This document shows positions 1 to 64,000 of a stretch of 64,000 nt of DNA, piece after piece; position 1 is the stretch's first letter; the number at the start of each line of letters is the position of its first letter. Both the position numbers and the translations under genes were made by a program. Under the pieces are notes generated by a model. The model did not search any database and had not been told where the DNA came from. It worked only from the letters and a program-made list of their open reading frames with translations. Source of the stretch: Owenia fusiformis (taxonomy: Eukaryota; Annelida; Polychaeta; Sabellida; Oweniidae); contig CAIIXF020000007.1 of assembly GCA_903813345.2 (NCBI GenBank), positions 35,432,538-35,496,537 on the forward strand. The letters are read 5' to 3'.

Positions 1-181
1 ACGCGCAAAAACTAGGAAATGGTAACATCGCATGATTTCTAGGTTTTGCTTTGCTCCTTTTGAATAGACACAACGAGGCAATCGATTAACATATAACTTT
101 ATTTCATGATGTTGCAGTATGACGTATCAAATTTAAAAACACTACTACAACTAGTTTGCATTTCCATTCCTGAGTACTTAC

Positions 182-1299
182 TAACAACAATACTATCATT
201 TTTGATAGTAATATTTTGGTTCTCTCCTACGATCGTGTAGTTTACAGTCTCCAAGTGTTTTTTCAAAACATCACTGGTTTGATTTGCCGTTTTATTGTCA
301 GCCTTCCCAGTTAGCACAATCCCTAGTTTCACTTTTACACTTCCTGGACTAAGGGTTTACAAATATTTATTTATAAAAATAGGGTAAAACGGCGGCATTT
401 TTTTAACATTATCATTGCTCTATTATAAATCATGTATTCTTACTATTTATATACAATTTTGGACAACGATGTATATTTAAAATTGGCTAGAAATTACATG
501 GCATATTAGTAATATTGAAATATAAATTATCCTTTTGATTTTACTAACCTTAAACCATCAACAGTGATATTGAGAATATTTGCCATTTCTTTGAACGCAG
601 CTCGAACCTAGAGAAAGAACATAAAAGTAAGCAAAAACACAGTTTGTTAAGTAAGTATGGCATTATTGAACAACTCTCCAGGGTTTACATCGTTTTTTCA
701 ATCACCGCCATCACTATTCAAACGAGTTACTTTGAAATATCAAGACGTCGTGCTATTCTCATACTTATAAAACTTAATTTGGCTGTCATTCACCATTTCT
801 ATACAGTAAAAATTGATTTGCTTCATGGGTGGCAACATTTTTCTAATTTTCAACATTTTGAACAGGTTACATTGCCCGTGTCTTGTATTGATCAACTTTT
901 CAGATCCGATGACTTGTATTATGACATATCAAATATTTGAAAAAAATTAAAACAATTTGATTTATATTCTTCCTTGTAAAGTCGTATAGTTTTGAGCATG
1001 TACTTCACTATTTCACCATTGAAGTTCAGCGAATAACAATATTGACCCATCCATAACACCAAACGTACTACGTTGTTCGAGTAGCAATTGCCCTGGCTAA
1101 AACAAAAAATCTCGCGCATGCGCGAACTTGGTAGTGTAGAGTGAAAATAAAGCCTCACTTCTGTCAACAAAATGGACCCTGAAATGACTTACCAATAACA
1201 GTATTGAATTCACCAAGGCGCTTGTTTCAGTTGCGTTGAAATTACTAAACACGGCCTTCCAAAGCATATTCAACGTTAACAACAGAGAAAGCAATCCAG
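182..1299 (-). CDS. Exons 44-46: SEA-like domain with GSVKV cleavage motif
   Basis: Exons 1193-1299, 549-607 and 182-348 (residues 4756-4866) keep frame with exon 43. They encode a helix-rich start (V-R-A-A-F-K-E-M-A) followed by [19 protein letters not shown]-x-V turn before a hydrophobic strand is the autoproteolysis site of SEA domains in membrane mucins. The placement right after a mucin-like stalk supports this. The frame leaves in phase 1 at 182; the next exon, and any transmembrane segment, lie beyond position 1. I see nothing else in 1-181. Confidence 0.65.
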
Positions 1300-4200
1300 C
1301 TGAAATTATAAAATGCGTGACTAAGCCATTTTTCCAGAATTTAAATGGGTTGATGGTTGATATAAAATGAATGATTTGCCTATGATACAGATAATTATTC
1401 ACCACAAGAAACTACTCTTTGTTTTGTTGTTTACTTTTTGTGTTAGATTAATGTAACGGCTAATCTGTATGCAATACACTATTGACAATAGATGGAGTTA
1501 ATGTTGTACTATATACCCCATTGTACTTACTAGTTTTGGAGGGAGTCATTGAACTGGAAGTCACTATGGGTCTTGCGGTTGTTATTGTTCGAGATGCTGT
1601 GGAATAAGTATCTTCAAACGTAGAGCCAAGAATTGTAGTCGCTGAGTATGTAGTATTGATTTGGATATCAGTTGCACTACCAGCTGTGCTCTTGGCTGTA
1701 CCTGTTGCATCACTGGTAGTTGTACCATGTAACGTTGTTGAGTCTGTGGTACCAACTGTATGATCGGATGTGGTTGCTATTGTGGATGTATTAGCAGCAG
1801 ATGTAACCAGAGTACGTTCCGTATTGATCATATCATCTGTGGTTTCAATTATGAGATCGAATGTTGTTGCTCGTGCTGTTGCATTACCAGCAGCTGTCAC
1901 CGGAGTTTGTTCTGTAGTAGTTAAAGCATCCGTTGTTCCAGCTGTGTGGTTGGATGTTGTTGCTCTTGTTGTTGTATTAGCAGTAGAAGTTGGTTCTGTA
2001 AAGATTGTTGCATTTGTAGTTTCGGCTGTGTGGTCGGGTGTACTTGATCCATTTTCTGTATTAACAGAAGTTACTGTAGTTGGTTCTGTAAAGATTGTTG
2101 CATTTGTAGTTTTGGCTGTGTAGTTAGGTGTACTTGATACTTTGCCTGTAATAGCAGCAGATGTTACTGTAGTTGGTTCTGTAAAGATTGTTGCATTTGT
2201 AGTTTTGGCTGTGTAGTTAGGTGTACTTGATACTTTGCCTGTAATAGCAGCAGATGTTACTGTAGTTGGTTCTGTATAGATTTTTGCATTTGTAACTTCG
2301 GCTGTTTGGTGAGATGTCATAGTTCTTGTTGTCATACTCGTGACAACTGTCTCAAATATTACATCAATAACACTGATACTTTTCCTTGGTGGAATCCCAT
2401 CATCTTCAACTGCAACGTGAATAGCTTGTTCGCCAACCAAGGAATCAATATATTGAACTGCTGTGATTACACCACTTTTACTATCAATTTGGAAGTAGAC
2501 GGAATTTTCAACCAAGCTGAACTTGATACCATCACTGTCTGTATCAGTTGCAACAATAGTTGAAATATACTGTTTGTCATATATTGGGAGTTTAACCTCA
2601 ATTGATGTGATTGACTCATTCACTTTTGGATCATGCTTATTGAGGGGACCAACAATAAATGTGTAGTTGTGAAACAACTGGTCTTGGACCCATGGACAAT
2701 GGTCAAACAAATGTCCGAATAGTGAATCCTCTACATGCCATGTCATCCATGCATTTTCGGGTCTTATAAGTTCCTTTCTGTCATGTCTTGTGACCTGAAG
2801 TAAGTGACTGTCAGCACCTAGTTGAATATCATGCTCAAAACGTACATACAGCCAATCAGTACAATTCCAGTTAAGAGGGACATTGACGTACATGTATTTA
2901 TACTCTTTACCTGACCAATGTTTGTTCACTCTTTCATATGTTACATTCGGACTCACGAACACTGGCTCTTTGGATTGGTCCTTGCTATTGTAAACAACAT
3001 CAGGCATGTCCAATACATCAAGTTCATCATTAACAAGGAAATCCCGGAACCCGTCATCAGACTGTGTCATATTATATCGCATTCGAACCAGGTGAATCAA
3101 GTCATGATATTCGAGTACATCTAACACCGAAAGTTCAGGGTCACCCAGGGGATTAATATTTTCAAATGTGGCAGAATAGTTGAAAAATTTTCCTTTTAGA
3201 GAACATTCCAGAAGCCAGCGGGCAGTCTTTGTTTGATGAGGCTCAATATTGCCAAAGTCTATCGTCAAGGATGGTGATATATCTTCATGTCCCAACTGTG
3301 CTGCAATAATCTTGAATGACACCAACAATCCCTTTTCATTTTCTATTATCTTAGGTTGAGCTGAAGTTATCTTAAATGCTTTTGCAACGCCATTACCTAC
3401 ATTTGTTATCATAACAGCCAAGCTAAACGGAATCGAGGGCTCAACTACAAGCTCTGTAAATGGATCATCAGCCTCTACATATTTCTCATGAAAGTAATGA
3501 ATATGAAGTCGTGGGTCAGGTTTCACAGTTACACTATCAGCAAGCAGAGGGGCCGTGAAATTGGATCCATCTACCGAGTAGTAGAACATACCACCAATAT
3601 CGTACACGACATCTTCCGACGGTGCAGCTGTTGAGTAAGGTATTATCAACCATTCAGCAGTTCCAGAAATTCCCTCAGCCAGACTTCCAAAACCATCCAC
3701 TGAACTAATACCACTTAATTCTGGATCACCTGACAACAAGTAATGACAAGATACAACTACAAAAGACCATTGATTATGCATGTCACTAAAATAAAAATGA
3801 AGAAGCAATTTTACTTTATCACAATAAAGGATACTGAACATGAGAATACCTATGGCAAAATGTTCCATCATATATTTCTGGTTAACATCTTGTGATTTCC
3901 AGATGTAAATCTCCACCTTGATGTGTTTTAGAGGAGATCCCTCGCCATTTTCAATCTCAAGCTTTCCATTAAATGCATCTCGTGTTAGAACTGCCTCTTG
4001 AACTATTCGTATTCTCACTCTAGCACATACGCCATCTTCTTTCTGAAAACCGATCATTGAATAGTTTATACGTTATGACACACGAGGCATTAATTAGTAC
4101 AATTAATTCGTTAATGTTATTCTAATTACTGATACACCTCATCTGGTGTATATGTAATATTTTCACGTACCTTTTTATTTTCAAACTCATCCCTAACAGC

Positions 4201-7200
4201 CACGTATGCGTTGTCAAACTCAGCAAACACGTTATCGAAACCTCTCTGAAAAGTAAATCCAATTGCTAAATTGGGTTTCCAGACACATTTAGCATGAATG
4301 AAAATTTGTTTGTCAGAAACTGACTCACCTCTACAGATTTTTGGTGCTCCTCTTTAAATTTATGCATGGTGGTTTCAAGCATTGATTTAGATATAATATC
4401 AAGATTTGGCGATGGTTCCATGACACCATTTCTCCAGGAGTTAACAGAATTGTTCCATCTCCGGAGGAACCCAGACACCAACATATGATGTGTCTCATTG
4501 ATGTATTGTAATACATTCGACGATTCGTTTAACGATAAAGATGTTCCTAGGTCACTGTTGTCAGATATACTCTCTTCGAACTTTTGATACCATAGTCCAA
4601 GACCAAGATTGAACCTATTGAACACGGATAAGAAGCCGTTGCATGATTTTAGAATTACAGGGTGTCCAATAAATAAGGCGAAAGATATTGTAACTTTCTT
4701 AATATTGGCACTAACCTTGATGAAATTTTCAGAGTTTGTAGCCCAAACCTTTTTACCTTTATTCTGTGAATTTAAAGCATCTTCTATTTGATTGGCCAGA
4801 GTTGTGGTTGCTATAGCAACCGAAAGAACAAAAAGGCGGGGCAAGTTTGTTTACGTCACAACTTTTCAAAACATATTTATTTTTTTTATTTTTTCTGATA
4901 GCTTTATTCATACTCCCAGGTCTATTACTACAACAAATACAATATAAAAACAGCCCTAAAGTCCCATTGTTATGAAAATAAGCTATTCAACATATTATAA
5001 TGTCCATCTCTAGCTATACACTTCTTATGCCTATTCACCAACTCTCTAAACACACTTTCAAACCCATTCTTGCCCATGTCCTGAAGTCTTCCTGAAGACA
5101 TTTGATCTGAGTTCACACACAGCTATGCTCACTAGTGAAACTATTAGGGCACTGGGGCTACCCCTACTTGCACACCCTCCATATTCCCCAGACCTTGTAC
5201 CCAATGACTTTTACTTATATGCAGAACTCAAACGTGACTTGAGAGGAAATAAATTTGGAAGCACTGATGAACTCCGATCACATGTCTTAGCAAGACTTCG
5301 GAAATGGGCGAGAATAGGTTTGAAAGTGTGTTTAGAGAGTGGATGAAAAGGCATAAGACATATAAGAAGTGTATAGCTAGATATGGACATTATGTTGTGC
5401 TATACATTATGTTATGCTTATTTTCATAACAATGGGACTTTAGGACTGTTTTTATATTGTATTTGTAATAGACCTGGAAGTATGAATAAAGTTATCAGAA
5501 AGAATAAATATGTTTTGGAAAGTTGTGACGTAAACAAACTTGCCCCGCCTTTTTGTTGTTTCGGTTGCTATACCAACCACAACTCTGGCCAATCAAATAG
5601 AAGACGCTTTAAATTCAAAGAATAAAGGTAAAAAGGTTTGGGCTACAAACCCTGAAAATTTCATCAAGATTGATGCAATATTAAGAAAGTTACAATATCT
5701 TTCACCTTAATTATTGGCACCCTGTACAGGTTTAGTGATTTTTGTCATTTTTAAGTATTTTCATTAATAAAGAAACAAACGAGTATGAACGCTAAATTTA
5801 TCCTAAAAGTTAAAAAACAATAGCCAGCCAACGGATGCTATGCTTACATTTCTATGTTTCCATACAAATGGTAGGAAAGTTGATACATATCATAAACTAT
5901 GGAATTAACTTTCGCCATATTGACATGCACATCCTCAATTGGTGAACGTCTTCTTCTAGTTCCACCTTCTGTCGCTTCGGCATCATTCAATTTCGGACAC
6001 TCAGTAGTGGCGACATGTAAACAGCTACAAATATTTTTAAAAAATAACAATATGATGAAGTCATTCTTTCATGAAAAAGATAAATATCACAAAATATATG
6101 TAGCTGTCTGGAGATAGCAACGATGCCAGACAAACTACAATACATTGTCTTGGCATGAACTTATGGGTAAGCGTACTTAAAGTGTAATAATCGAGGTATG
6201 AAAACATACCCTACGGATTGTCCAATAGCACCAGGTAAGCAATCACCTCCGATCTTAAGGGCATTGTTCACAATGCTTTCTCCCGCAGCTGGTTCACCTG
6301 TGTTATGAAGGACTTTAAAAATTACATTGATACTACTTGAGCAACCTAGGTCTTTATGCTATACTCTATAAACATGTTAACACTAGACCTGGTAAAATGA
6401 TATTAAACTAAGATGTTGAGATGGAATTGAATAACAAATTTAAAAGTGATGGCCAAAACTAGCATCTCGCTTTGCCCAGTTACTATTATGATTTTTATTG
6501 TTCTTTCAATTATCAAATAGGCGAACCGACTAGCATACAGAGTAATTGTCAAGATTTGTGAAAGTGATATCCAATAGGTTTGGACATCAATCACATTTAG
6601 GATTACGCGTCATTATGTAAGATATATCATAAACTACATACCTTGTTTCTGAAATATTCCCTTGTTCTCATCCATTCTAGTTTTGATACCACGATAGCCT
6701 TCTACGCCTTGCAAAGCTTTTCTATAGTCACCGTGATCGATATACTCCTCCCCCGCTTCTTTCCACTTCTTTTGGTTGATCAGGTCCTGAGTCTTTGGGC
6801 CTAAATCACCCCTGTATAAAGCGTCTACTATAGCTCCCTGGAGCTCACTGGGCATTCTTTCAAAGTCATTTATGAGCCGTTTTGCAGTTGGTATGTATTT
6901 CTCGTTTAAATCACCCTTAATCAAAGTAATGCTTGTTCAAACGTTTAGGTTATGTCTGACAGATGAATTCTGAATGAGACCTAGGCAATAACTTTCCTCG
7001 TTGAAAATGTACAGGCCATTTCTGTGATCTTAATTTTTTGCCGACGTAGGCGATATTTTTTTAACAATTTCAACTAAAACGCGTCGAAAGAAAAAAAATA
7101 CAAAAATATAAAAACCTGAAACAGCTTTCTGGCTTGAGGATCAGTCAGGCTTAATTCTTTTTTAAAGACCTTATCAAAATCAACATCGGGAAGATGCTTT

Positions 7201-10200
7201 TTCCAATCTTCTCTTGCGCCATCTCTTTCCATATTGAACCCTATCCCTAAAAACCGCATAATATTAGATTTACGTCTAGCCTACAAAATGCCCATCTGAA
7301 ATTTGAGAGTGAAACTACTACTATAGTTTGATTATTGATAGCCTGAAATGTGCAAATTCCTTTTTAACCTTGGCGTGGAACCCTACATCAGGGAATTCGA
7401 ATAATAACGTTCAAATCTGAAAAGACCAGATTGAGTAATGATTTTGGACAGTCATATCTTTCACCATGAGTACTTTCTGGCCATACAATGGATTTTATTA
7501 AAACAATGTGTTTTCTTTCAATTAAAGTCCCTATGAAAATAAAAACATCAACCAACTCTTTGAAAAAGTATGGATTAGGACTCCATATTGTTACTTTTTA
7601 AAAGTATAAGAGTCATTTTATAAACAGAGGATCCTGTTTTTTCAATTCAAACATACCAAAAGTTTCTTCTACACTGTATTAACTTCTAAAAGGGAATGGG
7701 GATTGAAACGCGGCAAAATTAAAAACCACATAACCCTTGTTATTTTCCCACTTGTACTATCCATTGTTTCCAGCATACTTTGGTCATCGAAAATTGATAT
7801 CTTCAAAACTCGACATTCAAAATCTAAAATCGATTGCCATACTAAACCTGGTCCTTTCATTGTATATGCACTTACGTTTAAATCACCTTAAATCGAAGTA
7901 ATTATTGTTCAAACGATTAAGTTATGTTTGACTGATGAATATGGCACAGAGTTGTGATTTGTTGTTCTATAGAAAAGCGACTTACCAACCGTGACAAATG
8001 ATTTAGAGTCTTCATAAGCTGTGGTTCTGATCCCTTCGTGTGGTTCAATATAAGAAGCAATCGTGTCGATATCAGCGCCTGTATTTGTCAAGCCTTGATA
8101 AAAAGAATAATTGGGATATTCTAGGATGATAAAATTTTATGTTTTCTGTTCACTTCAAAGCTCCATTCTAAAATTGATCATCGTTCTTCTCGATGTTGCC
8201 TTTATAAATCGTACGTGCATAAGTCAGATAATTCACAATTGTTAAGATTGTTTATTGATTTATTGACTAACCAAAATTCATTCATCATCCCTCATTGCCA
8301 TAATATGCGTACAACATATATTAATATATAGGCTATACAAATGTTCCAGTGAATTTTCCTACACTATTGGTTGGCTTTATTACCTGCAGCCTCTCCTATT
8401 GCTTTGGCACAACCATACTTTGAACTAATTGATGCAGCAGCATCTGCCACATCGACAATATCTCTTTTCTTTCTTTTTTGTCGCGTTAATGGATAGTAAT
8501 AGTCATGTGCATGTACTGTTTCTCCATAAAGATCTCGACGCTTACGTCTGAAAAATATATAACAAATGATCATGAATCTGTCACATCAAAGTAAAATAAT
8601 CTCGGGAAAATAATGCACTTTAGTACATTTTACAGATCAATTTGAGAATTAACATACTTGTCACTAGCAATGGCCTCTCCTAGTGCATATGCCTTTCGTC
8701 CAAGGGAATAGAATGGTCCAAATCCCGGCGACATTGGTAGCAGGCAGTCAGTAATTAGTTTTAGGGCACAGTCACATGACATTGGTGTTACAGCTTCATA
8801 GTTACGTACGCTGGTAGAAACAGTTGATCTTCCAGGAACTCCTCCACCTCCTACAAATTACAGTGTGTATGGACACGCTTTTTTACGAAAAAATGGTTTG
8901 GGAAATTACATCAAAGTATATACATATCATATCTTTGCATTGGTCACATTTCCTGTTAATCGGCCTGCGCACGGCGCAAATGTGACCTAGCCATAATTTG
9001 CAGGGCGCATTGTAGGATTTAGTGTCTTGTCTCAGTCACATGACATTCACGTTACATCCTAATAGTTACACACGCTGGTAGATTGTTGTTCTTGGTACAT
9101 GAAGATGATCTGATAGGAACTCCTCTACTTGCTACTTGATACTTATGTATGCATATGCATTTAACATTTTTTGTGGGAAAAGCAAGTGTGTCGTAATAGC
9201 AGTAGTGTTGCATATTTCTCCATTTGCGTAAGCTGACCCAATGTGTCACTTACCTATATAGCCACCCCCTCTTTCTGGTACTTTGTCGCTTCCACATACA
9301 TTAGGTGGAATACGAGACATCTCTTGGCGACGCTGCAGCATGACATCAAGATTATTCGTCCTGAGAACACCACACAAGTAGTCCCAGAACAATTTAATTC
9401 CAAAGGCTAAGCACAAGAGAAAGTTCCTTTTCTGTCTTGGTTTCTCATGAATCTTTATTGGAACTATAAGAGTTGTGTTGGCCTCGATGTCGCCGATGTT
9501 GGTAACTGTCTGCAAAACAACATACAATTGATATAAGATATAAACATAGTAATATAAACTAGTTGTTTGAATATATTCTTCTAAAATGTAAATATGGACT
9601 TCCACCAGAAATCTTAAACAGCTAGACCTGAAACACTAAGATTTTAAAATCTATATCCTTTAGACCAGTTGAGATTTTAAATATTCCTTTATAGACCTTT
9701 GAGCCTAATTCAGTTTTGTTTCTTTCCCTTTTAATTTGAGCAATATTATTTTAGATAAAACACAATGGTGTTAACCTGTTTGAAATCAAGTGTAGGATGA
9801 TTGTATGGAAGTGCAAATCTAAGGTTTTGTGCTCGTATCAATCCATGGTTCGTTATCGTAAATACAATTTCATCTTTTTCCCCCTCTTCCAAAGCAGTTA
9901 GATCTATCTGTCGTGGTTCGATTGTAACAACTGGCATTGGTACCTTAAATGAATTATCATTAAGAATGTAATGATGATAATAGGTCATATAAACAGTAAG
10001 ATGCAAATCTATATATACTCCTTCTTTATTACTTTAATAATTCCTCACCTTGGTTTCAAAAGTTGAATCTAACGTGATAATGTATTTGTCTTCGTACGTA
10101 ACAGGAGTCACAGTCCAGCTATACTTCACTGCCGTTCTCTGTAGGAAAACTGTCACATTTGGGTTGGCTTGAGATGCCAGAATGACAGCACTGTATGACG

Positions 10201-13200
10201 TATGTCTGTCTGCACTCACTTGCAAAGTGTAGTATGCCTCTTCAAGATCATCAAACAGCAGCTCTATTGCAAAATATTTGTATTAAGATTTTCAGTGGTC
10301 CTTGAAATAAATCTACGGAATATATCACAATTGAGTCGAAATCGGTTGAAAATGAGGATGGAAGAAGAAGTAGAACAAAGCTATGCAGAAGTACATGTAC
10401 CTGTGCTGTTTGAGGTCGTGTAGGTTTCAATAACGTTTCCCTTTTGTGGATTCCTTAGCTTTACTTTAGCTCCCACAACCAACGGGTCACCATCAGTGTA
10501 ATATGTATATTCATCTTCTACTCGTATTCTCAAATCAACTTTATTACTAGACGTGATAAGGATTTTATATCGAATTACAGCCTCCGTTAGTTTTGATCGA
10601 ACTATCATTGAACCACGTCGGTCTCCGATGGATTCTGTTGGAGGTACGGTAATCGATAAAGACAGCGTCGCTTTTGTTGAAGCAGGAATTGTGAATGTTC
10701 CATCTTGGTTGACGGTGGAATTTTCTGTAAAATTTAAAGAATGCATGTGTGTTCAGTGATATCAACGTCTGTAAGTATTTTTCCTTGACTTTTGACATTT
10801 AATGAAAAACAAGTAGGATTCAAACTGAAATGAACGCGACTAATACTAATCTATAGAATATTTGGAAAATGTAGGAAATATGGTGATTAGACATATACTA
10901 CATTGTTTTTAAGTACAATATCAGATTTTAATCTCACTTTAATAATATACCCCTTTTTCATAAAGCGTATCCATTTTAAGAAAATTACCTGTTTCAGGAT
11001 AGAAGGAGATTAGAGATATTAAAGGGTCGCCACTTAGTTGAACTCTTACATCACGAGCAGAAATAATTCCCTCGTTACTTATATCAATCTACAATAAAAT
11101 ACGAAAATGAAAATATAGTGATTTGGCTATGAGAAAGTAAAGGAACTAGAATACCCCTAACATCCTACCATATGATAACATATTACCTTTGTTTGATTCG
11201 GAATATTGTTGTATAACATCGTATAATGTAGTAGATATCATACATGATTAAAGTGGTACATGTTTACCTCAAAACTCTTTTGCTCCCCTCTATTCACACT
11301 TGTAGAGAGGAAGTTGGGGTTCGCTCTAAGCAACGGTGTCCTTACATCGAGCCTTAAATTTAACCAGTATACAGCGACTGTCCCAGACTGGGAAGTAAAT
11401 ATAATGCCAATTCTCCCTCGCAAAGACTCATTTGCATCTACTTCGATGTCGAATGGCACATTTTGACCAGCGGCTAGCACAGAAAGAAATATTGTATTGC
11501 TAGCAGTCGTCTTGTTGCTCGGTTTGACAATAAGACTTGTAAGGGGCGGTCCAAATCCTCTCAACTAAAACAAAAAATTATAAATGAATGGCACTGCATT
11601 CGTTTTGGAATATTTAAATGATCTATACATGCTATTTCGGATAGGATTACCCACTGGTTCTCTGGAAATTATTTTATATTTACTGTCAATGTTATTATGC
11701 AAATAAATTTTGTTTTAATTTAGTTCAAATAAAATATTAATTTTCAAGGTCTAAACGATATAATCGTTACGGTTAAACTTGACCAACAAATGTAATACCA
11801 TGTGATAGTCTGTCTTTAACTATCATCCGTTTACACTCATAAATATTGCCAAATCTACTCATAAATATTGGCATCACTCAAAAACATTGTGTACCTGAAC
11901 TGATATGTTGTATAATGGTAGAGATCCGGTATTAACCAGCTTGGCCACTTCAGTCAATTTGCTATCATCTAAAAATCTTCTGTGATACGCATAAGCAGGC
12001 TGCACTTGCATTCCCAACACTGTCCAATGAGCTTGGGTATCACACCTGTCTTCAGATGGGTGTTGAGCACCCTGTTATTATATATAAATAATTATATAAT
12101 TTAATTTAGCATGTTAATATTGGTCTTATTAATTGATTTGGAAACATTGTTGCATATACTTACAACTTCGAATATGCCACTGTCTGCAGGATTCGGGTAG
12201 TATACTGCTGCATAGCGCCCTCTGTCTACTAGATCGGTTAGTGCCGGTATTTTACGAGTTCTTCCATTGTTTATTACACTAATATTACGTATAGAAATAA
12301 GACAAATTTACTTAATAACCATGTGTGAATAAGCAAGAATCTGAACAAAGATGAACAGTTAAACAAAGAAAGAGAATAGCTCGATAGTCCAACTTTAATT
12401 TATTATCAATTGTTTATAGTAGACTATGAATTATGACTAATTAATGTGTGGTATGTGTGCTTTGTGACACAATTATCTAATTACCAAATGTGCACCAGAA
12501 CTGTTCCTCTTTTATTTTCCCATTTCTCCTCAAAGAGGTCAACGTAACCATAAATGTAAACTTCCGAAGGTTGTGACAAAATACCACTGACAGACAATGA
12601 CGTCACTGTGACGTTGTAGCTTAATGGGACGCTCAGCTGAAAGGTGTAGATATCTGAACCAATAACATTTTCTACACGCAGGCGAACATTCTGAAACAAA
12701 AAATGGTTATGCTTTACATATGTTTTGATGATAAATTGTACCAAATATGAGCTAGGAGCTGAAAAATAACAAAATATCTCTCCTAAAAATAATACTTCAG
12801 ACATTATAAATTAAATAATGTATACATTCATTTCATCAATTTCATATTTCTTATGCTTATAATTCAAAGAACTACTGTAGATACCAATAATATTTATTCT
12901 TACATAAGGTTTCTTCTGTGCCAAAGTTCTTGGCCAAACCAATACACCGGATCTTGGATCAAGAGATAATCCCGAAGGCCCATTTAACAGCTGCCATGTT
13001 ACTGGTCTAGTTCCCTACAATGATATCTACGCATTGAAAATGATGAAAATAAGGCTGGCTTTTTTGTTATTGTTATATCTTTGTATTTTAATCATATAGA
13101 ACTTCCAGGGCCTAAATACATTACTTTGGTATATGATATACATTGATGTGGATATAAATGGACATAGATTATACAATACATAATCGCCATCCAATTACAC

Positions 13201-16200
13201 ACTACCTGTTTTATTTCCATTTGAGCTTCAAATCTCCTTCCTTCTCGGACGGAAGTGAGATCAACCTCTTCAAACAATGGCGCAATTACTATATCCTGAC
13301 ACAACTCTCCTTCCCAGGGTAGAATACATGAACATTGTCCAAACAAACAAATTCCATGAGGTGGTGTTTCATTTCGTCCACAAGCACTGCTAGGACATGT
13401 AGGATGATACTTGAATGTAACCTAGATGGATGAATTTAAAAATATATATCGATTAGTCATAGAATTAACAATCAACATAATACTTATACCATAAGTATGT
13501 AGAAAAAAAACATATGTGAAACCTACTCTCTCATTTGTCAATTCGCCTCCTGGTTGTCCAACATTGACAGCAACTAAGCCAACTTGCTTTGGACTAATAC
13601 ATCGCACATGATCACGTGATAGCCACTGAGCAATAACATCGATATTACCGAAACGGCATCTATACTGACCATCACTACTGTTCTCAAAATTATGCCCGAA
13701 TACGTTGACCAGAGTGCCACCTATATCAGGCCCTGTTGACGGGGCAACAAAGAGAACTGTTGGCAGAGGTAAACAGTAAGGCCCATAGAATGTTCTGTTG
13801 CACTCATTGCATAGCTCCCCGGCCCACTTAATTGATGAGCATGTGCATCCACCTAAAAAATATAAAACATGTATGATGCATGATACATACAAATTTGATA
13901 TCAAGATTTTCAAAACTTTTCCAAATTAAAATGATTTTATACAGCAGTTAGTCCACACACGAGTAGCTTATTCCAGTCACCTGATATTTCGTCGCAGTAT
14001 CCATTGACGCATGGCGGGCATGGCTCGCAATCCTGACCCCAATACAAATCTTGGCATTGTGAGCAGTCATTCCCCGCATAGGAAGAAAAACATGAACATG
14101 TGTCTGGTTGCAAACAGTATCCTCTTCCTGAACAATTGTTTACATTGTAGCATGTTGCATCTGCACAGGTCTCTCCAGTCCAACCCCCAGTGCATTCGCA
14201 AACATTTGGTCCAACACAATTGCCATTACCATAACAATCAGAGACCTTTAGATGATCAATATTAGAACACAATTAATATTATTGTATAGACATCATAGTC
14301 CTCTTTTTTATAGAAGAGCTAAGATGTGATATTTCTTACATCCGGTTGATATTGTTTCGGTCAATCGCTTTGTTCACTTAATGTGTTCTTAACTTCTTAC
14401 CACTCAATGAATTTGATGGGATATGTTTCAGTCATTATACACATTTATACACACAGAGCATAGAATATAGGATAAGCAGTATATTGTATATTTTTTGTAT
14501 CAATTTTATGAAGCTACGGCCGCCGTAGAGGAAATGTAACCAAGGTTTTACGCGCGTATGAATGTAACAATTAAGTCATTCATGTCTTCCTTCGCAGTTA
14601 GCTAAGTTTTCAACATTTTTAATCTCAACTGACAGTAGGGAAATTTCGACATAAGAAACATACCAAGTGGTCATTACAATGCAATGACACGTAACTATCC
14701 GAGGTTCTCTCTTACCTGTTCACATGAAACCTGATTACATTCTGCCCCCTGCCAGCCATCTGCACAACGACATCTATCAGGCCTAACACATTCACCATGG
14801 TTAGAACAGTTGTTCACAGCAAAGCATGTAAATACTTTTCCTGATAACATTTGAACGTAAACTACCTCTGCAGCATTAATAGCATCTTTTTTATCAAATA
14901 TGCGTTCATCAGCATATGCTTCTACTGCACTTCCCCACCAGTTGTACGTAGCATTTATGATGTCATCGCCATTATATGCGACATAAAGCTCATAAACGCT
15001 CGACGGGTTCTCTAGTATATTGTAATGCATCGAATAATTCCCGGACGTTGTCCGTATAATGCCATGCGATGCAACGTTATCAGTGAATACGTTATCAGTT
15101 AGTGTGCCTCGATTATTTACTGCGTTGTCTGGGTGTAGGTAAACCATTGTTAGACCTTTGTTTCTCGAGAACTCATTGCCGACGATGTGGACGTCACTTT
15201 TGACTGTCCGGTAATCGTATTGATAATATATTGGATGTAAATCTATAAGATTGGAAGACCCTTTATTGTATTTTATTGTATTACGTTGAATGTAAACATC
15301 AGTTCCTTTATGTAAATCAAGACCCATAAGAGTGTCACTGTTGTTGCGAAATATATTATTTTGGATGTTGATCAACAGATTAAAATCATTATAATGCGTT
15401 GCAGTAGTTACTTTTACAGCATGTCGTGAATTTTCCTCAAACACAGAATCTTGAATTGTCATAGTAACTTGCGACCGGGAAGAGCCAGCATAGCTTTTAC
15501 CCATACCTTCAACGTAAATTGCATATGTATTTTGCCCATGCGTATTCCTGAATATACAGTTTATAAAGGACAGATTTAACGGATACTGGAAGTAAGCACC
15601 ATTCCAATTATTTGAGTCAAATGTTACACCATCCATTAACACAAACGCACTATAAGCTGCTTGGATCCCATAATAAGCTGAATGAGATATCGTTCCATTG
15701 CTAAAGATCAGTCTCACACCATTTTTCCCCAAATGTACACCACTCATACCAGCCCTGTCAACAACACTACCTGTCATATCGAGATATCGTAAAGTCTGAG
15801 ACTTTATATGTATGCCATTCTCCGTTGTCTGACTTATCCTGCTATCACGAAAAATCATACTACTTCCAAAACTATTTTCTTCAAAGTAGAGTCCAGTGCC
15901 AACGTCTTCAATGTGCACATTATAAGCTTCAATTGGGACATCGTTTATCAGCATGCCATATTTTGATCCAGTTATGTTAACATGACGAACAGTAGATGGT
16001 TTAGGTTCTAAACACACATTATAACAATCATATACTAATCAGATGCATCGAGCGTTAAGCAGTCACTCTATCGCATATTAAAATGGATCAGAACAGATCA
16101 AGAAAATTAGTACTTTTATATGATTTTATTTTGTAGATTATACTTTAAAGAATAAGAAGGCTAGAAGCTGAAAATTCTACCTTCACAATCTGCTCGTTCA

Positions 16201-19200
16201 TAGAAATCAAACGCTTTTGTATTGTTGTTCCACTTTGAGGAATATATTTCCGATCTTGATTTGTCACTCAGTAGACAGTAGCCATCTGACTCCCTGTATT
16301 CTACTGACTTGCATACATAGGTTGCCGTTCTACAGCGATGTATACAGTACCATCTTTCCCAATTGTAGTTTGCCTCCCTTTTGATTCCATCGATTGAAAA
16401 ATTCTTAATCATTATAAATTTTGTCCCGTTTTTACATGCTGAAATCAGGTCAGTGTTACTGTTAAAATGAAAGTGGAACATTCAGTTTTTCTCAATGTAT
16501 GATTTTTAAAACGCACAAATTATTGGATGTACCCTACTATCACACCAAACTAGTTCTCACTACGTTCTCCAAAACGGGCTTCAACTGTGTACGAACGGAC
16601 TGGACGTACTTAGAACCGTCTGGGGTCTATTTACAAACTTCATCGAACGTACTTGAACGGGTAGGTCCTCTAGAATTTAGAACATGCTCAGAATGCTCTC
16701 GTGGTCCTCACGTTCTACAATTAGAACGAGTGACAACGTACCATAGACTAGCTGGACGTACTACGAACGGAACCGTCGTACTTCAATCCTACTAGGGACG
16801 TTTTTACAACGAGTTGAACTGTCTGACGACGTATTTAGAACGAGGTAGAAATAATCGCAAACGGGTTTAAACTGATTGAGAACGTATTAAAGACTGCTTA
16901 TGAACGAGTAAACAAAAATATAGCTATCACACCAAACAAGTTGCCACTGCGTTCTTCAAAACTGGTGTTAAACTGTGTACGAACGGAATGAACGTAGCTG
17001 CAACTTTCTAAGGACTATTTGCGAACTTCGTGAACGTTCTCAGACGGGAAGGTGATTTTAGAATTTTGAATCGATTCAAAATTCGATGGCGACCATGCCG
17101 TTCTGTAATCAGGTCATGATGACCTTCTAGACTAAGGGACGGTTTATACTACGTTGCACACCGACGTGGTGCGACCTGAACGAACTGCGAATGAGATGGA
17201 CGTATTGAAGACTGTTTATGAACGAAGTAGCTAATTATTTTAGACATATATCCCGACCGCAGCCAGATTGAGCCCGTTTTACGACATTTTCGTAGGACTG
17301 GCAAGAACGGGTAAGAACTAGTTTGGTGTTATAGGGGGGTTATACAAGGAATTTAGTTAAGCTTATTCATTAAAATGAACAACAATATAATTGGTTGTCA
17401 GTTGGTGTTAACCTTCTGCCGCTGTCCGCTGAAATACTATGCCTTCCCATTGAATGCTTGCATCTTTTCCCGAAAGAATTACTTTTCTATCAGTACTTCC
17501 ATCAATGATAAGACGACCTGTTTTAAAAGAATTGTAATATTTCTTACAATCTACATTTTCAGGGGTCTTATGTTGGTTAGCTAATGTTATTCTCAATTGA
17601 TACATGCTATAAACGTTGTATATATCCTCATGCCATGATATCATTTAAACTATTCTTATTAGTAGCATTTTAAGACCATTAGCCAAGGTTGGCTCACTAT
17701 TTACAAAATGTTTTTTGAGGGTTACTGTTTTAGAAATGTCGTTAAATATACCTTCAACGATGATTCCTTGTGTTTTTTGAAACTTTAAGTGCACACCCCC
17801 TTTCAATGTCAGCACAGCACCTTCTCTATAAAATCAACCAAACAAAACCAATTTTAGAAATTTCAAAGATAAAATGGGGCAAGACCACAAGACCATATGA
17901 TTACTCATTCACTCTGAAAACCATTACGAATCATGCAGAAGAATAGATGACCAATGCAATTGACATTAAAATAATTGTAGACAATATTCATACAAGGGAT
18001 AGCATTCGTCTCTAAACATCCTTGGTTCAAGGACATTTCACATCTTGACATAATCTGTTGGTACGGGGAAAGCTACTAGTATTCTGAGATCTTATTTGTG
18101 GTAGTGAAGATCATTATGGTGCTTGTTTGAGCCCACACTTCAAGGAACCTGTTTCTTCAATGTAATTTAAGACTACTTGATTCTTTGCTAATTTTACTGG
18201 CCAAAGGCAAAAAACAGAATTTTTCACCCACAAATGGGCCTCCCAGTTCGGAAATAAAAGACATGGACTTTTCAGCCCAGCCTGTATAACTCCTCGCACA
18301 TTTCCGGTTAAACAAAATAGTACACGAACAAGGCACTTTGACTTTAAATAAAAAGTGGCATTACATACCCATTCTAAACGAAATAGTATATACTACACCG
18401 TATGCCTACCTTATATATATTGATCGTTTCACATAGTATGGCTCAGTTCTATATTCCACAACGACGTTCTGAACTACATCCCCTCCAAACACTGATGTCT
18501 CAAAAAACTCAACATCATTATCTTCACTGAACGCAGTAAATTCACGGTTGGTTGCGTATGGTTGAAAAAACAGTCGATTCAGATTAATGTTGCTATGGTG
18601 ACTGTTTAATGATTTCAGTATTTCACTAAAGTTTCTGGGCCCCCAGTAATTTTGTTCAAAATGATATCCTCTTAATGGTTTTCTCGTGGCCGAACTTACT
18701 TCATAAGCTGTAATGGGGTTGTTAAATATGTTGTTGTGTGCTTCTACTCCATAAATATTTTGACTTAGATCGATGGAAGTTGCAAAATTGTTATTTTCAA
18801 ACACATTGTACTCCAGTCGGAGTCTCATACTTCGGGAGGGATTGTGCCAATTATACGGAGCAAATTTTAGAAGGCTTTGAGCTGTGTTGTTCACAATAAC
18901 ATTTCTCTCTAAGTCAAAGTTAAATGATCCTACGTTGTACAACGTTCCATAAAGTATAAAGGCACCATTTCCAAAATGTGCATTGTTCCCTTCTATGTAG
19001 TTGTCGTGAAATAGAAGTCGTGTCTTGTCACCAACATATTGCATGAACAAAATTTCACCTTTGTTTCCAAGCAATGTATTATTTCTCAAAATTACATCGG
19101 GCTGACTCCCGTATCCCCTGTGCCCATAATAATGAATCATTCTTTCTCCAGTATTGTGGATAAACCTATTGTTCAGGAAAAACACGCCATTGTATTTTGG

Positions 19201-22200
19201 TCCATTCGGATTGAAGTAAAATGTACTATTTGATGTATCCGACGGAATGCCATTAAAAGCAACATTGCAGTCTCTGATAGTGCAATTGAACTCCGATTCT
19301 GATGCAGGTTTTGAGTATAGAGCTCCGTGTTTGTTTTCTATCATTTCTGTAGACCCAATATACAATGATGATGTTGAAAGGGATGAGTGCACTCCGCCAT
19401 ACATGTTTTCAGTCAATACACTATCAATCACTGATATGTTCTGATTTGAACCTGTATAATATAGCCCGAATCCTTGATTTTTGGTTGACACTATATTAAT
19501 GAATTCAACATTTGACATTCTGTAAGATTTCACCTTCCAAAACAATCCATTGGCATGATTTTCAGATGTTTTGATATTTTGCAACAAAGTTTCGGATATG
19601 TTCCTTATCACATAAGGCTCATTAAAGGTGATTCCATTCTGACTTGAGCCAGATGACTCTACATCTTGAAATACAGAAGGCATGATTCCTGTAATGTGAA
19701 GACCAAGAGTTGTATTAACTAGGTACACGTGTTTCAATGTTGACACTTGGTTAACACGTGCTGTACTTAATGAACCACCACAGGTGATACCAACATCCTC
19801 ATTGTGCCTGCAGGAATGGCTTCCAAAGCCTCTGTGTTTACATTCAAAAAGGGTAGCCTCACCTCCGTCACAATCCATGTCATCTAACCATATAGGGCCA
19901 GTACCACCACCAACTGTTCTGAAAGTTGCTCCCTCTTCCCTCATACCTTCAATTAATGCAACGTACATGTACATGTCTTTCATAAAATTCCGTTTATTAT
20001 ATAAAGTAGTATATAACAAATGTTTAACAAGGTCTAGCTCAATAGAAAGTGTTACATACCTAGATGTCTACAGGCAACCTTAGCATCGTTTATATCAAAC
20101 CAATCGTCACATACAGATCCCCACTGGCCATTATAGAATACTTCAAGTCTCCCCGATGTAGTTCCACCTACCAATCGAAGTTGTCCTCCTTCGTTTGCAA
20201 CTAAATCTTTAGTAAAATGAACTCAATGTCAGATACTGTATGGAAGTTATGGAATATTGTGCTATCTGCTTTAATTTCAATATCCATACTTAACTTACCA
20301 GTCGTGACACTTATACCCGCCCACTTTATGGCAGATGTCCGGGGAATGCATTGTATTTGTTTTCCTGCCGTTCCATTCATGTGGATTTCACCTCGAAATA
20401 GATAGAATTAAGTTCAGCATAACAAATTTTCAAAACCTTGAAACTAGTTTATCTCATTTGGGCCATCGACTAATATGCTAGAGGTGTCACAGTTTCCCGA
20501 TATTGGACCGAATTTCGGTCCAGATGCTTCGGTTCGGGACACGGAACAGAAAGGGTTAATATCGGTATGATATCGGTACATAAATTCCTTCCCTAAAATG
20601 CATAAAAACGTGAATGAATAGCGAGGAACACCTCCGATTTCGTTCTAAAAAATAAAATATGTCACTTACCTCATACCTAGATTACACTTCTTTGCATTGA
20701 AAAGTGTTCTTAACGGACCCGCGATTTCAGGTAGATGCTAATGCTTGTTCTTAAATGTCTTCATCGTCGTTCGCAAATTGAGTGCATTATCAGTATGCCA
20801 GATGTAGAAAAGAAATTGAAAAATCGAGCCGGTGTGAAAGAAATTATGGTCCCTCAGAGATTACGGTCCCTCTTTTAAAGGCCCTTAGTGGCTCTGATTG
20901 TGTATAAGATAATGAGGGAAAGAGTTGTATTTAGGTCACCATATAAATCAATGGAGAGTAGGATCATAATTTGATAGGACCTCCTACCCTTTTACACCTG
21001 CATCTAAGTCGAAAAGGTCGGCAGTTTGGAAGTATTTTGGGACTTTGATATAACAAGGTAAACGAATTGGTGATATTACACCATGCAGATTATGTCATGC
21101 CGAACAAATTCGCGACAGATGCGTTATATTAGATTTTAATTGACGTTTTTTTTTATTTCTGTATATGATTTTGAAAAGTGAAACTGCCATCATCAGACAT
21201 TGCATCATTTTTCTTTAATGTTCTGTCCCGTCCCGAAAGTACCGTGTGCCGAGACCGTGACCCCGCTAAAATATGCCCTGAGATCATTATTAATGCCTGA
21301 CTACTCGTATGAAAACGTGTTTTTCATGGAAACTAAATGATGTTAAAATAACAAAATATTACTTTTACATATTCGAAACAACTAGCTCACCTTTTACTCT
21401 AATACCAATGTTCTCAGAAAATCTGAGTACAACACATGGTTCAATAAGCAAAGAAGCCTCCTCCATAACTACAATGTCTGACGCGACGTTATATGGACTG
21501 TCATCACATCTGAGAGTTACGTTCCCCGTAATTTCCCCTCCAATACTTCCATCTTGTCTAAAAAAGTCTTCTTCAATTGACACGTCAGAGTAATTATGTG
21601 AGAGAAGATACGGACGAATGTCTAATACACCAACGGAAGGGTCTCTCTTGTTGTCATATATGCTTGCCGATATTTGTGACTGCTCTTTACTGCCCCACCA
21701 GTTGAACTTAGAATTTATATCATAGCTGCCTTTTGGAGAACTTACCTATAAACATACATATAAGTGTACAATTGTTAGTCCGAAAGCGCCTTGATCATGT
21801 TAAATGTATTGAAATGAATCTCAAATCAAATAAATATAAACATTATAAAACTTACAACAAAATAATATACCTTTACGTTGTAACTATGTTCTCCAAGAAA
21901 GTTATCAAACAAGTTGTAGTTCAACAATGTGCCAGATTGGAATCCTTGGAGGGTAAGAGCGTTGTTGCTGTTATTCAAGAAGACGTTGTAACTGATAGTA
22001 CAGTTATTCACTGTGCTGGGATTAATTATGACATTGTCGCTTCCAAAGTTATAGAGGAACCGATTATTCATGATTTTCGTGCCACTTGTGAAGTCAGATG
22101 TCAGAGATAAAGCTCCGTTACTCTCGGAAATTACGTTACCAGTAACATCAACGGTTCCAATTCCGGCTTTCAATCCAATGTCACACGCTACACGACCCAT

Positions 22201-25200
22201 ACTATGTATAATGTTTCCCTCTATCATGATTGAAGAGAAATAATTGATATTTGATAGTACCATAGCAGATGTTTGCTCTGATTGATATGTTGATCGAAAT
22301 GTGTTGTTGGCAATTTCTATAAATGAGGCCTTTTCAAAACCGGATCTTGAAGCCTGTGTATTAATAGAAACCATTCCGTAATCGTAGTAAGAATTGTGTT
22401 GAATAAATGTATTATTGTATATTGAAATAGTTCTTGATCCGTAATTGGTCCACATGGTTTGGTATTGCACACCAAAACCATATCGGTTGATAGTTCTTTT
22501 GATGATGCTGTTTCCAAGCTCAAACATACCATAGCTAATGTACGCATAAATAGCATATGATGAGTATTCTGAAATTTCACAACCACGAAGCTGGACATTT
22601 GTGTGACTACTAACTCCATTGATATACACAGCTCCACTACCACGTGTGTTACGGATGACCACGTTCTTCATTGTTAAGTTGAAATCTCTTATGATTGAAC
22701 CTGACGTTTTGAGGTAAATTCCAGTTTTAGTAGATGTGTCTATCGTACTGTTAGTAATATCAATATTGAGGTATTCGGTTATGGTATCCGATACATATAT
22801 GGCATAGTCCGTGTTTGTGATCGTTACACTTTTAAGAGTAATGTTCCTGCCTGGGCCGTGAATACCATACGTGGAACCGTCTAGCTGAACATTATTGAGA
22901 AAGAGACCTTTAAGTAAGAAAATAAACAAGTTACAATGGTTCTCAGAGAAAATAGTAAAATGAACTGATTTTTGTTTATTACGTAGTGAAATACTGAAAC
23001 AATAAGGCAGAGGTGTCATTATTGCTTACCCACAGATGACGGTGATCCTATGCGAATTCCTCCCCATTTTCCAGTCGGATTCTTTCTTCTCATCGATGTA
23101 ATACCATGATTGTCACCCTCTCTGATGACAAGTTCACCTACATCATAATCATATATGTATTTATGTTACTCCCCATATCAGCCAATTGAAAATTTGACAA
23201 AAAAAGATAAAATAAGTATTGGTTTTGAACAGCCTTGGGAATTCGAACCGATATACGGTATAAGTGAAATATCTAAAGCGAAATAAAAAATACGATATAA
23301 GTTTAGACTGATCATTTGTCGATATCACATTTTTGTAATGAATTATATAATATAATCCTGTGTTATCCCAGAAATGGCCCGATTTAATGTTTTTAAAGCC
23401 ATGACGAATAACAACAATCACTCTAGATGGATCGATAAAGTAAAATAATTAAAGAGCTTACCAATTATGTAAATTCCGATGCCTTGGTCAAAGGCAAGTT
23501 TAACCCCAGAATCTATAGTGAGAGTAGCATTTGGAAATATAAAGATGTTGCGCCGAACGTGATAGGTATGATTAAAGACATATGGAATTGTTTCGTTGCT
23601 CAATAGCACGCCACCAATACCACCCGTTGCATCAGTAAAGTAGAAATCTACTTTTTTATCTTCATTTAATTCAGTAAGATTGCGGTCAGTGTAAAAAGGT
23701 GACACGGTGACATGTGCAAGATTCATATCCCTATTGTTCCCACATGCTCTATGTTTCACATCACCTGGATCAGACGAGCCCCAATAGGAATATGGGGCAT
23801 TAATTATTGAGTCTGTTTTAGATACAGAAACATATAATGCACATTGATCAACGCTTTTGAATCGTTCGAAGGAATTGTTTGCCATTATGAAATCATCCGT
23901 GTTTATCCATAGCCAAGTGGATGCAGAAATGTTTGTAAATTTGTTTCTGACAATATGTACTCTACCATTAGTCGAACTAAATAACTGGACATCGATGTAT
24001 CGACTATCAGCTCTGTTATTTTCCATTATATTGTCTTCTATAAATAGGTTTGTATTGTGGAAGACCCTGACCAACATTGATTTGAAGCAGTTGTTGAAGA
24101 CATTATTTGTTATTCTTATATTCAATTCAGACTGTTTGTAGTTAGGCCTATTCCCTATTTGCAACGCGGGATAAGAGGTTGATATGTCCTTGAACGTGTT
24201 TCTTTCGATGAGTATTTCTTCTCCATCAAAGTAGTATGGATCGAAATATAAGGCATGGTATTGGCGACTATTTACTTCTCCCGCAATAGAATTATTTATC
24301 AGTAAAAAAGGCCCACCTCTGTAATTATCATCTGCGTAATAATATATTGTGTAATAGTAGTTATCTTTCATTTGTGTGGATTCAATAGTGGTATTCCCAC
24401 TTATTCTGTAAATATAGAGCCCATTATTCCTATTTCGCAGGATTTCTGACCTGTGTATATTGATATAACCTACAGTTTGAAACGTTTCTAAACCACTTTT
24501 AGCATTGTGCGACAACTCCGAGTCCTCGATGGAGATATTTGCATGGGTGTCTCTGCAATATATGCCGGAGCTTCGGCTGCCCGTTATAATAGTCCGAGTG
24601 ATTGATAGAAAAGGGTGGACAGGGCTCCCTTTAAATTCAATACCATGCTCGCCATTATTTCCTATGTATGAATCAGATATCATTGTCAAGTTTGCGGATG
24701 ATCCTCCGTCGGTGTACTTGATCCCAGCTGCGCATTTTGTGATGGTCACGTGATCTAGAGTTACGGAGTAGCCTGTTGCTTGAATACCCACATTTGCCCC
24801 TTCTACATATACGTGTTTCAATGATGAATCTACAAAGATTTCAGCCGATTAAGTATAAAGATTCTAAAAGTAACGTGTAACTTGTATAAATGGATAAATG
24901 CAATATAATACTAATGGCACATACCAAAACACTTTATTTTAGTTATATTTTATCAAATAATAATTCCAAATAACCCAAGATATTTAACCAGAAAGAAGTC
25001 ATTTAAACTTACGACCGGATACAATTTTTAGTCCTGACCAATGCGAGGAAATTTCAGAGACGGCATCATCCGCTGTGAATTCAACAGGAAGATTATCGAT
25101 CCCTTGAGCTAAGAGATTACCTGAAACAGGAATTCGAACTGTAACTACAGTGTCTTATGTTGTGTATAAGAACAAAGTTTAATATTATGGAAACATATGC

Positions 25201-28200
25201 CCAACGTTGGTTCAATTTCTCCAACATTTTTCAGGAAAACAAAACAGCATACCATGAACGTCAATTCCAGCTTCAGCTGATGTGAAGATAATTTTGACGC
25301 CTGGTTGAATCGTAAGAGTCCCACTTGGTCTAATGGTAACTAGTCTTGATACAATGTACGGACTGAGGTGTAAGAATAGGACCTCCTCACCCTACAAATC
25401 ACAAGTAATGGTATAAATATTATAACACATAATACAACAAATGTTTCGGTTCTTCATGAAAATGAAATCATCGTAGATATCTATAAAGTAGAACATCCAT
25501 TGCTTCGCTCACTGGTGCAACTCGTCGATAAAAAAACATCACTCAAAATTATATACCGTACGTATTTGAAAATTTTAAATTATAATGAATCGACACAGTT
25601 TTGCACCATGAACCCTTTTCAAGGGACGCTTCCAATATTTCACACCTTCCTTTCGTTATTGATTGTGAACAATATCAAAACTAATTCGGATTTAGTTTTG
25701 AGATTGTTCATCATTATAACACAATAAGTTATCGAATGACTTTAAGTGCAATACAGGATATATTTTGCTCGAGAAATTCTGAATTTGTACGAGACAAAGA
25801 CGAGTGACAATACGGAATATCGAGAGCACAATACAAGGAGCGATCTATATATTCTGATAAAAATGCTCTCATTTTGTGAATTTATTCACATATCCCTTTC
25901 ATTTTTTCAGAACATGTAGATTATGTAATTACACATACGATGCTAAAATATTATATATATATCTTAAATTAATTTTAAATAGGGTTGCCATGGTAACCTG
26001 TATTTAGGGTAGGCAGGTCAGTTAGATTATAACGTATAAAATAGATAAATTTGTTAATTTAATCATTTCTCGGTACCTATTTTAAGCAGATCAAATGCAT
26101 CTTCCAGTCATTGCCAACTATTTATTGAACTGTTCCATACCCCTGTTGCCCTTTGTTTGATAATTTACACAGTGGGATAGCTATCTTTTCATAAGTTACA
26201 TCTCAATTTATCGTTATGTTAGTCTCTGTCTGCAAGCTCTTCTTGCAACTAGATTGTGGATGATGTTCAACAGTGACAATGCCTTCCTCTTTACAGTACT
26301 ACCTATAGATTCTTTATGCAGATATCTAGTAGCACCTTTTCCATACAGTTAACGAGTCCATGTATGTCTCTGACAGTGTCCTCTCACTTCATATTGATAG
26401 AAAATAAAATATAATGTTATTCCCTAATGTATCTGTTAATGTCACACTCTGCATCAGCCACATTAACCTCATCTGACATTTTGATTTTTGGTGTGCCTCA
26501 TGACATGAAATGTCAATTGGCCCATTCTGTCCTACAATGCTATTGCTGTGATGTTATAGTGAGCTCAAATAAACATTTGTTTACCCCCCTATCACACCAA
26601 ACTAGTTCTTACCCGTGCTTGCCAGTCCTACGAAAACGTCATAAAACGGGCTCAATCTGGCAGTGGTCGGGAAATATGTCTGAAATAATTAGCTTCTTCG
26701 TTCTTAAACAGTCTTCAATACGTCAATCTCGTTCGCAGTTCGTTCAGGTCGCACCACGTCGGTGTGCAACGTCGTAGAACGCGTCCCTTAGTCTAGAAGG
26801 TCAACATGACCTGATTACAGAACGTTATGGTCGCCATCGAATTTTGAATCGATTCAAAATTCTAAAATCACATTCCCGTCGGAGAACGTTCATAAAGTTC
26901 GTAAATAGACCTTAGAAAGTTGCAGCTACGTTCATTCCGTTTGCACACAGTTTAAAACCAGTTTTGAAGAACGCAGTGGCAACTTGTTTGGTGTGATAGC
27001 TATATTTTTGCTAACTCGTTCATAAGCAGTGTTAAATACGTTCTTAATCAGTTTAAACCCGTTTGCAATTAGTTCTACCTCGTTCTCAACACGTCCTCAG
27101 ACAGTTCAACTCGTTGTTAAAACGTCCCTAGTAGGATTGAAGTACGACGGTTCCGTTCGTAGTACGTCCAGCTCGTCGTTAGTACGTTGTCACTCGTTCT
27201 AATTGTAGAACGAGTCGACCACGAGAACATTTTGAGCATCGTCTAAGTTCTAGAGGACCTACCCGTTCGAGTACGTTCGATGAAGTTTGAAAACAGATCC
27301 CAAACTGTTCTTAGTAGGTCCAATCCGTTCGTACACAGTTGAAGCTCGTTTTCGAGAACGTAGTGAGAACTAGTTTGGTGTGATAGTAGGGTTAGCAACG
27401 AACAACGAGTAACAATACCAAACCTTTTTAGAAAAAATGCATGATTTCCGCATGCATTAAAATAATAAAAATAGCAAATTTTTATGATGTTTTATATGTT
27501 ATAATTCAATTGACCTGCCTACCCTTAATACAGGTTACCATGACAACCTTATCTCATAAACAATTTAAGATGTAGCTATAATATTTTAGCATTGTATGTG
27601 TAATTACATAATCTACATTTTCTGAAAAAATGAGAGGGATATGTGAAAAAAATCAAAAAATGAGGAGATTTTTTATCAGAATATATGGATCGCCCCTTGT
27701 ATATCCTGTATTGCACTTCAAATAATTATACGTTTTCATCTATGATCTTAGGCCAATATATTTTCACTTATAAATAATGATAATCCCTAAGAAATATTCT
27801 GTGTAGCTCTGTATAGTATGTACTGCTACTGACATTGTCCCCTCCGTACAAATATATTCTGTATTGCTACGGATATGATCAATGGGGACAATCTCAGGAG
27901 CAATATGGACTGTTACAGCAAAAGAACTGACCAATCAGAGGGCTTTATTTTACAGATCATACAATTACGTTATTTATTAGAATTACTTACCAAAATATCA
28001 CTTTCGATGTGTGTGTATTCCTTTTCCGACACTGCCTTTCGACACCCATAGAGCTCCATTCGTATACCGGGGCGACTATTCCACGTTATGGGAAGGATGC
28101 GAAAATATCTTGCCTTTAAGTACATATATATAGTCAATTTCAATATTCTCTGACAAAGATGGTTCCGATATGTTGATAGTTCGAATAATATTTCCTTTAT

Positions 28201-30754
28201 TATCAAAATCGCTGATGTAAACGATGAGCTTGACTATAATAGTTCCCCTTATTTGTCATTTATTTATAAAAAGATTTTTAATCATAGAATCTGAGGAATG
28301 GTTTAGATGGGAGTAAAAATAGTCTTGAGTTACACCATCAAATATTCAATATTCAGCAAAAGTGATATCATATTTGAAATCTACATTTAAAATTAGATCT
28401 AGAAATGTGGTTTTGAATTGGATTTATCAACTTTGAAAATTCATTTTTCTTTAAGAATGGGACTTCAAGGTCGGGGGGATTCCCCATCGACCCCATGTTG
28501 TAAAATCACAAAAAATGAATTATCTTTTCTTCTGTTGGGCAGATGATTTTTTTACTGGACATATTTTGATTTATACAACAATCATTAGAGTAATATGAAA
28601 ATTAAACCACTAAAACTGATGAATATTCAAGTTTAGGGGAATTTTCTATACAACAGCCATGTTATTTCCCCCGAATCAGCCACCTGATTGTGAAACTGGT
28701 AATTACCTACTCGCATTTGGGTCATAATACAACAGGCTAAATGCAATCTAAATCTCACACTTACTTCCACATTCTCTGCAATCTCAATAATTGCAACATC
28801 GTGACCATTGATGTTCCCCTGTACAGCTTGCCTGTTATTGTAGTACAGCCAATCGGTTCCATCAACGCTATAAAGTATTTGGAATGTTTTCACCCAATAG
28901 GAATTTCCCGGAGCATATCCCTGTAGCGCCATCTTTGTTATTTTATGTGGCTGTAGCAGATCAACTTGTAGCCACGGTGTACTTGAACCATAATGTTGCC
29001 ATCCACCTAGATTCATAAAAAGGTGAATGTAGGATTTTATAACCTTTGTAATAAATGGAAAGTTTGCTTATAAGTAAATCATTTAAAAACTAACTGTTAT
29101 GGTTAAATCTTGGAAACCCAGTTGAGGGGGATGAATACGTTATCTGTCCATTATTTATTATACTCCTGCCCAATGGTAAACTGCAGTCTGAAATAAAAGA
29201 TGAAGAAGTCAATATAACAAAATGCATTTGGCTGGATAGTTATATCTGTAAATAAATATAGTTCAGAGATGTATATAGATAATGAGGCATATCATATAAA
29301 TACGTGTTCCATACTGTCATGGGCATTTTATTGAAATCATATGATACTGTATATCAAAATCATCTTTATCCATATTACTTCTAAGTTCAAATTCGCTCTG
29401 CCATGTGTTCTGGACAAGTCAACAATCTTTATTCAAAAAGATCAAAACCAGACGTTCGCACATTTTTATTCTCAGTTCAAACCTTCAAACATCATGTTAA
29501 TATTGTTGTCAACATTGGTTAATCGAGCCCTCTCGTACTTACCAAGTGGGACTTACGTGATTTGGGTAGTCAAAATTAATATAATTGTTTTTGTGAACAA
29601 TGTTCAATCTTTCAATTCCCATATCAAAGATACTGTCTTAAAAACTTACTGTCATCGGGTGTAAATGTCCAGGTTCCATCGACACCATTCGCAGTACTAA
29701 CAGCTAACGAAGTGATGTATTCAGGACTGCTATCCTCCCACTCTAACAGAGGTTTTATTCCTAAATCCCGACCTTTTCCAAGAGTAATGTGTCCTATCAA
29801 AAAGCGCAATTTAATACCAGTATGTTAACTTCAAGAAGATAAAATGCGTGAGTGTTGTCGTAAAAAATGATAACCAAATATAATGTGAATTAATTAAATG
29901 TGTACATACAAAATGAATCATTTCAACCCACCATTTGTCCATCCGACCCACAGCGACACAGACGCATTACACTTCAAAAGACCTTCAGTCGGTGATTCAG
30001 CTCTATTACACCATCTTCCTCTACAATCTCGTATCACGGATTTTGTGTTTGACCATTCTGATATCACGATCTCGTACATTCGAGAGTTGGTATTTCCAAA
30101 AATGGCTGACAATGCGACATAAGCTGATTCACAGGCCTGCACTTGGAATACTAGTCCAAGCTTTCCAGTTAAATCTATCTGATCAATGGGGATGTAGTTT
30201 GCATCCTTTGTCTGAATAGAGAGATTCTCTGGTGTTCCTACAAATTAAAATGTATATGATTTACAGATAGACGTCCTACAATTGGGTTCATATAGTATTA
30301 TTAATATTTTTATTACTTCAACTTCAGCGAAACTTTATAAGTAACATTTACATTTTCGCAATATGTTTTGATTTGGTTCATGTTTAAATATGTAAAAGGT
30401 GAAAACTACATTGTGACATACATTTTTTTTTATTCAGGGCTATTTAAATTGATTTCACTTTCCTCAATTCTTCTTTTTATCATTCTAGAGGTGGTCGCTC
30501 GAGGTAATGCAATTGCAAAGGATAATCATTTGAATCAAATGCAGCAGTGATTATCGTTTTCTCAATCGACCAATACTTTTAGCTCGTTCGCGCAACATCG
30601 AAAAAGAGGTCAAATTATGACTATCCCCCTATGAAACGTATTCGATAAGATGTTTCGTATTTGTTTCGATGAACTAATTACCTAACTGTGCATTCACAAG
30701 GCGTTGGCTATGCACCAATAACACAAGTAGAAGCCACCGGAATGTTGCTGCCAT
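182..30754 (-). CDS. Giant multidomain extracellular protein gene, 46 exons visible, 3' end off window
   Basis: I assembled this gene by hand from GT-AG sites. Coding exons run from 30754 down to 182, and their summed length (14,599 nt, about 4,866 codons) keeps one frame through every junction. Order by model residue: signal peptide 1-24; FAMeT 25-174; F5/8C 175-327; four beta-helix modules 328-2500 with SRCR (about 1397-1510) and PAN (2018-2103); EGFs and IPT 2500-2803; beta-sandwich segments 2804-3459; basic sites near 3528 and 3552; lysozyme-like domain 3579-3749; basic site 3805; conserved block plus cadherin repeat plus mucin stalk 4023-4755; SEA 4756-4866. No transmembrane segment is seen yet, but a SEA domain after a mucin stalk usually precedes one. 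SRCR plus beta-helix repeats recall Drosophila bark beetle/anakonda, but that is only a loose analogy. Function unknown; adhesion or recognition is inferred. Single exon limits may be off, but the overall frame consistency makes the gene itself solid. Confidence 0.85.
1531..3729 (-). CDS. Exon 43: conserved block, cadherin repeat and mucin-like stalk
   Basis: This is a 2.2-kb exon for residues 4023-4755. The first half has V-G-N-G-V-A, then [15 protein letters not shown] and [10 protein letters not shown], a block seen in other large extracellular proteins. A cadherin repeat follows: [18 protein letters not shown] and A-V-E-D-D-G-I-P-P, with likely calcium-binding acidic residues. The last third is Thr/Ser-rich with N-x-T sites and includes three near-identical units of about 30 residues (around 2000-2290), a typical O-glycosylated stalk. 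The donor lies at 1531-1530, before an in-frame run-on that reaches a stop near 1460. Confidence 0.8.
3850..6297 (-). CDS. Exons 38-42: linker with RRRR site and helical region
   Basis: Exons 6210-6297, 5848-6024, 4329-4614, 4171-4245 and 3850-4042 (residues 3750-4022). Exon 38 has cysteines around G-G-D-C-L-P-G. Exon 39 carries the basic site T-R-R-R-R-S-P. Exons 40-41 look mainly alpha-helical, with several N-x-S/T sites and no domain I can name. Exon 42 starts a new beta-rich segment ([15 protein letters not shown]) that continues into exon 43. The exon 42 donor (CATAG|GTATTC) is the least certain, but it joins exon 43 in phase 1 and gives A-I-G-D-P-E-L-S. The exon 39-40 intron carries a mariner. 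Confidence 0.65.
4658..5724 (+). mobile_element. Mariner-family relic with TIRs of about 400 bp
   Basis: The element starts CAGGGTGTCC and ends GGCACCCTG, with TA on both sides (4656-4657 and 5725-5726) as for Tc1/mariner insertion. The two ends are inverted copies of each other over about 400 bp. The middle (5125-5346, plus) encodes a transposase C-terminal remnant: [18 protein letters not shown], the DDE motif region of mariner transposases. The rest of the transposase is gone, so it is non-autonomous. It sits in the intron between exons 39 and 40 of the giant gene. Confidence 0.85.
6642..8093 (-). CDS. Exons 35-37: T4/phage-type lysozyme-like (GH24) domain
   Basis: Exons 7986-8093, 7116-7246 and 6642-6915 encode residues 3579-3749. 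The N-terminal part reads [16 protein letters not shown], then F-V-T-V-G-I-G. Glu3598, Asp3607 and Thr3613 have the same spacing (9 and 6) as catalytic Glu11, Asp20 and Thr26 of T4 lysozyme. The T-V-G | I-G-F junction is restored exactly by splicing. Later parts match too: [44 protein letters not shown]. The domain enters and leaves in phase 1, so it is a movable symmetric module. One difference: the T4 His31 position (G-I-G-H) is Phe here. It probably cleaves peptidoglycan if active. Confidence 0.8.
7866..7946 (-). repeat. Relic duplicate of the exon 37 acceptor region
   Basis: The intron between exons 35 and 36 has a stretch closely matching the start of exon 37 and the intron bases upstream of it (6896-6975): both carry CGTTTAAATCACC, AAGTAAT and GTTCAAACG in order, then a shared GTTATGT-TGAC-GATGAAT run. 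It marks a past duplication inside the lysozyme-coding part of the gene. Confidence 0.6.
8384..8850 (-). CDS. Exons 33-34: linker with furin-type basic sites
   Basis: Exon 33 (8658-8850) begins Gly-rich and has cysteines in [11 protein letters not shown]. Exon 34 (8384-8547) follows. The junction creates K-K-R-K-R-R-D and, 24 residues later, Q-K-R-K-K-R-D; both fit the R-x-K/R-R rule of proprotein convertases (after model residues 3528 and 3552). These lie just upstream of the lysozyme-like domain. A third site (T-R-R-R-R-S) lies downstream in exon 39. Cleavage is inferred, not shown. Confidence 0.7.
9020..9140 (-). pseudogene. Relic duplicate of exon 33
   Basis: The intron between exons 32 and 33 contains a diverged copy of exon 33. 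Both share a CAGTCACATGACATT block, an ATAGTTAC-ACGCTGGTAGA block and a GGAACTCCTC block in the same order and spacing. The copy has lost part of the reading frame, so it looks like an old tandem duplication of this exon that decayed. Confidence 0.6.
9254..13014 (-). CDS. Exons 23-32: series of beta-sandwich-like segments
   Basis: Exons: 12904-13014, 12485-12690, 12164-12278, 11895-12071, 11268-11564, 10989-11088, 10401-10724, 10049-10263, 9776-9943 and 9254-9509 (residues 2804-3459). Exon 23 reads like a putative-Ig (He_PIG) start ([13 protein letters not shown]). Exons 25-26 have the D[10 protein letters not shown] and H-P-S-E-D pattern seen in repeated extracellular sandwich domains. Exons 28, 31 and 32 have N-x-G phrases (I-S-N-E-G, I-T-N-H-G, V-T-N-I-G) typical of CARDB/NPCBM-associated-like domains. 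Exact domain names need a profile search. Exon 32 ends with a Cys/Trp-containing stretch before the Gly-rich exon 33. Confidence 0.7.
13206..14245 (-). CDS. Exons 20-22: EGF repeats around an IPT/TIG domain
   Basis: Exon 20 (13981-14245) has at least three EGF-like units (C-E-C-T-G-G-W, C-S-C-F-S-S-Y, then a C-P-P-C pair). Exon 21 (13527-13852) has another Cys-rich unit and then an IPT/TIG fold: [22 protein letters not shown] and V-R-C-I-S-P. The IPT end (R-V-T-F-K-Y) comes from exon 22 (13206-13421), which also carries a further EGF ([16 protein letters not shown]). I placed the exon 21 donor at AGA|GTAGGT because exon 22 is only open in phase 0 there. Confidence 0.75.
14716..16007 (-). CDS. 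Exon 19: beta-helix module 4 and first EGF
   Basis: Residues 2104-2534. The exon encodes about 390 residues of PbH1-type repeats ending in Y-N-W-W-G-S, like the other modules. An EGF-like unit then follows ([19 protein letters not shown]). It leaves in phase 0 after S-C-E-Q. No fifth leader follows, so the beta-helix series stops here and the EGF stretch begins. Confidence 0.8.
16181..17825 (-). CDS. Exons 16-18: module 4 leader and PAN/apple-like domain
   Basis: Exon 16 (17752-17825) completes the leader. Exon 17 (17413-17517, phase 1-1) is the short I-Q-W-E-G-I-V-F unit. Exon 18 (16181-16438, phase 1-1) encodes about 86 residues with a PAN/apple spacing: A-C, then W-Y-C-x-x-x-C, V-C-K-S-V-E-Y, G-Y-C-L-L and a final D-C. 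PAN domains bind proteins or sugars. It is placed at the same point of module 4 as the SRCR in module 3. The 899-nt intron between exons 17 and 18 contains phased-motif element A. Confidence 0.75.
16537..17334. mobile_element. TIR element A with helically phased AAC motif
   Basis: The ends are CTATCACACCAAACTAGTTC and its inverse. Inside, AAC or GAC recurs about every 10.5 bp: the C falls at 16575, 16585, 16596, 16605, 16616, then 16638, 16648, 16658, later 16727, 16737, 16748, 16757, 16768 and 16862, 16872, 16883, 16894, 16905. A perfect 24-bp palindrome (arm GAATTTTGAATC) lies at 17061-17084. An internal copy of the terminal sequence lies near 16924. No transposase. It lies in an intron of the giant gene. 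Confidence 0.75.
18410..19946 (-). CDS. Exon 15: end of SRCR plus beta-helix module 3
   Basis: This 1,537-nt exon joins the C-terminal half of the SRCR domain to about 390 residues of beta-helix repeats. It ends in the N-Y-W-G-P motif and the leader of module 4, leaving by a phase-2 donor near 18410. The next exon (17752-17825) restores the leader: A-V-L-T-L-K-G-G-V, then G-I-I-V-E-G. The long uninterrupted exon with frequent N-x-S/T sites parallels exons 9, 11 and 19. Confidence 0.8.
19500..20391 (-). CDS. Exons 13-15 start: SRCR domain inserted in module 3
   Basis: Exon 13 (20299-20391, phase 1-1) is the short W-A-G-I unit of module 3. Exon 14 (20060-20206, phase 1-1) starts the SRCR domain: [23 protein letters not shown] and A-C-R-H-L-G. 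The first part of exon 15 (from 19946) finishes it: [14 protein letters not shown], then the F-E-C-x-H-R and G-I-T-C ends. All expected cysteines for a group-A-like (two-exon) SRCR seem present. SRCR domains bind proteins and microbial polyanions. Confidence 0.85.
20825..20998. repeat. Dispersed repeat, second copy at 38294-38466 inverted
   Basis: About 170 bp, starting GGTGTGAAAGAAATTATGGT and ending near CCTTTTACACC, so the ends are partly inverted. The copy at 38294-38466 is in the opposite orientation and shares long blocks, such as the CAATGGAGAGTAGGA and ATAATGAGGGAAAGAGTTGT segments. It looks like a small MITE. This copy is in the intron between exons 12 and 13 of the giant gene. Confidence 0.65.
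21391..23137 (-). CDS. Exons 10-12: parallel beta-helix module 2
   Basis: Exon 10 (23030-23137, phase 1-1) supplies the W-G-G-I-R-I-G-S unit. Exon 11 (21871-22907) encodes about 346 residues of PbH1-type repeats with many asparagines. Exon 12 (21391-21745) closes the helix with an F-N-W-W-G-S motif, the usual end of these modules, and then encodes the leader of module 3 ([14 protein letters not shown]) up to a phase-1 donor. The order of parts is the same as in module 1, so the modules look like tandem duplicates. Confidence 0.8.
23462..25391 (-). CDS. Exons 7-9: parallel beta-helix module 1
   Basis: Exon 7 (25253-25391) is the module leader: a Y-I-V strand, then T-L-T-I-Q-P-G-V and a G-I-D-V-H-G end at a phase-1 intron. 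Exon 8 (25013-25120, 36 codons, phase 1-1) has the N-L-L-A-Q-G and W-S-G-L-K-I pattern. Exon 9 (23462-24829) is one 1.37-kb exon of short repeats of about 22-25 residues rich in N, G, I and S, as in PbH1 right-handed beta-helices. It finishes with a Y-W-G-S-S strand and the next module's leader ([16 protein letters not shown]). Many N-x-S/T sites fit an extracellular protein. Confidence 0.8.
25743..27722. mobile_element. Fold-back element with a nested TIR element
   Basis: Left arm about 25743-26048 and right arm about 27462-27722 are inverted copies: the outer ends read AAGTGCAATACAGGATAT and ATATCCTGTATTGCACTT. The arms share the CTACATGTT/ACATTTTCTG, TAATTACATAATCTAC and ACCATGGTAACCTGTAT-like blocks. 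Element B (26589-27386) lies between the arms and so probably inserted later. It sits in the 2.6-kb intron between exons 6 and 7 of the giant gene. Confidence 0.7.
26589..27386. mobile_element. TIR element B, same family as A in opposite orientation
   Basis: It has the same CTATCACACC termini and the same internal sequence as element A, reversed, so that GTT/GTC now recurs about every 10-11 bp (for example the GTTCTTAATCAGTTTAAACC and GTTCTAC-CGTTCT runs). The 24-bp GAATTTTGAATC palindrome is at 26839-26862. Confidence 0.75.
27991..29187 (-). CDS. Exons 4-6: F5/8 type C (discoidin) domain
   Basis: Exons 29095-29187, 28765-29006 and 27991-28113 encode residues 175-327. The domain opens with N-C-S-L-P-L-G and Q-I-T-Y-S-S, has the typical W-L-Q-V-D-L and S-V-D-G-T-D-W strands, and ends with A-R-Y-F-R-I-L-P, then I-R-M-E-L-Y-G-C. 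The two ends carry the family's paired cysteines. The exon 5 to 6 joint (E-N-V-E | A-R-Y-F) is phase 0 and restores the family pattern. Discoidin domains bind glycans, lipids or collagen; which one here is unknown. The 2.6-kb intron after exon 6 holds nested inverted-repeat elements. Confidence 0.85.
28320..28730. repeat. Dispersed repeat, second copy at 49234-49640
   Basis: The two stretches align in the same orientation over about 400 bp, sharing GATTCCCCAT, CCCCATGTTGTAAAA, ATATCTTTTCTT-like, GAGTAATATGAAA and ATGTTATTTC blocks. Neither has a coding frame. This copy lies directly beside exon 5 of the giant gene, the other inside the TPR-gene intron. Confidence 0.65.
29650..30237 (-). CDS. 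Exons 2-3: farnesoic-acid O-methyltransferase-like (FAMeT) domain
   Basis: Exon 2 (29932-30237) and exon 3 (29650-29793) are both phase 1. They encode residues 25-174 and match the FAMeT/Methyltransf_FA fold: an F-x-V-x-A-C start, a [16 protein letters not shown] core, a W-x-x-W-T-N-G turn at the splice junction, then a G-K-G strand and a final D-G-T-W-x-F. In animals this domain is common in extracellular multidomain proteins and is probably a carbohydrate or ligand-binding beta-sandwich; it is not a proven methyltransferase. It sits directly after the signal peptide, so it forms the N-terminal head of the protein. Confidence 0.8.
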
Positions 30755-30796
30755 CGTTGTTCAATTACATTGTATTTGTTCAATATGGGGTTGACT
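30682..30796 (-). CDS. Exon 1 of giant gene: 5' UTR end, start codon, signal peptide
   Basis: The ATG is at 30754-30752. The exon encodes M-A-A-T-F-R-W followed by a Leu/Val-rich core and a small-residue end (V-N-A-Q), a classic secretory signal peptide of about 23 residues. The donor (G|GTAATTAG) gives phase 1 and joins exon 2 to make L-G-T-P-E. A plausible acceptor (TTTTCAG|AG) lies at 30798-30797, 42 bases before the ATG. The transcript therefore probably has at least one further non-coding 5' exon upstream; donor-like sites on this strand lie near 33306 and 35366, but neither can be confirmed. Confidence 0.8.
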
Positions 30797-30928
30797 CTGA
30801 AAATAAGTTGATACTAACATCCTAACGATATGCGTTGATATGATATTAATGCATTCCGAATAGCTCAAAACGATTGAAACCAATATTAGAAATAAGTATT
30901 TAAACAAATTATTTATTTTAAATATATA

Positions 30929-31780
30929 CAGGGTGTCTCAAAAATGTACCCAAAAGTATATCAACAGCACAGATAAACCAATCAATATTTTCAGACATTT
31001 TTGCATGGTCATGTAGCCAAAACATGAAAGTTTTCTCCCCAATACACCATTTCTATTTCAGTCTTGCCTTTTTGATGCTTTAACCCTTTACCTTTTACAC
31101 CACATATTCAATGTAACCTCATATTTTGATGACAGCTTATATGCTTACTACTTCATTGTTCATCACATTTGATAATAATTCTGGTAGATTGTTTTGGATT
31201 TCTCTTTGGATGTTGCCCTTGTGTTGTTCTAGGTCTGTTTGCTTGGAATGAGCATTACAACACTCCTTCAAATCAGGTCAATTATCGGCAAATGATTCAG
31301 GAATTACTTTCCAGAGGTACGCAGGCTAGCCTGGAGACCAAATGATATCAAAATGAAAACACAGTGGTCTCAAATTGATTGAGCCCCTCTACATACAACA
31401 AAGGCTACACTAGAATTCCAACCAATGCAGTTCCTTGAACGTCTGACCTCTCTGTATAAGGGGGCTATAAGACATTGTGAGGGCCTCCCTATTCACCAGA
31501 TTTTATGGCCCATACTTTTTTCTCTGGGGCAAGCCAAAAATATCAAATGTAATGAACAATGTAATTATAGTAAGGATGCAGGCTGTCATCGAAATTTGAG
31601 GTTACATTGATTGTGTGGTGTAAAGGGTAAAGGGTAAAGTATCAAAAAGGCAAAGCCAAATTAAAAACTGCGTAAAGGGGAAAAAACTTACATGTTTTGA
31701 CCATGCAAAAATTGTCTGAAAAAATATATATAATTCTATGCTGTTGATATACTTTTGGGTACATTTTTTGAGACATCCTA
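30929..31780. mobile_element. Decayed mariner with TIRs of about 35-40 bp
   Basis: The left end reads CAGGGTGTCTCAAAAATGTA and the right end is its near inverse, with TA flanks. Near 31490-31540 the plus strand still reads S-P-D then F-F-L-W-G, the end of a mariner DDE transposase, but frames are broken. It lies just upstream of exon 1 of the giant gene. Confidence 0.75.
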
Positions 31781-34700
31781 TATATATTCTTAATATTGAT
31801 CCGTTTTATGATCGAATTGTTTATTTCCTATCGGAATATAACTACTCCAAGAAATTATATTTTATATTATATAAATTCATTTTTTATTCTGCACGATGCT
31901 TAAAGTCCCCGTCTAAAGTTTGAAAATATTTTTTTATCATTCATTTACTATTTGTCAGGACTTAAAAAGTGATTTTAGAGATTTTTGAACAAAAAAGAAT
32001 TTTGAAAAAAAAATTGAAATTTCTTAATCATCAAATATTTCTTTATGCATTTCAAAAAAGATTATCTTTTTAACACCAATGCAAAGATTGAACAAAAGAC
32101 ACACTATTTCAATAATAAAATGTCATATTTAATGGGCCACTTCAATGTTTTAGCTTATCAAAAATATTTTGAAACATTAGTGATGTCACTAAGGTAACAA
32201 AAACTTTTTGAAAAAAATTGAATTTCTTTTTTCGATGTCAATTTTTTCTAAATATGCTACACTTTCATAAAAAAACAATGTTGATTGTCTAACCAGGTTA
32301 AAAGGAAGAATAAATTATGTTTTAGATATCATTGTACCATTGGTTTCAATGAGAACTAAAATTTTGAAATGCATTTTTCTCAGAACCATTTTCATGCACT
32401 GATAAGTTCATTTCTCGCTTGTTTATCAACCGATTTTCTTAATCTTTTCGGCAAAAAAAACATGGGAGGATGAATGCTATGCATTAGTATGAATTATGGC
32501 TAATTAGAAGATATGAGTGACCTCTAAAAGTTGGTTTTAAATAAATTCACAAATTTTGGAACAAAAAGTCTATCAAAAACCACTTTTTGAAATTAAAAAA
32601 AAAGTTTCACATATCACACTTTGATTACATTGGGTAAGACTACAATATAAGCCAAAGTGGTTTAAACTTTACATGGGGCCTTTAAACTTATCAATTATTA
32701 CTAACATGTATACTGACCTGCCATCTTTATATAAAACTACATGTATGAGTGATTTCCGCCATGCGCATCGCGCATTTGAAAAACTTTCAACGTCGTTGGT
32801 CTAGTGACTGTTTTAAAAGATATATAATGACCCCGGTATCTGTGTTGTCATCATTTTTAAAAAGGCAATATTCAGGGTTGCTTGGGCGGTTATTCCATTA
32901 CTAATTTTATATGTATTTGAGATTATGAGAGTTTTACGTTTTACTTAATAAACCGTTTTAGCCCAAACTATTGTTGTTTAGTTATAATGTTTCAAGGTGA
33001 GGAGTTCTTTAAGCCTTTTTGAGGTCCCCTTGAATAGATCACTAGTTGTTTAGAATCATTTTTAAGGGTAAACTCGTGACGGATAAATGTGTAGCGTAAT
33101 GAACTGCAACTATTGTCCATGAAAATATTGAGAAAATTATAACGTGACAAAACAAGTTAACACGACAGAATACTCTCTCGTTTCATTTTTTCCCCTCTCA
33201 TTTCGTCTTAACATGAAAACATGTACAAATACAAAAGATTGAGCGTCTACATTTAAAATCATATTTCTATTCGAACGAAAGTAAATAATATTTGAAGACA
33301 CTTACCGCAACGCAATTCACGTCTTGTTTTGTAGCGCTTTTTATTATTAACGTTGAATCAACTATGAATAGGAAAATGGCAACTCCATGGAGTAGCTAGC
33401 AATTCCTAACGAACAACGTATTCATGAAAAATGTCACAAGATTGCATTTACAGTCTGCTTGAATACTCTCGATTTGCATACAAAAAGAGCTTACAAAAAG
33501 ACCAAAAAAACGTCAATACACTTTTCATTTTATTGACTATAAGATTGCACCATATAATCCCCGAAAATAGTTCTCATTTTCATTTTCAAACTTCAGAGGA
33601 CTGTTTCATGTATATGCCAATAATTTCTTAAATTGTGTAAATGAAATGGTACCCATTCCTCAATCCCTAGAATTTTCTCTTTGAGGAATTTCCCATAGAA
33701 ATCTAATGCTACATACAGTTCCAAGCAGATTTTGAATTGATATAACAGGAAAGTAAATCTTTAATACACACCTTATTGGGTTGTTTTGGTTTATATCGCA
33801 ACCCAAAAAGATATGTATTGAAGAATATCACTTTCCATCATCGCGCTTAGGCAAACATGCACAAATAAGTTGTCTATGACCCAACTGCAATCCTCAGTAG
33901 GTATGCCCTGAATGACAATTATGATCTCCTTTTTTAGGTCTGTAATTGTCCTGAGGTCGTTTGTGTCCACTTTATCTTTGGCATATCCCAAAGGTAGAAG
34001 TCAGGTATGAACATTTTGGACGACGAGTGCAGGTTTGTCAACAGCGCAATATTGGCCTCTCGAGCATGTTGTTTAAAGTACTGTAATATTGTAACTATCA
34101 ATCTGATGGTCATAAAATATTGTAAGCTGGTGGACGATTGGATTATGTACACATGTACCAAATATCAGGGAGTCATTTTCTAGAATTACAAAGATATGAG
34201 CAAAATAGCGACAGGGTTGCCGTTTTATTTGTATAGGGCCAAATATATGATTGTACCAATTACAAATTCATCCATTAAAATAATAGAAACCCATTGAAAT
34301 TATTTGACTTTCGATCCTTATTAAATAATAATACCTCAATCACATTTGCTCTACGGCTAGAATACTAGATAGAATACGGCAGCCGCAGTAACTCCAAACC
34401 AAGAAAGTGTAGCGTCAGACTGTCCGCACGGTCACCGTATGGTCTCACTGCGGTTACAACGCGCTTGTCTTTTAGTTGCTATTTAAACTTAAGAGTGCAG
34501 AGTCGCCGTGGCAAATGAGACTGGGGCATTATGATCCCAACTAAATACAGCGTGTTCATGAATTCTCTTTACAATTACAATAAAAAGTGTGTGTTAAGTT
34601 TAAAAAGACTTTATGGACACTCTGTATTTCTATTATATAATAACGTTAATAGAATTACCTTTTACGTTCCTCCTTCTAATTATGTACGTGTTTATTATTT

Positions 34701-34830
34701 TGGCAATTCGCTCACATCGAAGGTTGCTCTTTTGATAAGATCATATTAATATTCCAATGTTCGAATCGCGATGAAAAATTGAGATTTTTACACTATGTAA
34801 CGAAAGGCTGCTGATTGAATCTAAATAAAA
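31781..34830. other. Non-coding region upstream of the giant gene
   Basis: About 3 kb of AT-rich DNA with no convincing coding frame or domain. On the minus strand a donor-like GCG|GTAAGTG near 33306 could end a 5' UTR exon of the giant gene. I see no clear promoter element. Confidence 0.4.
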
Positions 34831-34835
34831 TATTG

Positions 34836-35269
34836 AACAAATATTTCACTCTATTGAGGTGAATACCTGTACATCTTTCACAAGTGATATTCCACGAAGC
34901 CCGAAGGGCAAGTGGAATATCACCTTGTGAAAGTGCTACAGGTATTCACCGAAAATAGAGTGAAATATTTGTTTTATTATATCACTGTCTAGCTAAACAT
35001 CCCTAATATTATTAAGTCATTAAGTCTTCAGATATTTTTACGAATCTACTCGGTTCGTGTGCCATTTTGACTTAAACTGAACTAAATTATTTACACTGAA
35101 CGAAAACAAATTCTTTGAAAATTCCCGGGAGCGTGGGATATCGCTAGATATCTCACGGTTGTCTTATCTGATTAGCATTGCCATTGAATATCGCCAGATA
35201 TCCCACGACATGTGACCCGGTTTTGACCAATCATACTGTCGCTAGCTAGATAGTGATATAATAAATACG
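34836..35269. mobile_element. Hairpin and TIR element (MITE-like)
   Basis: 34836-34972 is a near-perfect palindrome: CAAATATTTCACTCTAT on the left is matched by ATAGAGTGAAATATTTG on the right, with a short centre at GCCCGAAGGGC. Next to it, TTATTATATCACTGTCTAGC (34973) and its inverse GCTAGATAGTGATATAATAA (about 35245-35266) bracket a further 300 bp. The two parts may be one element or two neighbours. No coding capacity. Confidence 0.6.
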
Positions 35270-36477
35270 AATATTCCATATTAGATCTACCATGAAAACG
35301 CTTAAGCGTAAACCATTAAACAAGACTTTTATAACCATTTAATTAGTATGAGACTTACCTAATACCTACGTCTTTCCTTGGCACTTAGATCGAAGTGAAG
35401 ACGATTTTTTCCACTGCTTCTACTGACTGCGTAAACATTCGAAAACCAGGCCACTATGTTATTAAATGATTGTTAGGGTAGATTGTTCATATTCACATAG
35501 AATACAAAATTGTTGGCCTATTGACGCTCTTTCAATTCCTATTCTAAAGAAACGAAAGTACGCAGTTTATGTTACTTAGATTCGAAGAATATTTGTTAGA
35601 TTCTTGGCAATTTGTCTTGTTTGAAGTTATCGAAATTGAATCAAAGGTGATCGTGATTCGTGAATATTTTGAATAATCTCACGCTTTTTATGTTTATTGA
35701 TTAAGGATAGGACCATATTTGCGTGATTTATGTAGAACTTCTGTACTCATTTTCAATAAGCAGTTGAGCAAAGGAGAGCCTCAAAAAGCCCGTCCGTAAA
35801 AGGTTCGGTGTAGTTTGAGCAACTTTTGCATGTTTTGATTATGATAGGTAAGATGTCCAAATCATTTCTTTAAAAATTTAAAAAATGTTTTTAACCAACT
35901 GCTCTATTTGAAAATGGCACGTGTTTCTATTCATGAAAATCTTAATTAGATGAATGACGTGCACATACTTAAATCCAATTTAGGGCGGCTAAAACATCCC
36001 ATTTCATCCAATCAGAACACAGTATAGCCATTATATACTTTACAGTAAATAATTAAACCTCGACCTTCGGTCACGGTTTAAGCCAAGCATCACTTTATCA
36101 ATTTTTGGTATATTTCGCAAACAAAAAATTGAATAATAACTAGAAAATATTCATTTTCCAAATTGAAACATCCAGATAAAAACGATGGGTCATAGGAGAT
36201 CATACATTTTTCATATAAAGTGTTAATTTTGGATACTAGTCTAGCTTTGTGAAACAGCTACCGGTTTTTGGAAGAACACTATCTTTATGATGGCTGTACG
36301 TGCTTGGATAGGAGCATAGTGCAAATAGGGCTTCTAGCTAAGCATTATTGTTCAATTGTTTCAAATAATGATGTACGTCACTGTAGATTCATTTCGTTCA
36401 AATTCAAAATAAAGGCGAAAACGGTGTCAATGCCAAAGTAGGATCTTTAACAAAAGGATATCGATTGTGTCAGCGTT

Positions 36478-37551
36478 ATGGAACATGTCAGGGCCGCAAC
36501 TAGCCCGAATATATTCTTAGCCCTACGACGGAAATTCGGCGATTCATGTTTAGATCACATTCATTTAAAAACATCACGTGCCTACATTCGAGATCTCATT
36601 ACAAAAGGCAGGTGTCACGCGGAACATGTTGCGAGAGATGCGATCAATTTGAAAACATTCACATCGGTTATGAAGTGGGCAAGAGACAATCTATACAACG
36701 CCTCAAACGTGGCTCTAAGTATATGCTATGGATCTAATCTGATAAGTCCGATAGTGAATACGCTAGTAGATCATTTTTTGAGTTTGTTCCCATACGCTAC
36801 AAAATTTGAACTATTTGGACATGGGATTGAAGACCAACGTTTAAGACTTCATCGGATGCAATATTTTCTACAACAGACTGGGCAGGCACTTCTAAATCGA
36901 CGGTATATTCCGGTAGGTAACACCGAGATGCAAAGGTCACTTTTGAGCCTAGAGAATTGGAACGGCAGGGACTCTGGCCCATCATTGATGGTGCTCCAGA
37001 AAAAATTTGGATTGGTGCTCACTCCTTTTCTTCAGATCTGTATCGAACTTAATCCGGATATGGTCATGTTGTTTTTAAGGCACGGAGCACAACCTCTAGC
37101 ATACACTCACAATGATAGCCCTCCAGCCCTCTGCAAGCTCCAAATGTACCCCTTTGCCAAGGTCATCGGCGCCATAAATAACTGCGCAAATTATGAAGAC
37201 GTAGGACATGCGGACAGTGAAACATTGAATAAAGCTATAAAATGCATTCAGAGCATGTGTCAGGTTATACCACATGTAAATATCATCGTATTAAATGAAT
37301 CTGCAGAATATTACAGCCGATATACACGTAGACATGATGTTTTACAAAAACCAACATTTTTCTTGCGTGAGAAATTCATAGACGTGTTGCCGCTAAATAG
37401 ATGGCAGCATCCGTCGGAGCTTGTACACCTTTGCAGATGCAGAATACGGAATTCACTACGCAAGATACCACAAGACATTTTGAGTCTTCCAATACCAAAT
37501 CCATTGAAAAGATATTTAGATTTGAATGAACCATTTGGTGTCAATTTTTAA
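36478..37551 (+). CDS. Intronless SOCS-box protein, ASB-like
   Basis: A 357-residue open frame in one exon. The C-terminus (about 315-352) reads L-V-H-L-C-R-C-R-I-R-N-S-L, then L-S-L-P-I-P-N-P-L-K-R-Y-L, a good SOCS box: the first part is the elongin B/C-binding BC box, and the L-P-x-P end matches the usual C-terminal portion. SOCS-box proteins are substrate receptors of cullin-5 or cullin-2 ubiquitin ligases. The middle has an ankyrin-like phrase (M-V-M-L-F-L-R-H-G-A-Q-P-L), but clear ankyrin repeats are not evident, so the substrate-binding part is unassigned. The start ATG follows a stretch without open frame. A possible upstream non-coding exon cannot be excluded. Confidence 0.8.
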   Translation: MEHVRAATSPNIFLALRRKFGDSCLDHIHLKTSRAYIRDLITKGRCHAEHVARDAINLKTFTSVMKWARDNLYNASNVALSICYGSNLISPIVNTLVDHFLSLFPYATKFELFGHGIEDQRLRLHRMQYFLQQTGQALLNRRYIPVGNTEMQRSLLSLENWNGRDSGPSLMVLQKKFGLVLTPFLQICIELNPDMVMLFLRHGAQPLAYTHNDSPPALCKLQMYPFAKVIGAINNCANYEDVGHADSETLNKAIKCIQSMCQVIPHVNIIVLNESAEYYSRYTRRHDVLQKPTFFLREKFIDVLPLNRWQHPSELVHLCRCRIRNSLRKIPQDILSLPIPNPLKRYLDLNEPFGVNF

Positions 37552-39576
37552 CGTTTCCATAGATTCAATTAACAAACTGAAAATTCTTGAAGATCGTATA
37601 GGAGTCCAATAGACCCGTGCCCCAGGCACCAGCATTTACATGATTAACTAAATCTGTATCATTTAAGGTATCAACAATTCTAGAGCAATTCAAGCCCTAT
37701 CTCCAAAAGCATCATCAGCCTGTAACATTTGAACCCAATCCGTCAACTGGTATATTTGAGTTATCGCCCGAACAGACCTAAGAACAAGCGGACGGACGGC
37801 TTCTCTAATCTCTATCCCTCTTCTAATTATCAAAAGGCGTTTGGTACATGTACACTGCAGCATGTGAGGGAACTTCTTCAAGATCTCACATTTACAGAAG
37901 ATCGGGTTTGTAACATGTATATTGATGGCGCAATATACAGGTTACTCTGATTTTTAACACCAATTTTGGATATTAAAGGTTCTTCGGCGTTCCAATTCAA
38001 AGAAGCCGAGTATCAAGGACTCTTGAAAGCAGCAATAGTCAATTTATTTCAACGTTTTGACAGAATATGAGCCTTTCTCATGTGTCTTGAGATGACCAAG
38101 ACCTTTGGAGTCCTGTCGTGTCCGATGAAATCCCCCCTGACCGCGTAACGTCATGTATGAAGGCCTCAGTTACCATGGAAGTATCACGTGATCAGATTTT
38201 AACAAAAAATACCGATAAAGACCGGCGAAAGAATGAAACTGTTCATTCCAAAAAAGACCGACGGTCTTTTGTAGCGGTCTCTATCTGACTTCACAGGTGT
38301 AAAATGGTGGGAGGTCCTATCAAATTATGGTCCTACTCTCCATTGATTTATATGGTGACCTCAATACAACTCTTTCCCTCATTATCTTATACACAATCAG
38401 GGCCAGTAAGGGCCGTTAAGAAAGGGGACCATAATCCCTGGGGGACCATCATTTCTTTCACACCGCACTAATTCGTATCTAAATTTTCATGTCAAATTTA
38501 AACCTATGACATCTTGAAATGTTTGGAAGCTCCTTGATTTTTAATAGATTTTTGTACGAAGTAGCGCATTAATTAGAAAGAATTCAAAATTAACGCTCAT
38601 GGGCCTTTAATAGGAGGGAAAGGATTTTCCAAGGGGATGAGCGTTTGTTACGCTAAGAGGTATATTAATAAAACACATTTTAATGGAGTTGTTGAATGCC
38701 CTTGCTTGACGTCGAACACCCCCTTCACGTCGTACACTTTTCAACTAAAATTAATTTCTCTGAATTCTTCCATTTATATCCGAAATTGAAGTATCTGGAT
38801 GATGTGTAGTGATTTTATTAATAATGTAGTCACTATAACATGATGATATGACTCAAGATATCGGAAATATGATGGATTTTGTGAAAATGATAATTTTTCA
38901 GAAAATTGCAATGCTTTCTAGAAGGCCCTAAAGGCATCTCTGCGTAGCATGAGGAAGGAAGTCTCATATTCTATAAAAACGATGATATAAAGGAGTACTT
39001 TATAAGTATTGAACATATTTTTGATATGTACCGAAAAACAAATTGTGCCCCCAGTGGATAATAACAGGCCTCGAAAATTGTGCACGTTTCCATTGAGTCC
39101 CATGTTAATTTATCAATCTTCAAAAGACCCCGCAGAACAGTTCAAGAGCAATAAAGTCAATCTTCCTAGTATGTAACCATAACTTGAATATCTTCAAAAT
39201 AAGAAGGGTTACTAGCTGGATTTTATCTAGTTCCAAAGACATTGATGATTGAATTTTGGGAAATCCCCATTGACCGCCATTATAAACCACTAACAATATG
39301 GCTTAACTAAAGTGTCCTTTCCTCCAAAAGTCTACTTTGGAATTTTCTGATATTGCTGTAGTCAATGGGAATTTTCTGTCAAGTTAATGGCTAAATAAAT
39401 CAAAAACAAGACATTTTTAGAAATGTCCCTGTTTGGTTTTTAAAAGTCAATATATCATCACTATAGAAATCTGGAAAGGAAAGGAACACTTTATTAGTAG
39501 ATTAAAAGCTGAGTTGATAGCATTTTATAATGTCAGCCAATAGGAGATTTCTTGTACAACTTAATGGTCAGACATA
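37552..39576. other. Non-coding region with one dispersed repeat
   Basis: No coding frame of interest. It contains the inverted copy of the 170-bp repeat (38294-38466, partner at 20825-20998). The rest is AT-rich and unremarkable. Confidence 0.5.
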
Positions 39577-40350
39577 CAGTGCGTATCAAAAAAACGCAAC
39601 AGATTGTTATCTCTAAAGAGCACAAAACCAGTGATAACAGCATTGATTTCATTCAATGCACCATAAAGCCATGTGTCTCCTCTTTTCAATGATACATCAT
39701 TCATTGATATTTGGTCATGGTTGGTCGAGTAATTTGCAAAGTGGGCCAAAATTAGCGGACCCAAGTTTTAAACATTGCAAAAGTCAGTACAATGGGCACA
39801 GGGGCTATTGGAAGAAGGTGTGACAGGTGTGGCATAGACAGTAAAGTGTTCATACTCATACTCTTGCAAGAATACATCCTATAACCCCTCAAAATTGCCA
39901 CCACTTCCTTGCACATAAAGATGTGCTCATCTGTCCATGTCATGCATGGTTCAGCCCTGAGTCATCTGTGGGTTAAGGCAGAGGAAATCAGCCCATGGGC
40001 AATTCTTTCTCGAGATTTTGCAATATCTGGTGAAGGAATTGTGAGCACAGATGCTCCTGAGATAGCTCCAAAAGAAAAAGTCACAACAATTCAAGTCAAG
40101 GGAACTTCCATTGGCACTTAGCCCTTGCACTGATATTTGCAATATCTAAAACTTGGTCCAGAGTCGATTTTGACCCACTGTGCAAATGGAAGGATTTCTC
40201 ACCCAACCATTACCACATGTGAATGAATGACATATCATTGCAAAGAGGAGAGACGTGGCTTTATAGTACATTGAATGAAATTGATGTAGTCATCACTAGT
40301 TTTGTGATTTTACGAGATAACTACTTGTTGTGTTTGTTTGATACGCCCTG
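39577..40350. mobile_element. Tc1/mariner-type TIR element, non-autonomous
   Basis: The left end is CAGTGCGTATCAAA and the right end is the near inverse (TTTGATACGCCCTG), flanked by TA (39575-39576 and 40351-40352). TIRs of about 150 bp share the CATTGAATGAAAT and CAATGATA-type blocks. Inside, the minus strand has a W-T-D-E-H-I-F phrase like part of a DDE transposase, but no intact frame. Confidence 0.75.
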
Positions 40351-40671
40351 TATTAGAAATAAGACTTTTTTAGAAATGTGCCTGTTTGTTTTTTTTATAT
40401 TAATCCTATAGAAATCTGCAATATCAAATATTCCAAAATGGGAAGTGGTTTATTCTGCAATTATACTGCTTACTGACTCCACTAACATTGGTGTTATTTG
40501 CTTCATCATTGCGAGCCTAATGGAATTAAATAGGGGTCGCTATGGTTATTGCATTATCTTTTACCGACATTAAGTACAGGATTAAAGTTAGGACCCAATC
40601 AAAATGTATCTAAGTCTCGACTGAAAACACTTTTGTATTGGACATATACTTTTGAGTAGCAACAACTTAAA

Positions 40672-41125
40672 ATGAAGTTTCCTGGCAAAGGAATCATTGT
40701 CACAGGATCGAACAGTGGGGATGGTAAAGCAACTGCGCTGTTGTTTGCCCATTAAAGGGCCAGTGTTCTAATACATGGAAGAAATCTAGACAGACACGAT
40801 AAAACAGTAGCTGAATGCAAACAAATTGGTGCCGAGAATGCCAAGATTCCAATTGTCAAAGGGGACGTTCGGCAAAAGGAACTTATTACGAAACTCGTTC
40901 AAACAGCTGTGGATGAATTCGGCAGAATTGATGTTCTAGTGAACAATGCTGGAGAACACCCAAGTTGCTCTCATCTCTTGACAGGAACTGAAGAGGAATT
41001 TGATAGGATCATGAATATGGCGCTTTTAAGACTCAAATAGTTTTGTCTCAAAGTTGCTTTCCTTAATTGAAGAAAACCGGTGGAAACATTCGTCAGTGTG
41101 TCAAGCCTCTTTACAAGAGAGCTTT
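40672..41125 (+). pseudogene. Short-chain dehydrogenase/reductase (SDR) pseudogene
   Basis: Translation from the ATG gives a classical SDR start: G-I-I-V-T-G-S-N-S-G-D-G (the third glycine-motif position, normally I, is D), then K-G-D-V, I-D-V-L-V-N-N-A-G. There is an in-frame stop after L-F-A-H (near 40753), another after 41037, and a frame change beyond which the L-K-K-T-G-G-N-I strand can still be read. The Y-x-x-x-K active-site part is missing. Without introns and with stops it is a dead, probably retroposed or truncated, copy. It lies tail-to-tail with the FUT8-like gene. Confidence 0.85.
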
Positions 41126-41177
41126 ATTTACATTTTTTTAAACTCTAAATATGCCGTCTCATTTCTGATTGTGCATT

Positions 41178-42991
41178 TTACAATATAGGTGATGTTATTT
41201 GATTCTGTTTGTTTATGATCTCAATTGTGCAATTTGGCGGTCTCGTTACCTTCATAGCACCAATATTACAACAAGTCATGAAATGATAAGCAGTTACATC
41301 TGTTGACTTGCTCATACAGCTCCCATCTTTGTAACGTTGCTGTCGTAGTTCATGGACCAAAAGACCCACATTTGAAGAAAATGTTCCGACAAAATAATCA
41401 GTTTCTGCCAATAATATAATATCTGTTAAAGTTACCATGGTGTTGGTGCGCTTGGTCTTATCAGATTCCAACTGAATGAATGTATATTGTTTATATTTAT
41501 CTCGACAATCATTGAAGACATTTTTATCATCTGTTGCTAAAAATACTAGTTTTGTGTCATAATTTCTCGTCAGAAAGTATTGGTTTATTTCATCAAAATA
41601 TTTGTTCAGAGGTGTTGGCTTAACTTCTCGAACTTTATCCCCTCTTCTTATATGCAAACCTACGACAGGAGTTCGGAATCCTATCTTTGACACTACATTG
41701 GATATGAACTGCCTTAGTTTCTTTGTTGGTTGAATAAGATATCGTACATATTGTCCAACCATCCAAAGTTCCGGGATGCGATGCTTCTTTGATATACCTG
41801 CAAATCTTGGCGGTACAGAAAATGCAGTGAATAGATGTAGTGATTTTTTCGGGCCTTTATCTGGCAGTGTTATTCTTAAAGTATTCACCAAACTTTTTTC
41901 TGGAGTTTCTATTGTGCTCCAGTCCTGGATGTCTGTCAAGGGATGATTGGCACATGTATCACTCGGGGGTAGGAGATATGTTTCCCATGACTCTGGTCGG
42001 AATGTTGCTGAATTTAGGCGAAGCACCCTGTGCGTTGCAACAGCTGCTGGTAAACATGCTAATATTAGATGGATCATACTGCCAAGACCCCAAGGAGCAC
42101 CCCTGGTCCATTCACAAAGTAGGTACCTTGAACACATCAAAACAGTATTGTAACGAGACTTAGTCACAATGGAAAGTGAAAATAATTTCCTTATGCAAAT
42201 GTATGATAGATGCATTTTTCGGAAATACATGGTTGGTCGAGAAGTGATTCTTGGTGTACAAGTACTTTATATGCTTTGAAAAGTGTAGTAGGATTTTTGA
42301 GGCATAATTCAACACTGACAAAAAAAGTTGGCCCTTAAAACCGAAAAGTTGGCCCGAATTTTTAAAATTCGAGGCCCGTTTTTTGATAATTTGGCCTAAA
42401 CTAAAAATAATGCCTTAATAAGACCCAGTAATGGCCAAAAAGCACCACTTATTGGGGCCTTAAAACATAAAGCATTTTGTCCGGACCTCTGACTCTGATC
42501 TAGTTTAATCTGGGATAATAAATAAACTGATGAAATAAACAATACGGTTGCCAAACACGAAATCTCTGTACAACCATGGACTCTCAAGAGATTTTGAAAA
42601 CCCATGGTACAACTGAATACAACAATGTAGTTGAAAATCCTTGTTGAACATATACGAGGGGTGACAGAAAAATATTATGACAGCTTCATGAAGTATTACG
42701 AGGGTAAATAACTTACTTCGCTGATGTACAATTTTCTGGATTCATCGTGGCGTTTATCAGATCAAAAAGTTCCTTGGCTAAGATTGATTCACCTGGAATT
42801 GATTTGAATCTATGTCTTTCAAGCATTTCAGTGTGTCCCTTTATTGCCTCGCTTTGCATTTTCCCGTGATCGGATTCCCATATTCGAGGGGGAATATGCT
42901 TCCTATATGTTGTGGACGCAAAATCAATGAGTAGACTGTTGATAGAGATGACAAGGCCTATGGTGCAGACTGTGATTCCTATTGTCAATGT
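41178..42991 (-). CDS. FUT8-like alpha-1,6-fucosyltransferase (GT23), 5' end missing
   Basis: Two exons are joined: 42717-42991 and 41178-42126 (stop at 41178-41180). The joint N-P-E-N-C-T-S-A-K | Y-L-L-C restores the N-P-x-x-C-x-x-A-K pattern of FUT8. The first exon opens with a hydrophobic run (V-C-T-I-G-L-V-I-S-I), a type II signal-anchor. The catalytic part has V-V-G-L-H-I-R-R-G-D-K-V (FUT8: H-x-R-R-x-D-K), F-L-A-T-D-D and F-V-G-T-F-S-S-N, the GDP-fucose motifs. FUT8 adds core fucose to N-glycans in the Golgi. Unlike vertebrate FUT8 this protein has a short stem and ends soon after the catalytic motifs, with no SH3 domain. The exon with the start codon is not found; the first exon begins after an acceptor at 42993-42992. 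Confidence 0.85.
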
Positions 42992-43332
42992 CTGGAAAGC
43001 AATAAAGCCAGTTGTTCAACTTCACTGATTATTTGAGTTACTATTACTAGTATCTCACACGAGACGCCATAAGGCATGTATGTGTGTTAGGATAATGTAC
43101 AAATATAATCATTGTCATCTTTATTGGTTTGCACTTTTTTGCTAAGGTACACAGCTGGAAAATAACATTTAAAGTTGACAGTTCATCAAAAATCATCAGT
43201 TTATGATTTCCTCCCATAAAAACAGGCTGATATACAGGCCTCCTAGACTTCTACTAACGCGAATTCCACCTCGCGAATTACGTTCCTTGCGCTCGAACCA
43301 GGATTCTCACTTCGCGAACGTGAAATCTTAAC

Positions 43333-43807
43333 ACCCCAGTCACATTTGTCGCACGGCGGCCGCAAGTCGACCGCAGATCAATTAAATCGGTGAATTTCTG
43401 CGGCGAGCGTAAAAAACTACGCTCGCCTTGCGGCCTCCGTACGGCGTATCCAGTTTTTTACAGGCCGCAGGATCGCCGTAGAAATCATAACTCGGAGTTA
43501 TAATATTTGTTCATTTCTGAGATCCCCGTAGAAATCAACTGGCTCAACAAGATTGAATCATTATTTGTCAATGTTTCACTATCACTTTTCATTTGATATT
43601 ACATCCTAACACTAAGAATAATATTTATAAATTGTCCTGATGTAAATAAAATGAAAAAAGTATTATTTATCAACAGAAATTTAAAATTCACCGTGCGGTT
43701 GCCGTGGGAAAATTATGAGAGCGCAGAAATTCTGCGGCGAGCGTAGAAAAGCAACTGGCCGCAGAAATGATAGACCGCACGGCGGCCGCATGAAATGTGA
43801 CTGGGGT
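43333..43807. mobile_element. GC-rich MITE
   Basis: It starts ACCCCAGTCACATTT and ends in the inverse (AAATGTGACTGGGGT). Terminal inverted repeats of about 100 bp share GCGGCCGC, TTTCTGCGGC and GCGAGCGTA blocks. It stands out by its high GC in AT-rich surroundings. No coding capacity; the short frames across it on both strands are chance. Confidence 0.75.
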
Positions 43808-43875
43808 TTTAGTTGCGCATCACCATTTCCTCGCTCCCGAACAATACGTGTAGCATGCGTGGGTAGAATGAGGAC

Positions 43876-43929
43876 TATAAATACTAATACACATCGCAAG
43901 TTCCTCACACTGAATGTTTTTAACATCAG
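43876..43929 (+). promoter_or_regulatory. Candidate TATA box and 5' exon of the 2A-TPR gene
   Basis: TATAAATA at 43876-43883 is followed about 25-30 bases later by a pyrimidine-rich, initiator-like CCTCAC, and at 43929 by a strong donor CAG|GTAAGTG. The next acceptor-like sites on this strand lie just before the 2A-encoding exon (for example TTCAACAG near 46542). This would be a short non-coding first exon. The link is inference. Confidence 0.35.
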
Positions 43930-45344
43930 GTAAGTGACATTTTAGATAAAGAAACTAAAAAATATATTGCGCTAAATATTCGGTCTCATTTGCTTTTCTG
44001 TTAGAGCTGATAATTGTGGTATAGAACATTTCTCGTATTACACTTACTATTAGTACATGTATAAATGTTATGTTAATGTTTGCTACTGTAATAGTTAAGT
44101 TTGTCCTTTGTATACTCTTATAGCCTATAAGGGGTTAATTGAGAAATCAATAAATAAATAAACAATGCAATCTATTTCATTTAAATATAAAACGACAAAA
44201 TCTTCAAATGCATACTTTTCATGAAATCTTCTTGATAATTATTAGAATGAAATCGTCTTTGCTAAAATTTTCAGAAAAGAAACTGCAAAATGATTTCAGA
44301 AAAGAAAGCAGGTACAAGTCAGACATCAAATATCGGGAAAGAAAAGAAAATATAATTACAATAAACTATTTGAGAAAATAAAAGTTTCCAAATTATATAA
44401 ATATATGTATCCACTTGCAATTAAATCGGTATGAAATGCTCATTTGTTTACTAATTAGGTATACCATTTGTATCTGCACAATGTGCATTCCGGGTTAACA
44501 CACACTAACAGAAAGGGGGGCAAACTCCAAAACCGAAAACTGATAACGCCATCTCTATGAAATTTCACATTGGCGGATGGCGGTGCCACTTCATCGTATT
44601 ACGCCATAAACGATCCTGATGTGAATGACAGAGAGAAACTGCAGTGAGTGGTTTGTTTGCCTTATGATCCTCAAAGGAGTACCATTACATGGGATCGGTG
44701 CAACTCCATGGGTCATGATAGTAAATATCATTAATTTAATTTCTTAAACCATAACAAGGCATCAACATGTTTAATTTTAACCGATCAAAATGAGATACAG
44801 GACAACGGATACTGCATTACCATATGCCGTTGTCTTTGTAAATTATTTCAAATTCAGATTCCGTTGTCATTGAAGTGACGGTTATGTCCGCCATTTTTGA
44901 CAACGGTATCTGACTTTACCGTTGTTGGGCTATTCCAGTGTGAAGACGGAAACCCGACTTACCCTATTGAAGTTACATTGAATCTACACTTCGACGGGAC
45001 TATGAAAAAAGTCGAACGAACGAGTTTACAGTTTTTAGTTTTAGTTTTAGTTTAAAATAGTTTATTTTTGTGTCACTGATATTACAATATACATATAAAA
45101 TACATAATAAAAACAACATTTTGTAACATCACCAGCCGGTGCCGACTTATGAGACACAGTATACATTAGATCTGAGTGTCACCCATTACTACCCCCAATG
45201 GGCAGCTTGGGTTAACATTCATAAAGACAGAGACAAAAAATGTCCCTGCTAAAAATTTATACATTAATAACCAATGGTATAAATTCAGTCTGGTTAATCA
45301 GTTTGGCATAAATAAGTAGTTCATGGGATGATATTGTCAATCAT

Positions 45345-45860
45345 TATATTAAATACATATATTGCACCTAATGTGATATGAATATTGCATAATAAATACA
45401 TATATTGCACTAAATGAGAGTAGCATGTTGCATATTGTCAAAAATTACAATAAATACAAATATCGCACTAAATGTGACATGTATCATGCATATGGTCGAA
45501 GACTGATATTACAATAAATTCATATATTGCACTTAATGTAAGTAGCATGTTGCACTATGGTCAAATATTACAATAAATATGAATATTGCACTAAATGTGA
45601 AATACATAATGCATCGGTTGAAGACAAATATTACAATAAATACATGTATTGCACTAAATGTGAGATGCATATTGCATGATAAATACATATATTGCACTAA
45701 ATGTAAGTAGTATATTGCATATGGTCAAATATTACAATTAATATGAATATTGCACTAAATGTGAAATACATAATGCATATGGTTGAAGACAAATATTACA
45801 ATAAATACATATATTGCACTAAATGTGAGATGCATATTGAATAATAATAAATACATAATT
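45345..45860. repeat. AT-rich minisatellite, unit about 45-63 bp
   Basis: The phrase TTGCACTAAATGT recurs about nine times, each followed by a GTGA/GTAA stretch and a GCATAT-type phrase, with TTACAATAAATA in alternate units. Units vary in length and form a loose two-type pattern. No coding frame. The flanks (43930-45344 and 45861-46548) show no gene. Confidence 0.7.
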
Positions 45861-46548
45861 AGTTGCGCGCGCATCGCACTTTACGTTTAGGTCTAGGTTT
45901 TCGTCGTCTAAAAGGTGAAGTCTTATCCTCTCTAATAAAAGATTACTACCGGGAATGAGAAAATAATAATATGTAAACATTCTTAAAAATGGCATTTTAT
46001 CTCAATCTCAAAACTTAAATGAGAGTTCCCATGCAAAGTTTGAAATATTTTCCATTATCCAAATATCATTTACAAGGACTCAAATTCTCTTTTAGATATT
46101 TTTCAAAGTTGTTGACGTTTTAAAAAGGTAAATGGTCTTTTATTTTCAATTAATAATGATCTTCACGTTTTTTGACATGTGGCCTACTTGAAAATTATTG
46201 ATCTTGTTATTTATAGACTATGCTAATATTCATTGAGTCTGAAGTTCATTTTAAAAATACATAACACGTATTTCATTTGAATCTTATCAACACACATCAA
46301 TGTAATTCAAGACTATTACGAGCTGAATTGCATAACAGAAATGAAATATATTCTTGCAAAACATTATCTATGAAAATATATTAGTCATCAAGTTGAAAAT
46401 CGCCATATGTATTGAAGTTTAAATTCAACTGAGGAAATCAAACGTTAAGATAAGATATGAGAAGTATGTGAACAATACCAAAAGGTCTAGGTTACGACTC
46501 AGCGTCTGAACAAAATACAACCTGGGGAATTCTGTTCAACAGTGGAGA

Positions 46549-46714
46549 ATGGCCACAGGAGCGTTTGGTAGAGGCCAGAAAAATGAGGCATTCCGTTCAT
46601 TACCAATCATGAAATCTCCAAGACAACTAGCATTGATGTTACGGCTCATAAAAGTGTTACTGGTAAGAGCAGGAGTGGAAGAGAATCCGGGTCCATTGAC
46701 CAATGAGAAATCAG
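46549..46714 (+). CDS. Exon 1 of the TPR gene: hydrophobic leader with 2A-like motif
   Basis: 55 codons plus one base. The ATG has a good context (GAGAATGG). A basic and hydrophobic stretch (L-A-L-M-L-R-L-I-K-V-L-L-V-R) precedes A-G-V-E-E-N-P-G-P at residues 41-49, matching the ribosome-skipping 2A motif (V-E-x-N-P-G-P), but with Gly where the canonical Asp stands. The donor TCAG|GTGATT leaves in phase 1 and joins exon 2 at 53676 exactly in frame (G + AG = Glu). 2A-like leaders are known in cellular proteins of sea urchins, where an unskipped product can act as a signal sequence. Here skipping would free the cytosolic TPR protein beginning at Pro49. Confidence 0.75.
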
Positions 46715-47338
46715 GTGATTATTTTAACCGTTTGTGTTAGATACGATACGTTATCTCATTTTTAAAATTTTGAATTAAAGGCCCACAAAGCAACACATAC
46801 AATATCTCGGAAAAATATGTTTAAGAGAATTTTGCATACATTGAGAAAGTTTTTCTAATGTTAGATGTTTCAGTTTTGTCCTCTTGTTCTATTTAGTTTT
46901 TGTACTAGTTCTAAATATCGTAACAAAAATATCACAGTGGTGTACTAATATTGCCCCAATGGTTCTGCCATTAAGATCTTTGACACTTTCTCTCTAAAAT
47001 GCTTTTACACCAAACAATTCAAAATTAGAGGGTCGCCGCGTATTTTTTCAAAAAATTGTAATGAGTACTAGTACTACTACAATCCGTCATTCGAAGGGGA
47101 GACAAGCTTAAGTCTCTTTTTAAGAGAGGGGGCGTTTATTGAACTTCAATAGACTAAATATTAACTCACGCTTAGTACTTTGCCCCCCAAGTACATTAAC
47201 AATGACAAAACTTTATTTTTATCAAATAGTTTGATGACATTCAATAAGCGTAAGGGCAACATCTTAAGAAAAACGCACTCAATAATATCACACCATAAAT
47301 CCTGCTAAATCAGCTTCTCTGCATAAAGATTATTACGT

Positions 47339-50300
47339 ATAGTAGATGGGTTAACTGCATTTTAGGGGGTCTGGACTTCAATCTATGATGCAAACGTTTC
47401 CTTTGACATGAGAGTACCTTAGGACCATAGAATCAAATTTATCCAAAGACACACGCCAGATGGCGCTTTATATTGGAAATATTCAAATTTTTCAAAATGG
47501 CCGCCAAAAATACAACGGAGACAATATTTTTTCTTCTATGCATACTATAATGATACGATTGGTGCCTAAATATAAATTTTGTGGATGAAGAATCAATTTA
47601 GTATGGGTTTGAGTCTTGAAAATTAGGAACTTCCTCTTTACATAAAAAAATTATACCTTTTTCAAAATGGCTGCCAGAGATGTAACAAAGATGATATCTT
47701 CACTTGTATGCATGCTACAATAGTAAGATTGATGTCCAAGTATACATTAATGGGTGGTAGAATTCATTTGATAAGGTTTATAGTCTTTATTATCCCAACG
47801 AAGAAAGTTCAGTGGGGATATAGTGAAGCCCTCCATCCGTCAGTCTGTCAGTCCATTATCTGTCTTATGCATGATTTTGCAATTATTTTCAGATTCCTTC
47901 ATCAGTCAGTCCATCGTCTGTCTTATGCATGATTTTGCAATTATTTTCAGATTCCTTCAAAGTATGGCCATATGTACTCAATTAAGTTGAATATGGTGTA
48001 AATTTTATGATTAATGCCTCAGAAAATTCAAAATGTTCCAGAGAAGGAGTTGATTAGCTATTACTTACTAGATATGCCGTCAAGGTATGGTTACATTATA
48101 TCAAGTTAGATCTCAATTTTTTTATTGTCTAAATATAATTTTTAGCATTGATATAATGGTCACCAAAATGTTTAAATCAGCAGAAATTCTGATATTGTAC
48201 TGTGTGCTAGTAGTTAACAAACATTTTCACTTTTTATTGAAAATGTATGCCTTTTTTCAATGGCTGTCGAAAATATTTCAAAAAAAATATATCTAACAAG
48301 GGCTCTTAAACTTCTTCAAAAGTAGAATAGTTTGAAAGTGTAGTTTTGAATATCAATTTGCGATGACGGAAACTATGCTGAAAACAATGGATAGCATGGG
48401 AGATGTGGTTTTCAACTTCAGCGCATTCCAAATACCGTCCCCTTTTAAGTAATTAATGATATAAAAGTGAGGAAACTTTTGATATGTTTAAATTGAGAAA
48501 AAACAAGATCATCTTTTTACAAAATAAGTTTAACATTTTAAAAAAGTGCCAAGATGGGACCCTAATCCATAATTTTCCAGAAAGTTGGATTCAACTTCAC
48601 TTGAAATAAAACACATTGTTTTAATAATAAACACTGTATTTATGGCCAGGAAGTACTCATGGTGAAAGACATATTGCCGTTTAAAATCTTAAAATCTTAA
48701 TCTCTTAAATGTTCAAATGAGAAAATAAGAATATTTTTCTCAATATGACAATATTCAGTGCTGTGTGTGTACATACATGTCTTTTTCAAAATGGTTGCCA
48801 ATCAACAAGCTTAATAGTTTGTTGGTTGGATTAGTGGAAGACTCGGTAAACAGAGACATCGTCCATGATTTGGTCAGAGGAGATGAAGAGGGTTCTGCAA
48901 TACTGTCATAATCTGCAGCCCTTGAAATCAATTCCGATCTTCAGGTTTCTGGCCCTTTCTAACTATAGGTACATATGTATGTCTGTCCTGCGTGGTTTCT
49001 ATCTATCACATTTCTCTCTTATGTATGTTACATTGCAACAACTGCAACATTGCACTACCATTGCAGATGCTTGTTTATTGCAAGTTATTAAAGAGACACT
49101 GGTCTTTCTGGTGAATTTGGGCAAAAAGAACATTGAAAGATAAATACACATTTGCTGTGTTAATGCGAAAACGATTATTTTTAAGGATCATAATCCAATT
49201 TGATAAATGCGAGTAGTAACAATCATTATTTTTGTCATTAAAAATTCAAAATTCAGTCTAACTGATGTTGAATTTGGAATCGTCATAAAAAAATACATCA
49301 AGAAATGTGGTTTAGAAATGAGTCCATCAACTTAAAATTGAATTTTCTTCGGAAATGTGACATTTAGGTCAGGGAGATTCCCCATAGTCCCCATGTTGTA
49401 AAACACAAAAAGTGAAATATCTTTTCTTGTGTTGTGCAGATAATAATTTTCTTTAACTGGTGATATTTTAATTTGTACAACTATCAGTTACAAAAGAGTA
49501 ATATGAAATGTGAACCACTAAAAATTAAAAATGTTCAAGTTTAATGGAACTTTGTAATACCCTGCAATGTTATTTCACCCGAATTAACCACCTGGTGGGG
49601 AAAATGGTAACTACCTACTTGCATCTGAGTAATTAAATAGATTTTACATTCCTAAAAATGTAGATTTTGAAGCCAATTTTATGAAATATTATGCCCAGAA
49701 GTAAAGAAACTTTGAGCAAAGATTTTTGTTAGCAAAGATACAATCTTTGCTAGCAAAGGTACAATCTTTGTTAGCAAAAATACAATCTTTGTTATATTTT
49801 CAGCTGCATATATTGCCAATATAAAGTGAAAACTATAATCTCACAAGACTTAATAAAATTGATTCTCCTACCCCATAAATATAATATTTTGACACCAATC
49901 GTATCAGGGTAGCATGCACTGATGTGAAGATATCATTGTTATATTTCTGGTGGCCATTTTTAAAAACATAATTTCCTATAAAGTGAAAATTCTTATTATG
50001 AAAGACCTATTTAAATGAATTCTACAACCCAATATTAATGTATACTTTGATACCACTCTTATCATTGTAGCATGCTTATATTTCTGGCAGCCATTTTGAA
50101 AAATGCATATATTTTGAATATAAAGTGCAAGTGCTGAATTTACAAGACTCGAAACCTAGTTAAATAGATTCTACAACTACATTAATGTATTTTTGACACC
50201 ACTCTTATAATTGTAGCATGCACAGACGCAAAACTATTGTCTCTGATGTATTTTTGGGGGCCATTTTGAAAAATGTGTATATTTCTAATATAAAGCGCCA

Positions 50301-50766
50301 TCAAGCTTGTGTCTTTGGATAAATTTGTTTTTATTGCCCTAAGGTATTTCCATGCCAAAGGGGACATTTTGTAAGGTAAGATATCTTATTTTGTAAGTTT
50401 TCGTAAGGCAAGATATCTTCTTTGTTATATTTCTGGCAGTCATTTTAAAAAACACGTATATTTTGAATATAAAGTGGAAGTTCTTAATTTTCAAGACTCA
50501 AGATCTTATAAAATAGATTCAACGACTACATCGCTGTATTTTTTGACACCAATCTTATAATTGTAGCATGCACAGAATCAAAAATATTGTCTCTGATGTA
50601 TTTTTGGTGGCCATTTTGAAAAATGTGGATATTTCCAATATAAAGCGCCATCTAGCTTGTGTCTTTGGATAAATTTATTTCTATTGCCCTAAGGTATTTC
50701 CATGCCAAAGGGGACATTTGCATCATACAATGAAGTCCAAATGTAGTTAACCCATCTACTAGTATA
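47339..50766. mobile_element. Fold-back element with satellite-like arms
   Basis: The outer ends are inverted copies: AGTAGATGGGTTAACTGCAT at 47341 and its near inverse before 50762. The inverted arms continue over several hundred bases (blocks such as AAAGACACA, GGCGCTTTATATTGGAAATA). The right arm (49900-50740) is a tandem series of units of about 150-175 bp, each with a GGC-A/C-GCCATTTTGAAAAAT phrase (near 49948, 50088, 50258, 50437, 50608). The left arm has fewer units (near 47490 and 47665). It contains a copy of another dispersed repeat (49234-49640) and a stretch (48560-48680) shared with the giant-gene intron at 7447-7600. No coding capacity. It fills half the intron of the TPR gene. 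Confidence 0.6.
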
Positions 50767-50822
50767 GTATTTTCAAATAAACAATGTAGTAGGAGTACAA
50801 TACTTTAAAGGAACTATCCCTA

Positions 50823-51573
50823 CTATCACACCAAACTAGTTCTCACTACGTTCTCAAAAACGGGCTTCAACTGTGTACGAACGGACTGGACGTACTTAGA
50901 ACCGTTTGGGGTCTATTCACAAACTTCATCGAACGTACTCGAACGGGTAGGTCCTCTAGAACTTAGAACATGCTCAAAATGTTCTCTTGGTCGTCACGTT
51001 CTACAATTAGAACGAGTGACAACCTACTTACGACGAGCTGGACGTACTACGAACGGAACCGTCGTACTTCAATCCTACTAGGGACGTTTTTACAACGAGT
51101 TGAACTGTTTGAGGACGTATTGAGACCGAGGTAGAACTAATTGCAAACGGGTTAAAACTGATTAAGAATGTATGTATCAACGAGTTGCCACTGCGTTCTT
51201 CAAAGCTGGTTTTAAACTGTGTGCGAACGGAACGTAGCTACAACGTTTTACGGTCTGTTTACGAATTTCATGGACTTTCCCGGACGGGGAATGTGATTTA
51301 GAATTTTGAATCGATTCAAAATTCGATGGCGACCATACCGTTCTGTAATCAGGTCATAATGACCTTCTAGAATAAGGGACGCGTTATACGACGTTGCACA
51401 CCGACGTGGTGCGACCTGAACGAACTGCGAATGAGATGACGTATTCAAGACTGTTTATGAACGAAGTAGCTAATTATTTCAGACATATTTCCCGACCACA
51501 GCCAGATTGAGCCCGTTTTACGACGTTTTCGTAGGACTAGCAAGAACGGTGAAGAACTAGTTTGGTGTGATAG
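50823..51573. mobile_element. TIR element C, phased AAC family
   Basis: Same orientation and termini as A. The AAC/GAC C positions in its first part are 50861, 50871, 50882, 50891, 50902, 50924, 50934, 50944, the same 10-11 bp ladder as A. The 24-bp palindrome is at 51301-51324. It lies 12 bases from element D. Confidence 0.75.
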
Positions 51574-51585
51574 GGGATAACCCTA

Positions 51586-52155
51586 CTATCACACCAAACT
51601 AGTTCTCACTACGCTCTCGAAAACAGGCTTAAACTGTGCACGAACGGATTTGACGTACTAAGAACCCACTAAGAACCGTTTGGGATCTGTTTACAAACTT
51701 CATGGAACTACTAGAACGAGTAGGTCCTCCAGAACTTAGAGCATGCTCAAAATATTCTGGTGATCGTCAAAACGTTGCCGAATCGGTTTTAAACTGTGTG
51801 CGAACTGAATGAACGTAGCTACAACGTCCTACGGTCTGTTTACGAACTTCATGGACTTTCCCGGACGGGGAATGTGATTTAGAATTTTGAATCGATTCAA
51901 AATTCGATGGCGACCATACCGTTCTGTAATCAGGTCATGATGACCTTCTAGACTAAGGGACGCGTTATACGACGTTGCACACCGATGTGGTGCGACCTGA
52001 ACGAACTGCAAATGAGATGGACGTATTGAAGACTGTTTATGAACGAAGTAGCTAATTATTTTAGACATATTTCCCGACCACAGCCAGACTGAGCCCGTTT
52101 TACAACGTTTTCGTAGGACTGGCAAGAACGGGTAAGAACTAGTTTGGTGTGATAG
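51586..52155. mobile_element. TIR element D, internally deleted copy
   Basis: It begins CTATCACACCAAACTAG and ends with the inverse. The end halves match C, but about 180 bp of the middle are missing. The 24-bp palindrome is kept (51882-51905), which suggests it matters or lies in the preserved end half. Confidence 0.75.
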
Positions 52156-52158
52156 GGG

Positions 52159-53643
52159 CCCAATTGAAAAAAGCCTATGGAAAATCATCTCCAATTATCA
52201 CCTAACTTACTATTGATAATTGGTTGAAAGTTAGGTGTAAAAATTCACATGCAAATGAGCTAATTATCAACTTAATTAACGCTTAATTTGCAACTTAATT
52301 AACGATTAACTACCATCAATATGCAAATGAGCTATTTACGTAAATTAGTTGAAAGTTAGTTGTAAGTTTGATGTAAGTTAATCTCTAATTATCACCTAAC
52401 TTACTATTGATAATTAGTTGAAAGTTAGGTTTAAGTCAGATTTGTGACATCTCAAAAATGACTCGCTTCTTTTTTGCTTCCCTTCACTCAGAGATTTTTG
52501 CTTCATCTTGAACTATTTTGTGACGGAATATTCATCTTAATTAGGATCTTTCAGAACAGACAACATTGAACTTGAACTATTGAAATTTCACAGCAAGAGG
52601 AGGGAAAACCCCATGATTCAATTGATGACATACAATTTGCTCCTTCGCACACCTTTTGTCAAAAACGTACCCTCCATCTTGGTTTTTAAAGTTTTCAAAT
52701 TGACCTAGTTTTAAACCAATCAACGATCGACTCGCTAAACCAATCAGCGACGATGTCATCTCAATACAGATTTACATTATAAGCGTATGTCATCTTTGAA
52801 CCCTGGGGTTTCTCCCCCTCTTTTTTAAAGCTATTCTATTTTGCAAATTTTTAAGATTCATGAAAAGCATGTGAAAACATCATTATTGCCATCAACAACT
52901 AAAATCAGAACACAAACATTAGACTATAATGTTACATAATAAGGACGTAACAGATATAATCAAAAATATGCTTTGAAATGTCTTTGATCTAACAATCACT
53001 ATTTAGAAGAGCACATTTGGATTACTTATGAAATATAGGTAACCCATGTTAGTACCTAAATTGCATTCTAGGATTAATATTATATGATCTGATTCAAAAA
53101 GATTTTTAAATTCATAAACATTTCAGACAGAAGTGTGAATAAGATTTAACATACATTGTATTTATGTTCTACATACCCTTATAATAATGTTGACCAAATT
53201 TCATGGTAGTACACGCACCATTCACGTTGTAATTCTCAATTTTATGAGAGAAATATCTCTCACATGTTTTCTTTTTCCACCATCTTGAAATTAAATTTAG
53301 GGGGTTTGTATTTCTAAATCATGGGCCTAATTTACAACTAATTATCATTATAACCATCCTATATGTTAACTATCAACCAATAATCTACTTCAGAACAAAA
53401 ACGTTTTAATTTACCACTTACTATCACCCTCAAACATTTCATCTTAATTATCAACTAAAAATCATAAATCAGCATTATTGTAAGTTAATTTACGTTGAAC
53501 TTGCTACTGATAATTAGGCCATAATTATCATTGATTTAATTAACGCTTAACTTTAATTCCAATTGCCAGCAGAATTGTTGATAATTAGTTGTAAATTAGT
53601 TGGTAATAAGTTGGTAATTAGTTTTATTTTTCAATTGGGGGGG
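52159..53643. mobile_element. TIR element with TAATTAG-type internal repeats
   Basis: The ends are CCCAATTGAAAAA and TTTTTCAATTGGG. Near both ends are many copies of short phrases such as TGATAATTAGTTG, AACTTAATTAACG and their inverses, while the centre is plain. No coding frame. It abuts element D on one side, and its other end is about 30 bases before the exon 2 acceptor, so it likely supplies part of the intron 3' end. Confidence 0.65.
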
Positions 53644-53675
53644 TAAGCAATAAGTATTGAATATTTATATTTCAG

Positions 53676-56386
53676 AGGTTACAAAAGAAATGTATGAACT
53701 TGGTTGCAAAATAAAAGCATGCGACCAACAAACTGAATTGAAAGAACAGGCAGACCTCATGTGCCAACTTGGACAAGAGTATATCAAATCAGCAGAGACC
53801 TCTGATATCTGGTACGAACACTACGTTTGGTCCTGTGCATTATATAATGCAGCCAAGTGTCGAATTAAGAAATTGATTAGAAAAGAAACTGATGACTCAA
53901 ACCCAGATTTAGCAGATGACTTGGAACCTAGAATGAAGAAAAGACGTCTTCATCCCAGCTTGGAACACATTGACGAACAGCTCCAGGTTTTGGAAAGTAA
54001 CTTTGTAAAGAAGTGCAGGGCTGCAAACCACGGTGAACTCTCAACAAAAGCCGCAACACAGAAGTACACAGACACACTTGAAAATATACGAGAGTACTCC
54101 AACACCACTGTGAATGACATCATCGAAAAATACATGGTAGTTGATGATGTGACCACAGAGATGAAAAATGAAGATGAAGACAACACAATAAAACACAGCA
54201 AGGTTTTTTATAATGGACTAACACAACAGCTTTTAGATTTCTATGAGTCTATCATCAATGATTGTTTTTCTGTTTTAGGATATCCTGATTGTAAGTATGC
54301 ATTCATAGCACTTGGTTCAATATCACGTAAAGAGGTCACTGCCTATTCAGACCTTGAGTGGGCAATACTGTTTGATCCTTTAGGTAAACCAGTCGATCAT
54401 ATCAGAATTCAACTGCTTATGATGGCTTATTACATGCATTTGAAGGTGCTCAACCTTGGGGAAACCTTGATAAACTGTTTGGACATACCCGTTCTATCAG
54501 ATTTTAACAAGCAATTACCACCTGACATGAAGGACAATGACTTCTTTGACAAAGTGACCACTGGAGGCGTTGCTTTTGACGGGACTCTGCCTCATGCCAG
54601 TAAGACACCCATTGGGAGGAAATCAAGAGTAGATCCAAATAAACCTCCCAAACTTGAACTTATCATGACAATTGATGAGATGAGTAAATTCCAGTTCACA
54701 GACGAATCACTTAAAGAGGGTTATCACCTTAGTGATGTTCTTATGACATCAACTCTCATAACTGGAGAATTTGCTTTATGGGAGCAATACAATGATAAAG
54801 TACATTTCATATTATCATCACCATCTGAAACTAATCCAGACATCACTGTTGGAAGAGAACGAGCAGTAAGAATATTGGAGGAAGACCTAAGGAAATACAG
54901 TGAAAAGCCTCTATCACCAGAATCATTCACTCAGAAAATGCGCACCAAGCATGATATATACAGATTTGCAACAATCACTATCAACATTCTGAAGCTCATG
55001 CATGGTTGCAAATCATTTGCGCCCCTAGATATATTGGAAGAATTGAGAGAGAATGGTATTCTAACTGAAGGGGCAACACAAGATCTACAAATCATGGTTT
55101 GTAGTGTCATTAACCTTAGACACTTGGTCTATGGAAGGTATAAGCAACAAAAGGAATTCATTTCATTCTTACCAAGTGACAACCAAGTTGATGATGACGC
55201 AATAGTAATGCCAGTTAGAAGTTTTACAGCAATTCTACGATTTTTTAATACATTTATGCCTTGGTGTGAATTCCTCAAAACAAACCTGAATGTTAGTGGC
55301 ACCTGGGCATATAGCAAGAGATACATTGAAGAAAGCAATAAAGTGAAAGCCCACTTATATAAGAACATTTTCTTTTTCAAGAGGGCGCTACACGCTTATA
55401 AAACAGAGTTACAAAAACTTCAAAGCCTTGATACGGGAGAGAAAGAGGGGGAAATAGCTTCTACTCACACTGCAATAGGTTTACTATATCAGTCACAAGG
55501 ATTCTACTCAGATGCGCTGCTACATCATAATGATAGTCTGAAAATAATCAGAAAAACCGATGATAAAAATGGGGTCTATGGATCACTTAACAACATAGGC
55601 CTTGCATATAGAAAAATGGGAGATCTGACTAAAGCTCTGGAATGTCAAAGAGATAGTCTTGCAATCAAAAGACTAATCCATAAGGACAATCCCCATCCAG
55701 AGATTGCTGGTTCACTTGACAACATTGGTCTCGTGTATAGAAACATGGGAGATCTGACAAAAGCACTAGAAAGTCATCAAGAATGTCTTACAATCAGAAG
55801 ATTAATCCACAAGGACAGTCCCCATCCAGATGTTGCTGGTTCACTTGACAACATAGCTCTCGTGTATCGAAACATGGGAGATCTGACTAAAGCACTAGCA
55901 GGTCATCAAGAAAGTCTTACATTGAGACGATTAATTTACAAGGACAGTCCCCATCCAGATGTTGCTAGTTCGCTTGACAACATAGGTCTTGTGTATACTG
56001 ACATGGGAGATCTGACTAAAGCACTAGAAAGCCATCAGAAAAGTCTTACAATGAGAAGATTAATCCACAAGGACAGTCCCCATCCAGATGTTGCTAGTTC
56101 ACTTAACAACATAGGCAATGTGTATGGCAACATGGGAGATCTGAATAAAGCACTTGAATATCATCAAGAAGGTTTGGCAATGAAAAGACTAATGCACAAA
56201 AACACTCCCAACCCAGATATTGCCACATCAATGATGAACATAGGTATCACTCACCAGCTAATGGGGGAGCAAACAGAAGCATTGTCGTATTACCTTGAGT
56301 CTCTAAGCCTTGCTCGTCAGTATGGAGGGGATTCACACCCTCATTACAAAAGAGCATTGGAATGGATTGACAAGTGTAAGGAATAA
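53676..56386 (+). CDS. Exon 2: nucleotidyltransferase (DUF294/GlnD-like) and TPR protein
   Basis: With exon 1 this makes 958 residues. The acceptor is TTTCAG|AGGTTAC; the in-frame ATG at 53657 lies in the intron. Residues about 56-250 are helical and charged. A nucleotidyltransferase motif follows near 265-285: A-L-G-S-I-S-R-K-E-V-T-A-Y-S-D-L-E-W-A-I, i.e. G-S, R-x-E and S-D-x-E as in DUF294/GlnD-type enzymes. A helical C-terminal half of that domain runs to about 600. From about 645 on are seven TPRs of roughly 42 residues with S-L-x-N-I-G-x-V-Y-x-x-M-G-D-L-x-K-A-L, kinesin-light-chain/nephrocystin-like. Several are nearly identical in DNA, so recently duplicated. TPRs bind protein partners; the nucleotide substrate is unknown. 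The stop codon overlaps AATAAA (GGAATAAAC). Confidence 0.85.
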
Positions 56387-59120
56387 ACTATGCGTCCATG
56401 CACTTTTGTATAACACTGGCGTAAACAGATATGAGGGGAATCACACCCTCATTGCAAAAGAGCATTGGAATGGATTGACAAGTGTAAGGAATAAACTATG
56501 CGTCCATGCACTTTTGTATAACACTGGCGTAAACAGATATGAGGGGAATCACACCCTCATTGCAAAAGAGCATTGGAATGGATTGACAAGTGTAAGGAAT
56601 AAACTATGCGTCCATGCACTTTTGTATAACACTGGCGTAAACAGATATGAGGGGAATCACACCCTCATTGCAAAAGAGCATTGGAATGGATTGACAAGTG
56701 TAAGGAATAAACTATGCGTCCATGCACTTTTGTATAACACTGGCGTAAACAGATATGAGGGGAATCACACCCTCATTGCAAAAGAGCATTGGAATGGATT
56801 GACAAGTGTAAGGAATAAACTATGCGTCCATGCACTTTTGTATAACACTGGCGTAAACAGATATGAGGGGAATCACACCCTCATTGCAAAAGAGCATTGG
56901 AATGGATTGACAAGTGTAAGGAATAAACTATGCGTCCATGCACTTTTGTATAACACTGGCGTAAACAGATATGAGGGGAATCACACCCTCATTGCAAAAG
57001 AGCATTGGAATGGATTGACAAGTGTAAGGAATAAACTATGCGTCCATGCACTTTTGTATAACACTGGCGTAAACAGATATGAGGGGAATCACACCCTCAT
57101 TGCAAAAGAGCATTGGAATGGATTGACAAGTGTAAGGAATAAACTATGCGTCCATGCACTTTTGTATAACACTGGCGTAAACAGATATGAGGGGAATCAC
57201 ACCCTCATTGCAAGAGAGCATTGGAATGGATTGACAAGTGTAAGGAATAAACTATGCGTCCATGCACTTTTGTATAACACTGGCGTAAACAGATATGAGG
57301 GGAATCACACCCTCATTGCAAAAGAGCATTGGAATGGATTGACAAGTGTAAGGAATAAACTATGCGTCCATGCACTTTTGTATAACACTGGCGTAATCAG
57401 ATATGAGGGGAATCACACCCTCATTGCAAAAGAGCATTGGAATGGATTGACAAGTGTAAGGAATAAACTATGCGTCCATGCACTTTTGTATAACACTGGC
57501 GTAAACAGATATGAGGGGAATCACACCCTCATTGCAAGAGAGCATTGGAATGGATTGACAAGTGTAAGGAATAAACTATGCGTCCATGCACTTTTGTATA
57601 ACACTGGCGTAAACAGATATGAGGGGAATCACACCCTCATTGCAAAAGAGCATTGGAATGGATTGACAAGTGTAAGGAATAAACTATGCGTCCATGCACT
57701 TTTGTATAACACTGGCGTAAACAGATATGAGGGGAATCACACCCTCATTGCAAAAGAGCATTGGAATGGATTGACAAGTGTAAGGAATAAACTATGCGTC
57801 CATGCACTTTTGTATAACACTGGCGTAAACAGATATGAGGGGAATCACACCCTCATTGCAAGAGAGCATTGGAATGGATTGACAAGTGTAAGGAATAAAC
57901 TATGCGTCCATGCACTTTTGTATAACACTGGCGTAAACAGATATGAGGGGAATCACACCCTCATTGCAAAAGAGCATTGGAATGGATTGACAAGTGTAAG
58001 GAATAAACTATGCGTCCATGCACTTTTGTATAACACTGGCGTAAACAGATATGAGGGGAATCACACCCTCATTGCAAAAGAGCATTGGAATGGATTGACA
58101 AGTGTAAGGAATAAACTATGCGTCCATGCACTTTTGTATAACACTGGCGTAAACAGATATGAGGGGAATCACACCCTCATTGCAAGAGAGCATTGGAATG
58201 GATTGACAAGTGTAAGGAATAAACTATGCGTCCATGCACTTTTGTATAACACTGGCGTAAACAGATATGAGGGGAATCACACCCTCATTGCAAAAGAGCA
58301 TTGGAATGGATTGACAAGTGTAAGGAATAAACTATGCGTCCATGCACTTTTGTATAACACTGGCGTAAACAGATATGAGGGGAATCACACCCTCATTGCA
58401 AAAGAGCATTGGAATGGATTGACAAGTGTAAGGAATAAACTATGCGTCCATGCACTTTTGTATAACACTGGCGTAAACAGATATGAGGGGAATCACACCC
58501 TCATTGCAAGAGAGCATTGGAATGGATTGACAAGTGTAAGGAATAAACTATGCGTCCATGCACTTTTGTATAACACTGGCGTAAACAGATATGAGGGGAA
58601 TCACACCCTCATTGCAAAAGAGCATTGGAATGGATTGACAAGTGTAAGGAATAAACTATGCGTCCATGCACTTTTGTATAACACTGGCGTAAACAGATAT
58701 GAGGGGAATCACACCCTCATTGCAAAAGAGCATTGGAATGGATTGACAAGTGTAAGGAATAAACTATGCGTCCATGCACTTTTGTATAACACTGGCGTAA
58801 ACAGATATGAGGGGAATCACACCCTCATTGCAAGAGAGCATTGGAATGGATTGACAAGTGTAAGGAATAAACTATGCGTCCATGCACTTTTGTATAACAC
58901 TGGCGTAAACAGATATGAGGGGAATCACACCCTCATTGCAAAAGAGCATTGGAATGGATTGACAAGTGTAAGGAATAAACTATGCGTCCATGCACTTTTG
59001 TATAACACTGGCGTAAACAGATATGAGGGGAATCACACCCTCATTGCAAAAGAGCATTGGAATGGATTGACAAGTGTAAGGAATAAACTATGCGTCCATG
59101 CACTTTTGTATAACACTGAC
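56327..59120 (+). repeat. 26-copy, 108-bp tandem array from the TPR gene 3' end
   Basis: The unit begins GGGGAATCACACCCTCATTG and includes the last codons, stop and 3' flank of the TPR gene (..GAATAAACTATGCG..). Its first unit is the gene's own end. Unit starts run from 56327 to 59027 in exact 108-bp steps; the last is slightly short. Copies are almost identical. AAAGAG becomes AGAGAG in units 9, 12, 15, 18, 21 and 24 (starts 57191, 57515, 57839, 58163, 58487, 58811), a 324-bp higher-order repeat. Each unit carries AATAAA and a stop in the TPR frame. Confidence 0.95.
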
Positions 59121-59487
59121 TTAAACAATGTCACTAGCATTTGAACTTATTGCCAAAACTCGAGGACAGGAAAGGAATTAGTAATTTTTTAAATGTATTG
59201 AATTACCTCGAGTGGCATCTTGTTCTACGATTGCCAAAAGCAAAATGAAAATCATTACAAACACAGAGGAGCATTAAAACTTATAAATAAAATAGTAAAA
59301 ATAAACAAATTCGAGACTGTGCTTGTACCAGGCCAGCCATACACATAATGCATCCCTATTTTAGTTACATACTCATAAACCTGACGGACATTGACTGACC
59401 ATACTGACAGCCAAACGATTCCAAATAACAAATGTCTTTATAACACCCTCTCCTTTTTTGGAGAAATTGCAACCGTGACACTTGTGT
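59121..59487. other. Non-coding flank of the array
   Basis: No gene or repeat recognised between the array and the inverted repeat; short chance frames only. Confidence 0.5.
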
Positions 59488-60285
59488 TCCATCCGATTAC
59501 TCTGGTTACCGAAACGAACCGTATCGGTAACAAAATGTCAGAACCTCGAAGGTACGATTTATCTTTTTCCTTATTTCACGCGTTGTGGACAGAATTCCCA
59601 CAACATTTTTATGAAAAACGTGTGTCAATATCATATGTTTAAGAAAATCTACACGTTCGCGAACAAATAGCTAGTTCAGAAGACAACAGAATTATCGATT
59701 TAATACCCCACTTAAGTTACCTAAACGTGTAACCCATGTCTTGATAACATCACCCTTTAATGGTTGAAGAACATTAGTCTTTTAAATGCTTTGGAAGTAA
59801 GCCGGTCAACTTTATTGTACAGTCAATAGCCAACAGTGAATCCAAAACAATCAAGCCAATCATATTTTCTTTGCTACAGCTACATATATGTAGTGGCACT
59901 CTTGGCAGGCGAAGTGATTATATGGTTGTTTTACTGGCTGATATTTGCATAAAGGTACATTTTAGAATTATTTATAAGATTCACATTTATTTCGTTTTAC
60001 ATATGTCACAAACGGAATGAGTTAGAAGTGCAGATCTTAACCATTCTTCGTTCCGTTTACGTAACTTAATTGAGGTATTAAATCGACGATTCTGTGGTCT
60101 TCTGAACTATTTGTTCGCAAACATGTATATTTTCTTAGACATATGATACTGATTTACATTTGTTATAAAAAGTCATGGAAAATCTGCCAACAACGCATGG
60201 AATAGTGAAAAAATCTTACCTTCGAGGATCCGACATTTCGTTACCGAAATGGTTTCTTTCGGTAACCAGCGTAATCGAGTGGAGC
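59488..60285. repeat. Long inverted repeat, arms about 240 bp
   Basis: Left arm 59488-59730 and right arm 60053-60285 are inverted copies with small differences. They share TCTGGTTACCGAAA/GCTGGTTACCGAAA, CCTCGAAGGTA, GCGAACAAATAG and TTCAGAAGAC-ACAGAAT-TCGATTTAATACC blocks. Each arm has its own small palindrome (GGTTACCGAAA with a TTTCGGTAAC-type partner). The loop of about 320 bp shows no coding frame. Probably a fold-back transposon. Confidence 0.7.
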
Positions 60286-60394
60286 ACGAGTGCGCGAGTT
60301 CAAGTTAACAGTATTGATTCCCAGTGACTTCTTTACAGGGAGTGATATAAATAAACTCGGACACAGCTAAAGTTCCACTAGGTGCTACAAGGTG

Positions 60395-60396
60395 TG

Positions 60397-60430
<34 letters not shown>

Positions 60431-63400
60431 TTTACATTTATTTCAACATAACATATTTACAAAACAAATACATTCAAAAATACATGCAATTTCTACAAAT
60501 ACATAGTACATTTTAATATATAGAGCTTCACCAAAAAACAACAACATATTTATGATATAAATTTTTTAATAAATTGATCTAAATAATGATTTACTTTTTC
60601 GTTTTCATTTACACAGTTTGCGTAAAACTTTAAATTGGATGCAATTTTTGATTTGAAGTTGACATTTTCATATTTATTCCTTTCTTCCGACAATTTTACC
60701 CATGTTGAATATATTGTGTAACCTATAATAGTAAGTATTAAATTTCTAAATGCTATAATATCACTTTCCATGCAATAAAAACCCAGAATAAAATGTTTCC
60801 AGAGTATTTTACATTTCAATATTTTTTCCACATCCTTCCATAGTGTTTCTACTAGCTTACATTCAAAAATAAGATGTTTTGCATTTTGAATTATATTACA
60901 TTTTGAACAATTTTGGTTAATATTAGAGTTCCATTTACATATCTCACTTCCACATGCTAAAATGTTGTGAAGTAATTTAAAGTTGAATTCAGCATACTTT
61001 TTGTATTTCATGTTTGTTATTTTCAAGGAATATATTTTATCATAAAACGTTTTATCATGAGGAATGCTAAAGATATTACTCCAATGTTTTTCTAAAACAT
61101 TTCGTTCTTGTTTACTTTTTATCAATATATCATATAGCATATTTGTTTTCATCTCTTCTAATTTAATCCATTTATCATTTCCTAAAAGGAAAGTTTTCCT
61201 ATATTTTATGTTTGTGTATTTTACTTTTGTAGTATCATACTTATTCATCACATTTGTTATAAGGCTTTTATAAGAATGTATTCTATCATCCAATTTCTTT
61301 TGTTAACAAGTTTGTTTTTTATATAGTTTTCATTATAGAAGGTTCCATTTTCATCATAGAAATCTTTAACATATATAAATCCACTATTTATCCATTTTAT
61401 GTTGTGTACCACTTCATTTTTAATTTTAAAAGATTCATTTAGCCAAAATATTTCTCCTATTAGATTTTGATCGTTTCTTGTTTTACATTTATTAAAAGCT
61501 AAGAAAATTTCTCTATAAAACAATGGCATAGGCAATTTTGTATCTTTGGTAAAATGTGTTTTTATAAAATCATCAATTTTAAAACCACACTGTTTGATAT
61601 AATATTTTGGAATATCAATCCATGATGTGTCATCATCTTGTATTCTTTTCACCCAACTTGCTTTTAATGACATTATCTTTGTTTCAACGTCTATTAAGCC
61701 CAAACCACCATTTTTAATATTGTAGTTTTTCTTTTGATTCTATCTTTCTTCCAAATAAAATTATAAATGATTGAATTTACTTTTTTGACAATTCTTTCGG
61801 GGACATCAAGGATAGAAAAGTTATATACTAATTTTGAGATTCCTAATATATTGATAATCTGTACTTTACCAAATAAAGAAAGTTTTCTTTTTTTCCAAGA
61901 TTCGAACAGTTTTTCAAATTCTAAGATTTTGGAGTTCCAATTTAGCTCTGCACATTTTTCTTTGTTATTGCCAATATAAATACCTAAGGTTTTTATTGGT
62001 TCATTTGTGAATTTAATATTTTCAAAGTATTCATCGGTTTGCTTTTTAAAATTACCTAGTGCTATGCCAATTGTTTTTTCTAGATTGAGACATAGACCAC
62101 TTACTTCCGAAAATGTTTTTATTTCTGTTAATGCATGTGAGATTGATTCTTTGTTTTCTAAAATTAATGTCGTGTCATCTGCATGTTGAATCACCTTTGT
62201 TTCTTTTTTGCCATCAATACTAATACCTTTGATTAATTTATTATTTTCTATTTTATTATTCATGATTTCAACACATAAAATAAATAATAATGCAGAGATT
62301 GGGCATCCCTGGCGTATACCTCGTTCTATCTTTACTTCATTTGACAAAAAAACATTATTTTTTATTTTGAGAATTGGATTTGTATATAAAATTGTCACCC
62401 ACTTAATAAACCTTTTGCCAAAATTCATTTTCTGAAGGACTTTGAACATAAAATTCCAATTAAGACTATCAAAGGCTTTTTTAAAATCTAGGCTAATTAT
62501 CAATCCATTTCTATTCTCATTGTTTATAAGTTCTAAATAATCTATTAATAATCTGGCATTTGTTCCAATAAAGCGTTTTTCAAGGTATGCAGATTGATTT
62601 TTTCCAACAAGTTTTTTCACTAGGCTTTTTATTCTATTTGTTAATGTAAAAGCTATAATTTTGTAATCATAATTAGTAAGACTTATGGGACGGTAATTAG
62701 CAAGGAGTTGTCGATCTCCCTTTTTGAAAATTAAGTTCAAGATCGCAATTTTCATGGTTTCACATAATTCACCTTCTTGAAAAACTTCATTAATCATTTC
62801 CAAAAATATACTTTCCATATCTGACCAAAAATATTTGTAAAATTCAGGAGTTATCCCATCTCAACCAGGACTTTTATTCAATTTTAGATTTTTCACTGAT
62901 GAGTTTACTTCAGATTTTGTTATATTTACTTCTAAACTATTTCTTTCACTTTCAGTTAAGGTGTAATTAAGTTCTACTTCTTTTAGATAGTTGTTCATCA
63001 CTTCTTCATCTGAATTATTATTTCTATAAAGGTTTTCATAAAATTTACAGGCTTCTTTTAAAATTTCAATATCTTCTGTGACGACCTTGGATGGCGTTTT
63101 TATTTTAGTTATAACATTACTGGTTTGTCTTTGTTTTTTTAATTGTAAAAAATAAGATGTACTTTTTTCCCCCTTTTCAATCCATTTAGCCCTTGATCTA
63201 ATAAACATTCCACTTGATTCATATTCATACAATTTGTCTAACTTATTTATCATTTCATTCCTTTTGATATTTAGTTCTGTTTTAACATTTTCTCGTTTAC
63301 ACTGATTTATGAAATTTTCTAAGCAATCGATTTGATCTTGTAAAATTATTTTGTTGTCCTTTCTTTGATTACTCTTTTTAATTGAATGACTTATTGCAAT

Positions 63401-64000
63401 CTGTTTAATTCTTACCTTTATCAGCTCCCAACATACCCTTTTGGACTTGAATGTTTTACTTTCTTGATTTATTTCTTTGAGGTATTTTGATATATTGTTA
63501 CAAAAATCTTGATCTTCTAATAATGAGTTGTTAAGTTTCCAGTATCCTTTCCCTCTCTTATTTCCTAATAATCTTATATCTGTTATAACTGCTTTATGAT
63601 CTTTTTTTAATGCTTGGAGTATATAGCTTTTTTTAATTTCAAGTCTGTTGTTTTTTGAGATAAAAATGTAATCAAGTCTACTTTTACTTTTTAGGTTTTT
63701 GGTACTATACGTAAAGCCTATATTTTTGTTTGATTTATTATAATTTTCCCACGTGTCAATTAAAGTGCAGTTTTCAATAAAATGTTTTAGACTCTGTCTA
63801 CTTTTATCATTTTGATGATATTTTTCTGTTGTTGGAAATCTGTCAGAATCTCTTAAAGCACAGTTGAAGTCACCACTTATTATAATATTACCTTCTATAT
63901 GCTTATTACTTTGAATCCAACTATTAAGGTTGTCTAAGAATAATTTTCTACAGTTGCTTTCATTTGGTGCATAGATTGATATTAAAGAAAATATCGTACC
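60395..64000 (-). mobile_element. Non-LTR retrotransposon (L1/Tx1-like LINE), degraded, 5' end off window
   Basis: Read on the minus strand. An APE endonuclease is visible (about 64000-63550: S-I-Y-A-P-N, S-G-D-F-N, S-R-L-D-Y-I-F-I-S, D-H-K-A-V), then a connecting region, and a reverse transcriptase (62818-61694: N-Y-R-P-I-S-L-T, Y-L-E-K-R, L-D-F-K-K-A-F-D, R-Q-G-C-P-I-S, Q-H-A-D-D-T-T-L-I, L-G-I-Y-I-G). A zf-RVT knuckle follows (C-S-K-C, H-L-I-F-E-C; about 60900). Three lesions are seen: a stop at 62861-62863, a frame change near 61725-61745 and another near 61285. The usual Y-A-D-D is H-A-D-D. The 3' end is an A-run followed by TA repeats at 60395-60430. It is therefore a dead copy; ORF1 would lie right of the window. 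Confidence 0.85.

Follow-up and report, generated by a model that had tools for sequence, protein, structure and literature searches.

The locus on chromosome C7 of the annelid Owenia fusiformis raises the question of whether a phage-type enzyme has become part of a giant animal receptor or only lies within the gene encoding it. The analyzed stretch of 64,000 nucleotides (the window) carries one long minus-strand gene, in which the earlier note had described a T4-lysozyme-like domain on three consecutive exons. These exons were found at the same positions and on the minus strand, and they are in frame when spliced (Table 1). We consider it likely that one receptor copy acquired a domesticated phage-type lysozyme by shuffling, so that its product would be a surface protein with a Glu/Asp/Thr muramidase.

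The spliced GH24 domain comprises 160 residues. The start of exon C at 6915 ([10 protein letters not shown]) is indicated by the paralogue P0002 (MGDLNKKFIPT). The Glu-9-Asp-6-Thr spacing is that of Glu11, Asp20, and Thr26 in T4 lysozyme, as had been claimed, and the A/B junction (G joined to GG) does restore the V-T-V-G-I-G strand. The Pfam search that the earlier note had proposed gave 22.7 bits with PF00959 for the isolated domain (curated cut-off 22.3) and 18.6 bits, under the cut-off, when the domain was placed in a 1,033-residue stretch; thus, the generic Pfam model is borderline for this domain. The Owenia protein P0001 matched the domain with 64% identity (E 2.6e-60), and a PF00959-tagged environmental protein, P0003, showed 41% identity (E 5.4e-24). 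At the sequence level, these closer relatives settle the lysozyme identity. T4 lysozyme was the top PDB match by sequence (E 0.0013); exon C alone matched T4-type folds weakly (best E 0.88). Structure prediction gave a T4 lysozyme fold for P0001, which answers, by way of a paralogue, the fold comparison suggested earlier. The window domain is therefore a phage-type lysozyme by sequence and, for its paralogue, by predicted fold.

Table 1. Positions of the lysozyme exons and of the host receptor features within the window
Feature	Positions	Strand	Remarks
Lysozyme exon A	7986..8093	-	Phase 1 to 1; bears catalytic Glu, Asp, Thr
Lysozyme exon B	7116..7246	-	Phase 1 to 0; donor score weak, -1.1
Lysozyme exon C	6642..6915	-	Phase 0 to 1; C-terminal lobe
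Receptor exon, CDCA segment	8658..8850	-	Phase 1 to 2; conserved in mollusc orthologues and 6/6 sister copies
Receptor exon directly before cassette	8384..8547	-	Phase 2 to 1; RKRR and RQKRKKR; in 5/6 sister copies
Receptor exon directly after cassette	6210..6297	-	Phase 1 to 2; in 6/6 sister copies
Receptor exon with convertase-type RRRR/S	5848..6024	-	Phase 2 to 2; RKRR/S in 6/6 sister copies
Receptor exon, [16 protein letters not shown] segment	4329..4614	-	Phase 2 to 0
Receptor C-terminal exon: conserved block, cadherin-like stretch, Thr/Ser-rich repeats	1531..3729	-	
IPT/TIG domain region	13527..13756	-	
Teneurin-type EGF domains, more than one exon	13981..14826	-	
PAN domain reading frame	16164..16481	-	25.7 bits, cut-off 21.4; span is the reading frame, not exon ends
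SRCR domain (20200-20060 spliced to 19946), then beta-helix	18410..20200	-	
Beta-helix exons, first block	21369..25391	-	
F5/8 type C (discoidin) domain	28684..29043	-	
FAMeT (Methyltransf_FA) domain reading frame	29921..30244	-	58.8 bits

The partner domains named in the earlier note are real, each scoring over its Pfam cut-off: Methyltransf_FA (58.8 bits), F5/8C (54.8), SRCR (94.0), and PAN (25.7). Beta-helix, EGF, and TIG domains of the host gene also exceed their cut-offs, and a Thr/Ser-rich repeat array is located at 1988-2305; mucin and TM parts complete the architecture. The Solemya velum protein P0007 (4,984 residues) is colinear with the host gene from 25412 to 1517. At a distance of 1.2-1.6 kb beyond the window, an EGF-like piece is followed by a strongly hydrophobic, transmembrane-like segment with a basic tail; the C-terminus of P0007 carries a similar hydrophobic segment. 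If exon joining is as presumed, this segment is a putative membrane anchor of the host receptor.

The homology-weighted gene model contains 4,745 residues inside the window. This number is only approximate, since the model includes read-through pieces near 9635, at 3849-3730, and at 5584-5474, the last inside a mariner-like element. The exons relied on here are those supported by orthologues or sister copies; ab initio exon chains were dropped because of spurious mini-exons. As for the claim that the lysozyme lies within a protein of over 4,800 residues, the exon phases fit and the host gene is colinear with P0007, and the length (an earlier figure, for a gene of roughly 4,800 codons) is plausible. 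No annotated Owenia protein was listed for the window locus among the lengths covered, namely those outside about 420-2,200 residues.

The lysozyme exons fit their surroundings. Host exon 8547-8384 ends in phase 1, host exon 6297-6210 begins in phase 1, and the cassette as a whole is phase 1-1, so it could be included or skipped without breaking the reading frame. Two splice sites within the cassette, the exon B donor and the acceptor of exon C, have poor scores of -1.1 each, which, like the lack of an annotated protein among the lengths covered, counts against the fusion; with a score of 3.7, the donor of exon C is strong.

The C-terminal block of the receptor occurs in seven genomic copies, six on C7 and one on C4, which are 82-88% identical to the window copy. 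An HMM search of the six sister stretches (10-20 kb each) detected no GH24 signal. The same GH24 HMM (A1), built, as were the other HMMs, from family alignments and including the window domain itself, matched the window exons with E values of 1.9e-50, 1.5e-19, and 1.4e-12. In the five sisters that have both flanking exons, the intervening intron is of phase 1 and empty; a single run of N was present in these sister stretches, and it is located elsewhere. Since the cassette is absent from all sisters, either the insertion is particular to the window copy or the cassette was lost from the others; in the latter case, it could have entered before the receptor copies arose and then disappeared from six of them.

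Both parts of the gene are under purifying selection. Between the window domain and Lys3 (C11), its closest paralogue, dN was 0.146 and dS 1.33 over 163 codons (dN/dS about 0.11). For the host exons on both sides of the cassette, dN was lower than dS in all 29 comparisons of the window copy (for a single exon, one sister gave no match). The dS of the lysozyme domain versus Lys3 varied from 0.53 in exon B to 2.49 in exon C, and that of the receptor copy versus its sisters was 0.58-0.88 (362 codons). Because of this spread, the insertion is not datable by dS. In a DNA comparison of the cassette-side introns with the Lys loci and four sister copies, no marks of insertion breakpoints were found.

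A search of the whole assembly with P0001 as the protein query gave 22 matches (E up to 1), which fall into six GH24 loci: C6 has two, and C11, C3, C5, and C7 (the window locus) have one each. The window domain is a distinct paralogue among them (79% to the nearest). In all six, the A/B and B/C splits occur at the same places, with the same phases wherever boundaries were printed; in this respect the lysozyme acts like an exon module moved by shuffling. In the stand-alone protein P0001 (C6), the lysozyme stands between a hydrophobic leader and a Cys-rich tail. At the C11 locus, annotated as two partial proteins (P0005 and P0002), Cys-rich N-terminal exons precede the lysozyme and more exons follow it. 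The exon cores of P0001 and P0002/P0005 are 98-100% in the assembly, with lower values where alignments overrun the exon ends. In the C3 copy the catalytic Asp is replaced by Asn, and in the C5 copy the Thr is replaced by Tyr; given these losses, activity is assured for no member of the family. An exon-by-exon search of the whole genome with PF00959 gave no matches, as single exons of a borderline family fail to reach the model.

Four other explanations of the locus were weighed. The lysozyme might be a nested stand-alone gene, or a remnant of one, lying on the same strand in a receptor intron and outside the receptor protein. Stand-alone GH24 genes do occur in the genome, as P0001 illustrates, and one receptor intron wholly encloses the cassette. 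However, the 290-base intron before exon A has no ATG opening a signal-peptide-like frame that reaches exon A, and no Cys-rich tail exon was seen. The match of the cassette phases to the host on both sides and the low dN/dS also argue against a nested gene, which we regard as unlikely. Alternatively, a transcript could end in the intron after exon C, making the lysozyme the C-terminus of a soluble N-terminal part of the receptor. An in-frame stop stands two codons past the exon C donor and would be reached if this donor were unused, which keeps such a truncated isoform in consideration; the donor is strong, though, and the annotated paralogue P0001 makes use of the corresponding one, so we give the isoform a small probability.

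The domain may instead belong to the receptor and yet be catalytically silent, serving as a peptidoglycan-binding module. Inactive family members seem to occur, as judged from the C3 and C5 paralogues, each lacking one catalytic residue, but Glu, Asp, and Thr are all retained in the window copy; a silent domain is accordingly improbable. Least credible is an assembly error that misplaced the lysozyme exons into the receptor locus. The surroundings are repeat-rich; against this, the three exons make up a distinct in-frame paralogue, the window contains no N, and receptor exons flank the cassette on both sides, so we attach almost no weight to such an error. The preferred reading remains a putatively active lysozyme domain within the receptor.

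The sequence around this domain offers a clue to its possible working. Four R-X-[KR]-R motifs (residues 3221, 3347, 3368, and 3624) are present in the 4,745-residue model, versus about 0.8 by chance, and furin-type motifs cluster around the lysozyme at about residues 3401-3571. The motif at residue 3221 is probably intronic read-through. In a linker alignment, 12 of the 18 orthologues tried could be anchored, and in 11 of these 12 mollusc and brachiopod proteins the counterpart of RRRR/S is R-X-[KR]-R. Together with RKRR/S in every sister copy, this indicates that the downstream site is ancestral. Since the lysozyme lies between upstream dibasic motifs and the downstream RRRR/S, it may work while still attached or be excised by a proprotein convertase. 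The most likely product, in our view, is a muramidase that is either tethered or shed and that stands next to domains binding surfaces.

According to the proposed scheme, a GH24 lysozyme from an ultimately phage-like source was kept in Owenia as at least six loci, and an intact three-exon phase 1-1 module came to lie within a phase-1 intron of one of seven receptor copies. If the exons are joined in the transcript, they would encode a protein of about 4,800 residues located at the cell surface. Its FAMeT, discoidin, beta-helix, SRCR, PAN, EGF, and TIG domains would contact surfaces or glycans and, to go by their family names, might bind microbes, and the lysozyme domain would cut peptidoglycan through its Glu/Asp/Thr active site. 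Recognition might in this way be coupled to wall cleavage. Processing by a proprotein convertase at RQKRKKR and RRRR would release a piece of about 253 residues that contains the lysozyme; alternatively, as cysteines are present on both sides of this piece, disulfides could retain it after cleavage. Its role might be to defend an epithelium against bacteria or to handle bacteria there. More tentatively, and with slightly less than even credence, the phage-derived lysozyme may be a freely shuffled module with three uses in Owenia, namely as a secreted enzyme, within another, Cys-rich mosaic protein, and as a sheddable catalytic insert between convertase sites in one of seven receptors.

Related systems are known from bivalves. 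PMC5303276 describes introns, duplications, and bacteriolytic activity of bivalve phage-type lysozymes (BCPL), along with three fusions with host genes (PGRP, MALRD2, and HSPG), and gives phage GH24 genes as lacking introns. Like the bivalve enzymes, the Owenia lysozyme is a spiralian GH24 protein of phage origin with introns, duplications, and a proposed host-gene fusion, and its domain is placed close to proteins of Mercenaria and Mytilus. It differs in its annelid host, its fusion partner, the recurrence of a three-exon 1-1 module across several architectures, and the presence of six insert-free sister copies of the host gene. With the lysozymes of T4 and marine phages it shares the fold (as predicted for P0001) and the spacing of the catalytic triad, whereas it has introns and an animal receptor context. 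Another point of comparison involves goose-type (g-type) lysozymes, which belong to GH23. In oyster CgPGRP-L, as cited in PMC5877582, a PGRP carries a goose-type lysozyme domain. There too, a lysozyme domain and a bacterial-wall recognition domain are combined in a single protein; CgPGRP-L is small, with a g-type enzyme and another recognition domain, in contrast to the proposed giant GH24-bearing protein of Owenia. The host belongs to the same family as the giant lophotrochozoan beta-helix/SRCR/TIG receptors of Solemya velum (P0007) and Lingula anatina (P0021), with which it is mostly colinear. Unlike in Owenia, no GH24 match at E up to 10 was found in the 120 examined of the 501 large relatives listed (21 of the 120 animal-named).

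The fusion of a lysozyme with a host gene is thus not new in itself, and the annelid case represents another phylum and another architecture. The novelty lies in the occurrence of the module in an annelid and in a giant receptor, in its conserved 1-1 form across several architectures, and in the six sisters that lack the insert. The open-access literature searched yielded no account of an annelid GH24 lysozyme. If the gene is expressed as proposed, a phage-type enzyme has become an exon module of a conserved animal receptor, and the sister copies in the same genome have empty sites. This opens to testing how a foreign effector domain comes to be attached to a recognition scaffold, as well as the idea of a receptor bearing its own wall-cutting enzyme, and it would extend phage-type lysozymes beyond the published bivalve cases to an annelid protein of different architecture.

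The origin of the domain was assessed by similarity searches and phylogeny. The tblastn search returned 18 phage records (some of them GenBank/RefSeq pairs), 15 from Vibrio and three from Alteromonas phages; several matches are labelled virion RNA polymerase or endolysin, and identities are 26-41%. The nearest sequences outside Owenia are environmental GH24 proteins and bivalve proteins (Mercenaria and Mytilus). The tree was built from 67 rows, 55 environmental and 12 animal or bivalve-like, the other listed relatives being left out. The six Owenia GH24 sequences formed one clade (support 98/97), which grouped with the bivalves at 81/42; with one environmental row (P0156) added, support was 98/82. 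The grouping at 81/42 appears compatible with one transfer as well as with several, and the tree does not tell these apart. Separately, a viral-contig scan gave 14 loci.

The giant receptor that carries the GH24 (lysozyme) cassette belongs to a family of seven copies in the Owenia fusiformis assembly, most of them distributed along the end of C7. Two of them, at 36.69 and 36.97 Mb, are nearly identical in sequence (dS 0.035), which points to a recent duplication. The C-terminal block of the receptor has relatives with 40–50% identity in giant proteins from environmental contigs, named bacteria (e.g., Verrucomicrobia) and animals, and this distribution suggests an old exchange of the block.

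As for the Owenia paralogues of the lysozyme domain, one catalytic residue is lost at each of the two GH24 loci L024 and L026; some members of the family may thus be inactive.

Coordinates of the features (window positions unless a contig is named)
Feature	Position	Strand	Change
Giant receptor copies	C7 ~35.4, 36.7, 37.0, 37.5, 39.68, 39.69 Mb; C4 5.03 Mb		
GH24 locus L024	C3		Asp -> Asn
GH24 locus L026	C5		Thr -> Tyr
Receptor C-terminal block	1531-3729	-	
Mariner-like element	4600-5760		
66-base piece	6903-6968		
66-base piece, second copy	7875-7940		
Intron between lysozyme exons A and B	7247-7985		
Stretch resembling this intron	48331-48672		
108-base tandem array	56325-59127	+	
LINE-type reading frames	60553-64000	-	

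Several repeats were found around the lysozyme exons. A 66-base piece comprising the start of exon C and part of its upstream intron recurs with 86% identity inside the intron that separates exon A from exon B, a pattern that resembles the duplication of an exon end. The A/B intron also has a stretch in common with a distant part of the window (70% identity), which is probably a dispersed repeat. The receptor intron 3' of the exon with the convertase-type site RRRR/S harbors an element that we take to be mariner-like by its motif; its inverted ends are nearly identical to each other, and it contains a reading frame of transposase type.

Elsewhere in the window, a tandem array consists of a 108-base unit in 26 copies with 99% identity among them, and it is open throughout as a single long reading frame. 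Additionally, long reading frames at the window end resemble a LINE-type retroelement, as judged by eye from endonuclease and reverse transcriptase motifs.
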